In this document: piece after piece, positions 1 to 64,000 of the stretch
Layout: every line of letters starts with the position of its first letter
Position numbering within the stretch: the stretch's first letter is position 1
DNA from: Styela clava
Lineage: Eukaryota > Chordata > Ascidiacea > Stolidobranchia > Styelidae
DNA length: 64,000 nt
Assembly: GCF_964204865.1 (NCBI RefSeq)
Contig: NC_135260.1
Span: 19,080,001-19,144,000 of the forward strand
Reading direction: 5' to 3'
Made by a program: the position numbers and the translations under genes
Notes under the pieces: model-generated
Database searches by the model: none
Told to the model about the DNA's origin: nothing
What the model saw: only the letters and a program-made list of their open reading frames with translations

Positions 1-558
1 TTGCTCAATCATCAATATACACACCCCTTTGCTGAACTTGGTATTTCAAAATGCAACCTTGTGTCCCAATCATTGTCTAATAATCAGAGGTTTCAGATTC
101 ATAATGTCACGACCAACTAATTACCTTTTTGTCTTCTTGTAAGCCAATAATACTCTGACTATAAATATTTTCATGTATGAGTTTGAGTATGAATAAAATA
201 GACTGCAAATCTCCAACAAATCACCAATCCAAGTATTTCTGGAAACACAATATTTTTATATTTACCATTTTTTAAAAACTAATCTTATTTTCCTATCTAA
301 TCCAATTCAATCATTTCTTTAAAGAAATTTGGTTAGGTTTGGTATAGAAACTTCTATTTCTATCAGAAAATATTTCCAATTTGTAACCTTGCAGAAAAAC
401 ATTTTTGTGTGTGCAATATTTAAATTTCTTTGAATGGACATCTACAGCTCTTTGCATTATATACATACGAATCCACTATTGCATAGTAATAAGATGAAGC
501 AAATCGTTTCTTATGAATTTGTAGCCCGCATTTAAGATCAACAATTTATTTTATTCAG
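1..558. other. ASCC3 intron or upstream sequence, no exon seen
   Basis: This AT-rich stretch precedes the first ASCC3 exon I can identify. It ends in a good acceptor (ttattttattcag at 546-558). I looked for the residues that normally come before the first visible exon in this family and did not find them, so it is most likely intron. Confidence 0.5.
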
Positions 559-3500
559 AAACTTATCAGAACATTTACCGCTTCAAGTCAGTCCAGATTC
601 ATTTGGATCATCAAGTACCAAAGCACATCTTCTGTTCCAAGCACATTTTTCTAGAATAAAGATGCCTTCATCTGATTATGCAACTGACTTGAAATCTGTT
701 CTCGATCAAGCTTTCAGGATATTGCAGGTAGAATTTGAAGAAAAAATAGTTTTGCTCAGCGACAGTTGCATTGTTTTGAGCGTTATCGAGTATTTGACCA
801 CCCTTTACTGGAATGACAGATTTTAGTGCAATGGTTTTTTTTACAACCCGTGGCTCCCTGCACATCTATAGAGTTCCTAGTTTTGCATTTGGCATGTTTC
901 CATCAGTTATTCTATGCGTTTTTTTTTCGGATGAAAGCAAAAGTATGGAAGCATCAGTCAGGGGATTAAATTAATCGAAGTCAATTTTATATTAAATTAT
1001 TGGAGTTATCGCTAATAGTGAAAGGATTTGTTCGTGCCCCCCTGAGAATCACTCCTAGAGGGCCGACAGTCTAGTTGAAAAAACCTGTTTTAGCGTCTGG
1101 AAGGATGGTTTACTTACGTCTTAGACAATTGCTGGAATTCCTACAAATGCAGTGTGATTTGCATATTTGCTGGTTGGTTTATGACTTTGTCCAAACGCGT
1201 GGTTCATCATAATGATTGAGCTGCCCCATTGGTTTTCATTCTTTCTCTAGTGTTAAATAGGAAATATCATACCCCAATACATATATTCAAAAATAATACT
1301 TGGTGTTTTTTATAGTTCGGGCGTCCCAAGTTTCTGAAAGTGTTTTTAACGCTGCTATCCAATTTTATTTCATGTCAATACTAATTCGACACAATGCTGA
1401 TTTCATCTGGAATTCACAAATCAAATTGACTTGTATACAGTCAAATTAAAATTTGCTAATGTTATTTTGTAAAGGTTAAAGGTTAAAGAATATTTTGTGG
1501 AATGTTCGTCATCGGTATTAGTATTGTATTATCTTGTATCCATTTCATACACAGGGTATGATTGATATCAGTGCGGATGAAGGAATGCTGATTACAACAC
1601 TTCGTGTTATGCATATGGCACAGATGGTTGCACAAGGAATATGGTTTGATAATCGTTCAACATTGTTAACTCTTCCATATGTGGAGGAAAAAAATCTGTT
1701 TGTCTTCAAGTAAGTTTTTTACAGTTCTATATACTTTTAACAGCATGGAAAATGTGAAAGGACAGCAAAAGACAGTCTAAGAATTAAAAAATTCACTGTC
1801 AATTTACTTTAAATTAATGTTGTCGCAAATGATACCTAGTGATGACCTTTGCTCTTAGTTCCACGAGAATCTTTTCCCGACCTCTTAGAGGGCAGAGAGC
1901 ACGGTTTGGGAAACCCTAATTTGAGCAAATAATCACTTATATGTTTGGATGTACAGGTTTCATTCATCCGATCACAATTTTTAGCTTGACTTAGTCAACC
2001 GAATCTATTCTGTTAGTGGTACCTTGGTGATATTAAGTAAATAGTGTGTTTGGATGGATATAGCGCATAGGCAGATAGTCAAGAATATATACAAGATTCA
2101 TGCTATTTCATGTTTTCATTCACCAATAAATTATAATAATATTTCAGGCAGTTCTCATTCAGAGGAGATCAAGTTCGACACTTGCCTGAACTAATGTCAT
2201 TATGCAAAGAAAATCCAAGTTACGTTAAAGATGTTCTGATGAAGCATTTCACTGAAGCTCAAGCTAAAAAGGTTACTTTTTGATATATGCTCACTTCTCA
2301 TCGTTGGCAGTAGACAAATGTTTTAGTGATGTCCAAATCTATATAATTTGGTGATCTGTCTTGGAATAAATATTCTGTATGACATATATGAAATTGCAAA
2401 AGTTAAAAATATTAATGATTGGGAACGTATAGCATGTATAAATAAAAACCTCGAATTGAAAATTTCCAAATTTCATCCTACTTAATTTAGTTTTATCATA
2501 TGCTTTGCTTAATATTTTGTCATCCTGTTTTAATCCAAGCGATATCCTGGAATGATACTTGTTTGAATATTTTTATACAGTGCGTATTCACTCCCTTCGT
2601 TTTGAACAAGGCCACGTATAGGTGTCTGCTATTTGACGATATGTGAGAAGCTACTTTGGAATGACTGAAATCGTTGATTTTGTCTATCCGAAATACTACA
2701 CCATGGGATGTGTAACATGCAATATCAACACATTTAGTCTTTTTCAAGTGCTATATCAACACACCCACTATCTCGCTGCCATTGTTTCTATCCTAAACTT
2801 TACCTTACCATTTTAATCTTTTTTTTAGATTTGCGATCATTTGCGAAATCTTCCTGTTGTTGATGTAAAGTTACATGTAAAAGGAAGTTGGGAGAAGAAC
2901 GAGAAAATAAAACAAAAGATTGTTCCAGATGTTCATGGTATGAAAGTATTTTGAATCATTTGCTCCTACCAGTCAGTCGACTTGATCACCCAACAATTTT
3001 CAATTCTCTATCAGATTATGTTAGTCCAACTTGGGCATATTTCCCAATAGTAGGTAGCTTGGGACCCGAGTTACTTCGACTGTCTTTAACAGTCTTTTTT
3101 ATATATAGTCTCGGTTCTTCTAGCTCTTTTTTCTCATTTGCTTGGTTTTTAGTTGTATGTACATTGTACATTATTATACTTTTAACACTATAATCTTGGC
3201 ACACTTTTTATTATTATTAGAGTTTCGGGATTTTTGTAACAAAACTTTACACAGTTCTTGCCAAATATGTTATCATTCTTAACTTAAGCTAAAGGCATTT
3301 GGACACCTAATGAAAAGTCTTTACATAAACATTGCACTTCTTGTGTAGCTGCCCTAAAAATTAAATCAGCTTTCAAATATAGCAGTCCAATATGACCTCT
3401 GAATGGGAAGATATGCAAATGGGTATTGGGACCATAAAACCATTCCCACACAATTTAAATGAAATATTAATTTTGTGAAGAAACCGAATTATTACTTGAA

Positions 3501-6500
3501 CCATTTGTAATGTTGCAGTTGCAGTGTTTGCAAATAATGAAATTCCACTTATTTGTTGATGGCATTGCTTTTCATGTTTGAAATCGGGGCTTATTTTATT
3601 ATATAAAATACATAGCATATGATTTTCTCTGTTGTTTTTTAAAACAAAATGATTTTAAAAGCCAATGAAAGTTGTTTTGAAGCTTATGGAGAAATAAAAA
3701 ACTTTAATGCTTTAATCCAGTGGTTCTCAAAGTGGGCTTGGCGACGCCCAAGTGCGTCGTTGCAATTTTGCTAGGGCCTCGCAAAACTTTTTTCTTTTGC
3801 GAAATTGTACCTGTTTTGCGGTGGGTAGAAGAAGTCTAAATATAAAATTGCACTGCCGACATGTACAAGCTTAAGCGCTACTGAACAAAAAAAGTCTGAA
3901 CAAAGAATTCGCAAGTATAATGATAGCAACTTGAAATTTGGATCGTTCAGTTTTCGTGTAAAAAAGATCCGTGGTTTCTGTTGCAACTGGGCATGCGATG
4001 TTACTCAATGCCGGTTAGGCTTATTAGATAACATGCTTTCACTGGCTAAAATCTTGCTACAAACAACACATTGCAACTGGAATCGATATAAAATGAATTG
4101 TATATTTTGAAAAGTTTTTGGATTTCTCTGGATGAAGATTATCTTCCTTAAATAAAAAAGCGATGGGCACTGTCATCCCCTTTGTGACTTCTTATTTATG
4201 TGAAGCAAACTTTTCTATCATGAAAGTAATAAAGGCAAAAAATCTCTCTAGAGTAAATGTTAAAAGGGAAATGCATGCGGCTCTCACAGTTCACTCCCAA
4301 GGTTGAATGACAAATAGTTGTAAAAAAAAGCAAGTGCACCCATCAAATTAAATGCGATTTCACTAACTTTTGTGAAGTTTTGTTTGTTTGTTTAAATGAA
4401 ACACATTGCAAAAAAAGTTCTTTTATTAAAGGGTACTAAGACGTTTTTTATGGGGAGTCGCAACTTGAGCATATTTTTTTTGAGTGCGTCGCAATACAAA
4501 GAAGTTTTAGAACCACTGCTTTCATCAATACAGGTGTTGGGATACAAAATCGTAAGACGTGGATGGATGTTCACATGAATCAAGAATATCACGTTGCAGT
4601 TTCTCTAGCAAGATTAAACAAGGGACATGTGAGTTTTAGTGATAAATATATATTTAGTTGTTGAAATTGATTGAATTTTCCAATTCAATTTTGCCGTAAA
4701 TAATTTGATTTTGTTTGTGACTGGTTGCTTTATTTTTCACATATCATAATGAATTGTTTAGTACTAAAATAGTACATCTTTAAGTTATAACCTTTTCTTC
4801 TTCCAAATTTAAATGTTTCAATTGGGAAAATTTTACCTTACATTCGCATGTAGTATAATTAATATTCTTTACTTATCTAAAGTTATTTAATACACATATA
4901 TAGGCCTATATGTACACATTATGGACTATTCAAACTGTACAAAAGCCACAGTAAGAATTGTACATATCACTAAGCTCAGGGGTGTGGCACATCGTGCTAA
5001 GCGTTGGGAATATGCTTGCCACCACTCCCATGCAGGGTTAATGATTACCGGACTCCCCGTCACCGCAGGGTGGTTCACGTAACTGCTGGTCAGTTAGGGC
5101 TTCCTTCACCAAGTTCACAACTGGCTAGGTAATCCTTTAAATCTTAAAAATCCTAATAGCTAATAATGATCCATAAAAGATTTTATATACATATTGAGCG
5201 GGAATGAAGAATTTCAAAATAGGCAAAGAGAGGTCAATAGCAAAAAAATTGGGAACCAATGCCTTGGCGTAAGAACATAGTAAGCCGAACAAATAAATAA
5301 CTTTTTGCCCACAGCCTACTATGGTATTTTAATTTTTCTTACTTTAATGATATTACTTTTGTTGTGAAAATATAATATGGTGCTCTACAGACGGTGACTA
5401 ATACCCATTTTTCTACGCAGCATGATGGTAAAGCTCTCACCCCACGTTTCCCTAAACCCAAATTAGAGGGCTGGTTTTTACTGCTCGCTGACGTAGAACG
5501 GAAAGAAGTTATCGCACTAAAGAGAGTACAGACATTACGGAACAGAACTACAGAACTTCTGTCATTTTATCCTGACAATATTGAAAGGTTTGTGAATTGT
5601 TTTATTGAAAAGACAAAACTTAACTTTGTCATTAATTTAATAATTGTTATACTGACCAGTGACACTGAATGATATTTGCCATACGTGCCCAATTACGCCC
5701 ACGTGTTGAAAGAGCCTGTGTAGTGCTTGGCTATAATTTGTGGGGTTGACACGCACATAGCGTATGGTTCTCGCCTTTGATTTATGATAAAATAATTGGA
5801 ATAATAAATTGAAAGAAGAAAAACTGAATCATCCAATTCATCCCTTCGTGAAATATAATACATATATTTTGCGCTCTGTTTGTTGCATTTTGGAACCTGG
5901 ATAGTGAATCTAGGGATAGAGTAACTATGTACTTAAGCTCTGTTATGCACTATTTATTCTACTATTACTGATATCAAAGAATGGCGTGTGTGCACTGTGA
6001 AGTCTGTGATGAGTGGATTCTTCAGATAAGCTATACGTTATTGATTTCATAGAATACTATTCTGTTCTGTGTGGTTGTCTTTGGAACTATTTTTTTTACA
6101 TGGTAAAAAACATTTTGTTCTGCCGAAACCCTTTTCGAATTTCGAAGTACTTTGACTGGTTTATTTACCATAAATAAATTGTATCTCTCCTCCATTTTGA
6201 TTCATAAAATTTTGACTCATTTCCCTTATCTTCCAGTTTGTTGATAATAGCCTTCACCTAAATAAATGCCAGTTATTTACCCGAATTGCACAGGTAAATA
6301 CTAATTTAATAGTCAGTTCTCTTTATTGAAGGAGAAACATACAATTTACATTCTCTCGCGTCATTTGACCTTTCCCAACTTGAATAAAATCGCAAACGTT
6401 TTACACGGTGTGATATAACTAATGAATTTATTCATCAGGTAGTGACATTTGTTGGGTCGGTCGACCTTGTTGACCTTCCAGTCTTTCCCTTCCCCCTTAT

Positions 6501-6811
6501 ATTTTATGATTACTATTCCATTCTTTTTACTGCAATGTGTACTATGATAATATATTTAGAAATAAATCATTTTCTCTCTCTATCAGTGTTTATGATCAGA
6601 AAATGGGTTATTCATTTATTAGCAATGTATACCGTATTTGTTTAACACACTTTATTAAATATGATTTTCTTAATTTTAAAATTTTAATTACAGGAAAGTT
6701 TATTCTGTCTGGTTGGTCTCGGATTCGTATCTTGGATTAGATCAACGGTACGATGTTCGGATAAATGTCACACAACCTATCAGCAATTTTCAACAAGATG
6801 AAGATGGTTAA
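559..6811 (+). CDS. ASCC3: ASCC3 C-terminal part (Ski2-like helicase, second Sec63 domain), seven exons
   Basis: ASCC3 is the large helicase of the ASC-1 complex, acting in alkylation repair and in ribosome-quality-control splitting of collided ribosomes. I see coding exons at 559-727, 1555-1709, 2148-2271, 2829-2937, 4534-4628, 5421-5587 and 6694-6811. All junctions are GT/AG and phases agree throughout, giving about 313 residues that end in ISNFQQDEDG and TAA. Recognisable stretches are TKAHLLFQAHFSR, DLKSVLDQAFRILQ, IWFDNRSTLLTLPYVEEKN, LPVVDVKLHVKGSW, TPRFPKPKLEGWFLLLADVE and YLGLDQRYDVRINVTQ. These form the second Sec63 module (helical bundle plus Ig-like end) of the ASCC3/SNRNP200 group. 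The GWFLLLADV and YLGLDQRYD region fits ASCC3 better than SNRNP200. Helicase cassettes lie outside the window to the left. One intron carries a hAT transposon and the next a SINE. An AATAAA at about 7452 could be the polyadenylation signal. Confidence 0.9.
3718..4518 (+). mobile_element. hAT-type DNA transposon, decayed, in an ASCC3 intron
   Basis: The left end begins cagtggttctcaaa and the right end reads, inverted, cagtggttctaaaa. The flanks are ctttaatc (3710-3717) and ctttcatc (4519-4526), an 8-bp target duplication with one mismatch, which is the hAT length. The interior keeps a piece of transposase C-terminus. At 801 bp it is a deleted, non-autonomous copy. Its right end lies 15 bp upstream of ASCC3 exon 4534-4628, so that exon's branch-point region now consists of transposon and duplicated target sequence. 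Confidence 0.85.
4184..4307 (+). pseudogene. hAT transposase C-terminal (dimerisation) remnant
   Basis: Plus-strand translation gives VTSYLCEANFSIMKVIKAK followed by an SRVNV-type segment and ends HSQG and a stop. This is the conserved C-terminal pattern of ZBED5/FAM200-like hAT transposases (YLCE.FS....IK.K...R). No DDE-domain upstream part is readable in this copy, so it is a fossil inside the 3718-4518 element. Confidence 0.75.
4981..5121 (+). mobile_element. tRNA-derived SINE, partial copy (SINE family 1)
   Basis: It shares with the longer copy at 35549-35826 (minus) the block gcacatcgtgctaagcg, the following tgccaccactcccatgcagg, and the downstream gtggttcacgtaactgctg and ttagggcttcc blocks. 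The tRNA-like head is recognisable, but the B-box part is shortened compared with the 35-kb copy. It lies in the ASCC3 intron between exons 4534-4628 and 5421-5587. Confidence 0.7.
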
Positions 6812-8845
6812 TTTATAATAGTTGTTGTTTCTTCCCCGCTATTTATCAATGTACAAGAAATCTATTATCTGTAAACTTCAAATTCCTTTATAAAAGTTCA
6901 TTGTATTAGTTCACATGCATATCTATATTGTACTTGCTGACAGCGACTTCGCAAAATTTGCTGATGCCGATTTTTTAAACGGCAAATATTTCCCACTTTC
7001 TGATAATTCGATTTCTGATAATTATAATATAAAAGAAATATGCACGACTCATATTGGTTTCCTGATTCTGTGGTGATAAATATATTTTTCAAAACTTGAA
7101 TATCTTAATTCACTCAATTGATAACAGAATTTGAGACGTTTGGAGATCGGATATATTCAAGGTGTCAGTTTATTTAAATCAAACTCAATTTTGGTGTGCC
7201 GACTTCATCTTAATTTTTTATTGCGATATTCTGAAATATCGGTAATGTAGGCCTCGTATTTTTCAATATAATAACAACATATCGGCGCTTGTCTGGTGCA
7301 TACCTAGTTCCTTAAACTATTATTAATCAGATGGCCAATCTTATTTGCCAATCATCCGGTTTCCGTCATTATTGTGTCAATTTGTTCAAAATGTATCTGA
7401 GGATTTTGTGTGTTTTTTTTGAACTTTCCTCTTCAATACATTGTGAGGTGCAATAAACCGTGCCATTTTATTGGTGGATGAATATGTGTGTTTAGTCATC
7501 TCTCAGTACTACCTATCGACAAGGAATTATCAGTGCGTTGCCGTTTCGACAAGTGCTGTTGGAGCCGCCATGGACGACAATTTTTTTTTTATATATATTC
7601 AATTTCTGATTGAGGAAATCCGATCAAATAGCATAATAATAGGAAACGTGTCGTCATTCAGTCACTAGTATGTGTCTGATAGGATAAGTAATAATACCAT
7701 ATCAACCTCTAACACGACATACAATGATGATACAACAACGAAGAGATACAAAAATATAGCATGCCAATGTCGTCTCGTTGACAGGAAAATTAGCTATGTT
7801 GCAATGGGGTTCTAACAAGCTTACTTCGTGGTTCTAAATCAATACAATGCACATCGTTGCATTTATACAATTCTCAAATTGTTAAGATCACGCGGGACAT
7901 TACATACACCTTGCCCTGACAGAATTATCAGCTCGAATCAATGTCGACCTAGTTTGTTATTTTACAAGATACTGGTGGTTTTACGTGAATGAGTCGCCTT
8001 ATCGGCCTTCCCCTCCACTTTGAGAACTATGAACAATTTTGCCAGGTTGTTATTGAAGCATAATATACGAGGAAATACATATTGAGAAACGAAATTTCAA
8101 AATTATGATTGATGATGTCATCAAGTTGACATATGCCCTGCAAACAAGCATCCGTTGTGGTGATACTGATTCAGATGCTATCTTCAAGTTGCAACATGAA
8201 ATTTGTAAATTAGATTTGACCAACTTTTTGGGTGGCCTTGTCAGTTGGCCATGCGAGGTTTGGAGTGTAATATTCCTTAGTCACTATTTCGTCATAATTT
8301 CTTGCGCAATAAGGCTGGTATGTCGATTTCCATTACCAGCTACGCCCAGTATTGTGTATACGACGGTTACGGTTTGCTGCTACCAGTGTTCATGATTGAT
8401 AGTTACTATTAATACTTTTAGACTTTGTCGCTGGAATATTCAATTTACTGTCGACCCAAGTTTGGCGGTTGCAGTCATGCTTATGTACCTCTCGTTTGAC
8501 CGATTTTTTGGAATGCTTTTGTTCCGCCTACGTCGCGGTGTTTGGGACCGACAATTTGGTAACAACTCGAAAACGTAGGTTGCGAAATATTTGGCGAGGT
8601 AAAAATGAATTGACCGTTAGATTATAACTTTTGATTTCATTACGCAAATTGAATACCAAAAGCCGGTATTTGATGTCAAAATCGAGGTATGATTATAGCA
8701 TATATGGTTGTTAATGAATGTTATGTTACCGTATATTGCTATTTCGTAGATTGTCTCTGACTTGCAAGTTACCCGTTCACCCTTCAGCTTCAACGCCCAC
8801 GTGAATGAAGATGCGTTAAAAATCTCTATATGTTTTTATTCGTAA
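6812..8845. other. No supported gene; ASCC3 3' flank
   Basis: It probably starts with the ASCC3 3' UTR. An open frame at 8105-8395 (+) resembles no family I know and has no supporting splice or promoter signal. The rest is AT-rich with stops in all frames. Confidence 0.4.
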
Positions 8846-9270
8846 ATTTCCACAACACACAGAATATAAATCTTATAACATTTATCCAGACTAGCTTAGA
8901 ATGGTTTACATCGTCTTCTCTCTCCCTATCGAAAGATATCGGAGTCGTATTTATACGTTGAGCATAAACCTTATTAAATACTGTAAACGTGAGCTCGTGA
9001 TTCACGTTATAAACAGAAATTCCTATTATCTCAACAAGGGTAATTAGGTACATCGTACGGATGGGAACTTAGATATAATTATTTCAATCAGTGCCAAAGG
9101 TCTTGAGAATATAGATTTTAATTTGATAATGACTGGATGGAACCTGTTATGTTCTTAAACCTGGTGTAATTTGATTCCTACGAAAGTCTTTGTTCGAATT
9201 TTGGGAAAAATTAACTGTGTTTTCATATTTTAACATGAAATGGGGTACATTTGGGGGTTAGTTGCTATAT
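8846..9270 (+). repeat. 425-bp direct repeat, left copy
   Basis: This segment recurs at 10621-11045 with a constant offset of 1775 bp, no indels and two mismatches, both within the first 12 bases. It contains no recognisable TIR or TG...CA ends. It encodes a 75-codon chance frame on the minus strand that appears in both copies. Confidence 0.95.
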
Positions 9271-10620
9271 TATCTCCCCATCTTACTAACTGGAAGTTTA
9301 AAGATTTGGCACCCTCTAATAAAGTGGAAATATATCGAAAAATACAATACACAATGCTAAAATTAATGATATAGGTCAAAAAAATATTTACATGTATATG
9401 ATCTACAATGAGACACGACATTGAAATAAAGAAGAGTTTATAGAAAGAGTAAAGATTGTAAAGTAGAATTACAGAAGGATGGCGTATTTTTATTTAAAAA
9501 ATTTTGGTTTGGACGGTTAAAACATATTTTCAATTTAATGTATTTCGCTAAGTTAAAATACTTATACTCGCTTTATCGCATTGTTACGATTTTGTAGACC
9601 TAGTTGGTCAATATATGCTTGTCCCATGTCGGGAAGAAAAAACGCATTTTTAAGTTTATGCCATCTCAGGGCTTTTTTGAAAAAATAACGCTTTTGGATA
9701 CAATTTTTGTTTAATGAGCTTATTATTTCACCGTTCTATATGACGGCTTTGTAAATAATTTAAAGTATGACTCGCTCGAATCTACTTTTAGAAAGCATTT
9801 TAATTCCAACGAAATCTATTTAATCGAAAATGAATGTTAACCACAAATATTTAATAATATAAATCTCTAAAAGGTATTTGAAATTAAAATATTCAAAGTT
9901 GTTACCATTAATTAATTTATAAAAATTAAAAGTCGAATGAAACGCCATGTATATATAAGAAGAAAAAGAAGTACTTTACCTTAGTATTAGTGGAAGAATG
10001 AAAAATGTCTGTCTCAATGAGGAGAAAAACCTGCAAATCATGAAACAAATTGTAGAATTACATGCTCCTGATCTGTATATCCAATAGGTAAGCGCGACAA
10101 TTTCTCTATTGTTCGGAATAGAGCGCGTAATTTACCGTAAAACAGTCCATATAGTTCATTGTTTTCAACAGTTCGTTTTTGATTAGGTTTTTCACCTCGA
10201 ACATATATCATGTTCTAAAAGAGTTCATTTCGATCGATGTTCAATACAGTCCATATTCATGATTTTAACGTTTCCAGAGTCCGTTACCATAGTTCAACTG
10301 TTTTCAATTGAGATTATTGTCTTTTCATAATGTTTTTGATTATTTCGGCTTGTCAGCAATTTGCTACTTCAATCGTTGTTCCAGGCAATTTGAATGTCCT
10401 CGACGTTCGTAAGTTGGTCGAATTTGATTTTCGCACGTTTTGTATAGATGGTTTCTCGGCAATTGTTGGAAGCTTTCGCTTGGTCTGTTTTTTGGTTGAT
10501 TCCTTCCAATTGTTGCTTGTTGTCCGTTGATCTGGTCCGTTTCAGAAGGTTAATTCAAGTCGGCTTTGTCACCATTTATAGCATAAATAATGGGTAAATT
10601 CTGTTTGATTTTATTCTCAG

Positions 10621-11045
10621 ATTTCCACGATACACAGAATATAAATCTTATAACATTTATCCAGACTAGCTTAGAATGGTTTACATCGTCTTCTCTCTCC
10701 CTATCGAAAGATATCGGAGTCGTATTTATACGTTGAGCATAAACCTTATTAAATACTGTAAACGTGAGCTCGTGATTCACGTTATAAACAGAAATTCCTA
10801 TTATCTCAACAAGGGTAATTAGGTACATCGTACGGATGGGAACTTAGATATAATTATTTCAATCAGTGCCAAAGGTCTTGAGAATATAGATTTTAATTTG
10901 ATAATGACTGGATGGAACCTGTTATGTTCTTAAACCTGGTGTAATTTGATTCCTACGAAAGTCTTTGTTCGAATTTTGGGAAAAATTAACTGTGTTTTCA
11001 TATTTTAACATGAAATGGGGTACATTTGGGGGTTAGTTGCTATAT
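10621..11045 (+). repeat. 425-bp direct repeat, right copy
   Basis: Near-identical to 8846-9270 by direct reading. Both copies stop abruptly after gttgctatat, where the flanks diverge. The 1350-bp spacer between copies is unrelated AT-rich sequence. Confidence 0.95.
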
Positions 11046-14000
11046 GATAACTCTTCTGTCAAAACTTAAGTCACAAAAGGTTTCCTTGCATGTTTTTGAC
11101 TTCCAGGGCGTGATCCCTTCCGTATATTGCATTCTGAAAATCGCGCGTTAATAATTTTACCAATATTATAGGACTCCGTTGTGCGATGATGTCAAGATAG
11201 TATTTGCTTCGCCATTAGAAAGACAGCATCTATTCGTCAATAATGCACGTGCAATATATACTTACCGGAAAGCATAGAAATCTGGTATCTCACCTTACCG
11301 ACAAGCAGGGCCGGTGTGACTAAATGGGGTTTGTTTTGAGCTAATCATTGCCGTGATATTAGAATAGATATTAGATCAAAAGTTGCAGTAAGACAATAAA
11401 TTAAATAACGTCAATTATCTTCCGACGCTTGTGACCTGTGTGTATTTTGTTCTATTAAAAATTCCATTAAACGTTTCGTTTCATATTGAATTTTATATTC
11501 ACCTATTTGTATAAGCAACAGAGTAAACTCGCGGCGATATCCCAACCACATGAGGTGTTCTTATCTCCCAAAGTTTATTGGGTTAGACCGGGTGTATACC
11601 CTGATCAAATATGAGAAAATCACAACGTTGTTATCTGTTGTATATGCTTGATCAGACTTGGAAATTGAAAGGCGAATTGGGATGAAATAAGAAAACTCGT
11701 ATGTACACGATATAGGTGAGACCAAGGTGTAAACCACAAAAAAAACTAGCAACATACAATTTGTGAAGTATTAACAGCATTGCTTATAAGATTAACTTAA
11801 TGAACTAGTATCAATTGTTCTTAAGTATAATCTTCCCGCTATTTCATGACTCGAAAGAATAATGTCATAGTAAACAATCTAATCTAAATTCCTTTGGTTT
11901 CAAACGATTACTGTTTTAAAACATTACAAAAAAAATCTATTAGATCGGGAACTAATCGAGTTTGAGCAGGATAAATCAGATGGCAAAACGGGCTTTGACC
12001 GATTATGGTACCTTTGCAGATTCAGAAGTGACTGGTTATATACAGGGTGGGCCAAAAATGTTACATATATATATATATGCGTACATTGCTTTTCGTTATG
12101 GATTGAAGCAATCCTTTCAAAGGTGCAAAACCCGTGATACGAAAGGGAATTGAGCATTTTCGTTCAATTTAGTTCGTATTTTCAAGTTCGCGCCAAAAAA
12201 AAAAAATCGCAACCAAAGGTAACTTTGGCGCATAATCTGCATCCGAACGTACATGCACCTAATGTAATTAGTTCACCGCCACGAGGTTTTGTGTTTGCTC
12301 TGAATTGTGTTTTTTTCTCCACGAAAATCAAATCTATTTTCGCAAAAATATCTCCAGTTTTTGTAAATTTGTTCTGCCAAATATCACAATTCACGAACGA
12401 TTCAACTTTGTCGAGCCACACCTCTGGATAATAAATCGCGTAAACCGCCAATGATTGATAAGAAGAAAAATCAAACAAACTCTTTATAATTTAATTATCT
12501 TGTCAAATAATGTGAGAGAATTTTTATATTGTCGGGCAGAAAAACATATTTGCACAATCTCATTTGAATCCTTTGTGAAACATTGTGTGTACATTATTTC
12601 AACCTGTTCAACAAACAGTCTCACCCTATAAATGAGTTTTTGGGTGAAAATTGTGTTGCCGAGACCAGAAGAGTTCTATATATTATAAACTATAGAATCA
12701 AAAAAAGTATCTAAATTGCAGCAAGGTGCAAGGTATTTGAATATATCACACACGTATGCCTAAATGAGTTTCACATATGCGCACTCCGAGTATATATAGA
12801 TTACACGTATGTATGGAGGAAATTGCTTAAAACAAATGTATTTTTTATTCAAAGGTTGTGTTCGAAAGTCGCGATTCCATCCTAATAAATCGAATGTAAC
12901 GTTGTAATTTTTGTACAGGCCTTTCGATTCATTACGTACAGGCCCGTAGAAGCAATACCGCTTCGAAGTTGATAACAGTAAGACTCAAAATTATTGAGAG
13001 TTTTAAAAAGCTTCTCCTTCGCGATAAAAGTTGTAAGTCGATTTCTTACGCCTTGAGCCAATGTCGATAGTATCGGCTCAAACAATTTTCGATAGCACTT
13101 TTAAATATACATAAAAACTACATAAGTTGTTGTAAAATATGTTTTATTCAGTATATTAGAAAGTGTACATTACGATATAAGATATAATATTGTTCTGAAA
13201 CTTGTAATTGGATCAAATCAGGAAAAAAAGGAAAGGTGTTGGATGGAAAAATTTCGGTCAAAAAGTGACCTGATATGGTTCGATTTTATTACATTCTGGT
13301 CAAAATAATTATGGCGAATTACAAATATCATGATTCAGTACACAATTGTAATAAAAACAATTTCAAAAATATTTTACCAAATGCGGAATGGCTGTGAAGC
13401 GTTAGCATAGAAAATAGCAAAAATGATTTAAACTGAATTGCATTGCAAAATACACTTTTCGTTTAAAACCTGATTTTCTGGTTCATGGTATTATATGGTT
13501 ATGACGTGGAAGTGAGAGAAAATGCAATATATGTAATGAGCGGATAAGTCCTGAGTTTGCCTTGACCACAAACCATTTCATTATTACGATAAATACGGTT
13601 TTAGGTTTTTGATATTTCAGATCGAACTATCATATTTTTGCTACCGTATTGCCGCACACATTACGGGGTCGCAGTAATACTAAGCCATGAAAAGAGAATT
13701 AGCTAGTTATAAGAGAGTACCACGAAAGTAAAACGTACATTGTACAAATTAGACCAAGGTACCGCAAAGCAGTTAATATTCGCATTTCCTACGCATCCTA
13801 CGCTCGAAAGCAGCGCTATAGCAAACACAGTATTGAATATTATTCAACTTGGCATGTTTAATCGTATGAGCACGAAAATCCGTACAAGTTTGTGTTCCGT
13901 TGCCAACATATTCTCAGGCACAATGTAAAAAAAATTCTTTGCGTGAAAGTTATTTTGTCGTGTAAGGGCGGACACCTCAAACGCACTGAGAAACAATGGC

Positions 14001-15470
14001 TATTCACAAATTTTGGAATATTCCGACACATGCATGTTCATAATTTGTTTTTCAATTTATATCAATTCGGGAACCGGATTCTGTGAGCTAGGCAAATATA
14101 TAGATTAGTACAAGTGATGAAATTGCCTTTACAGGTATGAGTATCTTTTCGTGTCATTCGATTATTTGCATTAATAAATAGCACGAATGGTGTAAAAACA
14201 TGAATGTGAATAAAAATATCATTATTTAGGATTATATTGTTAAAAAATTATGAGAAAATTGTGTTGAATTTTATAATCATAATGTTGGTGACGAGGGGTT
14301 TTCGTTATAAAATTTCATCATCGATTCAGGGTTGTTTAAGCTCGAACCACATACCATAAGTTCGTACTTGACGTAACAATGAAAATTCATCAATCAACTT
14401 TACTTTTCGGTGAAGTTCATTTCGATTAGGTTCAGATTCCACAAAAGCAAGAGAAATTTCTTTGAAAACAAGTCTATGTCGTTGCGTGTGCATCACGCTC
14501 CATGCTTTGTAGTTCGGGCTGTTGTAAGTAATCCAAAGCGCCAGTTTCCGAGGCTTCTTGACATATGGCACAGCATGGAAGACAAAACCATAAAAAGCAA
14601 TCAACAAAAAATGAACCTTCAATTCCCTGAAATTACAAAGATGGTGAGTATGAAGTACAACTCAAATTATATATTTATGTCAATCAAATTGACATTTACA
14701 AATATATATGATTTGCACAATCCAATATAAAAAGTAATTGCAAAAACAAAACATTTGTGTGGAAAACATACTATTTGAAAAATGTTATAGGAGCTGACAG
14801 TGATAAATGTACAATATGGACAAGTGGTATTTTCCTACCAATGCGTGGGCCATATATGATTTCCAAACCGCCTCGCTAATATTTTAATACCAACAAATAC
14901 AATTCCAAACTAAACAACGTTGATTTATTATTTTATTAATATTAAATGAGTTAAATTTCATTTTGAATTTAATCGAACCTCATTTCAAAATATAAAACCT
15001 TAGCATGAGACTTGTGGAGGAAATAAATAATATCTTATAATGAGATAAAGCGTACAGTTTTTTGCTGTGCAAACAACGTAGCAATGATAAACATTTATTG
15101 AATTTATATTAGCTCGTGGAGGAGCAAGCAAGGAGTAGGTAACCATACATTTATACTCATTAGAAACCTACGATTGACTGTGAATATGTTGATATTCATT
15201 TTTGTTAAATTTAGTTATTGTTACTCGCCAGACCGTGTTATCACAAATGTCTATAATTTAAGAATCGTGTATAAAATCAAGTACAACCAACGCCCTGTGA
15301 ACCCGATTAAACACACAATTTTATATTGGTTCATATTCCCGGTATGAAAAGATCATTGTCCGTTCGTTTTATTCGGAGATAACACGTCGCACGATTGATC
15401 AGACTACACAAGAGTCAATTTATCGTAATTTACAATTTTAAATACAGTTTTGAATATATAAATATATATT
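11046..15470. other. No supported gene
   Basis: AT-rich DNA with a short (TA)n tract near 12066-12079 and one sequence, acagggtgggccaaaaatg at about 12042, that looks like a Tc1/mariner-type end but has no partner. A 98-codon minus-strand frame at 14326-14622 begins with a hydrophobic, signal-like stretch but matches nothing I recognise. Confidence 0.4.
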
Positions 15471-15742
15471 TTAGTTTTTACAATGAACGTCGATGAATTG
15501 ATGGATTAAACGCCTTTTTATACCGACCTTCTTTTTCCTAATTAGTCCTCGAAGCAAAGCACCAGCAACACATGGAGCATACATGACAGCAATCACCCAC
15601 AGAACTGAATTTGGTTCACCGACAGCTTCTGCGTTTTTTCCCACTGCAAGGGGGAAAGCGCAGCATGCCAAAAAGCTTAAACTTGCGTTACTAAAACATC
15701 CAAAAAGTCCTTGCTTCCACATTTTGCTTCTTTCAAGTAATG
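15471..15742 (-). CDS. PLAC8-domain protein exon (partial)
   Basis: The minus-strand frame carries WKQGLFGCFSNASLSFLACC, then FPLAVGKNAEAVGE and RGLIRKKKVGI. This follows the order of the PLAC8 / cornifelin / cell-number-regulator domain (W..GLFDCF..., ...G+NAE..GE, R.K.GI). PLAC8 proteins are small, Cys-rich, usually membrane-associated proteins of poorly defined function. An acceptor (tctactttgtag) ends just before 15742, so at least one exon lies upstream. After KKKVGIK the frame departs from the family and ends at 15471 without the expected C..CALxQ..RE block. Either a weak donor near 15533 leads to another exon that I could not find, or this is a truncated copy. Cysteines are fewer than usual. 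Confidence 0.6.
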
Positions 15743-17059
15743 CTACAAAGTAGATGAACAAAAATCAAGATGTAATGACTGAATATCTAACTCTGTATTA
15801 AAATAGAGAATTGATAACTTGATAAATGTCTTCGTCAGGGATGAATAGCATATCAGGGCGAGGCATAGTATCTTGGACAAATTCAATTTTTGACGATGTT
15901 AAGTCAATATTGGGGTAAATATAACTCGGCAAACATTTCGTAAACGTTTGGTTTAGCGGTCGATGTATTTGCCCATACTATGTAAAATATTGTAAGCGTT
16001 GGGTAAGAATATCGTTGTGTGAATTTTAAGCTTTCTTCATTCATGATATATAATTAAATTCAATCTTAATTAATTGAAATTAATTGATAATGTATGCAAA
16101 ATGCACGATGCAATAATTCAACACTTTTCAAATAGACGCCCATTCTAAACCAAGACATCAATGTTCAAATATATGGGTTGGTAAACCCCTACATCGCTGA
16201 GTTTGGTGAAGAGATCAACGGACAAGAAACACGGATGCGGTCGAGCACTACTACACAACAAGTGTTCCCCTTGAATAAGAATAAGACAGCAAAGTTTTGG
16301 TTAAATATCGGGTACTCTAGGACTCTAGGAAATTAAAAAAGTAGCGACAACGACAACGGTTAGCAAAACGAACATGAACAATTCGTATCCGATAAAGCAA
16401 GATCAGTTTTTAGTTTTAGCAGAATATTTCTCATACCATTCCGTATGTGCGAGTGGGCTAATATTGTGAATCAGTGACGAGAAATCGAATCCGTATCATG
16501 ATCTAAATGTCGGAAGCGTTAGCGTGATTGTCTTAAACAGCGTGACAGCGTTAACTCATGTCACATTTTGACGTATAGCTTGACCATATGTTCGTTGAAA
16601 TGACCATTAATAATCTAATTCTTCAAATATGACAAAAAAAAACGAAGAATCATTGCACACAATTCAAATTACTAGAAAATTAACCGTTTGAAAGTAAAGC
16701 AAATCAAGCTAAATAGAACTAACATAATCGTCCTTTTGTGGAATGAACAGTATTGGCCAAAAGCAAGTCGCGAGTGTAGAAAAAGCAGTTGTGGGGTCAC
16801 AAAAGATTGCTGAAGCTTCGGAGCCCGGAGATTTTGCAATTCAAATTTTGATTTACATTGCCTCAGAGTACACATTTACGTGACAGCTCAAACAATGTTA
16901 ACTTGTTTATTTGGTCCTACTGAAGAATATGGATTCCACCCAATCAAGGCTCCTTGCGACCTTGCAATGTAGATCTCATTCAACGAATATCATAGTTCAT
17001 ATTAAACCTTTGTACACAAATCGTAAATATGCAACAATATAAAATAATTTTGTTCAAAG
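15743..17059. other. No supported gene; presumed upstream/intron of the PLAC8-like gene
   Basis: I found no first exon for the PLAC8-like gene here. Open frames are short and lack recognisable motifs. Confidence 0.35.
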
Positions 17060-17227
17060 ATGCTGAATTTTAGAAATTTTAACGGCTTTATCGCAGTCAG
17101 CATTCTACTCATAATAGTGGCAAACTTGGTGGGAGCTGACTTTGATGATCGCATGTTCATTTGGCTCCTATACCGAAAATACCATTATATGATTGCATTA
17201 CTTTTCCTTTCCATTATGTCAGTTTAA
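17060..17227 (+). CDS. Candidate 55-aa secreted or membrane peptide ORF
   Basis: ATG to TAA encodes 55 residues. The N-terminus looks like a signal peptide (FIAVSILLIIVANLVGA, with a plausible cleavage after VGA). It is followed by an acidic DFDD, a mixed middle (MFIWLLYRKYHYM) and a second hydrophobic run (IALLFLSIMSV). No homolog is known to me, and no clear promoter or splice signals delimit it. It could be chance in AT-rich DNA, where hydrophobic codons are common. Confidence 0.25.
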   Translation: MLNFRNFNGFIAVSILLIIVANLVGADFDDRMFIWLLYRKYHYMIALLFLSIMSV

Positions 17228-20200
17228 TTCCGGTCTACATAAAGTAATATCTCATCTAACAACTGAAGTCCCAGAATTCAGATAAACGGCTCTAATTCTA
17301 ACATTGGCGATGTTACCTCCAATAAAACTGCAGGACATATTTATAAGACTGGGATTTGTCTGATCTCCAATACTTTATAAAACAGTCAAAAGCTTATGAT
17401 ATCCGGTAAGTTATCCTATGAATGAATCATGGTTGAGTAAAACGTCGTCAGACCAATAAGAATGAAAAGATGTGTACATGCGTGGAACCACCTTTTTAAA
17501 TCACATACACACATATTTATATTCAAAGCTCTAAATGACCTGTTATATCCAGTGTAAATTTGCGCTAATCTCGTTTGATTTATTTTTGATTTTTACTCGT
17601 CAAAATTCCAGATAAAATAACATGTTTCATATATTTCTTTTTACGTCGAAACGAGTCATACGTACGCTAAAAATGACACAAAGACAGCATGAATCTGCTG
17701 AACCTGCTCCGTCGTTTTCAGCCTCCATTTCAATCGCATCGACCCTCAATATGTGTTCGCCGTTTTTGAAAATAAGAAACATCAATCACGTGATGACGTA
17801 TACCTGAAGGATGTCTTGAGGTTCCATCGCGGCGAACCAGCTAAGTATGCGGTAAACGCGTATAAGCCGACTGACTTTTTAGCAAAACCAGTGATCCGCG
17901 TCAAATACCATCGCTGTAAAAAGCACTATTAAGCTGAGACGTCATCTTCCATTCACGATGTAAAAATGCACGTAAGACGCAATGAAATTCAACAGACCAT
18001 ATCACAGTCAAATTTTCTTCGCCAAAATAAAATTAATGGTTGGTCTCAGCACGTATGAAACTGCCACGTTTGGCCGATCATACATCTGAAATCTGTTTTA
18101 TACGATCAAGCCAAGGCCAAATACCATTAGCCGTAAAATAGACGCGCAAAATTGTCTAAATCTTCAGTCTTTCAAAATTCACGCTTTACTGGCAAGAACA
18201 CTGCGTAGTGGAAGAAAACACTTGTGTGTCAAACCATAAAGTAGCACTCCTGTATGCTTACATAACAAGTCTTCAACAAATAACGCAACAGATTGAATCA
18301 CCTTTTATTCGAGCCAAATTCTTGAATATTCAAAGAAGTTTTCTGGCCACTGCAGACAGAGACAATACAATGAGCTACAACAAGATGAAATGAAACTTAA
18401 ATATCTCGTTCACACGACAGGTTATTCAAGCGCTATTTAGTATCTTGGTCTTTCTAATGATAAATTTTGTCCCGAAACATACATTGCGTTTTGTTTTACC
18501 AATTTAGGACATTTGTTGTAATATATTATGCTGTTCAATTTCATTTATTGGTGAGATTATATACAAAACGTGAGTAGCAAGATAATCGGTACAATTCATA
18601 CCTTGTGAGCCCAACGTAAATACCACAATACCGCAAATTAAGGCGAATAGCTTCTCAAAATAGCACAAACACTCGATTCTGTTTTCCCAATTTTTTGGCG
18701 AATTGTCGGTCTTGAAATGCCTTAATTCAAATTAGACAGTGGGCACTGTAGAAGTGGTCAGACCAGAGTCTCAATTGAGCATAAAATGACATACTCGATG
18801 CACTATCAAGAAAGTTATCCAGGTTTGAAAATATAATTCTTAAAACCAATTATGCATTCCAATTTCTAGCGAAGTATTCCAAGAAAATTGTAACGCAGTT
18901 GCTATCATCACTTGATTTGAATATTTACAGAGCGCCGAAATGCAAATGGAAAATTTTTTAAATTCTCCAAATTCCAGTCTATTGACTAATAGTAAAAGCC
19001 AATCAGATTACATTCGCTCGCTACTTGCGCTCGCAAACTGCTTATATGCATTTGCAAACAAAAATAAAAGAAGCATTGAGATAGAAAAAAATGACAATAT
19101 TCCTGATTTATATTAGAATATCCTTCCGTTCCTGTTTCAATAACCTCTTGATAACAGGGTGAGGTGGAAAATAGAATCAGCACTAAAAAATTTGGCTACA
19201 ACTTCATTCAATCACTGGTAAATCCAGCATACAAAACCTTTCAAAATTTATCAATTACATTTATGAAATTAGTCAAATTTATTTGCGCTTAGATCAAAGG
19301 TAAAGTCATGACATGACTCTGGTTCAGTGATTGTATTCTACTATTCTTTATAGTCGGCTTGCCATCAAATCCTACTCTTATGTTTTATTTAGCAGTTGCG
19401 CATCAACCTGTACTATTAATCACTGCATAAGAATGAGAGGTTTTACTTTTACATCGGAATAAAGGAAGTATGACATTTTAACAAACTCGAAACGACCTGT
19501 TATCAACACATTTCCTCTATCTATTCTGCGATATTTCAGCGCCCAACGAATTCTACTCAGATTATCACAATGTGATCGGATATGTCTATAGCAAGAACAA
19601 TAACTCATTTTTAACTTACACTATTGTGCAGAGTCAAGTTAGAAGCGATTGTGCAAAGAGCCTCATAAAATAGAATATCGAATGGTTATTTTCAAATTAA
19701 TGTAAATAGTTTGAGTTTGTAAATAAAATCTAGAAATCACATTGATATTTTTGATGATACTACCATACCAAATGTACCGTTGTAAAATAAATTAATGATT
19801 TTAATATATTGAATATTTCAGATGTCGAGTAAATACGAAATTTCCACCCACTTGTGTGAATTTCCATATCTTATCGCAAAAGTAATCCCTTGAAACGTTA
19901 AGCTGTTCTTATCCAATCTGTGGCTAAACTAACTTCAAGTTGACTTTTCAGTGTATTAAATAATTGTATTTTGCGTGGGAGATTCATGGAGATAATATGT
20001 GTTCTAAAACTAAATTTTGTTATTTGAAAATGTGGCAAGGGTATATTTATAATACCAGAGATTTCATCCAAATTCCACTCCACCTACGCAGCTTTTATCG
20101 TCTAAAGATTTATCGTCATTCTAGGTATTCTTATTTTTCTCAGAAAGCCTCAGTCTATACTAATCAACATTGCGTAATAATGTGATACATTGAACTTACC

Positions 20201-21467
20201 ATTTTGGAAACGAAATCCTGACATCACAACAGTTTATTGAATTTGTTACTTTCTTTTTCAAGTTTTTGAGATTTAATTTGGAATTCAATTTGAAAATGAT
20301 TCGGCATCCCTTTACGACAATATTGATATCGCTAACATATGTAATATATATCTATTGCCCATTCCGGTGGTTACTAATGGAATATAAGCTAAGGGCTATC
20401 CTCCACTACACGACGGATAGATTTACACAAAACGTTATTTACTGAAAATATAACGTAAATCGAAATACAGCAAGTTGGAGCGATACCATCAAAAATATAT
20501 TTGATAGCAAAGGTTTTGAATACGTTTCACCTTACCTAAAAGCATATATTCCTTCCTACCCTGATTCATATTAGGCTTACCAATATATTCATTCTATTTG
20601 CTGTCTTAAAATACGAATTCGAAGGCACCGGACAATACCTACATGGACACCAACACTCAATCACTCGCACTCTCGCAGGTAATATCGAAGGAAAAACCAG
20701 ATCTCGACCACACCCCGCGCCTTTTTCGACGATGTATAAGTTAACACGTCAAATCTATCGCGTAGTTGTAAAGTCGAACCGAATACAATACTTCAAGCAT
20801 ATTTGCTGTATTCAAATACAATTACAGATACTATGAAATGCTAAATTATTAAAAACCGGAGTGGCATTCAAACTTACGTTAATTAACATGAGATAATATT
20901 GTAGCGAGTTACCCTGCAGGTTTGTTAATGGTTAATATTTCACACGGTTCAATTATCTCGTCCTTAGCGCAGTGCATTGAACGGCAGAGTTGGAAATATG
21001 CGGGGTTCGTTTCACCTTTTAAAATAGCCCCGAGCTTTTTGCCCGTAACTTTACTAGATCGTCGTTGGAATGTTTACGATGAACCATTTGCACGACTAAT
21101 GCGTTTTGAAAATTGAGTTGACACGCATTTTAACGATTATAATACGTTACCGCATTGCTTGTTGTATTGAAAAGTTGAATAATAGTACGTGGAATGCAAC
21201 TGTTATCTGTGCTGAACAGCGAATTTGAATTTAAACCAGATGTTACCAGTAATAAAACTTCGAACCCGACAATTAAATTTGCGCAAACTATTTTTCCACA
21301 TTTCTCTCTTCCAAAATATATAGCATGTTTCCATGTTACTGCGTTGAGAACCCCGTCAACTTAGAATTTTAAACTGGTGCGTGACGTGTAATCTGTGTAA
21401 ACTTTTCATATTAACCTATGGGCTGATGTGTTTTGATTGATAAATGGTAGACAAAAAACAATCCTTG
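17228..21467. other. No supported gene or element
   Basis: AT-rich DNA with only short chance frames. I saw no TIRs, tRNA-like blocks or coding motifs. Confidence 0.4.
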
Positions 21468-21792
21468 GGTAAAGAATTTAAATTACGAGCATACATAATG
21501 CAACAATAAAGCACGGTCGCAGACGCCAATTCCTGATATATATATATATATATACAAGGCGTGTTTTATGGTCTTTCCCCCAAACTCTTTTCGGCCGTCA
21601 TGCACTACTAAATCTTATGATGCAATTATATTTCATGGGGTAAAGTATTTAAATTGCGAGCATACACAATGTAACAAAAAAGCACGGTCGCAGACGCCAA
21701 TTCCTGATATATATATAGCGCTTTTTATGGACCTTCTCCCAAACTCTTTTCGGCCGTCATGCACGACTAAATCTTATGATGCAATTATATTT
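21468..21792 (+). repeat. Imperfect tandem duplication, ~170-bp unit, two copies
   Basis: Copy 1 (from 21468) and copy 2 (from 21638) share gggtaaag.atttaaatt.cgagcata, agcacggtcgcagacgcca, attcctgatatatata and aactcttttcggccgtcatg. They differ by a few substitutions and by the length of the (TA)n tract. Ending at attatatttt (21792), the pair creates the chance frame at 21568-21864. It may be part of a larger dispersed repeat. Confidence 0.85.
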
Positions 21793-24700
21793 TGGGTTTC
21801 TCCAGGTCAACACCTAGTGACTAACCAAAAGAGAATATATCACCGTGTTTATTATTTTCGCTAACAGAGTAGGATAACATGTTTGGGATCAAAAAATGAA
21901 TTGAACGAATCTGCATTGCAATTGAAAAAATATTTAAACATCGAAACTATAGGACCATTGTGAAAGTAATTAAAAGAAATTCATAACTGGAGATCGATTT
22001 TGAGTGACCATTGCCAACATCCTTAAAATATACGAAGAACAAATGCAAATACGGTGGTAGCGTCGTGGACCATTGATACAGGTGCACCAGAAATTATCAC
22101 AAAGGCAAATAAAAATAGTCAATAGTCAACAAAAAATAGTTTCATCACTTGTCCTTTCCATGAATCCAATAAATATTAAATTTCGCTTATATTCAAAATT
22201 TGAAGCTTTTTAATCTCAAGTTTATTGTTGGATAACAGATGTTCTCCTAGCATATTACTCAATACTCATATACAAGATCATTATTTATTGGGAGTGTAAA
22301 CTGTATAATGGATCTTTTGTATCGTGTACGACTACATTAAACATAAAATAACATTGGTTTAGTTGGGCGAATCTCTCTACTGCTTTTGTGTTTGTAAAAC
22401 CCCTGATATAAAGAACTATTTCTGCATATGTATCATTAGAGATGTAGAGTCAAAAATGGAAAGAACACGAGAAAAAACTTCATACAAGTTATTTTAGGAA
22501 TATATATATGATCATTATACATGAAATATCTTAAAATTGAGGCATGTTTTCCAGCATAAATTTTGGCGATTCCTCACATTTTACTGTGAGTGTCGGCTAC
22601 ATGTTTCTTCAACAGTAACTAACACATTGTCTTTTTAAATTTTGATAACGAAACTTTACACTCTTTTTTGGATATTTGTCACTTATAACACATTGAGCCT
22701 ACAGCCTGTCAAACTTTTTGAAATCCATGTCAATCTTGTTAATGGCCATACCAACCATAGGCAAGTTTTCGTTTCCAGATATTCGAAAAGGGTAAACATT
22801 CTGACACAAATTCTCATTTTTTTTTCTGAAGTTGTACATCGTATTGACTTCTGGTCGTAACAGGATCACAGTAATAAATAAGAGAGCTATGCTCAAATAT
22901 ATGGACACGTTGTGTCACATAGTGGCAAATTTTGATGGCGTCATAACACACAAAAAAAGGTAAATAAAAATAATAGCCTTTTAGCGAAAAATATAATCTT
23001 TACTCACTGAAAATTTCAAAGCAATTGGTCCAGTATTCGAAGAGAAAAGCGACTTTATAATGATGACGAAAAATAGCAACAAGAACAACAACAAAATATT
23101 GAAACGATCTTTATGTTCACTAAACGTGTCCAATAACGATTCAATTTGTGATGCTATCAAGATGTCGCAACATCATATTAAATACCTCATGCCGCGAACA
23201 AAATCAACCGAACCAAATGTAAAAAAGATCCATTTTTTGAAATCTCGCGCCCCCAGGATATGCTCAAATACTAAATGGCTTGTAGTGTTTTTATGGTCAC
23301 AAATTTTTAATACATAAGAATCATTTTACATAACATTTATTTCGCCAGTAATTACTTCAAAGTAAGAAAGCTGCGCTTGTCTGCCATCAGCGAGTTACTT
23401 AAGCACAATAGATGCCAAGTTTTTATGCTGTGGTGCTTCCCACATATACTACTACTGAGTAACACTTCAATACCAAGCATGAAACAGGCAAGAAAATTTA
23501 CTAGAAAGTAAAATCAATAACTTCAAAGTTTTAGTTATAAAAACAAGCGACCCAGGGGTATTCTCAGGAGACCCAGTTTTGGGTCGTGACCCATGAGTTG
23601 GAAAACACTGCTATAGCCTACAAAAACATACAACAATTCATAAGGAGGCATTTGTTTAATTGTTTTCTTTATCCCAGAGTGGGTGATCCCTTGTGTACGG
23701 TTGTCAGCAAAAGGAGAAACATTCATTTTCCGAAAATTTATTGGATTTCAGTGTTAATTCAGTCACCAAGGCGGATAATATATACGTAACAATGTCATCT
23801 AAAATAATAAGAATCCGTGCTATGTGGTTTTAACTAAAGCACAGTTTTTGCGTGTGTCATGTTTTATATCACCATGCCGTTTCATCGGCGTTTGGTAATA
23901 TTCTGAATACTATGCTTATAATATTTGCATTGTATGTATGTACCTTTAGGGCAACGAAATGGCGAAAGAAGAGATCAAGGCATGTTGTGCAAGAAATAAG
24001 TGTGTTTATTCAGACAATCAGTACATTGGCCTAACGGTCTTCTTCATCACCGGTGTTGTAATATTCCTGAAGATGAATGAGGTTAGTTGTTCACTTGATT
24101 CGATACAAAAATGAATTATTTTATGGTTTTTAATATATAAGCAACAGAGAGTTTCAAAATAGGGACTGGAGCAATATGTGGATGGTATAACTCCGTCAGC
24201 ATCTCTGTTATTTTTGTATTTTATTTTCTGGTAATGTGTGCGGTTGCTTATTGAAATAACCACAAATGAAAATTTTATATCATTTTCTATATAAGACGCT
24301 ATATAAGCCAGCATTTGCGAAATATATTAGTCTTGTGCGTCTTTCATGACGAAAAGAGTCTTCACGTGTATAGCTTGGATATTGTAGCGTAGGCTACTAT
24401 GATTCTGTGTAGTTTGTGTATCGTTTAACTTTAACTCAAACGGTATCTATTTCTCATGCAACTTCTAATGATTTATGGCTTGTCCTCGATAAAAGTTTGT
24501 TCCCAAGAATTTACGTTTTTTCGTCTGTTTGTATGACAACGATAACTGTATTATTTCATGCCAATCATATCCACTTGCATCTTTCCTGAACTTCCTTCCT
24601 GCGTACTTGTCTTGTGTAGTGCCATTTTTTGTACATAACGTATAGATAGATCTTGCGACATGATCAAGTTTGCTCAAGTGTTGCTCATCTTTGTTTTATC

Positions 24701-26260
24701 GTTGTTTGTTAGTTAGAAATGTGGTCTCATCACCTATACTCGCGTTAAGGTTTTAATTGTATTCGGTATCTGTTATTTGGTTCAATTCGATATTGCAACT
24801 TTACAATATATATACGAACATTTGACGTTATAATTCAATATGTGCTTATTTAACCTCTGAAGGAGTCAGTTGGGGTTTACTCCGCTAAAGTACGTTGAAT
24901 AATACTGGAGAAGAATACCAGATATAAGGACGACCCGTCTTATCCCTACAGTTGAATTAAGTACTTTATATTGTGGGCATAAATAAGTATTATACTATAT
25001 TTATAATAAGGAACTAGGGAATATTAGTAATAGGCAACTAATACAGCAACTACAAAACAAAAGAGGATTTCCTCTCCGGTTGAGAAACGTGGTTTTAAAT
25101 TTTCAATTACTAGTAGTACTTCTCGGATAGGTTTGAGCTTACTTTTTAAATTCCATCCAAACTTATTTTGTCATATATGATCATGAAATAATTGTACATT
25201 AACGTCTAGTAAATAAATAAATATCTTCAATATAAAGAAGCAAATCATTAGCCTATCAACTGATGATTGAAGAAAACAGACGAAATAAACCCTGGAGCGG
25301 CAGGCCCAAATGTATGAATACGTGAAAATGAACAAATAAAATCAATTAAACTGTATGTCAGATGTTCTTGATTTATTTGTTGGACATAATAAGCGTTGTC
25401 ACATTCAAGCTACAATCCTGTTTCCAAAAACTGTCGACTTATATGGTGTTGAGGGTTATCTACGGCAACCCATCTATGAAGCATCTGACCAGTAAGCACA
25501 TTGACTCGTTTGCTACTAGTCGTTGCAATTGTTGGGAATAGACTCAAATATATAGTAAGTTTTAGACTTGCAGTAATAGAACCTGGGTGTGTGATAGTTA
25601 AATCACTCACATCACCATTTGTGTCGTTGCTTGTATTAGGTTTTACGACGATTCTGATGCTAATTGTGCATCACTAAAAAGCACCAGCAGCGGGTCACTA
25701 TGTCTCAATGCATTGTTGAACACGAAGACGTTTTGCGTAGTTCAAATTGTTGTAATTCTTTTTGTTGTTTAGATTGTTGGAAAAATCCTTATTTGTTGAT
25801 TGAAAAGGTATTTTTCGTCACAAAAAAAACTTTTTTGGAAAAAAATAAAAACTCAAATTTCGATTTCCTGGAATGATACTTTATCTCTCTCCAGGTGTGA
25901 TTATTTGTTTAGTCTGAAAAGTTCATATCGTAGCAAAACTTACAACTTTCATTTTAATTTTTCAATTTTATTGTATATATATATAGGCATTTTTCAATAA
26001 AGAATTTCGTGCAGAACAAACCATATGCGTCATAAATTATAGTACCGATATTAAAGACTGCAAAAATAACAGTGCGGCGGCAATGTTTATCGAGTTGTTA
26101 TTTCCATAGAAATTGCTGTAACAATGATATTAATGAACCACACGCTGCACCAACGTAATCCACTAAATTATATTAAACAAAGCAAATAAAAAAGATTCAA
26201 AAGAGACAATATATACACATGGTTTATATATAAAAGTCATTCAACATCATATATCGATTC
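21793..26260. other. No supported gene; one hAT-like end
   Basis: Apart from the hAT-like terminus at 23571-23610, I recognise nothing. The frame at 24465-24677 (-) has a protein-like composition but no family resemblance that I know. Confidence 0.35.
23571..23610. mobile_element. hAT-like terminal fragment
   Basis: Reading inward from the right end on the minus strand gives cagtgttttccaactcatgg followed by gtcacgaccca. This is the common hAT end pattern (CAGTG.TTTCCAA, then a GGGTCGCGACCC-like block). I could not place the opposite end, so this is a remnant. Confidence 0.5.
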
Positions 26261-26356
26261 TTAGTCAACAATGTTGACAGCAATGTAGATTAGCAACAGA
26301 AGACCGATAATAACTCCAACGTTGATTGCCATTTCACGGATTTCTCGAACATCCAT
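26261..26356 (-). CDS. 31-aa single-pass membrane micropeptide
   Basis: The minus-strand ORF starts MDVREIREMAINVG, continues with a ~17-residue hydrophobic helix (VIIGLLLLIYIAV) and ends NIVD. The short charged N-terminus, one membrane span and a very short tail match the architecture of SERCA-regulating micropeptides (sarcolipin, sarcolamban) and of other tiny membrane subunits such as OST4. I cannot assign it to any of these. The gene structure supports a real transcript. A perfect donor (gtaagtaag, 26451-26443) and an acceptor (tttacttag, next to 26359) define a 92-nt intron that ends three bases before the ATG. Thus exon 1 is 5' UTR and exon 2 holds the whole coding region, as in several vertebrate micropeptide genes. 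I saw no AATAAA immediately downstream. Function unknown. Confidence 0.6.
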   Translation of the reverse strand: MDVREIREMAINVGVIIGLLLLIYIAVNIVD

Positions 26357-26452
26357 TTTCTAAGTAAAATGTATCAAAAAGTCACTGTTATAAAATTAGG
26401 TACAGTATATATGTTTCAAGTATATACGAATTATAACAAGCTCTTACTTACT

Positions 26453-26520
26453 TTTGTCACAGACTTTACTGACTATGAATAGACAATGGAGATCAATAAA
26501 TATCTTCGTCGTTACAACTA
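26453..26520 (-). other. Probable 5' UTR exon of the 31-aa micropeptide gene
   Basis: The minus-strand exon ends ...gtctgtgacaaaa immediately before gtaagtaag. Its 5' limit is not visible. A TATA-like tttaaattttataattc lies further upstream (about 26546-26562), so transcription could begin near 26520. Confidence 0.4.
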
Positions 26521-28178
26521 TAATAAATATGATAGCTGTCTGAATTATAAAATTTAAATCAAACATTTCGTAACTTAGAGGTAAGTTAATTCATTTAACG
26601 AACATAGGACAAGACGGATGGAAAAACAAATTTTGTTTTGGATATCTCATGCTGATGCGATAAGATATTGTTCCAAAAATGCAGGGATAAGATTTGACCA
26701 GTGACCAAAAAAATTGCAACTTTATCGTTAATAGGACCTAAAAAATGTTTGACGTCATGATCGGCTGCTTGAAATGCATACCGAATTTTGATAAGTTAAG
26801 TTTGACAAAGAGAAAATGGTTCAAAAATACTTTAAAGAAATACATTACTTTACTACTATTTTGTTATCGACGGGGAGTTTTTAGCTAGCTATGTGTTTTT
26901 TTTTTATATATGAACTTCTGGTAGTGGAATTTATCTTAGTTGATTCCCCAGCATCATTTGTTTTGATTATTCCTTTTGTTGCGTCTGTCGTTATCTACTG
27001 GCATCTCTCTCGCACTCGCAGGAATAAATTTATACAGAGGGCTTTAGTGGTATGTGGTCCCTTCTATCACCATCAGTACCCTTTCTTTCTTTGTTGATGA
27101 CTCGCGAACTTACTTTGAGCAAACTTGCGTAAAACAACTGCAACTGATTTAACGGAGTTTCGGGCCTGCTAAACCAGGTTGATGAATACTAGCCTTAAGA
27201 AGAAACGGCATTGGGCTTATGGTGTACATATGTTACTTTTTTCATACGCAATGACGCCGAATTGATACTTTCAATTATTTTCAAGTTACGGCATAATGAC
27301 ACAATGTGATTATTTAACGACTACTCAATAACCAATACTTGCTATCCATACCAAGTATAACACTGTTCAATCAATTTTACTTTCAACTATATTCTCAATG
27401 TTTCTGAAACTCAATTCACTTAAAATCCATTTTAAATAAAATGATTATATCGCGGATTGATTCGCAAGCTGTTACACAGCCGAATTACACCTTATTTTTG
27501 GTAGTATATATATAACCATACAGAATATAATCTTGTTAAAACCTACAAACTGTAAATGACATGTACTGCTGGCTGACTGTCACCAACACATGATCTGCAC
27601 AATGTCTCAATTGCATTTGGAACTGACAAAAATAGAAATCCATATAACCTTCATTTTAAAGTACGATATATATTTGGGCCAGCTTTAAACAACCAGCCAT
27701 ATGCAATTATGGAACACAGTTCGCATATGCATTGTACATCATTATACTCTGCAGAGTCAAGATTTAAAATACGCTACTATTATAAAAACTCAGTAATGTT
27801 ATGTAAAATGTTACCTTATACCAGCCACCACTCTTCGATAGGACGAGCTCCATATATATATATAAAGGCACGAAAAATTACCATTCGGCATTTTACAGGT
27901 TTTTTTATTGCTTCTCTTGACGTGTATCAGGCGCAGTTGTGCCATCTCCTTGGGGATTACACCAAACTGCTTTATATTATTATAAAACCATTAACCTAAT
28001 CAACTCAAAGCATTGGCGCCGATTATATCTGTAGTCAAACTAGACGGATCAACTCTCTTGTAAATATATTCAAAATATATTCTATTATAGAAAAGTACAT
28101 TTATCACTCCATATTCCGTAGCATTTTCTATATATATATATATGCTATATTCGCTCAGTCAATAAAATAATAATAATT

Positions 28179-28334
28179 TCAAGGAGAAGGCGGAAAGAGG
28201 TACGGGGCTAAATCACATTTCACATAGAAATGATCCACTTTGACCTTGTCAAGAGCGTATTTGAAAAACTCTTTTTCATTGATTTTCTGTAACTGCGAGA
28301 TCAAAACACCACTTTTATTTACCGGCCCCGACAT
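28179..28334 (-). CDS. Candidate 51-aa ORF or terminal exon, unrecognised
   Basis: The minus frame begins MSGPVNKSGVLISQLQKINE, continues through FFKYALDKVKVDHFYVK, and ends in a proline-rich LFPPSP and TGA. An acceptor-like gaaattacag sits three bases before the ATG. Base composition here (28.2-28.6 kb) is clearly more GC-rich than the surroundings, which suggests coding or recently inserted DNA. The adjacent 28389-28590 stretch is open on the plus strand too (MEPSGMHQLNDLVANKPK...) until the LTR-like repeat cuts it. I recognise no family and cannot tell which strand is real. Confidence 0.3.
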   Translation of the reverse strand: MSGPVNKSGVLISQLQKINEKEFFKYALDKVKVDHFYVKCDLAPYLFPPSP

Positions 28335-28590
28335 GACCTGTAATTTCATCGATATACTTCCTAGATTTAGTATCCAGGAAGCTTTACTGTGGAACCATCA
28401 GGTATGCACCAGCTAAATGATCTTGTCGCAAACAAACCAAAAACACGTGAATATGTTCTGTTACATCGAAAAGCGACCGTACATTTTCTACACTTTCGGG
28501 TTCATCGTTATCCCGAAAAGCCCCGATCTTGTCCTGAGAAGAATTATACGTACAGCATCCCGCTTGGTCACCAGCACAAGTCGGTTATGG

Positions 28591-29010
28591 TATAGGATAT
28601 TGGGTAATTTTGCTGCTTTTGGTTAAGTTACGTGTTTAGACTTAAAGTCATACTAATCTTAAAATTAGAAGCAATCTCTCAGTCATAAAATACGTAACAA
28701 TTAGACGTCCGGTAAGGTACGATGACGATAACGCGTCATGCCCTAAGGATACCAAAACCAGCATAAAAGCGACCAATCGTTAGGAGAGAAGAAAAGGATA
28801 ACGATGGACAAGTAATTAACGAACTCGGGCTTGCAGTGAAACTTTGATTTTATGTGACTTATCAGTCATGACTTGGAACTGTTCTTTGTATTTGTAAATA
28901 TACAATTGCAATATATGTATTCGGTACCAGGAGTATGTCTTCTTCATAAGATCAGATCAGAAACAACAGCAATACAGAAATAATAGCAAAAAGTACAAAT
29001 GTTCCCTAAA
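28591..29010 (+). mobile_element. LTR-like repeat, copy A (apparently solo)
   Basis: This 420-bp sequence recurs at 49762-50180 (nearly full) and 48331-48662 (left end missing) with only scattered differences. It starts tataggatattggg and ends gttccctaaa. The copy at 48 kb is followed directly by a primer-binding-site-like sequence, which is why I call it an LTR. Here the flanks carry atgg on both sides (28587-28590 and 29011-29014), a possible 4-bp target duplication of a solo LTR. The ends are not the usual TG...CA. Confidence 0.6.
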
Positions 29011-29049
29011 ATGGAATGAAAATTTTTCAACACGTACCGTTCAAATGCT

Positions 29050-29150
29050 TGAATGACCTGGTACCGTGAATCGAACCTGCTTTCTGCGTCTGCCGAGTAA
29101 GGCAAGTATATAACCAACTAATAAAGTCGTCGACTGTCCATTCCGTCTGC
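29050..29150 (-). mobile_element. tRNA-derived SINE fragment (SINE family 2)
   Basis: On the minus strand, ttagttggttatatacttgc resembles an A box region and aggttcgattcacggtacc a B box, with tRNA-like spacing between them. It differs from the SINE of 35.5 kb. A degenerate tRNA pseudogene is the alternative. Confidence 0.5.
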
Positions 29151-29171
29151 TTTCAGGACAAAAATGACTCA

Positions 29172-29260
29172 TGGAGCACTGGTTATTTAACTTTTTGAGC
29201 GCGACCCAAATCTCGAAATAATGTATTCTTAGAGTCATGATCCAGGTTAGGCCATAATTT
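29172..29260 (+). mobile_element. hAT-like left-end fragment
   Basis: The sequence gcactggttatttaactttt followed by tgagcgcgacccaaatctcg is a diverged hAT end (CAGTGGTT.T.AACTTTTT, then GCGACCCA). It is cut by the LINE beginning near 29263. Confidence 0.5.
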
Positions 29261-29262
29261 AA

Positions 29263-31833
29263 TTCATAATAGGAGTAATTTATAAGCACCCAAGAAAAGA
29301 TATTATTCAGTTTACAAGTACCATTTCTAATGTATTAGATAGGTTGAACCGGGACAAAAGATTATTCATTTTGCTAGGAGACTGGAACATTGATTTATTG
29401 GGCCAATCGACAGATTTGGCCACTATGAAATATATAGATACGCATCTTGCCAATTTGTCATTGCCCTTAATTACAAAATCAACAAGAGTGACTCGCACCT
29501 CCAGCACACTAATCGATAATATTTTCACCAACGCCATAAACTATGATTTATCGAGCTTTGTTATTTTAACTGATATAAGTGACCATTACCCACAATTTTG
29601 CACCGTCTCTACTCCAATATTTACAAGAAGACAAAATCAAATTTTCAGGCGTGATATGAGAAATTTCTCTATTGATATGTATAGATCTGACATAGAATCA
29701 TCTATCCTCCCAATATCAAATTGCCAAATTACATGTGATAATTTAAATATTTTATTTGACTCATTTGTAGCAATTATTAAATCGAGCATTGATGCTCACG
29801 CACCAATAAAACCATTGAGTCGGCATAAAACTAGACTTCTAGCCAAACCTTGGATAACCAAGGGAATTCGTGTTTCAGTTAAAAGGAAACATAAAATGTA
29901 TAAAACTCACTTCAAAAATGGTACTAACACGCAATATAGAACGTATAAAACTTATAGCAATTTACTGGCAGTTCTCATAAACAAGGCCAAAAAAATATAC
30001 TACTTCAATAAAATTAAACAGGTCAGTGGTGATATTAGATCCACTTGGGACCTAATTGGTCGAATAGTTAACATCAAAAAAGAGAGAACGCCAGTGACTG
30101 CGATAAAAACAATAAAAACTGATAATGGATCGAGGGTAAATGATCCATTATTAATCGCCAACTATTTTAATGATTACTTCACTTCTATAGGCCCGAATCT
30201 CTCTGAAAAAATCCCCCACATTGAGGGATCTTTTTTGAGTAATCTTAAGAACCCTATAAAAAAATCTCTTTTTCTTAGACCGACAACTGTTAACGAAATA
30301 TATACCACTATAGCGAGCTTATCTGATGATAAAGCAGTTGGTTATGATAACATACCAGCAAAATTCTTAAAATATGCTGCTGATATAGTTTCTCCCATGA
30401 TGTGTAAACTATTTAATGCTTCCATAGACTATGGTATATTCCCAAATTGTTTAAAAATTGCCAAAGTCTCACCTGTATACAAGACAGGAGATAAAGAATG
30501 TGCATCGAATTATCGCCCAATATCGGTTCTTTCTACGATGACTATAGTTTTTGAAAAAATTATACATAGTAGGCTAATCCAATTTATAGACCAACATAGC
30601 ATCATAAACAAATCACAGTTTGGATTTCAAAAAAAGCATTCTACTAACCATGCAATGCTTGATATGGTGACTCATATTTATGACAAGATAGAGAGAAAGG
30701 AATACATTAGTGCTATTTTCCTTGACCTCAAAAAGGCGTTCGACACTGTCGACCATAACATTCTAATAAGAAAGATGAGCCACTATGGTATTCGCGGTCA
30801 CGCGTTGACTTTTTTCAGGAGCTATTTGAGTTCACGTCAGCAATGTGTTAAATTTGGTTCGAATTGCTCCAAACTCTCTACTGTACAATGCGGAATTCCA
30901 CAAGGATCGATCATTGGACCGATAATGTTTATTCTATTTGTCAATGACCTTCCTCATGCCACTAAATTACTTGTCAAACTCTTCGCTGACGATACCGGTT
31001 TGTTTGGAAGTTCAGCTTCGCCAAACGACTTGGAATTGCGGATGAATTCTGAAATGCAAAAAATTGCAACCTGGATGACCATAAATAAACTCACCATAAA
31101 TATTGAAAAATCAAAATGCTTATTAATTAGTCCCAGGATAAATGAAAAAAATAAAATTCGGCTTCAAATTAATATTGACAAGGTTCCACTTGAAAATGTC
31201 AACTCATACAAATACCTAGGTATCCACATTGATGACCAATTGAAATGGACATCCCACATTAATTACATTGCTGGAAAGTTGTCAAGTGCAACAGGTTTAT
31301 TATTTAAACTAAGAAAATTCCTCACCATGCCAGCTCTCCGATTGGTTTATTTTTCTCTTTTCCAGTCGTATCTGCAGTATGGCATTATAACTTGGGGTAG
31401 TGCGTCATCGACTCTACTCCACAGATTAGAAGTTTTGCAAAACAAAGCAATTAGAGCCATATGTAGTGCACCTTTCCGATCTAGACTAGATCCTTTGTAC
31501 CACAGGTGTCGAATTATTAAGCTTGGTCATATCCATGAATTTGAGATACTGAAACTCATGCACCAGTACTTCGATAACAAGCTTCCCATGGCATTCGCGG
31601 GAATTTTCAGAATGCAGAGTAATATCCATTCATACTCTACTAGATCAGCTTCGTCAAGTTCATATTATGTCCCAAGATATTCATCAAGCAGGACACAGAA
31701 ATCCATAAAATACACGGGTGTGAAACTGTGGAATGCCTTACCAAGTACCATTAAATCTTTAGGCTATTACGGTTTCAAATTATATCTAAAAAGTAAATAT
31801 ATTAGTTATTATCTCTCTTCCATCAGCCATTGA
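29263..31833 (+). CDS. LINE ORF2: partial AP endonuclease plus reverse transcriptase
   Basis: The frame is open from 29263, just after an in-frame TAA, to the stop at 31833, about 856 residues. There is no ATG start because the protein is truncated; the residue at 29344 is TTG. Order of domains: the tail of an endonuclease/exonuclease/phosphatase fold (GVIYKHP, LLGDWNIDLL, TLIDNIF, ISDHYPQF); an RT domain with YRPISVLSTMTIVFEKII, QFGFQKKHSTNHAML, AIFLDLKKAFDTVDHNIL, GIPQGSIIGPIMFILFVNDL and the catalytic FADD box near 30980; then a C-terminal region with YKYLGIHID and LEVLQNKAIRAI. The catalytic aspartates are intact. Such proteins nick target DNA and prime reverse transcription of their own RNA. 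This copy lacks the N-terminal half of the endonuclease and any ORF1, so it cannot be autonomous. Confidence 0.9.
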   Translation, partial: FIIGVIYKHPRKDIIQFTSTISNVLDRLNRDKRLFILLGDWNIDLLGQSTDLATMKYIDTHLANLSLPLITKSTRVTRTSSTLIDNIFTNAINYDLSSFVILTDISDHYPQFCTVSTPIFTRRQNQIFRRDMRNFSIDMYRSDIESSILPISNCQITCDNLNILFDSFVAIIKSSIDAHAPIKPLSRHKTRLLAKPWITKGIRVSVKRKHKMYKTHFKNGTNTQYRTYKTYSNLLAVLINKAKKIYYFNKIKQVSGDIRSTWDLIGRIVNIKKERTPVTAIKTIKTDNGSRVNDPLLIANYFNDYFTSIGPNLSEKIPHIEGSFLSNLKNPIKKSLFLRPTTVNEIYTTIASLSDDKAVGYDNIPAKFLKYAADIVSPMMCKLFNASIDYGIFPNCLKIAKVSPVYKTGDKECASNYRPISVLSTMTIVFEKIIHSRLIQFIDQHSIINKSQFGFQKKHSTNHAMLDMVTHIYDKIERKEYISAIFLDLKKAFDTVDHNILIRKMSHYGIRGHALTFFRSYLSSRQQCVKFGSNCSKLSTVQCGIPQGSIIGPIMFILFVNDLPHATKLLVKLFADDTGLFGSSASPNDLELRMNSEMQKIATWMTINKLTINIEKSKCLLISPRINEKNKIRLQINIDKVPLENVNSYKYLGIHIDDQLKWTSHINYIAGKLSSATGLLFKLRKFLTMPALRLVYFSLFQSYLQYGIITWGSASSTLLHRLEVLQNKAIRAICSAPFRSRLDPLYHRCRIIKLGHIHEFEILKLMHQYFDNKLPMAFAGIFRMQSNIHSYSTRSASSSSYYVPRYSSSRTQKSIKYTGVKLWNALPSTIKSLGYYGFKLYLKSKYISYYLSSISH

Positions 31834-32580
31834 TTGGAGTATTCAGTATGATTCGCCATCTTCTGTCCATAGCTCAGCAGTCGCATTTGTAGACTGTCGC
31901 CATGGCTGCCCAAAAAGCCGGAGGAACTATAGGTGTAAGGAGTCTATTTCTAAAGTACCCGGTACTTTAACTTTACCAACCTTGGTGCAACCTCTACACT
32001 AAAATGCCAAAATTCGTTATATTTTAATTTATTGAGCAAGCATATGCCTACCATTCTTTCGTAAATTTTATGCCCACTTGCTGTGGAGCGTATTGTATAT
32101 ATATATATATATATATATCAACGTTTTATGATTTATTAGAGCTTACCAACTTCTATTCAATTAATCACTTACAATTTTGTCTTTGGTCTAACCATTTTCC
32201 CCTCGCTTGTCGTTTGTCTTTTATGTAACTTATATACATTTATTCAAATATGCCTTTTTTATAAATTTATAGTTGAGTTGTTTTTCTTTTTTTTTCTCTA
32301 TTATATGATTTTAGTAAAGTTGCGTTTGCTGCGAATTTTTTCAATGATTCAAAATAGTTCATCATAACGACTATTGCATAGTCAATGTTTGTAGCAAATG
32401 TAGTTATTTTTTTACACTGAACCAGTAACAGCGCTTTAGGTGTCGCTGCTTGAAGACCTAATATGGTCCCTCGCGACTCCTGTCGCACAAATATCATTAT
32501 TATTATATTTATTTATTGTACCAATTTTTTGTGCATTTGATGTTTTTGTGACGACGAATAAATGATTGATTGATTGATTG
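29263..32580 (+). mobile_element. Non-LTR retrotransposon (LINE, Jockey/CR1/L2 group), 5'-truncated
   Basis: The element starts inside the endonuclease domain and runs through an uninterrupted RT frame into a 3' UTR with a (TA)n tract (32095-32119). It ends in tandem attg units (aatgattgattgattgattg, 32561-32580). A short tandem tail instead of poly(A) is characteristic of CR1/L2-type LINEs. The open frame indicates a fairly recent insertion. The 5' truncation is the usual result of incomplete reverse transcription. Confidence 0.9.
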
Positions 32581-32931
32581 TACAAACAAAGTGACAACGT
32601 CATTTGGCTAGTCCCCGAACTCGTTATAGAGGGAAAATTGGATTAAAATTATGGCATAAACCTAACCTGGTGCACATACTACGTTTCGGTGTCCGCCATC
32701 TTGGTTCACAATTCACATACTAAGGGAGCGCCCACTATTACAACATGATCAATAGATGATTCGATATTGTTGCACAATTTTATTGCTTCAGTAGAATAAA
32801 CTTGAACGTCTACATTTATGTTATGCACCATTACACACTGGTACAAACATTGCACAAAACAACGATCGCTTGCAGCAATTTGATAAAGCATACAGTTTAT
32901 TATTTTATAGTTGGAAACAGACAGTTTAAAC

Positions 32932-32999
32932 CAGTGGTTCTCAAACTTTTTTAGTCCCAGAGCCAAATTTCAAACCTCAAAGTTATGAAGAGCCGCACA
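32932..32999 (+). mobile_element. hAT-like left-end fragment
   Basis: cagtggttctcaaacttttt, then agtcccagagccaaa and agagccgcac, is a typical hAT/MITE terminus. No matching right end was found nearby. Confidence 0.6.
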
Positions 33000-33078
33000 C
33001 AAACAAAGCAAAATAGCAACAACCTTTAAGCGCGTATTCAAAATACCAAGTCATCACAACAACAACACACGTAACAAC

Positions 33079-33145
33079 TAGGGATGGACAAAATATTCGA
33101 ATAATAAAATATTCGAATGGCATTTTACTATTCGAATGTCCGGTA
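33079..33145. mobile_element. hAT-like terminus with palindromic attcgaat core
   Basis: tagggatggacaaaatattc is followed by three attcgaat blocks around 33098-33139. TAGGGATG-type ends with subterminal palindromes occur in Ac-like hAT elements. The other end was not found. Confidence 0.4.
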
Positions 33146-34381
33146 CCACGTGACCTGCGCCGCTCTGCTTGGACACCGAACTCGCGCGTCTCCAACTCAA
33201 CCGTGAACTGTGCGAGATTTCCCAACGGCGCTTGCTATCAAAAAAAAAACGACAAATTTGAAAAGTCGTTGTCTTCGCGTTATATGCTTATCTTTGTACT
33301 TAACGTATGGTTTCAATTCTATATTTTGCAAAAAAACGTACCGACCGTTCCCTGAATTCAGAAACGTTAAACCAGATTAGGTATTTAAAATAAATTTCCC
33401 AGATTTTAAACTCCTCATGATTGGTGACATATCATTGGCCATTTTTTGCATGATCGAACATAAAGTTGATTCAAATTAAATGTTAAAATGACTTTTCGGC
33501 GTTTCATTGTGAAAAAGGCGATTTTAGGTCGTTAGAAAACTCTAGTTATATAAAAAGCATGGATTTAAAAATGACCAAAAGTTTTTCCAAAAGTTGGTAT
33601 GAGTTATTTGTATGAAAAAGTTGTAACCAGATAAGAAATGTCATGTCCTACTCCATTCAAAGCACTTTGTATTAGCTCTTTAGTGATCCCTTTCATCCTT
33701 GGCCAAGATATGTTTCGAATTGTAAACATTTTACTCGACCATGTATGGCCGTTGAGCCAAGAGTAGAACGTAAAATCAATCGTGAATTCCGTTGTCACAA
33801 TGCACACTGCCTCGTACACGAATTGTTGCGTCTATTATCATCCAAATTGATTGTTTGCAAATTCAAAAATTATAGCCGCAAACGCTTCGATAGACTAGCC
33901 TAAAATTAATTATCAGTACCTATAACGGCACATGGTTTATTGTTTTGAATAAAAATGTTAGTTTTGTACATGTGAGCCAATTTGTAAATGCAACTCTCCA
34001 AAACACTCTCAAAATCAGGGATGAAAATTTTGCATTGATAAAGTATAGGGAGAGTCTTTCAAGGGTTAAGGGTCGGGGAAACGTCCATTGAACTTTATAT
34101 TGCCAATCGATATATACATGTACACAGTATGTATTATCACCATTAGCACACATAGTAATAATAAAATTGGAGCTTTGAGAAAAATTATACTAAAACTACA
34201 TGGAAGGTATGGAACTTCGAGGAAACAGGAGAGAACTAGGTATCATACATGGCCAATGCTAGGAAACACCAAAATTCTTTATATAAAAGCATGAGAATGC
34301 CTGATGAATTATCTGAATTAAAATTCTAACAACAAAATAGGAATTAACAACACAAAGAAGTCGCCAAATTTTCAGTAGTTG
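33146..34381. other. No supported gene; AMD1 3' flank
   Basis: It likely includes the AMD1 3' UTR (minus strand). A tttatt at about 33936 is AATAAA on the minus strand and could be its polyadenylation signal. Nothing else is recognised. Confidence 0.4.
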
Positions 34382-37300
34382 TCAGCCAGGCTTGGTTTTG
34401 TAGTTGGTGTAGTAAAGGCAATAGTCATGAAGTTGAGCTACTTGCTTATCCAAGCATTTATAACCATCTATGGAAGGTCCTCCAATTTCATCCCAGACGG
34501 TGCGATCAACAACAGATTGCTGCAAAAAAGTAAAAAAATTTAGAAACAACAGAATTCGGCAGTGGGGATTCATGTGTAAGATTTTTTGCTTCAAAATAAT
34601 AGTTGGCTTCAATAATTTTTTTGAATTATCAGTCAATGACATGAATTTAGAGTCTCACAAAATCGTTAATGGTGATGGATTCTACATATACACTGGTAAA
34701 TAGTACCCGAACTTTTTTGTATTATCATTATGTAAATAACTACCTTTATGTAAAGAACTCGTGAACATTACCATCATTAAAAAAAATGTAAAATACGACA
34801 AAAACATATACAGTGATATCTAGGTTAGTTGATCAAAATTCGTTCAGGATTGGTGTTTGACTACCGATTTGTTTCAGTACCGAAACTTTTTTTGTCATAC
34901 GATATAATCGTAATTATTCCAATTCGTTCTTACGCATTCCAAATAAACAAAACGAGTACCTAATCAACAATGATTATTCAAATTTTTTCATAATAAAGAT
35001 TAAACCTAATAAAGATGAAAAAATAAAAAAATTTTCGATCAGTTTACTGTACGTTTGAGCAATCTTTTGGTCTACCACCGAATTGAGTATCGAGACGTTC
35101 AACTACCGAGGTATCAATGTACATAGTTTATTCAACAAATTTTTATCTATATGAATTGCTTATTCATTAGAAATAGGTCGTATCGTTTATTTCCTGTCCT
35201 AATCTTTACTCAAGACTACACAGAGCACAACTCAATTTTTAACTTACATAGTTAACAAACAATGTCATAGTAAATCTTCCAGGCTTAAATATCTCAACAA
35301 TCATTCCAATCAGTTTCGAAAAAAGCTTCTTAGAAATATTGGTTTCGAAACTAACATAAGAAAACTCAGGTTCTGGTGTCACATGAATTGTCCAATAACG
35401 ATTCTGAAAAATGAAGATTGTTAACTGATCAGTTTGTGTTGAGGTTGCCATGGATATGGACCACAATTTGAAATTGTACAAGTGGGAAAGGATTTACGAA
35501 TTTATCCAGGGTGATGGGCGGGGAGGGAAAGACGAAAGGATGGCATATTCATATGACGAACCACAGCCTCTCATCCTGTTACCAGTCCAGGTTTGGTATG
35601 GGATTAGTTAGTCGGTTATTTGGTTGCGGAAGCATGGACTTGCTGGTGGAGGAAGCCATAACCGTCAGCGGTTACGTGAACCACACTAAGGAGGCGAAGA
35701 GTCTAGCAATCTTCTCACACATGATCATTCTCGCATGGGATTTGAACCAACGCACCCACGCAGGGTAATCAGAGATGCGGCGGCAAGCGTATTCCTTACG
35801 CTTAGCACCATGTGCTACACCGCCTAGTAGCATCGAAGTTGAAAAAGTAATATTCAACAAAACAGAATTGACATCAGAAAGGTTTTCTTAGCAATATAAT
35901 GAATGTGCCCTTACTACATTACATTTTCCTCTCGACTTAAACTTTAAAACACTCTTTTTATTAAGCATTTCGTTGACATGAAGGCAATGAATATTATAAA
36001 CTGGGATATCCACATAAGAACCGTTCGATACATAAAATTGAGTCCTAATACATTTCAGATAAAGCGAGTGCCTAATTCTAAGTGCTAATTTCAGTCTATC
36101 CTTGTAACTAGGTTTGAAATGGTTTAAAAAAAACTATACTTTTTCCAGTAATCCATTCATTGAGAATCCACATGGTTCAAAAAATTCAGCACTTATCTGA
36201 GATCCTGGTATAAGATCTGAAATACCACTTTCCTGGAAAAATATTTCTGTATTAAAATTTTGACCTAAAATCTTATTATCTCATATGTTATTTGTACATT
36301 GAATTAGGAATAAAACATAGGATAAATAAAAAAAATGATCAAATGATGGTGGAAATGAAATTTACTATTTCAAATTTATTTTGAATATAAAACACAAATA
36401 TTTTAAATTAATAGAAAATCGTGAAAACTATGAAATCACATAAAAGCTTGCAATTTCTTTTGTTTTGACTCATTTTCTCTGTTATTGCGCAAAACCTGAA
36501 TTTTGAAACTTACCCTTGAAAAAACATCAGGAGACTTGGCAACACCTTTTTTATCGTATTTATTGAACATCTTCATGACATCTGGGTCCAGATCAACCAT
36601 TAGTATTTCCAATGTTTGATCTGGTTCCTGAACACCAACTAATGAATTATTCGATGCATGATTTAATGTATATAGGAACCAACAGTCTCCATTCAATCTA
36701 CCAAGACAATATGCAGCACTCGATTCTGTTGAAAAATACAGATAGTACAGATACAATATATTTTTGTCCATCTGAGCTTTCTATCCGCATTCCTGTAGTA
36801 CTAGAACTAGATTAATGTCTGGGAATTAAGAGGTCCCCTTGTCAGCGAAATTTTAATGCTAAAAGTTGATTTTCGAGCACTTTCACAATATGGATTTCCT
36901 ACTAATCTTTTCCTGGAGATAACTTAAATTGACCCATGTTAATCGATGTCTATCTCCAACAGAGAAAGAATAGGGAGTCTAGTGGTAACTCAAACTTTCC
37001 TATTCAGCAATCTTTCAAATTTTAGTTCTAAGCAGAATACTAGCATAATATGTAAATGAATAGTTTTGATTTATTTGGTATTATTATTTCGTGATTAAAC
37101 CTTTATTGAGATTACTTTTAAAATAAAAACAGTGCAATTGTCTCAGAAAACTACGACTTTTGGTAATCATTGAACATCTTTCTGTGAAAACACATACATG
37201 GAGAAAGGAAAAAAAAACCGTCTAACCTTTGATTTCATTGTCAAGAAACATAACTTCTTGTTGGAACGTTTTATGAATGTGAGGTTGACGATCAGGTTTC

Positions 37301-40300
37301 ATGAAATTTTTGCGGGAATAAAAGAAATCCTGTAATTAATTGGTAAGAGTTACCGAAGTCAGGTTTTATTAATGGACGTGTCAATCATAGGAACCAAACT
37401 ACTTGTAATACATTGAAACTACTTTGAATATTTGCAAGCATTCCCGATTCAGACATAAAGTTTGACAATTTTTTGTTTGGTTTTCAGTGCAGCAGGAAAT
37501 AATATCGTGAATTTGAATTGTTCGGCACTACTTCCTTGAAGTATTGATAAGAGTTGAATGTCATTCAATAAGGATTCTCAATTTTTTTTGATGCAATTTC
37601 ATCTATAAAAATAATAATGCAACATTTCTATTGTTTGCAGCCATAGTTTTTGAAACTATATCTTGCATTCTCTTTGAATAAAGTTATTAGTGATATCACT
37701 ATGAATATCATAGGAAATAAACTATCTTACAGCAATCCTATCCAACCCGCATTCAGTTTTTGCAAGTCTGACAATATGAGGAAGTGCTTGCAGACATAAT
37801 GTTGTACCACAAGTCTTCAGAATCACTCGATTTTTCGAAACAAACAAACTGGATTCACTAGAAAACAAGAGAGCAATGCTCAAATATATTCACACGAAGG
37901 TCAAATATGGCTTAAAATCAGTGGTTATCATTCAATCACTAAAGCAATTCATATCTGTGTCTGCATGGGCTTAGCTGAGCACAAAACTTCTTTTCAAAAC
38001 CCATCCAAAGTATAAAATTATTACAGCAAAACAAGACAAACTAAAATTAACATAATAGCATAGCAAAAGCTGCCATACACAGCTAAATATAAAAACAGTA
38101 ACACAAATATTAATAAATCGGGCGTTCAAACAGTAATAACTTACTTCCTTTCATAACCATTGAATTTACATATTTAGGAAGTTAATCAGCAATTTATGCG
38201 ATTGATTATTTATTAAATATATTGATGCTATATGGATATACAGGTCCTTCATCCAGGCCTGTTACAAACTATATTACACCATTACCAAAGTAGCACCAAG
38301 ATGCATCCAACTATTGACTAAAAAACAGTTGAGATAAATTTTAAAGATCTACCGTATTTTACAATAAAGGACATAACTCGCTATGAAAGTTTTCAAATTC
38401 GAACCAATTATGCCTGGCCAGACATTCAAGTGTCATCATAGTACCAGCAGTATAATATCTGAACTATTGTGATGCTTGATGTGATAAATGTCTCAGTCAC
38501 ATTACAAAGCAATATACAGATATAATGTTACCAAATACCTCAGTAGATATGCAGTATGATCATTGTGATGTATCACATCCAAAATTTCACATTTGACACT
38601 TTTTAATATTTCCTCCCATTTCTCCCTGAAAATAGATTAAATTACCATGTCACTATACACAATTTCAGATAGGATTAGAAGAAAGATGCAATTACACCAA
38701 TTTGGTACATAAATCTAAGTATAAGTTTATTTTGACTCCATAACCAATATAATTAGACAATAAAATAATTGATAAAAACAAAATAAATAAAACAGATTGT
38801 AGTTCACTCAACCAAAAGTATTAAATTTCAAATTAAGTAAAGCATGCACACACACATTCAATCATGAAGACATAATAAAATTAAAAAAGTGAAAAAGAAA
38901 CATTTTTGCCACACCATATTAATAATTTTGCCAAATTCGATCCCGATTTAGTTAACAGGAATGATATATATTGAAAAATATTTCTTAAAAGATAATGTCA
39001 AGCTGATTATAGTTGGAGTCTCCTAATGCTGTAATGTTAAATTGAAGTCCAGATTATATCATATATTATCAATCATCAGTGAAAGTAATTATGATTAGTT
39101 AATGCAGTATGATACTGAGGGAGGGTAATAGGTTATGTGAATATATATACAGATATAGGTTATTATAGGTTAGGGGTCTCAAACTCAATTTACCTGGGGG
39201 CCGCCGAGACAGAGCCCTAGTGAGTCCGGGCCGCATCAGGTTTTTCACAATAAAAGCATTAACCTTAAAAAGTTAAATCTTTCTCTTTATTTTTCTATAC
39301 GCAAAACATGTCAAAAACATAAATGTAAGTAATTTCACGATGGCCCTTTCCCCGAGCATCTACTTCCTTGTTTATTCCGTAACATTGGCTAATCAGCAAG
39401 ACGCAAAAAGTGACGTAACAATAGACTTTTTCGCAAACGCTCAATCACTCAGAAAGATTTTCAGGCATGTTTGTAAACATTACCTCGTTTTTGCATGCTA
39501 TTTGTTAGTTTTGGGTTGTGTTTCAGAAATTCAAGTATGAATCAAAGAACTCAATGATGATTCTGATTGCTTGGGCGTCGTAGCTTAATTGCAGTAATCA
39601 AAAATTAGTCTAGAAATAGCTGTGATAGACTAGGCCAAACTTCTCCACAGGTACTGTTGAAAAACAGGTTGTAGAATGTTTTGAATCAAAATGATGACGT
39701 GAAACATATACCCCAGTTTATAGGCTTCAACTCACGAAGCCACCTCTAAAATAAGCTTCGAGAATTTGCAGGTGAGGTATAAGAAAGTTTTCTTTGGGGT
39801 CAAAGGTCCATCGAATATCATGCCTACAGGTACGGTACTAGTAGGTTACCGTATCGCATATGCCTTTCGGGGGATAGATTATAAAATATTTTGTTTTCCT
39901 CTACTTGCTGACTTGTCCTGATCATATATTGAATGCATCAATCATTCTAACCTAGCTGAGTGACTTACGGGCCGCACTAACATTAAACTTTCATACCAAG
40001 GCGGGGGCCACAAACTATCGTCCTGCGGGCCGCAATTGGCCCGCGGGCCGCGAGTTTGAGACCCTGTTATAGGTTCTAGCAAGGTTTCCCATTTGTAGTC
40101 CTGGATTATAGACAAGGAAATATAATTGAGGTTGTCGATTACTAGGTTCAGTTCAAATTTATCATAGATGATTTGTCATTCGTTGAAAAGTATAAATTTG
40201 GAATATTCCGATAACAATAGTTACCGTAGCTATTCAATTTGCTGATAGAAATCAGTAAACATAGCCCACATGAAGTAAGTCAAAATCAAACATTTACCGT

Positions 40301-40741
40301 ACTGCATAGACCATGTTTATATCTGGAAGCTGCGATTTGCAGTTCACAGATAAAGGATCAAATGAAATAAATATATCAACTTGGACTGATAACAGGACAA
40401 GAGGCTGTTTTTCGGCATTTAATTGAGCTGTTTTATGGTCTATTCTTTTCTTTGAGATGAATATGTAAATCCTATCCTAAATGAAACCATATTACTGTAT
40501 TAAACAATAATATCCGAATATTTCGCAGAACACAGCATAAAATGAAATATTGAATGTTAAAGGTATATATTGCAAAAAAAAAAGTTTGATATATTTGGGA
40601 ACATGGCAAAATTTGACACTAATAGACTAACCTGGAAATACTTCTTGCATCCCCAGACTCGTTGTTGTTCGAGGTTCTGGTAAACCAGATCTCCATAAGC
40701 TTTTCAACTCCCTCAAAGAAATGATCTCCTTCTCCATTCAT
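34382..40741 (-). CDS. AMD1: S-adenosylmethionine decarboxylase proenzyme, complete, eight exons
   Basis: The enzyme decarboxylates S-adenosylmethionine to supply aminopropyl groups for spermidine and spermine synthesis. It is cytosolic and self-cleaves to form a pyruvoyl cofactor. Exons (minus): 40741-40632, 38625-38539, 37857-37731, 37329-37227, 36725-36514, 36232-36140, 35403-35248, 34519-34382. All introns are GT/AG, phases agree, and the total is 341 residues (human: 334). Motifs in order: [30 protein letters not shown] with the Glu66/Ser67 cleavage site; LKTCGTT with the catalytic Cys81; [93 protein letters not shown]. An in-frame TGA two codons upstream fixes the start. Intron 1 holds a hAT element and intron 6 a SINE. 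A foldback transposon begins 117-131 bp upstream of the ATG. No uATG lies in the retained 5' flank. Confidence 0.95.
35549..35826 (-). mobile_element. tRNA-derived SINE, longest copy (SINE family 1), in AMD1 intron 6
   Basis: On the minus strand it begins ggcggtgtagcacatggtgc, has a B-box-like tgcgttggttcaaatcccat, and continues into a tRNA-unrelated body (gtggttcacgtaaccgctga, ccaccagcaagtccatgctt). It ends near gaccacag-like sequence at 35550-35570. Related copies lie at 4981-5121, 51087-51235 and 54725-54905, which show it is a dispersed family. Confidence 0.8.
39171..40066. mobile_element. hAT-type transposon in AMD1 intron 1
   Basis: The left end is taggggtctcaaactc and the right end reads inward cagggtctcaaactcgcggc. 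An exact 8-bp target duplication ttataggt flanks it (39163-39170 and 40067-40074). It is 896 bp and GC-rich at both ends (gggccgc blocks), with no transposase domain I can read. Part of its interior (39345-39620) is related to 50944-51350. Confidence 0.9.
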
Positions 40742-40869
40742 CTTTCAATCTTGTGGATTGTAAATTTCACAGCAAAATCCCTCCTAATTGGAACTATGCC
40801 CAAAGTCGCAAGGCCCACCACCTTGCCGTTGATTAAATTTGAGATCGTCGTACTGCTGCCTACCACGGG

Positions 40870-42309
40870 GGACGGACTAAAAGTAGGCACTTGCAAATTA
40901 GGCACTTTTTTAGGCACTTATTTAGGCACTTTGGAAAAAAAGTAAAAAGGGCGTAATACCTTTTAAAAACATAATTAATTAGTTAAAAATGGTCAAATTA
41001 AATGTTGAAAACGCAAATTGCAACGGGCAAACTCAATAACAATATTTAAAACGTAGTATTAAAGGCAGTCGCACGCGCTTGGTCACCACATATGCTAGGC
41101 ACAAAATTAGGCACTTCGAAAAATAAAGAAAATGGCAATTATCACTAATAAAAGACAGAGACATAAACATATTACCCACACTGATTAGCCTGGGTAAATA
41201 TCCAATAGATGCACTTGAGTCTAGTACTGGAATTTAGAAATAATAAATTGTTACCGGTAGGCACTTATTTAGGCACTTCGGAAAAAAGGTGAAATGGACG
41301 TAGTAACTCCTAAAAAGGTAATGAATTAGTTCAAAACATTTAAATTAAATGTTGAACGCGAAAATTGCAACAGTTAAATCCAATAACGATTTTTAAAACG
41401 TAGTATTAAAGGGAGACGCACGCGCTCTGTCACCAAGTATGCTAGGCACATATTTGGGCACTTCGAAAAATAAAGAAAATGGCAATTATCACTAATAAAA
41501 GACAGAGAAATAAAAATATTACCCACACTGATTAGCCTGGGTAAATATCCAATAGATGCACTTGAGTCTAGTACTGGAATTTAGAAATAATAAATTGTTA
41601 ACGGTAGGCACTTTTTTAGGCACATCGAAAAAAAGGTGAAATGGGCGTAATAACTTTTAAAATGATAATTAATTAGTTGAAAATTGTCAAATTAAATATT
41701 GAACACGCAAATTGCAATGGGTGAATCGAATAACAATATTTAAAACGTAGTATTAAAAGGAGTCACACGCGCTCGGTCACCACATATGCTAGGCACACAT
41801 TTAGGCACTTCGAAAAAAAGAAGAAAATCGGAATTATCACCAATAGAAGACAGAGAAATAAACATATTTCTTACACTGATTAGCCTGGGCAAATATCCAA
41901 TAGATGCACTTGAGTCTAGTACTGGAATTTAGAAATAATAAATTGTTACCGGTAGGCACTTTTTTAGGCACTTCGAAAAAAAGGTGAAATGGACGTAGTA
42001 ACTCCTAGAAAGCTAATGAATTAGTTCAAAATATTTAAATTAAATGTTGAACGAGAAAATTGCAACAGTTAAACCCAATAATGATTTTTAAAACGTAGAA
42101 TTGAAGGGAGACGCACGCGCTCTGTCACCACATATGCTAGGCACATATTTAGGCACATCGAAAAAAAAAAAATGGGAATAATCACCAATAAAAAAAAGAA
42201 AATAAAAATATTAGTCAAAATGATCAGCCTGGGCCTGGGTGAATATCCAATAGATGCACTTGAGTCTAGTAGTGGTATTTGAGAATAATAAATTGTTACC
42301 GGTAGACAC
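40870..42309 (+). repeat. Left arm: tandem array of ~346-bp units
   Basis: The tatgctaggcac block occurs near 41090, 41440, 41787 and 42135. The ggtaggcactt..ttaggcac junction block occurs near 41258, 41604 and 41950. Units differ by a few percent, and alternate units appear more alike (for example gggcgtaataac versus ggacgtagtaactcc), hinting at a higher-order dimer. Confidence 0.9.
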
Positions 42310-42507
42310 CTTTTACCGTGTTTCCCCGAAATTAAGACAGTGTCTTATTTCAAATTTCTTCCTAAAATTACCACTAGGGCTTATTTTCGGGGGATGTCTT
42401 ATATTTTAATTTATCAAAAACAAAATTACAAAGTAAAGAATTAAGATATTTTCAAATATGCAAAATATAAAAACCGATATCAATTTACCTTTACTTACGC
42501 ATTTTTA
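42310..42507. mobile_element. Loop of the foldback: palindromic MITE-like sequence
   Basis: It starts ccgtgtttccccgaaattaa, then gacagtgtcttattt, and about 50 bp later has the inverted partner gggcttattttcgggggatg. The ccccgaaa.taag and cttattttcgggg blocks form a hairpin. I recognise the pattern as that of a dispersed short inverted-repeat element but do not assign a superfamily. The remainder is AT-rich. Confidence 0.55.
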
Positions 42508-43932
42508 GAAGTGTCTAAATAAGTGACTAAAAAGTGCCTACCGGTAACAATTTATTATTCTCAAATATCACTACTAGACTCAAGTGCATTCATCGGATAT
42601 TCAAATAGGCTAATTATTTTGACTAATATTTTTATTTTCTGTATTTTTATTCATGGTAATTACCATTTTCTTTATATTTCGAAGTGTCTAAATATGTGCC
42701 TAGCATATGTGGTGACAGAGCGCGTGCGTCTCCCTTTAATAGTATGTTTTAAAAATCGTTATTGGGTTTACCTGTTGCAATTTCCGCGTTCAACATTTAA
42801 TTTAAATATTTTGAACTAATTCATTATCTTTTTAGGAGTTACTACGTTCATTTCACATTTTTTTCGAAGTGCCCACCGGTAACAATTTATTATTCCTAAA
42901 TTCCAGTACTAGACTAACGTGCATCTATTGGATATTTGCCCAGGCTAATCAGTGTGGGTAATATGTTTATTTCTCTGTCTTTTATTAGTGATAATTGCCA
43001 TTGTCTTTATTTTTCGAAGTGACTAAATATGTGCCTAGCATATGTGGTGACAGAGCGCGTGCGTCTCCCTTCAATTCTACGTTTTAAAAATCGTTATTGG
43101 GTTTAACTGTTGCAATTTTCGCGTTAAACATTTATTTTAAATATTTTGAACTAATTCAATATCTTTCTAGGAGTTACTACGTCCATTTCACCTTTTTTTC
43201 GAAGTGCCTAAATAAGTGCCTAAAAAAGTGCCTACCGGTAACAATTTATTATTTCTAAATTCCAGTACTAGACTCAAGTGCATCTATTGGATAATTTCCC
43301 AGGCTAAGCAGTGTGGGTAAAATTTTTAATACTCTGTCTTTTATTGGTGATAATTCCGATTTTCTTCCTTTTTCAAAGTGCCTAAATATGTGCCTAGCAT
43401 ATGTGGTGACCGAGCGCGTGTGACTCCTTTTAATACTACGTTTTAAATATTGTTATTCGGTTCACCCATTGCAATTTGCGTGCTATACATTTAATTTGAC
43501 AATTTTTAACTAATTAATTATCATTTTGAAAGTTATTACGCCCATTTCACCTTTTTTTTCGATGTGCCTAAATAAGTGCCTAAAAAGTGCCTACCGGTAA
43601 CAATTTATTATTTCTAAATTCCAGTACTAGACTCAAGTGCATCTATTGGATATTTACCCAGGCTAATCAGTGTGGGTAATATTTTTATTTCCCTGTCTTT
43701 TATTAGTGATAATTGCCATTTTCTTTATTTTTCGATGTGCCTAAATATGTACCTAGCATATGTGGTGACAGAGCGCGTGCGTCTCCCTTTAGTACTACGT
43801 TTTAAAAATCATTACAGTATTGGGTTTAACTGTTGCAATTTTCGCGTTCAACATTTAATTTAAATATTTTGAACTAATTCATTGTCTTTCTAGGAGTTAC
43901 TACGTCCATTTCACCTTTTTTTCGATGTGCCT
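42508..43932 (-). repeat. Right arm, first part: tandem array in reverse orientation
   Basis: The gtgcctagcatatgtggtga block recurs near 42698, 43033, 43391 and 43750, in inverted orientation to the left arm. The array stops at tgcct (43928-43932) and resumes at tgcct (50181) after the inserted block. Confidence 0.9.
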
Positions 43933-43942
43933 ATAGGATGCT

Positions 43943-44454
43943 TGTTATCTTAAAGCAATCCTAAACAGCGCTTAGTGAAAAGCATAAACTCTCGGTTAAT
44001 TAGAGTTTAAACCAGACTTCCAATTTCCCTCTGATTCAGTTAGGGCAGAGCTTAACCCAGCAGACAACGAATATAATACAAAGTCACCAACCTTATAATT
44101 CTTGTATTGACAACACAGAGCAGAATATAGATCAAGATCAAAACCAGTCAGTTAATTTAAAGAATTATTGTCCGTTTATATACAATAGTCGAGCCGCCTG
44201 TTATGCCTTTAGGGTTTAGCTTTTACGTGGATATCGTTTATAATAAATAAAGTAAGAATGCCGTAATTAAGTCTCGGCAATTCTTGTAAAACGATTTAGA
44301 AGGATGTCTGTAGCCAATTAAATAGTTAGCTATAAGTGGTCGAGTGATTAAAAGCTGGCTTGTACTAGTTTGTCTTGCTCAAGGGCAAGATAACGTGTTT
44401 TTAACTAACGGGTTATTCCTATGAAAGCCAATTAAGTATTTAACGTAAATTTCA
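43943..44454 (-). repeat. Putative 3' LTR of the env-bearing element
   Basis: Read on the minus strand it starts tgaaatttacgttaaatact, ends ...aagataaca (TG...CA), and is preceded by a purine-rich gaaaaaggtagaaaaaa (44472-44455), a plausible polypurine tract. No second copy is in the window, so this is only a structural guess. Confidence 0.35.
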
Positions 44455-44805
44455 TTTTTTCTACCTTTTTCAAATTCAGAAGAAATCTTGTCCTAACTGG
44501 AATTACTTTTTTTCTTACTGTTAAAAATATGGTCTAATTAACTAATAATAATCCCTACATAATAATTCGGCCCTAAAGAACGGAGTTCGGGGTTTCGGCA
44601 TAACAAACGTGTCAAAAATTGTACAGATTTCTAAAAAAATAACAAAGAGAAAAACATAAAATTGTAAGTGAAATTGAAAATATATCGTAAAATTGAAATT
44701 ATAACGTCATAAATTGAGTGATTTAAAGTTATCCCTGATGATGAAATATTAATTTAAATTTAAATAACGAAAAACATAATAAAATGATATCAATAAACCA
44801 ATATA

Positions 44806-44852
44806 TACTTTTTTTTTTTTTTTCATTTTTTTTTTATTTTTATTTTTTTTTT
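44806..44852. repeat. T-rich low-complexity tract
   Basis: It is nearly all T on the plus strand (A on the minus strand), interrupted by single a or c. It lies about 95 bp beyond the env stop codon on the transcript side. It could be an alternative polypurine tract or a degraded poly(A). Confidence 0.7.
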
Positions 44853-44945
44853 GAAATATTTATTCAAGTGTATATTCACCAAACAAAATATGTGATACAA
44901 TACAATGTAAATAAGAAAAACATGTCACCAAGAGAGGTGAAAATT

Positions 44946-46886
44946 TCAAGAAGGAAGATTGGGGTATAGATTGGGTAGGTTATTGGAAGTATGGGGGGCA
45001 TGTATAGGTACAGCAGTCTCAGTGTCTTCTCTATTTGTTCTATTTACGTTTGGCAAAGGTTCTACAGGATTAAGTTCCTGAGCGGGGTTTCTAAAAGTTA
45101 TCCAAAATTGTCTGGCTCTGTTATATACAGGCGTTGACGAGGTTTTGAGCATTGGTATCATACGCTTTATGACGAGTATGGTCAATACAATACCCCAAAA
45201 CATTCCTAAATGCCATGCTAGCATGTAGAAAGCCGACAAAATTGGATGACTGATAAATGATAAAGCGTTTACAAAGTTGTCTTCAACTTTGTTTTTAGTT
45301 GTAGTAAATTGGTTGTTTGTATTTGTTTCGGAGGACGACTTGTGATCCAATAATATCTTTTCTTTGATCAAGTTCAGGTGATTGATCGAAATTAGAATAT
45401 TATTGAGATCTTCGAAGCCTGAGTGTCCTCCGTGGGGCATATCTTGGAATATCTTTTGATATTCCATTGGTTTAAAGGTTTCGTTGATTTTGGTTAAAGA
45501 AGGCCTTAGAGATTGTATGTGGGCATTTGTATGAGTTAGCGTGTAATTGATATACGTATAGTATCGCCCATTGATTGCAAAAGTAAACGTTCGTCCGGAG
45601 ACGAAGTTTTCAAAAAAATGTATACCTGCGTAGACATTCGTATCTGTAAATATCTGCGCAACTATGGTAACGTTATTTTTGTTGAGAAACGTTACAAGTG
45701 GCCTTGTTGCATAAGTATTATTATAGTATAGTGATCGTAATATAGTAACGTTTATTTGCTCACAGTGTATTTCTGTGAGGATATCCCCTACTGTTATAGC
45801 AGCATGTTTGCCTCCTAACACTTCATTTAAAATTTGACCTGGATATTGTTTACTTAGAGTTTTGTATATTCGGGTTAGAATACTTTCCAGTTGACACTCG
45901 AGGTAATTGATGTCTGATGATATATTAATAATTACCTCGGTTACCCTGTCAGTATTTTCCTGAATAAAGCCAGTCAGAGTGCTAGAAACAGAATCTACCA
46001 CTACGGAACTATACCTTAGTTTTGGGTATTTAGAATTGATGAAACCAGCAGCTTTCAATGAAGAACATTTGTGAGTTTCAAATAAAAGTGCATTATTTGT
46101 ACAAAATGTTTTTGTATTAAAACATCTTTGAACATAAGGACCACATGAACCCCATTGGTGGATGCTGGCTCCCAACTCCGGAAAGTCTAATCGGTAAATG
46201 TCACCCGACGCATTATAATGCAATGCCATTTTCGAATTGAAATTTTTAAAAGGGGGACAATCTATTAATGGGTAATTTTTCCAAATAATTGTTTGAGTAC
46301 CTACAGTACATGATCCGGAATTAATACTGCAAGTGGATAATCCTGAAAATGGGCCTAAAAGAATACCTTTTATATGGTCATAATAAATTGTTGTAAGAGC
46401 CAAATGTGCATTAAAAATTTTCCCAGTTGTGGTTGTTGGCCAATTATATTCGTATTTTACTTCATTATCAGTAGACCAAGTATTTTCCGAGGTTACTTTC
46501 AAATCACCAATATTTTCAGCTTTGAGAGAATGAACCCAATCTTGACAATATAAAGAAGTTGGAGGATCGGCCATATAAGATTTAGATTTGTCATAAATCG
46601 AACCAAAAAAGAATCTAGTTGCCTGCCATTCTGTGACAGATTTTTGGCAGACATACACTGTAATATTAGTGTATGCTGAAGATAATTTATGTACCGTGGC
46701 ATCGCAATAATCTACGCGGGTGATAGTATTTCGTTTACAATTTGGTGGTTCCGGTATGGCATATTCTGCTACGGGTACTTTTGGATCACAAAAATTCACT
46801 GACACTGTTGGGCTAGGGGAGTTAAAAGGAAAAGCATAAGAATATATACATACATTTACGAGAAAACTAATAATAAGCGTAATCAT
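44946..46886 (-). CDS. env: Envelope-like glycoprotein ORF of a Ty3/gypsy-type element (646 aa)
   Basis: This is an uninterrupted minus-strand frame. An N-terminal hydrophobic signal (about residues 1-19) is followed by a ~530-residue Cys-containing ectodomain with eight N-glycosylation sequons, one membrane span at about residues 552-572 and a ~66-residue cytoplasmic tail with a YPNL-type ending. The ATG overlaps the end of the upstream integrase frame by 20 bp in another frame, which is the position of env in retroviruses and errantivirus-like elements. I see no dibasic furin site and no CX6CC motif, so it does not look like a typical retroviral or baculovirus-F type Env. A capture from another virus group, for example a chuvirus-like class III glycoprotein, is possible but unproven. 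The intact frame suggests recent activity or constraint. Confidence 0.7.
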   Translation of the reverse strand: MITLIISFLVNVCIYSYAFPFNSPSPTVSVNFCDPKVPVAEYAIPEPPNCKRNTITRVDYCDATVHKLSSAYTNITVYVCQKSVTEWQATRFFFGSIYDKSKSYMADPPTSLYCQDWVHSLKAENIGDLKVTSENTWSTDNEVKYEYNWPTTTTGKIFNAHLALTTIYYDHIKGILLGPFSGLSTCSINSGSCTVGTQTIIWKNYPLIDCPPFKNFNSKMALHYNASGDIYRLDFPELGASIHQWGSCGPYVQRCFNTKTFCTNNALLFETHKCSSLKAAGFINSKYPKLRYSSVVVDSVSSTLTGFIQENTDRVTEVIINISSDINYLECQLESILTRIYKTLSKQYPGQILNEVLGGKHAAITVGDILTEIHCEQINVTILRSLYYNNTYATRPLVTFLNKNNVTIVAQIFTDTNVYAGIHFFENFVSGRTFTFAINGRYYTYINYTLTHTNAHIQSLRPSLTKINETFKPMEYQKIFQDMPHGGHSGFEDLNNILISINHLNLIKEKILLDHKSSSETNTNNQFTTTKNKVEDNFVNALSFISHPILSAFYMLAWHLGMFWGIVLTILVIKRMIPMLKTSSTPVYNRARQFWITFRNPAQELNPVEPLPNVNRTNREDTETAVPIHAPHTSNNLPNLYPNLPS

Positions 46887-48331
46887 GCTGGCGGTTGTGG
46901 CGTGTCGTTCTGCCGGAACGCGTTGTTGTTGGCGGTTCAGGCCTGTTTAAAAACAATAACGCTGTTTCAGTATTCGGCTCAATTGGTATTTCTAGTTCTG
47001 TTTCGATATGCGCCGGTTTTATTCTATCTATACTAACAGTTCGAGGATTACCATTAATATCTATTTTATAGTACTTTGCATGTTTTTCTAACACTTGAAA
47101 TGGACCAATATAAGGCGGTATCAAAGGTTTTTTAACTGCATCAACACGTAAAAATACATGTGTGCAATCTTTTAATTCTTTAAATATGAAGGTTTTTCTA
47201 TTTTCTGGTATTCTTGGGTTTGTTGGTTTTAAGTCTTGGACGAATTGTCTAAGACGCGCTATAAATTCATTAGGTGATTCTAAGTCCTGGTTTATATTGT
47301 TTGAAAAAAAATCCCCAGGTAAACGTAAGGATGATCCGTATACTAATTCCGCCGAGGATAAACTTAAATCTAATTTTATTGCAGTACGTATCCCTAACAA
47401 AACTAAACTTAAATTTTGATACCACTCATGGTTGTTTGAACATTGTGCCATAAGTGAAGCTTTAATTTGTCTAATGGGTCGTTCAGCGGTTGCATTACTA
47501 CAAGGGTGATAACTTGTAGTGCATATATGCTGACTTCCTAAAAATTTTATCATTTTGTCCCATAAAGAACTTCTAAATTGAGCACCCCGGTCAGTAGTTA
47601 TTACCGTTGGAGATCCAAATCTACTTACCCATGATAAAAGAAAAGTTTTAACGACAGTTTCGGCAGTTATATCTCGCATTGGCGTTACTTCGGCCCAACG
47701 GGTAAATTTATCAACCGTAATTAATAAATAAGAATAACCGTTCGAAACTGGCAAAGGTCCAATTATATCAGTATTTACTTCTGAAAATCTTTTATTGGGA
47801 GCTAAAATAGGTTGTAAGGGTGAAATAGTATGTCTAGTTATTTTAGATTTCTGGCATGGGATACAAGCTCGACACATTTTCCTAATATCTGAATTCATAT
47901 TTGGCCATGCATACCTAGCTTGAATTAAATGTTGAGTAGCTCTAAGTCCAGGGTGGCTAAGATTATGCAAAGTGTCAAAAATTTGTTGCCTAAATTTCTT
48001 AGGTACAACTGGTCTCTTATTGGGTAATTTAGAATCACAAATTAAAGTTAAGCCTGGAACTGAGGTATCAACAAAGTCTAATTGTAAACTCATGGGATTA
48101 TTTAACAATGCCTGTATTTCTGGGTCCGTGTTTTGCTCTTGAGCGATAGAAGTAAGAGAAAGATCGGAAATCGCTGCAATTGTTGATCTGGATAGAGCAT
48201 CAGCTACGATATTTGCAGAACCAGGTATATATCTGATATCAGCAGTGAATTGACTGATGTAATCGAGATGTCTGCTTTGCCGAGGAGATGTTCTTTCCAT
48301 TAATATTTCAATGTCGTTTACAAAATGGATC
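46867..48331 (-). CDS. pol: Ty3/gypsy pol C-terminal fragment: RNase H tail and integrase
   Basis: The frame formally runs to 48429, but the first ~32 codons are plus-strand LTR sequence, so the pol part begins at about 48331. Domains: the end of RNase H (SPRQSRHLDYISQF, ADALSRS); an HHCC zinc finger (H...H, then CRACIPC); an integrase core with Asp in NTDIIGPL, Asp in TTDRGAQF and Glu in SNATAERP, spaced D-x35-E and so intact; and a GPY/F module (PPYIGPFQVLEKHAKYYKI). Integrase inserts the cDNA into the host genome. Gag, protease and RT are missing, so this copy is truncated by the junction at 48331. The frame is continuous and its stop overlaps the env start. Confidence 0.85.
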
Positions 48332-48662
48332 TCAGTCATAAAATACGTAACAATTAGACGTCCTGTAAGGTACGATGACGATAACGCGTCATGCCCTAAG
48401 GATACCAAAACCAGCATAAAAGCGACCATTCGTTGGGAGAGAAAAAAGGGATAACGATGGACAAGTAATTAACGAACTCGGGCTTGCAGTGAAACTTTGA
48501 TTTTATGTGACTTATCAGTCATGACTTGGAACTGTTCTTTGTATTTGTAAATATACAATTGCAATATATGTATTCGGTACCAGGAGTATGTCTTCTTCAT
48601 AAGATCAGATCAGAAACAACAGCAATACAGAAATAATAGCAAAAAGATAAATGTTCCCTAAA
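48331..48662 (+). mobile_element. LTR-like repeat, copy C (left end missing)
   Basis: Matches copies A and B from ctcagtcataaaatacgtaa to gttccctaaa. Its left ~90 bp are replaced by the inverted pol fragment. It is followed by a PBS-like sequence, identifying its right side as the U5 end of a 5' LTR on the plus strand. Confidence 0.7.
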
Positions 48663-48664
48663 AA

Positions 48665-48682
48665 TGGTGACCCGACAGACAA
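48665..48682 (+). promoter_or_regulatory. Primer-binding-site-like sequence
   Basis: tggtgacccgacagac begins two bases after the LTR-like repeat. TGG complements the CCA end of a tRNA, and this distance is the usual one between a 5' LTR and its PBS. I do not know which tRNA would prime. Confidence 0.55.
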
Positions 48683-48690
48683 ACCAGCGC

Positions 48691-48892
48691 CTTTCTGAGA
48701 TGGAGTCTGAAAAGCAACCGTTAGAACTAAAGTTGACCCCAAAGACATCAACTCCACAAGCAAGCCGAGGATAAAAAGATCAAGGAAAATGAAAAACAAC
48801 AACCAAACCAAGATTCAGACAGTATGAAAAATCAAGGAATTACAAGCGAAATACCAAAGACTCTGACAAAAAGAAAAAGACTGTTAGATTTA
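48691..48892 (+). pseudogene. gag start of the plus-strand LTR element, frameshifted
   Basis: An ATG at 48691 opens a short frame (MESEKQPLELKLTPK...) that hits a stop after about 23 codons and continues in a neighbouring frame as a Lys/Gln-rich segment to about 48892. Its position just after the PBS is right for gag. Beyond this, the internal region to 49761 is AT-rich and unrecognisable. Confidence 0.4.
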
Positions 48893-49761
48893 AAATGTGT
48901 ATGAGATTCACATTATATGAACTATGGACTGTTATAAAAATATGTGTGTAAAACATTCATACTATATGAACTGCTTTACATCAGAAAAAAACCGTAAAAT
49001 CAAAAACTAGTCGGAACTCTTGACTACAAAAAACAAATGAGAAAGATATGAAACGAAAGAACTTCATAAAGAAACGCCCGCGAACCAACTTCAAGAAACC
49101 GCGCGATTGTAGCATTTTATATTGTACTATAAATATTTCAATTTCGTGTACAAAATGGACAGACATTCTTCTTCACAGGTATTTCACGTTTCCTTCTTTC
49201 TAATCTTTAAGGCGTTCTATATTTGGTATTAAACCCAACGAGGTTTACTCAAAAATATTTAATTTATTCGATTTTGGCAGATATTAGCATTCGTTTTCTT
49301 TAAATATACTTTACGTTGACTTTAACATTTTTTTTCAAAATATGATTACAAATACGATCGTATTTCGAATCAGCGCTTCGGGATGCATTTGCATAAACGC
49401 AAGTGAAATTCTCATTGTTTTTTATTTTTAAACGCCCAAAGAGGCTCATCACAATTATAGCCGGAAAGGCTCATAAACGCAACACGCGTATTTTTTTATT
49501 TTTTTCAGCGCTTCAAAATTTATTAATGCGAAACGAAGTGTATTAAAGCTAAGCATTGGTAGTAATCTGTCACCTAAATTATAAAATTAAACCAACGCCA
49601 AATCTTTTTCTTTCCATACACTGTATAACACACACACATTCTGTCTCATAATCATAATTTCAACTTTCTTATGTTTTTATGAATTTTGTTGCATTTTGTG
49701 TATTGTTTTTCACTGCACGCCCAAGCTTGGCCACTGCTCCGCAGCTAAAGTAGGTGCATAG

Positions 49762-50180
49762 TATAGGATATTGGGTAATTTTGCTGCTTTTGGTTAAGTT
49801 ACGTGTTTTGACTTAAAGTCATACTAATCTTAAAATTAGAAGCAATCTCTCAGTCATAAAATACGTAACAATTAGACGTCCTGTAAGGTACGATGACGAT
49901 AACGCGTCATGCCCTAAGGATACCAAAACCAGCATAAAAGCGACCATTCGTTGGGAGAGAAAAAAGGGATAACGATGGACAAGTAATTAACGAACTCGGG
50001 CTTGCAGTGAAACTTTGATTTTATGTGACTTATCAGTCATGACTTGGAACTGTTCTTTGTATTTGTAAATATACAATTGCAATATATGTATTCGGTACCA
50101 GGAGTATGTCTTCTTCATAAGATCAGATCAGAAACAACAACAATACAGAAACAATAGCAAAAACACAAATGTTCCCTAAA
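49762..50180 (+). mobile_element. LTR-like repeat, copy B
   Basis: 419 bp, nearly identical to copy A (28591-29010) across its length. Its end gttccctaaa abuts the resumed foldback sequence (tgcct), so it is the right terminus of the inserted block. Confidence 0.75.
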
Positions 50181-50596
50181 TGCCTAAACAAGTGCCTGAA
50201 AAAGTGCCTACCGGTAACAAAATAATATTTCTAAATTCCAGTACTAGACTCAAGTGCATCTCTCAGATATTTACTCAGGCTAATCAGTGTGGGTAATATG
50301 TTTATTTCTCTGTCTTTTATTAGTGAATATGCCATTTTATTTATTTTTCAAAGTGCCTAAATATGTGCCTAGCATACGTGGTGACCAAGCGCGTGCGACT
50401 GCCTTCAATACTGCATTTTAAATATTGCTATTGAGTTTGCCCGTTGCAATTTGCGTTTTCAACATTTAATTTGACCATTTTTAACTAATTAATTATGTTT
50501 TTAAAAGGTATTACGCCCTTTTTACTTTTTTTCCAAAGTGCCTAAATAAGTGCCTAATTTGCAAGTGCCTACTTTTAGTCCGTCCCCTACCACGGG

Positions 50597-50900
50597 AGTA
50601 CCACTGTGAAGCTAGTAGCACGGTGACCTTTGTATGCGACCAGGCGAAAAGGTCAAATATCGAGGCAGAATTATGGGCGGAGCCAAATTCGCTACACCAA
50701 ACAAATACGCAAATGGAATTAACAACAACATTACATGGGTATTTGAGAGTTGTTGTAAGCAAAAACTGGGAATTTCATTAATAAGGGAGTGGAGGAATGC
50801 CTTGGCATCAGATGAAAAGCCTGCAATCGATTTGACAAATTTTGTACATTGCGCCATCTCACGGACGTAAAGATTCAATTTTTCCACGCGAAGCTGTGTG
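50597..50900 (-). promoter_or_regulatory. Displaced upstream region of AMD1 (5' UTR or promoter candidate)
   Basis: This is the sequence that was contiguous with 40742-40858 before the foldback inserted. It is less AT-rich than its surroundings and contains a GC-box-like ggctccgccc (minus strand). It is open over about 90 codons on the minus strand, but with a TAG before the junction and no recognisable protein. It may hold the AMD1 promoter or 5' UTR, with the 9.7-kb element either spliced out as a 5' UTR intron or separating promoter from gene. Confidence 0.35.
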
Positions 50901-50943
50901 GAAGGAGCGTTTATAGAATGATAATGTTAGGTAATGTTAATTA

Positions 50944-51350
50944 TGGATGTTTACCCGAGCACCCATTTCCTCGGCCATGTCCGTAACAATGATCAATCAG
51001 CAATAAGTCAACAGTGATGTAACAATTGCAATTCATGCAGTCGCTCAGGCACATCTTTCGCCGGAACAAATTTTTAATTCAAAGGCTCGGCGGTGCGGCT
51101 GGCTCATCGTGCTAAGCGTTAGGAATACGCTCGCCACCGCACCTCTGAATGCTCTTCGTGGGTTCGCAGGTTCGAATCGCATGCAAGGATGGTTATGTGC
51201 GAGAGGATTGCTGGACTCTGGTTGTGTTTCCAAAAAATAGTTATAAATCAAATAACTTAGTTGTCATTATTATGTCTTCTGAGGACCTTTCGTTTAGTTG
51301 CAATAATCAAAAATTGATCCAACAAACAGTGGATAGACCGTTTAAATAAA
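50944..51350 (+). mobile_element. Diverged relative of the 39171-40066 hAT element, split by a SINE
   Basis: Blocks such as cccgagca.c.a.ttcct, tccgtaaca, aatcagcaa, gtgatgtaacaat, then after the SINE ggttgtgtttc and gcaataatcaaaaatt, align in the same order with 39350-39620. Both ends of the element are missing. Confidence 0.55.
51087..51235 (+). mobile_element. tRNA-derived SINE, 5' part (SINE family 1)
   Basis: cggcggtgcggctggctcat, cgtgctaagcgttaggaata and cgctcgccaccgcacc, followed by the B-box-like gggttcgcaggttcgaatcg, match the head of the 35.5-kb copy. It is inserted in the hAT relative around it. Confidence 0.7.
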
Positions 51351-51544
51351 AATGAACAGTAAGAAATGCCTAAATGACCCTGACCCGGAACCAGTCTTCA
51401 CTGGCACCGGTGTTGCTCGAGAAAAAGACATCTTGCCCACTGCAGGTTTGACTAGATCACTGGAGGTTTTTAGGCAAAAAATTGGTATCACCCCTAAGAC
51501 TATGGAACTCATATGCCCACACCCTATAAACTTGATAGCGGTCC

Positions 51545-51874
51545 TTGTTTGATTCCAGTCGTGTTAGCATGTCCAAATTGTTACTTAGCCTTATGCTATT
51601 TTTTTTGCACTTAAAAGCGCATTTGCACGAAGAAAAATCCGCAGAGCGTTTTGCCTTCGTGTTTATTAATACAGTAAATAAATCCTGTGCCCAATCCGGG
51701 GAAGAACTGAAACGCCTGGCGGTTAAAGTGTTTTCTGGTTTAGCCCAAAATGTGTTTGTTGCGTTGCTACGTTCAGTATTTCTGGAAGGTTTAGATGTTG
51801 ATATGAACAGGCACCTTTGTTATCCAGAGTCCGAGTCATTTGAGGAATTGGCAAGGGCAGTAGTAGCGCTTTAA
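51545..51874 (+). pseudogene. Possible gypsy gag remnant
   Basis: A 109-codon frame ends with LLRSVFLEGLDVDMNRHL and a SFEELARAVVAL segment. This is the pattern of the C-terminal part of Ty3/gypsy Gag capsids (LR..F..GL.D..IR..L, then SFEEA...A). It lies 170 bp upstream of an RT remnant on the same strand. The protease is deleted. Resemblance is moderate. Confidence 0.4.
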
Positions 51875-52047
51875 AGGCCCGCAAACCGATTATTGCGACA
51901 CCCTAAAATGTTTACGACGAACCTGAGTGGGAATTCTAAAAACAGCAGCAGTCATGTTGTGATTTATTTGAATAAATTGAGGAAATGCAGGTAGTTTTGA
52001 ATCAGTTGGTATCCCACAAGTAATGCTCGATCGTGCTTTTCTTCAGA

Positions 52048-52134
52048 AAAGATGGCAGGTGGAGGTTCTGCGTTGACTATAGAAGGCTAAACGAGGTCAC
52101 CGTAAAAGACACATATGGCCTGCCATGTATATAA
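52048..52134 (+). pseudogene. Ty3/gypsy reverse transcriptase remnant
   Basis: [20 protein letters not shown] followed by DTYGLPCI and a stop is the first conserved block of Ty3/gypsy RT. Upstream (SPWASPV) and downstream blocks are absent, so it is a fragment. Confidence 0.8.
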
Positions 52135-52238
52135 GAAATTATGAAACATTGAGAGGGACCGAGAATTTCTCACCGCTCCATTTTGCGAGTTGATACTGGC
52201 AGATTAAGTCTGTGAAGAGGTTATTCAAAATATTGCTT

Positions 52239-52302
52239 GATATCAGTGGCCGCTTGTACCTGGCCTTGTTTAGAGCGAAAAACGCTGGTGAGCGTCGTAT
52301 TA
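52239..52302 (+). repeat. Short dispersed repeat, copy 1
   Basis: gatatcagtggccgcttgta, cctggccttgtttagagcga and gagcgtcgtatta are matched in order at 54639-54696 (gatatcgacgctttta, tctgaccttgttcggagcga, aagcgtcatatta), both on the plus strand. Confidence 0.55.
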
Positions 52303-52320
52303 AAAAAAAATAAGTTGAAA

Positions 52321-52554
52321 ACTAATAAGTTGAACGATTTCCATTATTTGAAGCAAAAACCAATAGGGGATATATTAATAGGACTACAGCTAATTTTGAT
52401 GTCCGTAATCTACCCACAATGGTATGGAAAACGTTCAAATTATTACTATGCCCCTAGAATCGAACCATGGTTGGCTTGTCTAATCGGCGCCGTCTCGTTT
52501 TTTTGCTTCGGGAATATGGTAAGCCTATCTATATGTAAAATTTAGAGTCTAGTA
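52321..52554 (+). repeat. Inverted repeat, left arm (234 bp)
   Basis: Complementary, with scattered differences, to 54067-54298. The matched stretch runs from ctaataagttgaacgattt to agagtctagta. On the minus strand it contains a B-box-like ggttcgattc, so the arm may be a SINE-type sequence. Confidence 0.85.
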
Positions 52555-54066
52555 CAACGGTGCACAACCTGCGGCCGTAGTACAAATAAGTAGACATTCA
52601 TGAAAAAATAAGTTTTTTAACCCTCCCTCTCAAATTTTTGGCTTGCTACGCTCTTATGATACTATTCTTTACAACATTCCCGCCATCTTTTACTCTGTCA
52701 GCATTTAGCGCATGAATCCATTACTGGATCATTTTGGTCAAAACTATCAATTATAGTTTTCGCTTCTGACATCACCAATATTACCGTTGTTGCTCCGTTA
52801 GCCACCGGACGAAACTACACATCAATAATATAAAATCAAGAATTCAGAACGCAGGAAAATTTAGGCGAAGTAACCATTTCACGAAATTATTGGTATATAC
52901 GTAACGTAGAACTGGTTGCCTATATACATGCCAATGCTTCAGTGGCGTTACAATATGAAGTTGTGACACGTGAAAACTTATATGGGGCAGTCAAGAGCAA
53001 GGCCATTTTACAAGTCTATTTCAGTAATTAGGAGATAACACAAAAATATCAAAAATTTTTGCCTGTACGCTCCCTGATTCCTAATTGAAACAGTAAAAAC
53101 TGTATTTGAACATCACTGGGCTCTAGAGTCTAAAGTATTTGAACGGTTTTGCCTATACTTATCTTTATTGCTATCTTCAATTCTTTGCCAGCCCACCATA
53201 TTTGACTGATATCTGGATTGAATCAATTTAGTAGAAATCTGTTCGTTTTATAACGGTATATATCGATGTTGTTGTTAAAGTTTCTTTAGAGGGATTTTTA
53301 TATTTTCCTGCTGTTCCCAATCTTTTGAAACCGAAACAGGTTACTTATAATATGGGTAACATTGTTTTTTATCGGATTTGGGTTAATTCAATAATAACGA
53401 GTATTGCATTCAGTAAATCTGTCTTCATGCTGTTTATTAGTTTGTTTTTGCATAGTTCAATGCACAAATAATTTTTTCAATATCAGCATTTGATTGAGGT
53501 ACTAACATTGCTTGCGTAGCGCACTCAAAGAGTTCTGAAAAAAGAATCCCTCCAAATGTATTTTTAGAAATTCTTAACTTTAGCTCAAAACTTCTTTTTC
53601 TGTGTTACTTTCTGACTCAACAAAATTAATGTTTTATACCTGACTTTTTGCCCTGTCAGTAATGCTTTTTAAGGATAGCTGTGTCGTATGTTGCTGACAG
53701 ATAACAAAGACACGCTTTTTAAAATAGTCAAATTTGCAAGTAGTCTCTGCTTTAGCTGTTTATGAAGAGATACTGGATATAAAAAAAACTTTGGCACCTA
53801 TGCTTTATATTGCTCTCTTCAGTTTGTGATAAAAATCCCCTGGATTTCATATCAGATACTTTTGGTAATCTAAATACGCATTGGAATAAACACGTGTATT
53901 ATGTTCGGCATGTGATTTAAATTTTATCAACCTTACATGTAATTCTAAATACTATTCGGTCAACTATCCGACTAATATACATATCGCTTTATTATTTCTC
54001 ACCATGTAAAATCCAGAGTTCTGGACGTTGAAAAATATATATATAAACTTTATAGCTATTATAATC
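52555..54066. other. Spacer of the inverted repeat, decayed DNA
   Basis: It begins caacggtgcacaacctgcgg, a hAT-end-like sequence, but I see no partner and no readable transposase. The rest is AT-rich with stops in all frames. Confidence 0.35.
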
Positions 54067-54298
54067 TACTAGACTCTAATTTTTACATATAGATAGGCTT
54101 ACCATATTCCCGAAGCAAAAAACGGGACGGCGCCGATTAGACAAGCCAACCTTGGTTCGATTCCAGGGGCATAGTAATAATTTGAACGTTTTCCATACCA
54201 TTGTGGGTAGATTACGGACATCAGAATTAGCTGTAGTCCTATTAAATTATCCCCTATTGGTGTTTGCTTCAAATAATAGAAATCGTTCAACTTATTAG
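54067..54298 (-). repeat. Inverted repeat, right arm (232 bp)
   Basis: Partner of 52321-52554. Read forward it has accttggttcgattccagg, a B-box-like motif. The two arms enclose 1512 bp. They are either termini of one element or two oppositely inserted copies of a repeat. Confidence 0.85.
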
Positions 54299-54638
54299 AA
54301 ATCTTTCACTTTGTTTTCAGCGTTTTGATGATTCAACGACAGTACAGTTGGATGTTAAATTAACCTAACGCATGGTTCATATTATCGCTATGACACAACA
54401 ATTTTTCTCTCAATCTAAATTAGTGAAGTGAGTTGCAAATCAGCGGTAAATCGGCTGCCCCCGTTAAAAAAATGGTAATAGTATCAAATAGAAAGTTATT
54501 TATAACTGTCATACTGCAAAACCGGGACATTCAAGTCTATCCCCGGGACGGCGGAAAACATGCCAAAACCGGAACTGTTTCGCATGGCAATCCGTATTCG
54601 TATGGTATGGAAATAGCCAATCCTAATATATTATTAGA

Positions 54639-54696
54639 TATCGACGCTTTTATCTGACCTTGTTCGGAGCGAAAGGCACGAGTAAGCGTCATATTA
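54639..54696 (+). repeat. Short dispersed repeat, copy 2
   Basis: Partner of 52239-52302. Here it lies directly before the SINE tail. Confidence 0.5.
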
Positions 54697-54724
54697 CATC
54701 ATTATACAAAAGCCGATAAAAGGG

Positions 54725-54905
54725 CTTAACCATATGGCGAACCACGGCCTTTCGTCCGGTTACCATTCCATGTCGAATATGGGATTAGTTAGTTATTTGT
54801 TTTCGGAAGCATGGACTTAATGGTGGAGGAAGCCGTCACAAACCAGCGGTTACGTGAACCATCCTACGGCGGCGAAGAGTCCAGCAATCCTTTCGCACAT
54901 AACCA
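54725..54905 (-). mobile_element. tRNA-derived SINE, 3' body (SINE family 1)
   Basis: gaaccacggcctttcgtccg, ttcggaagcatggactta, gtggaggaagccgtca and cagcggttacgtgaaccat match 35549-35710. The tRNA head is missing. Confidence 0.7.
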
Positions 54906-57900
54906 TCCCCGCGTCGACTTAGTAAATATGTGAATCATATCCATAATCCGCTTTTCACGAAACTAAATTCTGATAAAAGAAGCGCATGGATATGGTAAAC
55001 TTACACAGAAACGCTCTCACAGAATTATTTTAAGAAGTCTTCAGCCAACGGAGGCGAGCCTGTTTGTTGTGCGGGATCTTCCATTTACCACACATGCGTT
55101 TCTCGCGATTACCAGTAATTTGCACTGTGCAACGATGGCGTTTAGGTAAGCGAATCACCCAACTTTGTGAGCCCGCCAGCGACGAGGACGCACATCAGTC
55201 GGTTCGGCAAAACACCACTTGGCTATGATTAAGTTGATTTGGGGTCGGGTTAACTGTAAGTACAGGAAATTAGTAAATCAAAAGTTTTATCTCTGGGGGA
55301 AAACGTACTCTAGGTCAAGTCGCGAACCATCACAATTCTGCCCAGTACTATTGGTACATATAAACAAAACTACATTCAGAATTTTATGTTCATTTATTTT
55401 GGCAACCAGGCTATATATATATTACAACAAAAATACAACTAGCTACTTCAACTTCATTCGAATTTTGCTAAGTTTTGACAACTAGCAATCCCAGACCTAA
55501 AAACATATTTGGAGTGAGTTGTTTAACTCAAAATGGCGCTTGTGGTATTTTTCTTGCAATATACGCTGTTGAATTAAATGATATACAAAAGATAGATAGA
55601 TATACATGAAAAGGGTACAATTGAGGTTCAAAAATTCAATAAAAGCGTAGCCTGGAGTACACTTGAATCAATTATAAAACAGGTAGAAAAGAACAAGCAA
55701 CGGCAAAAAATAGGATTAGTACAACAAATCTATATTAATAGGAAATAATTATTAGTGAAAACATAATAATAGTATAATACACAGAGAATATATGAAAGGC
55801 ACTAAAATTGAAATAAAAAAAATTACAGCACCATTATTTGTGGAGAAAGTTGATATATGAAGTTCAAAATTGCTACCAATTTAAGTAAATAGGCAATGCG
55901 ATATTTACTGTAGAATGGAAAGTTTTTAACTCGGGTATCAAAAGTTATTGAGAAGATGAAATCTTTCGTGTTTTACATACAGTGAACCATATACAAGATC
56001 GGTATGCTGCATGAGTTTAGAGAATAATGCTTAAGAAATCACACAGAGGCAAAATAACACAATAGATAAGTTCATAATAAGAGAACAGAATAAAAATACT
56101 AATAGGCAGACATTGTGACAAGGCATGAGGTGTAGAAAAATACAGTTAATATTGAAATTTGAAAACATCCTTTTATCAATGTCTTACTGGTATCAGTTTT
56201 AGAGCTTAATTTTGACGGTCAAGCTGAAGTTAGCCAGAGACCAGACAATAATTACTAATTGAGTGAAGTAAGGGATGACAAGAATAAAGCACCAATAAAT
56301 ACTCCATTGGTAATGGGATTAAAATACAATACAAACGTTGTATAGAAAACAGTTTCATTAGCCCTTAAAATGTATTGCATCACAACAAATAAATCCAATT
56401 CCAATTGAAGACCAAAATAAAGAAAAATTGTTCAGTGGAAATAATGAAATAATTCGATTGACACACTTTAAATCAAATAGAAAAAAATCTTTACGACTAC
56501 CATCTCTGAAACAATTTTAATTTTTGAAAGAACAATGCTGAATAATTTTTACACTCATATTATTTATTTCATGTGTACGAAAAATGTCTTTATGACTGTT
56601 TATTTTCTCATTCTGGTTGATAATGTGTGACTAAATAAATGTATAGCAACTAAGAATATAAAATTGACATAAATTGGCTTACACATCACAGAATACCGTG
56701 GGGGCTTTCTGAAAATGCAAGAATTTCCACAGATTTTTTTTAACATATGTAAAATTGGGAAATTTCAAATAAACTGACTTAAAATACATGGTCGTTGAAT
56801 TATTAAAATTCGAATTGCTTATTTCCTTACTGAATAAGCCATTGGCATATGATGTAATCCTGCAAAAAACCACTGTAAGCAAACAGGAAAACTTTCTGAG
56901 TAGTCTCCTTTGTTCAGGATAAAGTCAAGATATCCAAATTTTAATTAAAAGTAGACTTCCATTAGCTCTTAGAACACGACATGGTCTGCACCTTGTTATT
57001 TTAAAAGAAAACATAGCGGGAAGTTGCTATGCTCAACTAAGCATGTTCTTCAACTGAATCCCTTCTGAAAATTATTCAGTCATAACCCATGGTTGATAGA
57101 GCTTAAATTTCTTTGTGATTTCTGAAGTGGGAAGTATCGCCAAATACCACAATATCATTGTTGCACAACAGGCAAGTAAAAGCAGGTTACACATGGCCGA
57201 AATTTTGGTATAAACAATTTTTGTGGCCATGTTATTCAAAAAACACTAAAAAGTATAAATACCAAATCCATAATGAAATTTCCATATTTGGATGAATGTA
57301 AACAATGATATTTACTATCTTAAAACACTGACTGTGTATAATAATAGGAATATCCAAAAAGTGAGCGATGAAAAAAAATCATCTGAAATTAATGCTACTT
57401 GAAAGAGTATTATTGTTCCTGTAATCAAATCTTAACATCAATTTTATGGCGCAAAATTTAATATTTATCATCCTATGTATGCAAAATACAACAATTCAGA
57501 ATATTCCAAACGAATTGCAAAGCAAATTTCATATCAACGTTTTAGGATAATGACACCCAAATTAAGTCACATCAAAAAAACCTGAGGTTAGCATCTCATA
57601 ACTGTCAACTGTATTGACATGAATCATGTGTGAGTATAAATTAACAATGGTTTGATTCAAAAAACAACCTTCGGGTGCATAAAATAACTCAGCAGTAAAT
57701 ATTATAGTCCACCAAAGGCTTAAGCTAAACAGGCTTCAAAATGAAACACAATCAACTTTCTATCAATTACAAAATTTTTTCAACTAATAGCACATGATTT
57801 GCTTGTTCATGAAATGAATTTCAAAACGAGGAAAATGAGAAAAGGAATAAAAATTACAGAAAGAAATAAAAATGTACCATATCTCATTGATTATTATTTA

Positions 57901-58535
57901 AAATACTGTGGCATATGAAAAAGATATCTACAAAGTCATTGTAATGAATGATTATTTCAATTCGATAAACAATAAAACTATACAGCATGTAGTTATATCT
58001 TGCACACATGATTAGATTTCTCAGTGTGTGGTTATAGGTAGATAACATTGTACCATTAGCACATGGAAAAGTTTTTGAAAAAAATCATCATAATTATTTC
58101 CAGACTGAATGACATGTTTAGCTTAATAATAAGCCGTTTAATAAGGAACATGATGGACCCTAAGATTTTCAAAAAATGAAATAAGAATACAAAGGTAGTA
58201 TACCAATGTCTTGGGTAAGATTGATATATTATTAAAACTGCTTCAAGCAGTTGATGAAATATTGAAGAAGTTCATGGCACATATAATAAAAGTATTCAAA
58301 TATATCCCAAAAATCCCTTTATGATCAACTTCAAGTCATCTCATTCAACTCCAAGTTACCAGGGAAAATGAAGTCCATCCTCCTGCATGTGCCTTATTTG
58401 TATTCCAAAAAGAATAATTAAAGATCAGAAGTCTGATCTGAATTTTTTCAACTCCATAGCATTGGTTTCAAAAAATAGATGAGAGAAGTGATTTGGTTTC
58501 TGGTAATATTTGGAATATGTTCGGCGATGTTTTGC
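54906..58535. other. No supported gene
   Basis: Very AT-rich, with only short chance frames. The right end is 3' flank of the glypican gene. Confidence 0.4.
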
Positions 58536-58541
58536 TTTATT
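58536..58541 (-). terminator. Polyadenylation signal of the glypican gene
   Basis: AATAAA on the minus strand, about 85 bp after the stop codon. It is the nearest such hexamer on the transcript side. Confidence 0.5.
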
Positions 58542-58624
58542 TTTAATATAGTTTCCGTACTACTAGTCTCTTTTTCTTGTATGTTCTATTCAAATGAATA
58601 GATAAAACATAAAAGAAAAAGACA

Positions 58625-60937
58625 CTAAATTGTTTGTTCACCCATTCTGTAAAAGAAATGAGACAAGGTACACAATACTGTAAGTGAAATTGTGACAGTG
58701 GATGCTGCTGATGTCGTAGTGACAGGTTTATCTGTTGCTCTACCGGCTGTAGATGAAACAGCAGTATTTTTAGAACCGTGCGGTATTTCAAAAATTTCCA
58801 ACAGAATCTGTTGCTCTGATCTATTCAAATTTCCAAAACTTCCCAGATCTACCTCTGTAAAATCTGGAGTTTCTGGTTGCAACTGAGGATGCTTCATAAC
58901 ACGAGATTTGATATCTTTCAGAGTCGCTCGTAACGATATTTTTTTGCCAAGTGCATGTCTTATTAGTTTGATCTCACGTTCTTCAAGATCCTTCATCTTT
59001 TTATTTTTTGTTTTCTTTGGGGTTGAAGCATTTTCAGACTCATCAATTTTGGGTTTCTCATTACCATTTGATTCATCAGCAGATCCGTCGCCTGAATAAT
59101 CAGCCATATCAAGACCAACATTCCCAGTTGGTAGCTCGAGATCTACAAAAGCTGGATCGATGCCCCGATGTGCGTGCCATAATTTTGCCGTGACTTCTCT
59201 CAGATTAACGATTTGCTGACGTACAACAATGTCAGGAACTTTAGCAGAATCTCCGTAAATCTCGCTATTGCATAGTCGAGCAGTGGCATTACCATCTGCT
59301 AAGTTTTCACTTGACACAGTATCCCCATCCCAACAATCATGCTGTGCAACAAGCTCTGAATTCTCTTCGCATATGGTTGCTGGTAAATTTTTCCAGAAAT
59401 CTTCAGCACTTTTCTGAGCAGTCCTCATTTCATTGACAAGATTTGACAAGCGACTAGGTTCGTTCATTTTTTGGAAGAATTTTCCATACGCTTGTCGTTG
59501 TTTTGAAATAGTTATATCCCTGACTCGATGTTTACGGCGCTTATTCTTTCTGCGTTTTCGCGACCTTTTCCTTTTCTTATTTTTCTTTCTCTCTTTAGTT
59601 TCTGTGGATCTTTTTCCACGTCGAGGCTTGCCAGATCTTGGCTGTGAAATGCTTGAATCTATGTCAGTATCGAACTTCAGATTTGATAATCCCATCAGAT
59701 CGAAATTGTCATCTCCCACTTTGGGATCTCCGTTAATAGAATCACTATCTGCATTAGTTTGCATGTTGCCATAAAAACCAGTGAAGTCAAAGTCACCAGT
59801 ACTTAGTGGATTCATATTATTTTCTGGTGCTCCCATACCAAGCCGCATATTTCCGAATTTCATGTTAGATAAACCAGACAGGTCAAATGACATATTTGAA
59901 CTTGGGGGTTGACCACATTGTTGAAAAACCGATTCAGAAATAACCTTTTTATTTTCTTGCAACATCATTACTGCTTCTGAAATCTTTACATCGATGGGTG
60001 AGAGAACCGATTCAATATCAAATGGACCTACCAAGCGATCAAGAACAGTCATCGAAGTATCAAGATACTTGTTCCAGGCCATGTTGAATTCCTTGTCATA
60101 ATTACACAAACAACCTTGTAGAATATTTAAACAAGCATTCTTGCAAGGCTTAACGGTGACCAAACCATTACATTTTGAACAACTCATTATTTTTGTGATT
60201 AACTTTGCACAATGTGTAGTGGGATAAATTTTTGAAACACTTTGTGAAACACGTTCACCTGTCTTTAATGCTTGAACAAAAGTCCTAGCAGCAATAAATG
60301 ATCGCTGAATCTGATTGGAAAGTTTTTGGGGAAGGTCGGCAAATGGTCGTATCACATTGAGGTTATCTCCCATGCATTGCATATAATTCTCATTGAGATC
60401 GAAACTTGGATTCATTAATTTGAAGACTTGTTGCATGAGTGTGATGAAGAAACTATCAAAGATGTCAGTGAAATCCACAACACCTCCTTCATAATATAAT
60501 TTTAAATCATCAAAAAACTTCGCAAAAACCTCTGAATTTTCCATATAAATATCCCCATATGTTTCCTCGAACAAAACATGGAGAGAAGTTTTAGCCGATC
60601 CAATCAATTCATGAAAAAACTTGTCAAATTGCTCATGCTTGGCATTCAGCATATTTGTTATTGTTTCAGTCTTTTCTCTAACATTCCTGTTGAACTCAAC
60701 AGTACTTTCAACACTGAGACGATCTTCCATTGCAGAATTACAACATGTGTAATTTCCTCCGCAAATACTGCCATCCTTTGTCGGTATTGCCTTGTTGGGA
60801 ACAATTTGTCCAAATCCCTTACCTTCATAAAATAGTTTCACCTCAATGCACGAATCCGAGGCTTCAAGACTTACGGCTCCAGAAATCATGAATAACACGA
60901 AGCACCAGGTGAGCATATTTGCTCTTTTCACAATCAT
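58625..60937 (-). CDS. Glypican (GPI-anchored heparan sulfate proteoglycan), intronless, 770 aa
   Basis: Glypicans are cell-surface core proteins that modulate Wnt, Hedgehog, BMP and FGF signalling. This one has a signal peptide (about residues 1-25), Cys-rich helical core motifs CGGNYTCC (59-66) and CSKCNGLVTVKPCKNACLN followed by GCLCN (253-279), and MAWNKYLDTS. A C-terminal hydrophobic run (749-763) after a Ser/Thr-rich stretch is the GPI signal. One clear Ser-Gly glycosaminoglycan site with acidic context (DYSGDGSADES, 613-623) is present. Length exceeds the usual 550-600 because of a segment at about 343-475. It contains FDLSGLSNMKF and FDLMGLSNLKF repeats, a furin-type RGKR|S at 440-444 and a very Lys/Arg-rich run to 472. 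Convertase cleavage is known for glypicans. The whole protein is one exon, unlike the intron-rich genes in this window. Confidence 0.92.
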   Translation of the reverse strand: MIVKRANMLTWCFVLFMISGAVSLEASDSCIEVKLFYEGKGFGQIVPNKAIPTKDGSICGGNYTCCNSAMEDRLSVESTVEFNRNVREKTETITNMLNAKHEQFDKFFHELIGSAKTSLHVLFEETYGDIYMENSEVFAKFFDDLKLYYEGGVVDFTDIFDSFFITLMQQVFKLMNPSFDLNENYMQCMGDNLNVIRPFADLPQKLSNQIQRSFIAARTFVQALKTGERVSQSVSKIYPTTHCAKLITKIMSCSKCNGLVTVKPCKNACLNILQGCLCNYDKEFNMAWNKYLDTSMTVLDRLVGPFDIESVLSPIDVKISEAVMMLQENKKVISESVFQQCGQPPSSNMSFDLSGLSNMKFGNMRLGMGAPENNMNPLSTGDFDFTGFYGNMQTNADSDSINGDPKVGDDNFDLMGLSNLKFDTDIDSSISQPRSGKPRRGKRSTETKERKKNKKRKRSRKRRKNKRRKHRVRDITISKQRQAYGKFFQKMNEPSRLSNLVNEMRTAQKSAEDFWKNLPATICEENSELVAQHDCWDGDTVSSENLADGNATARLCNSEIYGDSAKVPDIVVRQQIVNLREVTAKLWHAHRGIDPAFVDLELPTGNVGLDMADYSGDGSADESNGNEKPKIDESENASTPKKTKNKKMKDLEEREIKLIRHALGKKISLRATLKDIKSRVMKHPQLQPETPDFTEVDLGSFGNLNRSEQQILLEIFEIPHGSKNTAVSSTAGRATDKPVTTTSAASTVTISLTVLCTLSHFFYRMGEQTI

Positions 60938-60941
60938 TGCT

Positions 60942-60949
60942 ATGCAAAT
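60942..60949 (+). promoter_or_regulatory. Octamer (POU-type) motif just upstream of the glypican start
   Basis: atgcaaat is the exact octamer consensus, five bases from the ATG on the upstream side. It may lie in the 5' UTR and may be chance in AT-rich DNA. Confidence 0.25.
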
Positions 60950-63900
60950 ATTATTCTACATAACAGAATATCTATTCCTAGTTTCCTGACAAAGCAAATA
61001 AAAATTTAGATAACATTATGACTGACTGGGCTGTTAAAACACCCAGCATTCGACTTTTAATAATACGTTACGAGATAGGTAATATGATGAAGCGATGATA
61101 TGGAGTAAAAAAATAACTTTTTAGTAGTATTTAATAACGTTAGACTAACTTGGTTCATTATTTTTTTAACAGAGATTTTTAATCAAAAATCACAAGCTTT
61201 ATTTATTTAAAACTAAACATCGAGCAGCCAAATCTTTAGACACAATTTACATCGGTCTGAAAGTTCTATTTTGCATACCAATGACATTTCCGCTATTCCT
61301 AAAGAATTTAATTCCTGCATTAGTTTTTCAACTTGTCAAATTTTTATTATTTTCCATATAGCTAAGATGCATTCATCTCATGATTACGACAAAATATGTA
61401 TAAAGGTATTAAACTGCGTGCTAATGAATATGAAATAAAACTGAATGAACACGAATGAATAAATATCGTTATGGATAAGAATCAGCAAGTTTAGCAACAA
61501 AAATTACATAAAGATAAATTTAAAAAAGCAACAAACGTCAGTTGAAAATTTTCATAAGAGTCAAAATGCAGGAACAAATACTTCAATGTAACAATTACAA
61601 AAATTTCAAAATAGATTACAAAAAAAACCTATTTTAGCAACAGATGACTCAAAATTCATCATATTTAATTCTAAAAGATTGAGCCATATGTAAGTAATGA
61701 ATACTTTCGTGAAGATATGACTAAAAAGGTGGGAAGCACTCGACATACCCAGGTATGAAGTGTTGGGATAAGACAACAAAACACTCGATAGCATCGTCAC
61801 TCATCATATCATTAGTCATCTCAGCTTTTGTAAATAAATGTCGATGACGATTGACGACACAAGATATCTACCTTATTGGGTTGTGATATTGTTAGTATTG
61901 TCATTGTTGTAATAATGCTATATAAATTACATTGTGCGGTCAAATATATTTAAACAGTTGTTGTTTCTTGAAAACTTGTGCATAATTCCTTCTCTAAAAA
62001 ACTAGAAATGTTTAAAAAGAAAAATATAGCGAGTATTTAATTTTTTCAATATCTTGCATTTATTGTGCACCACTCATACAAGGATTCCAAATTTCTCTAT
62101 ATATATATGTATATAAGAAAATATCAAAATTGCAAAATATATTATTTATTAATTTGAAAAAATACAAAATACAAAGAGTAAGACTAAATGTACCTTCTTA
62201 CATATTTTACTTGAATTGACCAAAGAAACTAAGATGAACACTTCTGTTACAAACAATACTTTTATGTGTGAACTATTGAAATGTTATGCTCATATAAATA
62301 ACAATATTAATTTATTACAGTAGATCAATTAAAGTAGCATAAAACCTTACTTTTCCAATGTCTATGCCCAAATGATGACCTTGACCAAATGATGGATCTG
62401 AAAACGCTGATTAGTGAAATACAAAAACATGGGATCAAAACAGCTACCGGTATATCATACCTATGACATGGCATACTTCTTATAAAAAAAATCAGTTCAA
62501 CACGATGAGCTAGATTTACCCAGCAATCCTTATATAGAAAATACCAGACCATAAACCCGTAACACCAGAATCAAACCCAGACTATCATTCGAATGCTGTT
62601 GTCAATTCTAGCACTCAATTAGTATGCAATGCAAATCTCCAATACAAAATAGAACAGACAATAATTATATTCCAAGTAATATGTTTCTCTAATGAGACAT
62701 TTGAAGAACAGAGCATAGATTAAGTAAAAATACCAAAACAATGACATACCAATATGTGTCACCAATTACAAAATGAGATCAATGGGATTCCATAACCTAT
62801 TTTAATTTAACCTCTTGATAGACAGATCTAAGTTACTGACAAAGCAATATCATTATACTGTGCCATACAATTGGACAACTAGAACAAATGAGATTAGTAT
62901 CAACATGACATCAAATAAAAATTATTGAAGGAAACTTGTAACACCAGGATATTCATTGAATTCACAGCAGGATATTCAATAATGACATGTTAACACAATA
63001 GCTGTATCCTCAAAACAAATTTAACTTGGAAAAGCTCATTTCCTTAACCAAATAATGAATAAAAATTCTACAGGTAATTCTTGACATGCAGATTTAATTC
63101 GAAAATACCCTTTTTCAGCATTGCCATATTGGTATCAGAACTGACACCAAATGAACTAAGGTAAGTAATACAAACTTTATTTATACAGGTAATTCAATAT
63201 TTTTACAGTCAGTATAATAAAAGATATGTATATATATCAGGTAGTAATTCTTGATCACAATTAGAACCAGTTCATGCTTACATAAACCATGTAACAAAAC
63301 AATGCATTTCTTTATTCTGCTCTAAGAAGAATCTCAAACCAAAGCCAAAAGTGGAAGTAGTGAAACTGATTGACATAAAAGTGGGAATCAATCACATATA
63401 CATATCTCATATCCTTAGAAGAGATATGAGTAGTTAGCAATTGACATGAAACTTTAAATGGGATAATTCAAGTCAACAGTGACAGGAAACCAATATGTGA
63501 GAGGAAATTAATTCCACATGAATGTGATGAGCACTTTAATATCTAGGATACGGCGAAATTTTTGAACTACTCAATGACTTTTGAATATATAAATAATAAA
63601 ATAAAACTATTAATGAGTTTGCCAAAAACATTGATTTGGACAAGTGAACTGGACAACCTTTCTCCGCAAATTTTCAATTTTGTTTATTCCACTCATACAC
63701 AAAACTTTAAGGTTAAAAACACTAATTTTGTCAGAGTTATTACTAGATTGCAACACAAATTGAATCTTATGTTTGATTATAATATAGAATATGACGAAAA
63801 GGAAGGGACTGTGCACAATAGAGGTCATCTTTAACATTAAGCCTAATTTTTGTTCAAAAATTAGTGGCATTAAATACCTGTATATCGACTGTTTTGAATC

Positions 63901-64000
63901 AATGCTCATTTTCATAATTTTATGCTTGTGAGCGTTGGTCGGAATACTTCGGTCCTGACGTTGTTTGTTTCAGACCTGACCTTACAATAATTGTAAAATT
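60950..64000. other. No supported gene; glypican upstream region
   Basis: AT-rich, with a (TA)n tract near 62097-62112 and only chance frames, the longest at 63562-63834 and 63610-63915 on opposite strands. No TATA or initiator could be assigned with confidence. Confidence 0.4.

Follow-up and report, generated by a model that had tools for sequence, protein, structure and literature searches.

Does a 31-codon open reading frame (ORF) in the genome of the ascidian Styela clava encode a membrane micropeptide, and would such a peptide regulate the calcium pump SERCA as sarcolipin (SLN) and phospholamban (PLN) do? SLN and PLN are small brakes on the vertebrate muscle calcium pump, and ascidians, which are tunicates, belong to the sister group of vertebrates. 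SERCA micropeptides are known from both vertebrates and insects, according to the excerpts consulted of two accounts (PMC8396278, PMC4807881). The three vertebrate SERCA genes postdate the tunicate split, and tunicates have SERCA duplications of their own, as stated in the portion consulted of a third (PMC3527596). A literature search, thin in its coverage of subscription journals, returned among the matches listed no title on an SLN or PLN peptide in Ciona, ascidian, tunicate, chordate, amphioxus or lamprey, and none on a Ciona micropeptide.

The open reading frame and its genomic setting

The window, by which we mean the whole 64,000-nucleotide stretch of DNA that was analysed, contains on its minus strand at positions 26261-26356 an ATG ORF of 31 codons and a stop, which reads MDVREIREMAINVGVIIGLLLLIYIAVNIVD*. 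It was characterized by ORF reading, hydrophobicity, codon usage and a genome search. An earlier note on this DNA had described a 31-residue ORF of one-helix design here, and on re-reading the ORF, the design and the coordinates were all correct. The ATG lies at 26356 in the context AAAATGG. The encoded peptide contains no Ser, Thr or Cys and ends in NIVD, with Asp31 as its last residue; it also contains G14xxxG18, GxxxG being a helix-packing motif. A motif scan detected a TATAAA at 26223-26228 (minus strand), 33 nucleotides past the stop, which may function as a non-canonical poly(A) signal, and placed the start of the nearest downstream AATAAA at 25972. A protein-level search of the Styela clava genome (376,610,584 bases in 379 contigs) revealed a single copy of the peptide at E ≤ 0.001. 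Origin from a repeat or transposon was considered and rejected: within the window the locus matches itself alone, except for stretches of at most 43 bases, and the genomic protein match at E ≤ 0.001 is likewise the only one.

AlphaFold, given the single sequence as input, predicted one helix over residues 3-30 with a mean pLDDT of 96.8, a result that would be expected for any peptide of this type. Together with a hydropathy of 2.82 over 18 residues, this helix fits a single membrane helix preceded by a short N-terminus, in an orientation within the membrane that we infer.

Other genes and elements were recognized in the window. AMD1, which encodes S-adenosylmethionine decarboxylase, was located with the human AMD1 query as eight exons at 34385-40741 on the minus strand; splicing by hand gave a product of 341 aa that matches the Styela clava protein with 100% identity. 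The interval separating AMD1 from the micropeptide ORF holds a reverse transcriptase, LINE-like by reading, which occupies one uninterrupted frame of 856 codons (29263-31833, plus strand). A glypican-6-like protein is encoded by an intronless single open frame at 58625-60955 (minus strand; PF01153, E = 8.1e-120), and a PLAC8-family exon at 15471-15764 (minus strand; E = 1.2e-7) scored slightly below cut-off. An LTR-type element at 44946-48468 (minus strand) carries an ORF for an integrase (Integrase_H2C2, rve) and, after it, one of 666 residues that weakly matches herpesvirus glycoprotein B below the cut-off (gB; PF00606, E = 1.1e-7); judged by these ORFs, the element is possibly Ty3/gypsy-like with a gB-like envelope. 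Two mutually inverted tandem arrays (40911-42309 and 42531-43924) hold about four units of 347-359 bp each, with more copies at 50178-50587. Direct repeats of about 450 bp, found at 8820-9273 and 10596-11048 (97.8% identity) and at 28572-29010 and 49742-50180 (96.4%), are probably dispersed elements.

Hydrophobicity and codon choice

The micropeptide ORF ranked second by hydrophobicity among the 542 ATG ORFs of 20-70 aa in the window. Twenty simulated windows yielded eight equally hydrophobic ORFs, or 0.4 per window, and 170 kb of other Styela DNA yielded 10 among 1426 ORFs; in the latter, the six most hydrophobic among the matches listed were near-copies of one sequence. The peptide contains no Phe, and is unique in this among 25 hydrophobic ORFs of the window, 22 of the other 24 having at least two. 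Codon usage was trained on AMD1 and the glypican gene, and was scored for 463 small ORFs that overlap neither gene nor the masked elements. The micropeptide ORF ranked 13th of the 463 on full codon usage and ninth on synonymous choice only, and its true frame was the best of five, surpassing four shifted frames. Its codon choice is mildly coding-like. Hydrophobicity, codon usage and the splice signals described below are each, taken alone, modest evidence for the ORF.

Resemblance to sarcolipin and phospholamban

Pfam returned a sole match for the peptide, to Phospholamban (PF04272; 14 bits, E = 0.035, below the cut-off of 25 bits), in an alignment that lays PLN residues 26-49 over residues 4-27 and sets N12 opposite PLN N34. 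Sarcolipin (PF05366; cut-off 26.4 bits) was not matched, and the peptide thus lies below both curated cut-offs of the SLN/PLN family. For comparison, the score of human SLN on PF04272 is 16.2 bits and that of PLN on the SLN model 14.3 bits; the fly sarcolambans, MLN and DWORF match neither the PLN nor the SLN model. SLN and PLN are themselves barely closer to each other. Among the best 60 of 98 hydrophobic ORFs in the window, this ORF alone hit PF04272; the same set also gave hits to another six families, from one ORF each, at E values of 0.068-0.17. The statement in the earlier note that the sequence matched nothing familiar was, in view of the Phospholamban match, too pessimistic.

A profile was built from three sequences, human SLN, rabbit SLN and human PLN, and the micropeptide scored 10.5 bits on it. 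This score ranks it over SclA (7.2), SclB (2.4), MLN, DWORF and OST4, and the remaining 24 hydrophobic ORFs of the window scored at most 0.9. The similarity extends beyond composition: 10.5 bits was reached by 2 of 5000 shuffles in which the compositions of the N-terminus and the helix were kept apart, by 1 of 1854 simulated hydrophobic ORFs, and by none of the 1426 ORFs from the 170-kb sample of Styela DNA, the best of which scored 6.7. When 500 simulated windows were scored, 39 of 272,224 ORFs attained at least 10.5 bits; eight of the 39 were hydrophobic, and a single one had a mean hydropathy of at least 2.5.

Pairwise comparisons gave weaker evidence than the profile. Within-segment shuffles yielded p values of 0.016 against human SLN, 0/2000 against rabbit SLN and 0.0075 against PLN, and of 0.0175, 0.05, 0.336, 0.008 and 0.063 against SclA, SclB, MLN, DWORF and OST4, respectively. 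Out of 1112 simulated hydrophobic ORFs, 27 reached the pairwise score against human SLN, 2 that against rabbit SLN and 45 that against PLN; within the window, the micropeptide ranked second, first and third, respectively, against the same three proteins. Ungapped pairing places N12 opposite SLN N11, and an Asn therefore occupies the PLN34/SLN11 position in the Pfam and the pairwise registers alike.

Competitors elsewhere in the genome

A six-frame reading of the genome, in which the best candidates were scored, revealed nothing over the Pfam cut-off for PLN, SLN or sarcolamban. This empty list leaves room for the micropeptide ORF and proves nothing; divergent or intron-split genes would escape it. 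Below the cut-offs, PF04272 at E ≤ 10 matched 11 places with 15.2-21.2 bits, the query locus being absent from them, PF05366 matched three, and the sarcolamban model PF21898 matched two. Since the profile searches score the best candidates, the genome holds at least 16 such places. Thirteen of the 16 were read (eight of the 11 for PF04272, all three for PF05366 and both for PF21898). Four of the 13 are broken by stops (L009, L010, L011 and L034), and two, L012 and L013, contain an ATG ORF with a hydropathy of at least 1.9. L012 (C9:18201432; L012:1495-1611, plus strand) is an ORF of 38 codons that starts with MRRKSLQQQ and scores 18 bits on PF04272 (E = 0.84). Its SLN/PLN profile score is 12.1 compared with 10.5 for the micropeptide, and its hydropathy 1.96 compared with 2.82; its would-be helix contains Lys, His and Glu, and it is probably a chance match. 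L013, with 62 codons and a hydropathy of 2.31, scores 3.0 on the profile.

At whole-genome scale the SLN/PLN resemblance of the micropeptide is not significant: given 11 higher-scoring PF04272 places and L012, similarity alone is no proof in a genome of 376.6 Mb. Based on the one such ORF per 500 simulated windows, about a dozen equally SLN-like ORFs with a hydropathy of at least 2.5 would be expected by chance in 376 Mb, codon usage being left uncounted. The likeness to SERCA micropeptides that had been suggested for this locus is supported by the Pfam match, by N12, by the length of 31 residues and by scores that are rare in the controls, and falls short in genome-wide significance. Predicted proteins, when searched, yielded no relative with three shared 5-residue words, a result that says little for a peptide of 31 residues, short proteins probably being poorly covered. 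Searching the PDB with the micropeptide gave one match, VP1 (E = 2.2), that led nowhere, and Rfam and tRNA scans gave nothing useful.

It is a substantial possibility, though well short of an even one, that the ORF is a product of chance, an untranslated hydrophobic stretch of AT-rich intergenic DNA whose splice-like and Kozak-like signals are coincidental. Simulated windows contain about 0.4 equally hydrophobic ORFs each, the splice pair ranks 25th of 540 small ORFs, and the protein search found no homologue. The 11 PLN-model and three SLN-model places elsewhere, at 15-21 bits, also speak for chance; of these 14, 11 were read (eight and three, respectively), and four of those are stop-broken. 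Hydrophobicity and profile score are, on the other hand, jointly rare, being combined in 1 ORF of 500 simulated windows and in 0 of 1426 real ORFs, and both the coding-like codons and the standing of this ORF as the only Phe-free member of the 25 hydrophobic ORFs in the window argue against a chance origin.

Splice signals and possible transcripts

A possible GT-AG intron of 92 nucleotides, located in the 5' UTR, spans 26360-26451 on the minus strand. Its donor is AAA/GTAAGT, the final base of the exon being 26452; its acceptor is TTTACTTAG/, read across the junction as CTTAG/AAA, with the first base of exon 2 at 26359 and the ATG three bases further on. The earlier note had inferred from this junction a two-exon gene with a strong donor and a strong acceptor. 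The coordinates of the junction and the position of the ATG are right, candidate splice sites are present, and the donor merits its description; the acceptor does not, and at 25th of 540 in a chance control the pair is statistically ordinary, some such pair being present for 210 of the 540 small ORFs in the window. (The splice matrices, scales and thresholds in our scripts were textbook values.)

In the ATG frame of the unspliced sequence, the first stop upstream is the TAG of the acceptor itself. With the intron removed, reading by hand finds an in-frame TAG within exon 1, its first base 27 nucleotides 5' of the ATG, with no ATG between the two. Spliced or unspliced, an upstream in-frame TAG thus leaves the peptide without an upstream extension. 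The possible first exon (26452-26565, minus strand) contains no complete ATG by ATG scan; the closest ATG upstream of it starts at 26566 and ten others lie within 26594-27073, for a total of eleven in the 841 bases upstream of the micropeptide ORF. Hydropathy and the ATG scan also identified a second hydrophobic small ORF, of 40 codons (26444-26566, minus strand), that spans the proposed donor and is a possible uORF. To judge from these positions, a transcript starting below 26566 would carry no upstream ATG. A second AAA/GTAAGT donor, found by motif scan at 27108-27113 (minus strand), could pair with the same acceptor at 26359, and splicing from 27113 could bypass all of the upstream ATGs. 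An intron-less or a trans-spliced transcript is also conceivable.

Trans-splicing would place a spliced leader at 26359, with the coding region real and the supposed exon 1 an outron, and is compatible with other readings of the ORF. Removal of the outron would discard the eleven upstream ATGs and the 40-codon ORF, and an acceptor only three bases 5' of the ATG suits this arrangement; trans-splicing and operons are, moreover, reported for the tunicates Oikopleura and Ciona in the source excerpts consulted. However, a GTAAGT donor lies upstream at a normal distance, and our literature search found no Styela clava spliced leader. We consider trans-splicing at this site conceivable, though less likely than not.

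Comparison with known small membrane peptides

Like SLN (PF05366; PDB 1jdm, 3w5a), the micropeptide has 31 residues, a short polar N-terminus and one helix, and the two share an ungapped R-E-[LM]-x-[LI]-N register with Asn at the SERCA contact position. In this register Tyr24 stands opposite SLN Trp23, and the micropeptide is one residue longer before the helix and one residue shorter after it. Vertebrate SLN, in the portion consulted of PMC6011225, keeps Ser4 and/or Thr5 from fish to mammals, equids excepted; Arg27 and Tyr31 occur in mammals only, most other vertebrates having Lys27 and Glu/Asp31. The acidic last residue of the micropeptide recalls this Glu/Asp31 of non-mammalian SLN (PMC6011225, same portion), and falls in the ungapped register on SLN residue 30. 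Unlike SLN, the micropeptide has no Ser4/Thr5, no RSYQY-type tail and no SLN Pfam match. The phosphorylatable Ser/Thr that the SLN/PLN family carries at the N-terminus is thus missing, and since the peptide contains no Ser, Thr or Cys at all, control by phosphorylation of the PLN/SLN type is excluded by its sequence.

The resemblance to the PLN transmembrane domain (PF04272; PDB 1zll) consists of residues 4-27 on PLN 26-49, with IN at I33-N34; unlike PLN, the micropeptide lacks the cytosolic helix and its phosphosites, and scores under the curated cut-off. The fly sarcolambans, whose sequences were confirmed by Pfam, are of the same size class and single-helix design. In contrast to them, the micropeptide does not match PF21898, the model for sarcolamban membership, and SclA and SclB carry Thr opposite N12 in alignments. 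OST4 is also a tiny single-helix protein, and Y-[VI]-A-V-N closes the helix in both. Identity with OST4 was rejected: the micropeptide has no PF10215 match, and a clear Styela OST4 is present at G000:C9:19923734 (E = 7.5e-14). The proposal that the peptide might be a tiny complex subunit was tested for OST4 and found no support there, the OST4 of this genome being elsewhere. Although many small subunits would be suited by a single-pass helix with a charged N-terminus, the peptide has the helix-packing motif G14xxxG18, and some within-segment similarity exists to DWORF (p = 0.008) and OST4 (p = 0.063), it is improbable that this is a genuine membrane micropeptide with a partner other than SERCA, be it as a small subunit or as a different regulator of ion transport, with OST4 encoded elsewhere, no Pfam family matched besides Phospholamban, and the SLN/PLN profile placing the peptide above SclA, SclB, MLN, DWORF and OST4.

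Proposed function

The reading that we prefer is that a Styela clava gene, single-copy as far as searched, would be transcribed and translated in muscle into a 31-residue tail-anchored micropeptide acting like SLN and PLN. By analogy with these peptides, the charged N-terminus (residues 1-9) would be cytosolic and a helix of approximately residues 10-29 would cross the ER/SR membrane. Asn12, at the position of SLN Asn11 and PLN Asn34, would then face Thr805 of SERCA and lie against M6 of the pump. The micropeptide would occupy the M2/M6/M9 groove of the pump and reduce its activity or its calcium affinity. In the part consulted of PMC8396278, the contact of Asn34/Asn11 with Thr805 is described as critical to inhibition.

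We place the probability that the ORF encodes an SLN/PLN-like SERCA regulator, a reading drawn by analogy, a little below even. A more specific version is more tentative, namely that the peptide is a tunicate SERCA inhibitor of the SLN/PLN family that retained both the Asn contact and the SLN design of 31 residues and is missing the phosphorylation sites, so that the SLN-type peptide would predate the vertebrate SERCA duplications. The micropeptide is a good, if unproven, candidate for a tunicate SERCA regulator; we do not claim SLN/PLN membership for it, because its scores lie below the Pfam cut-offs. The sarcolipin-like interpretation is plausible and better supported than the earlier note supposed.

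The proposal concerns a concrete ORF, for which orthologs could be sought directly in the published genomes of Styela plicata and Botryllus schlosseri. If the peptide is expressed, the SLN/PLN family would be extended to the nearest relatives of the vertebrates. If the interpretation is true, a tunicate SLN/PLN-like peptide would bridge the insect and vertebrate peptides and reveal which parts of their design are ancestral.
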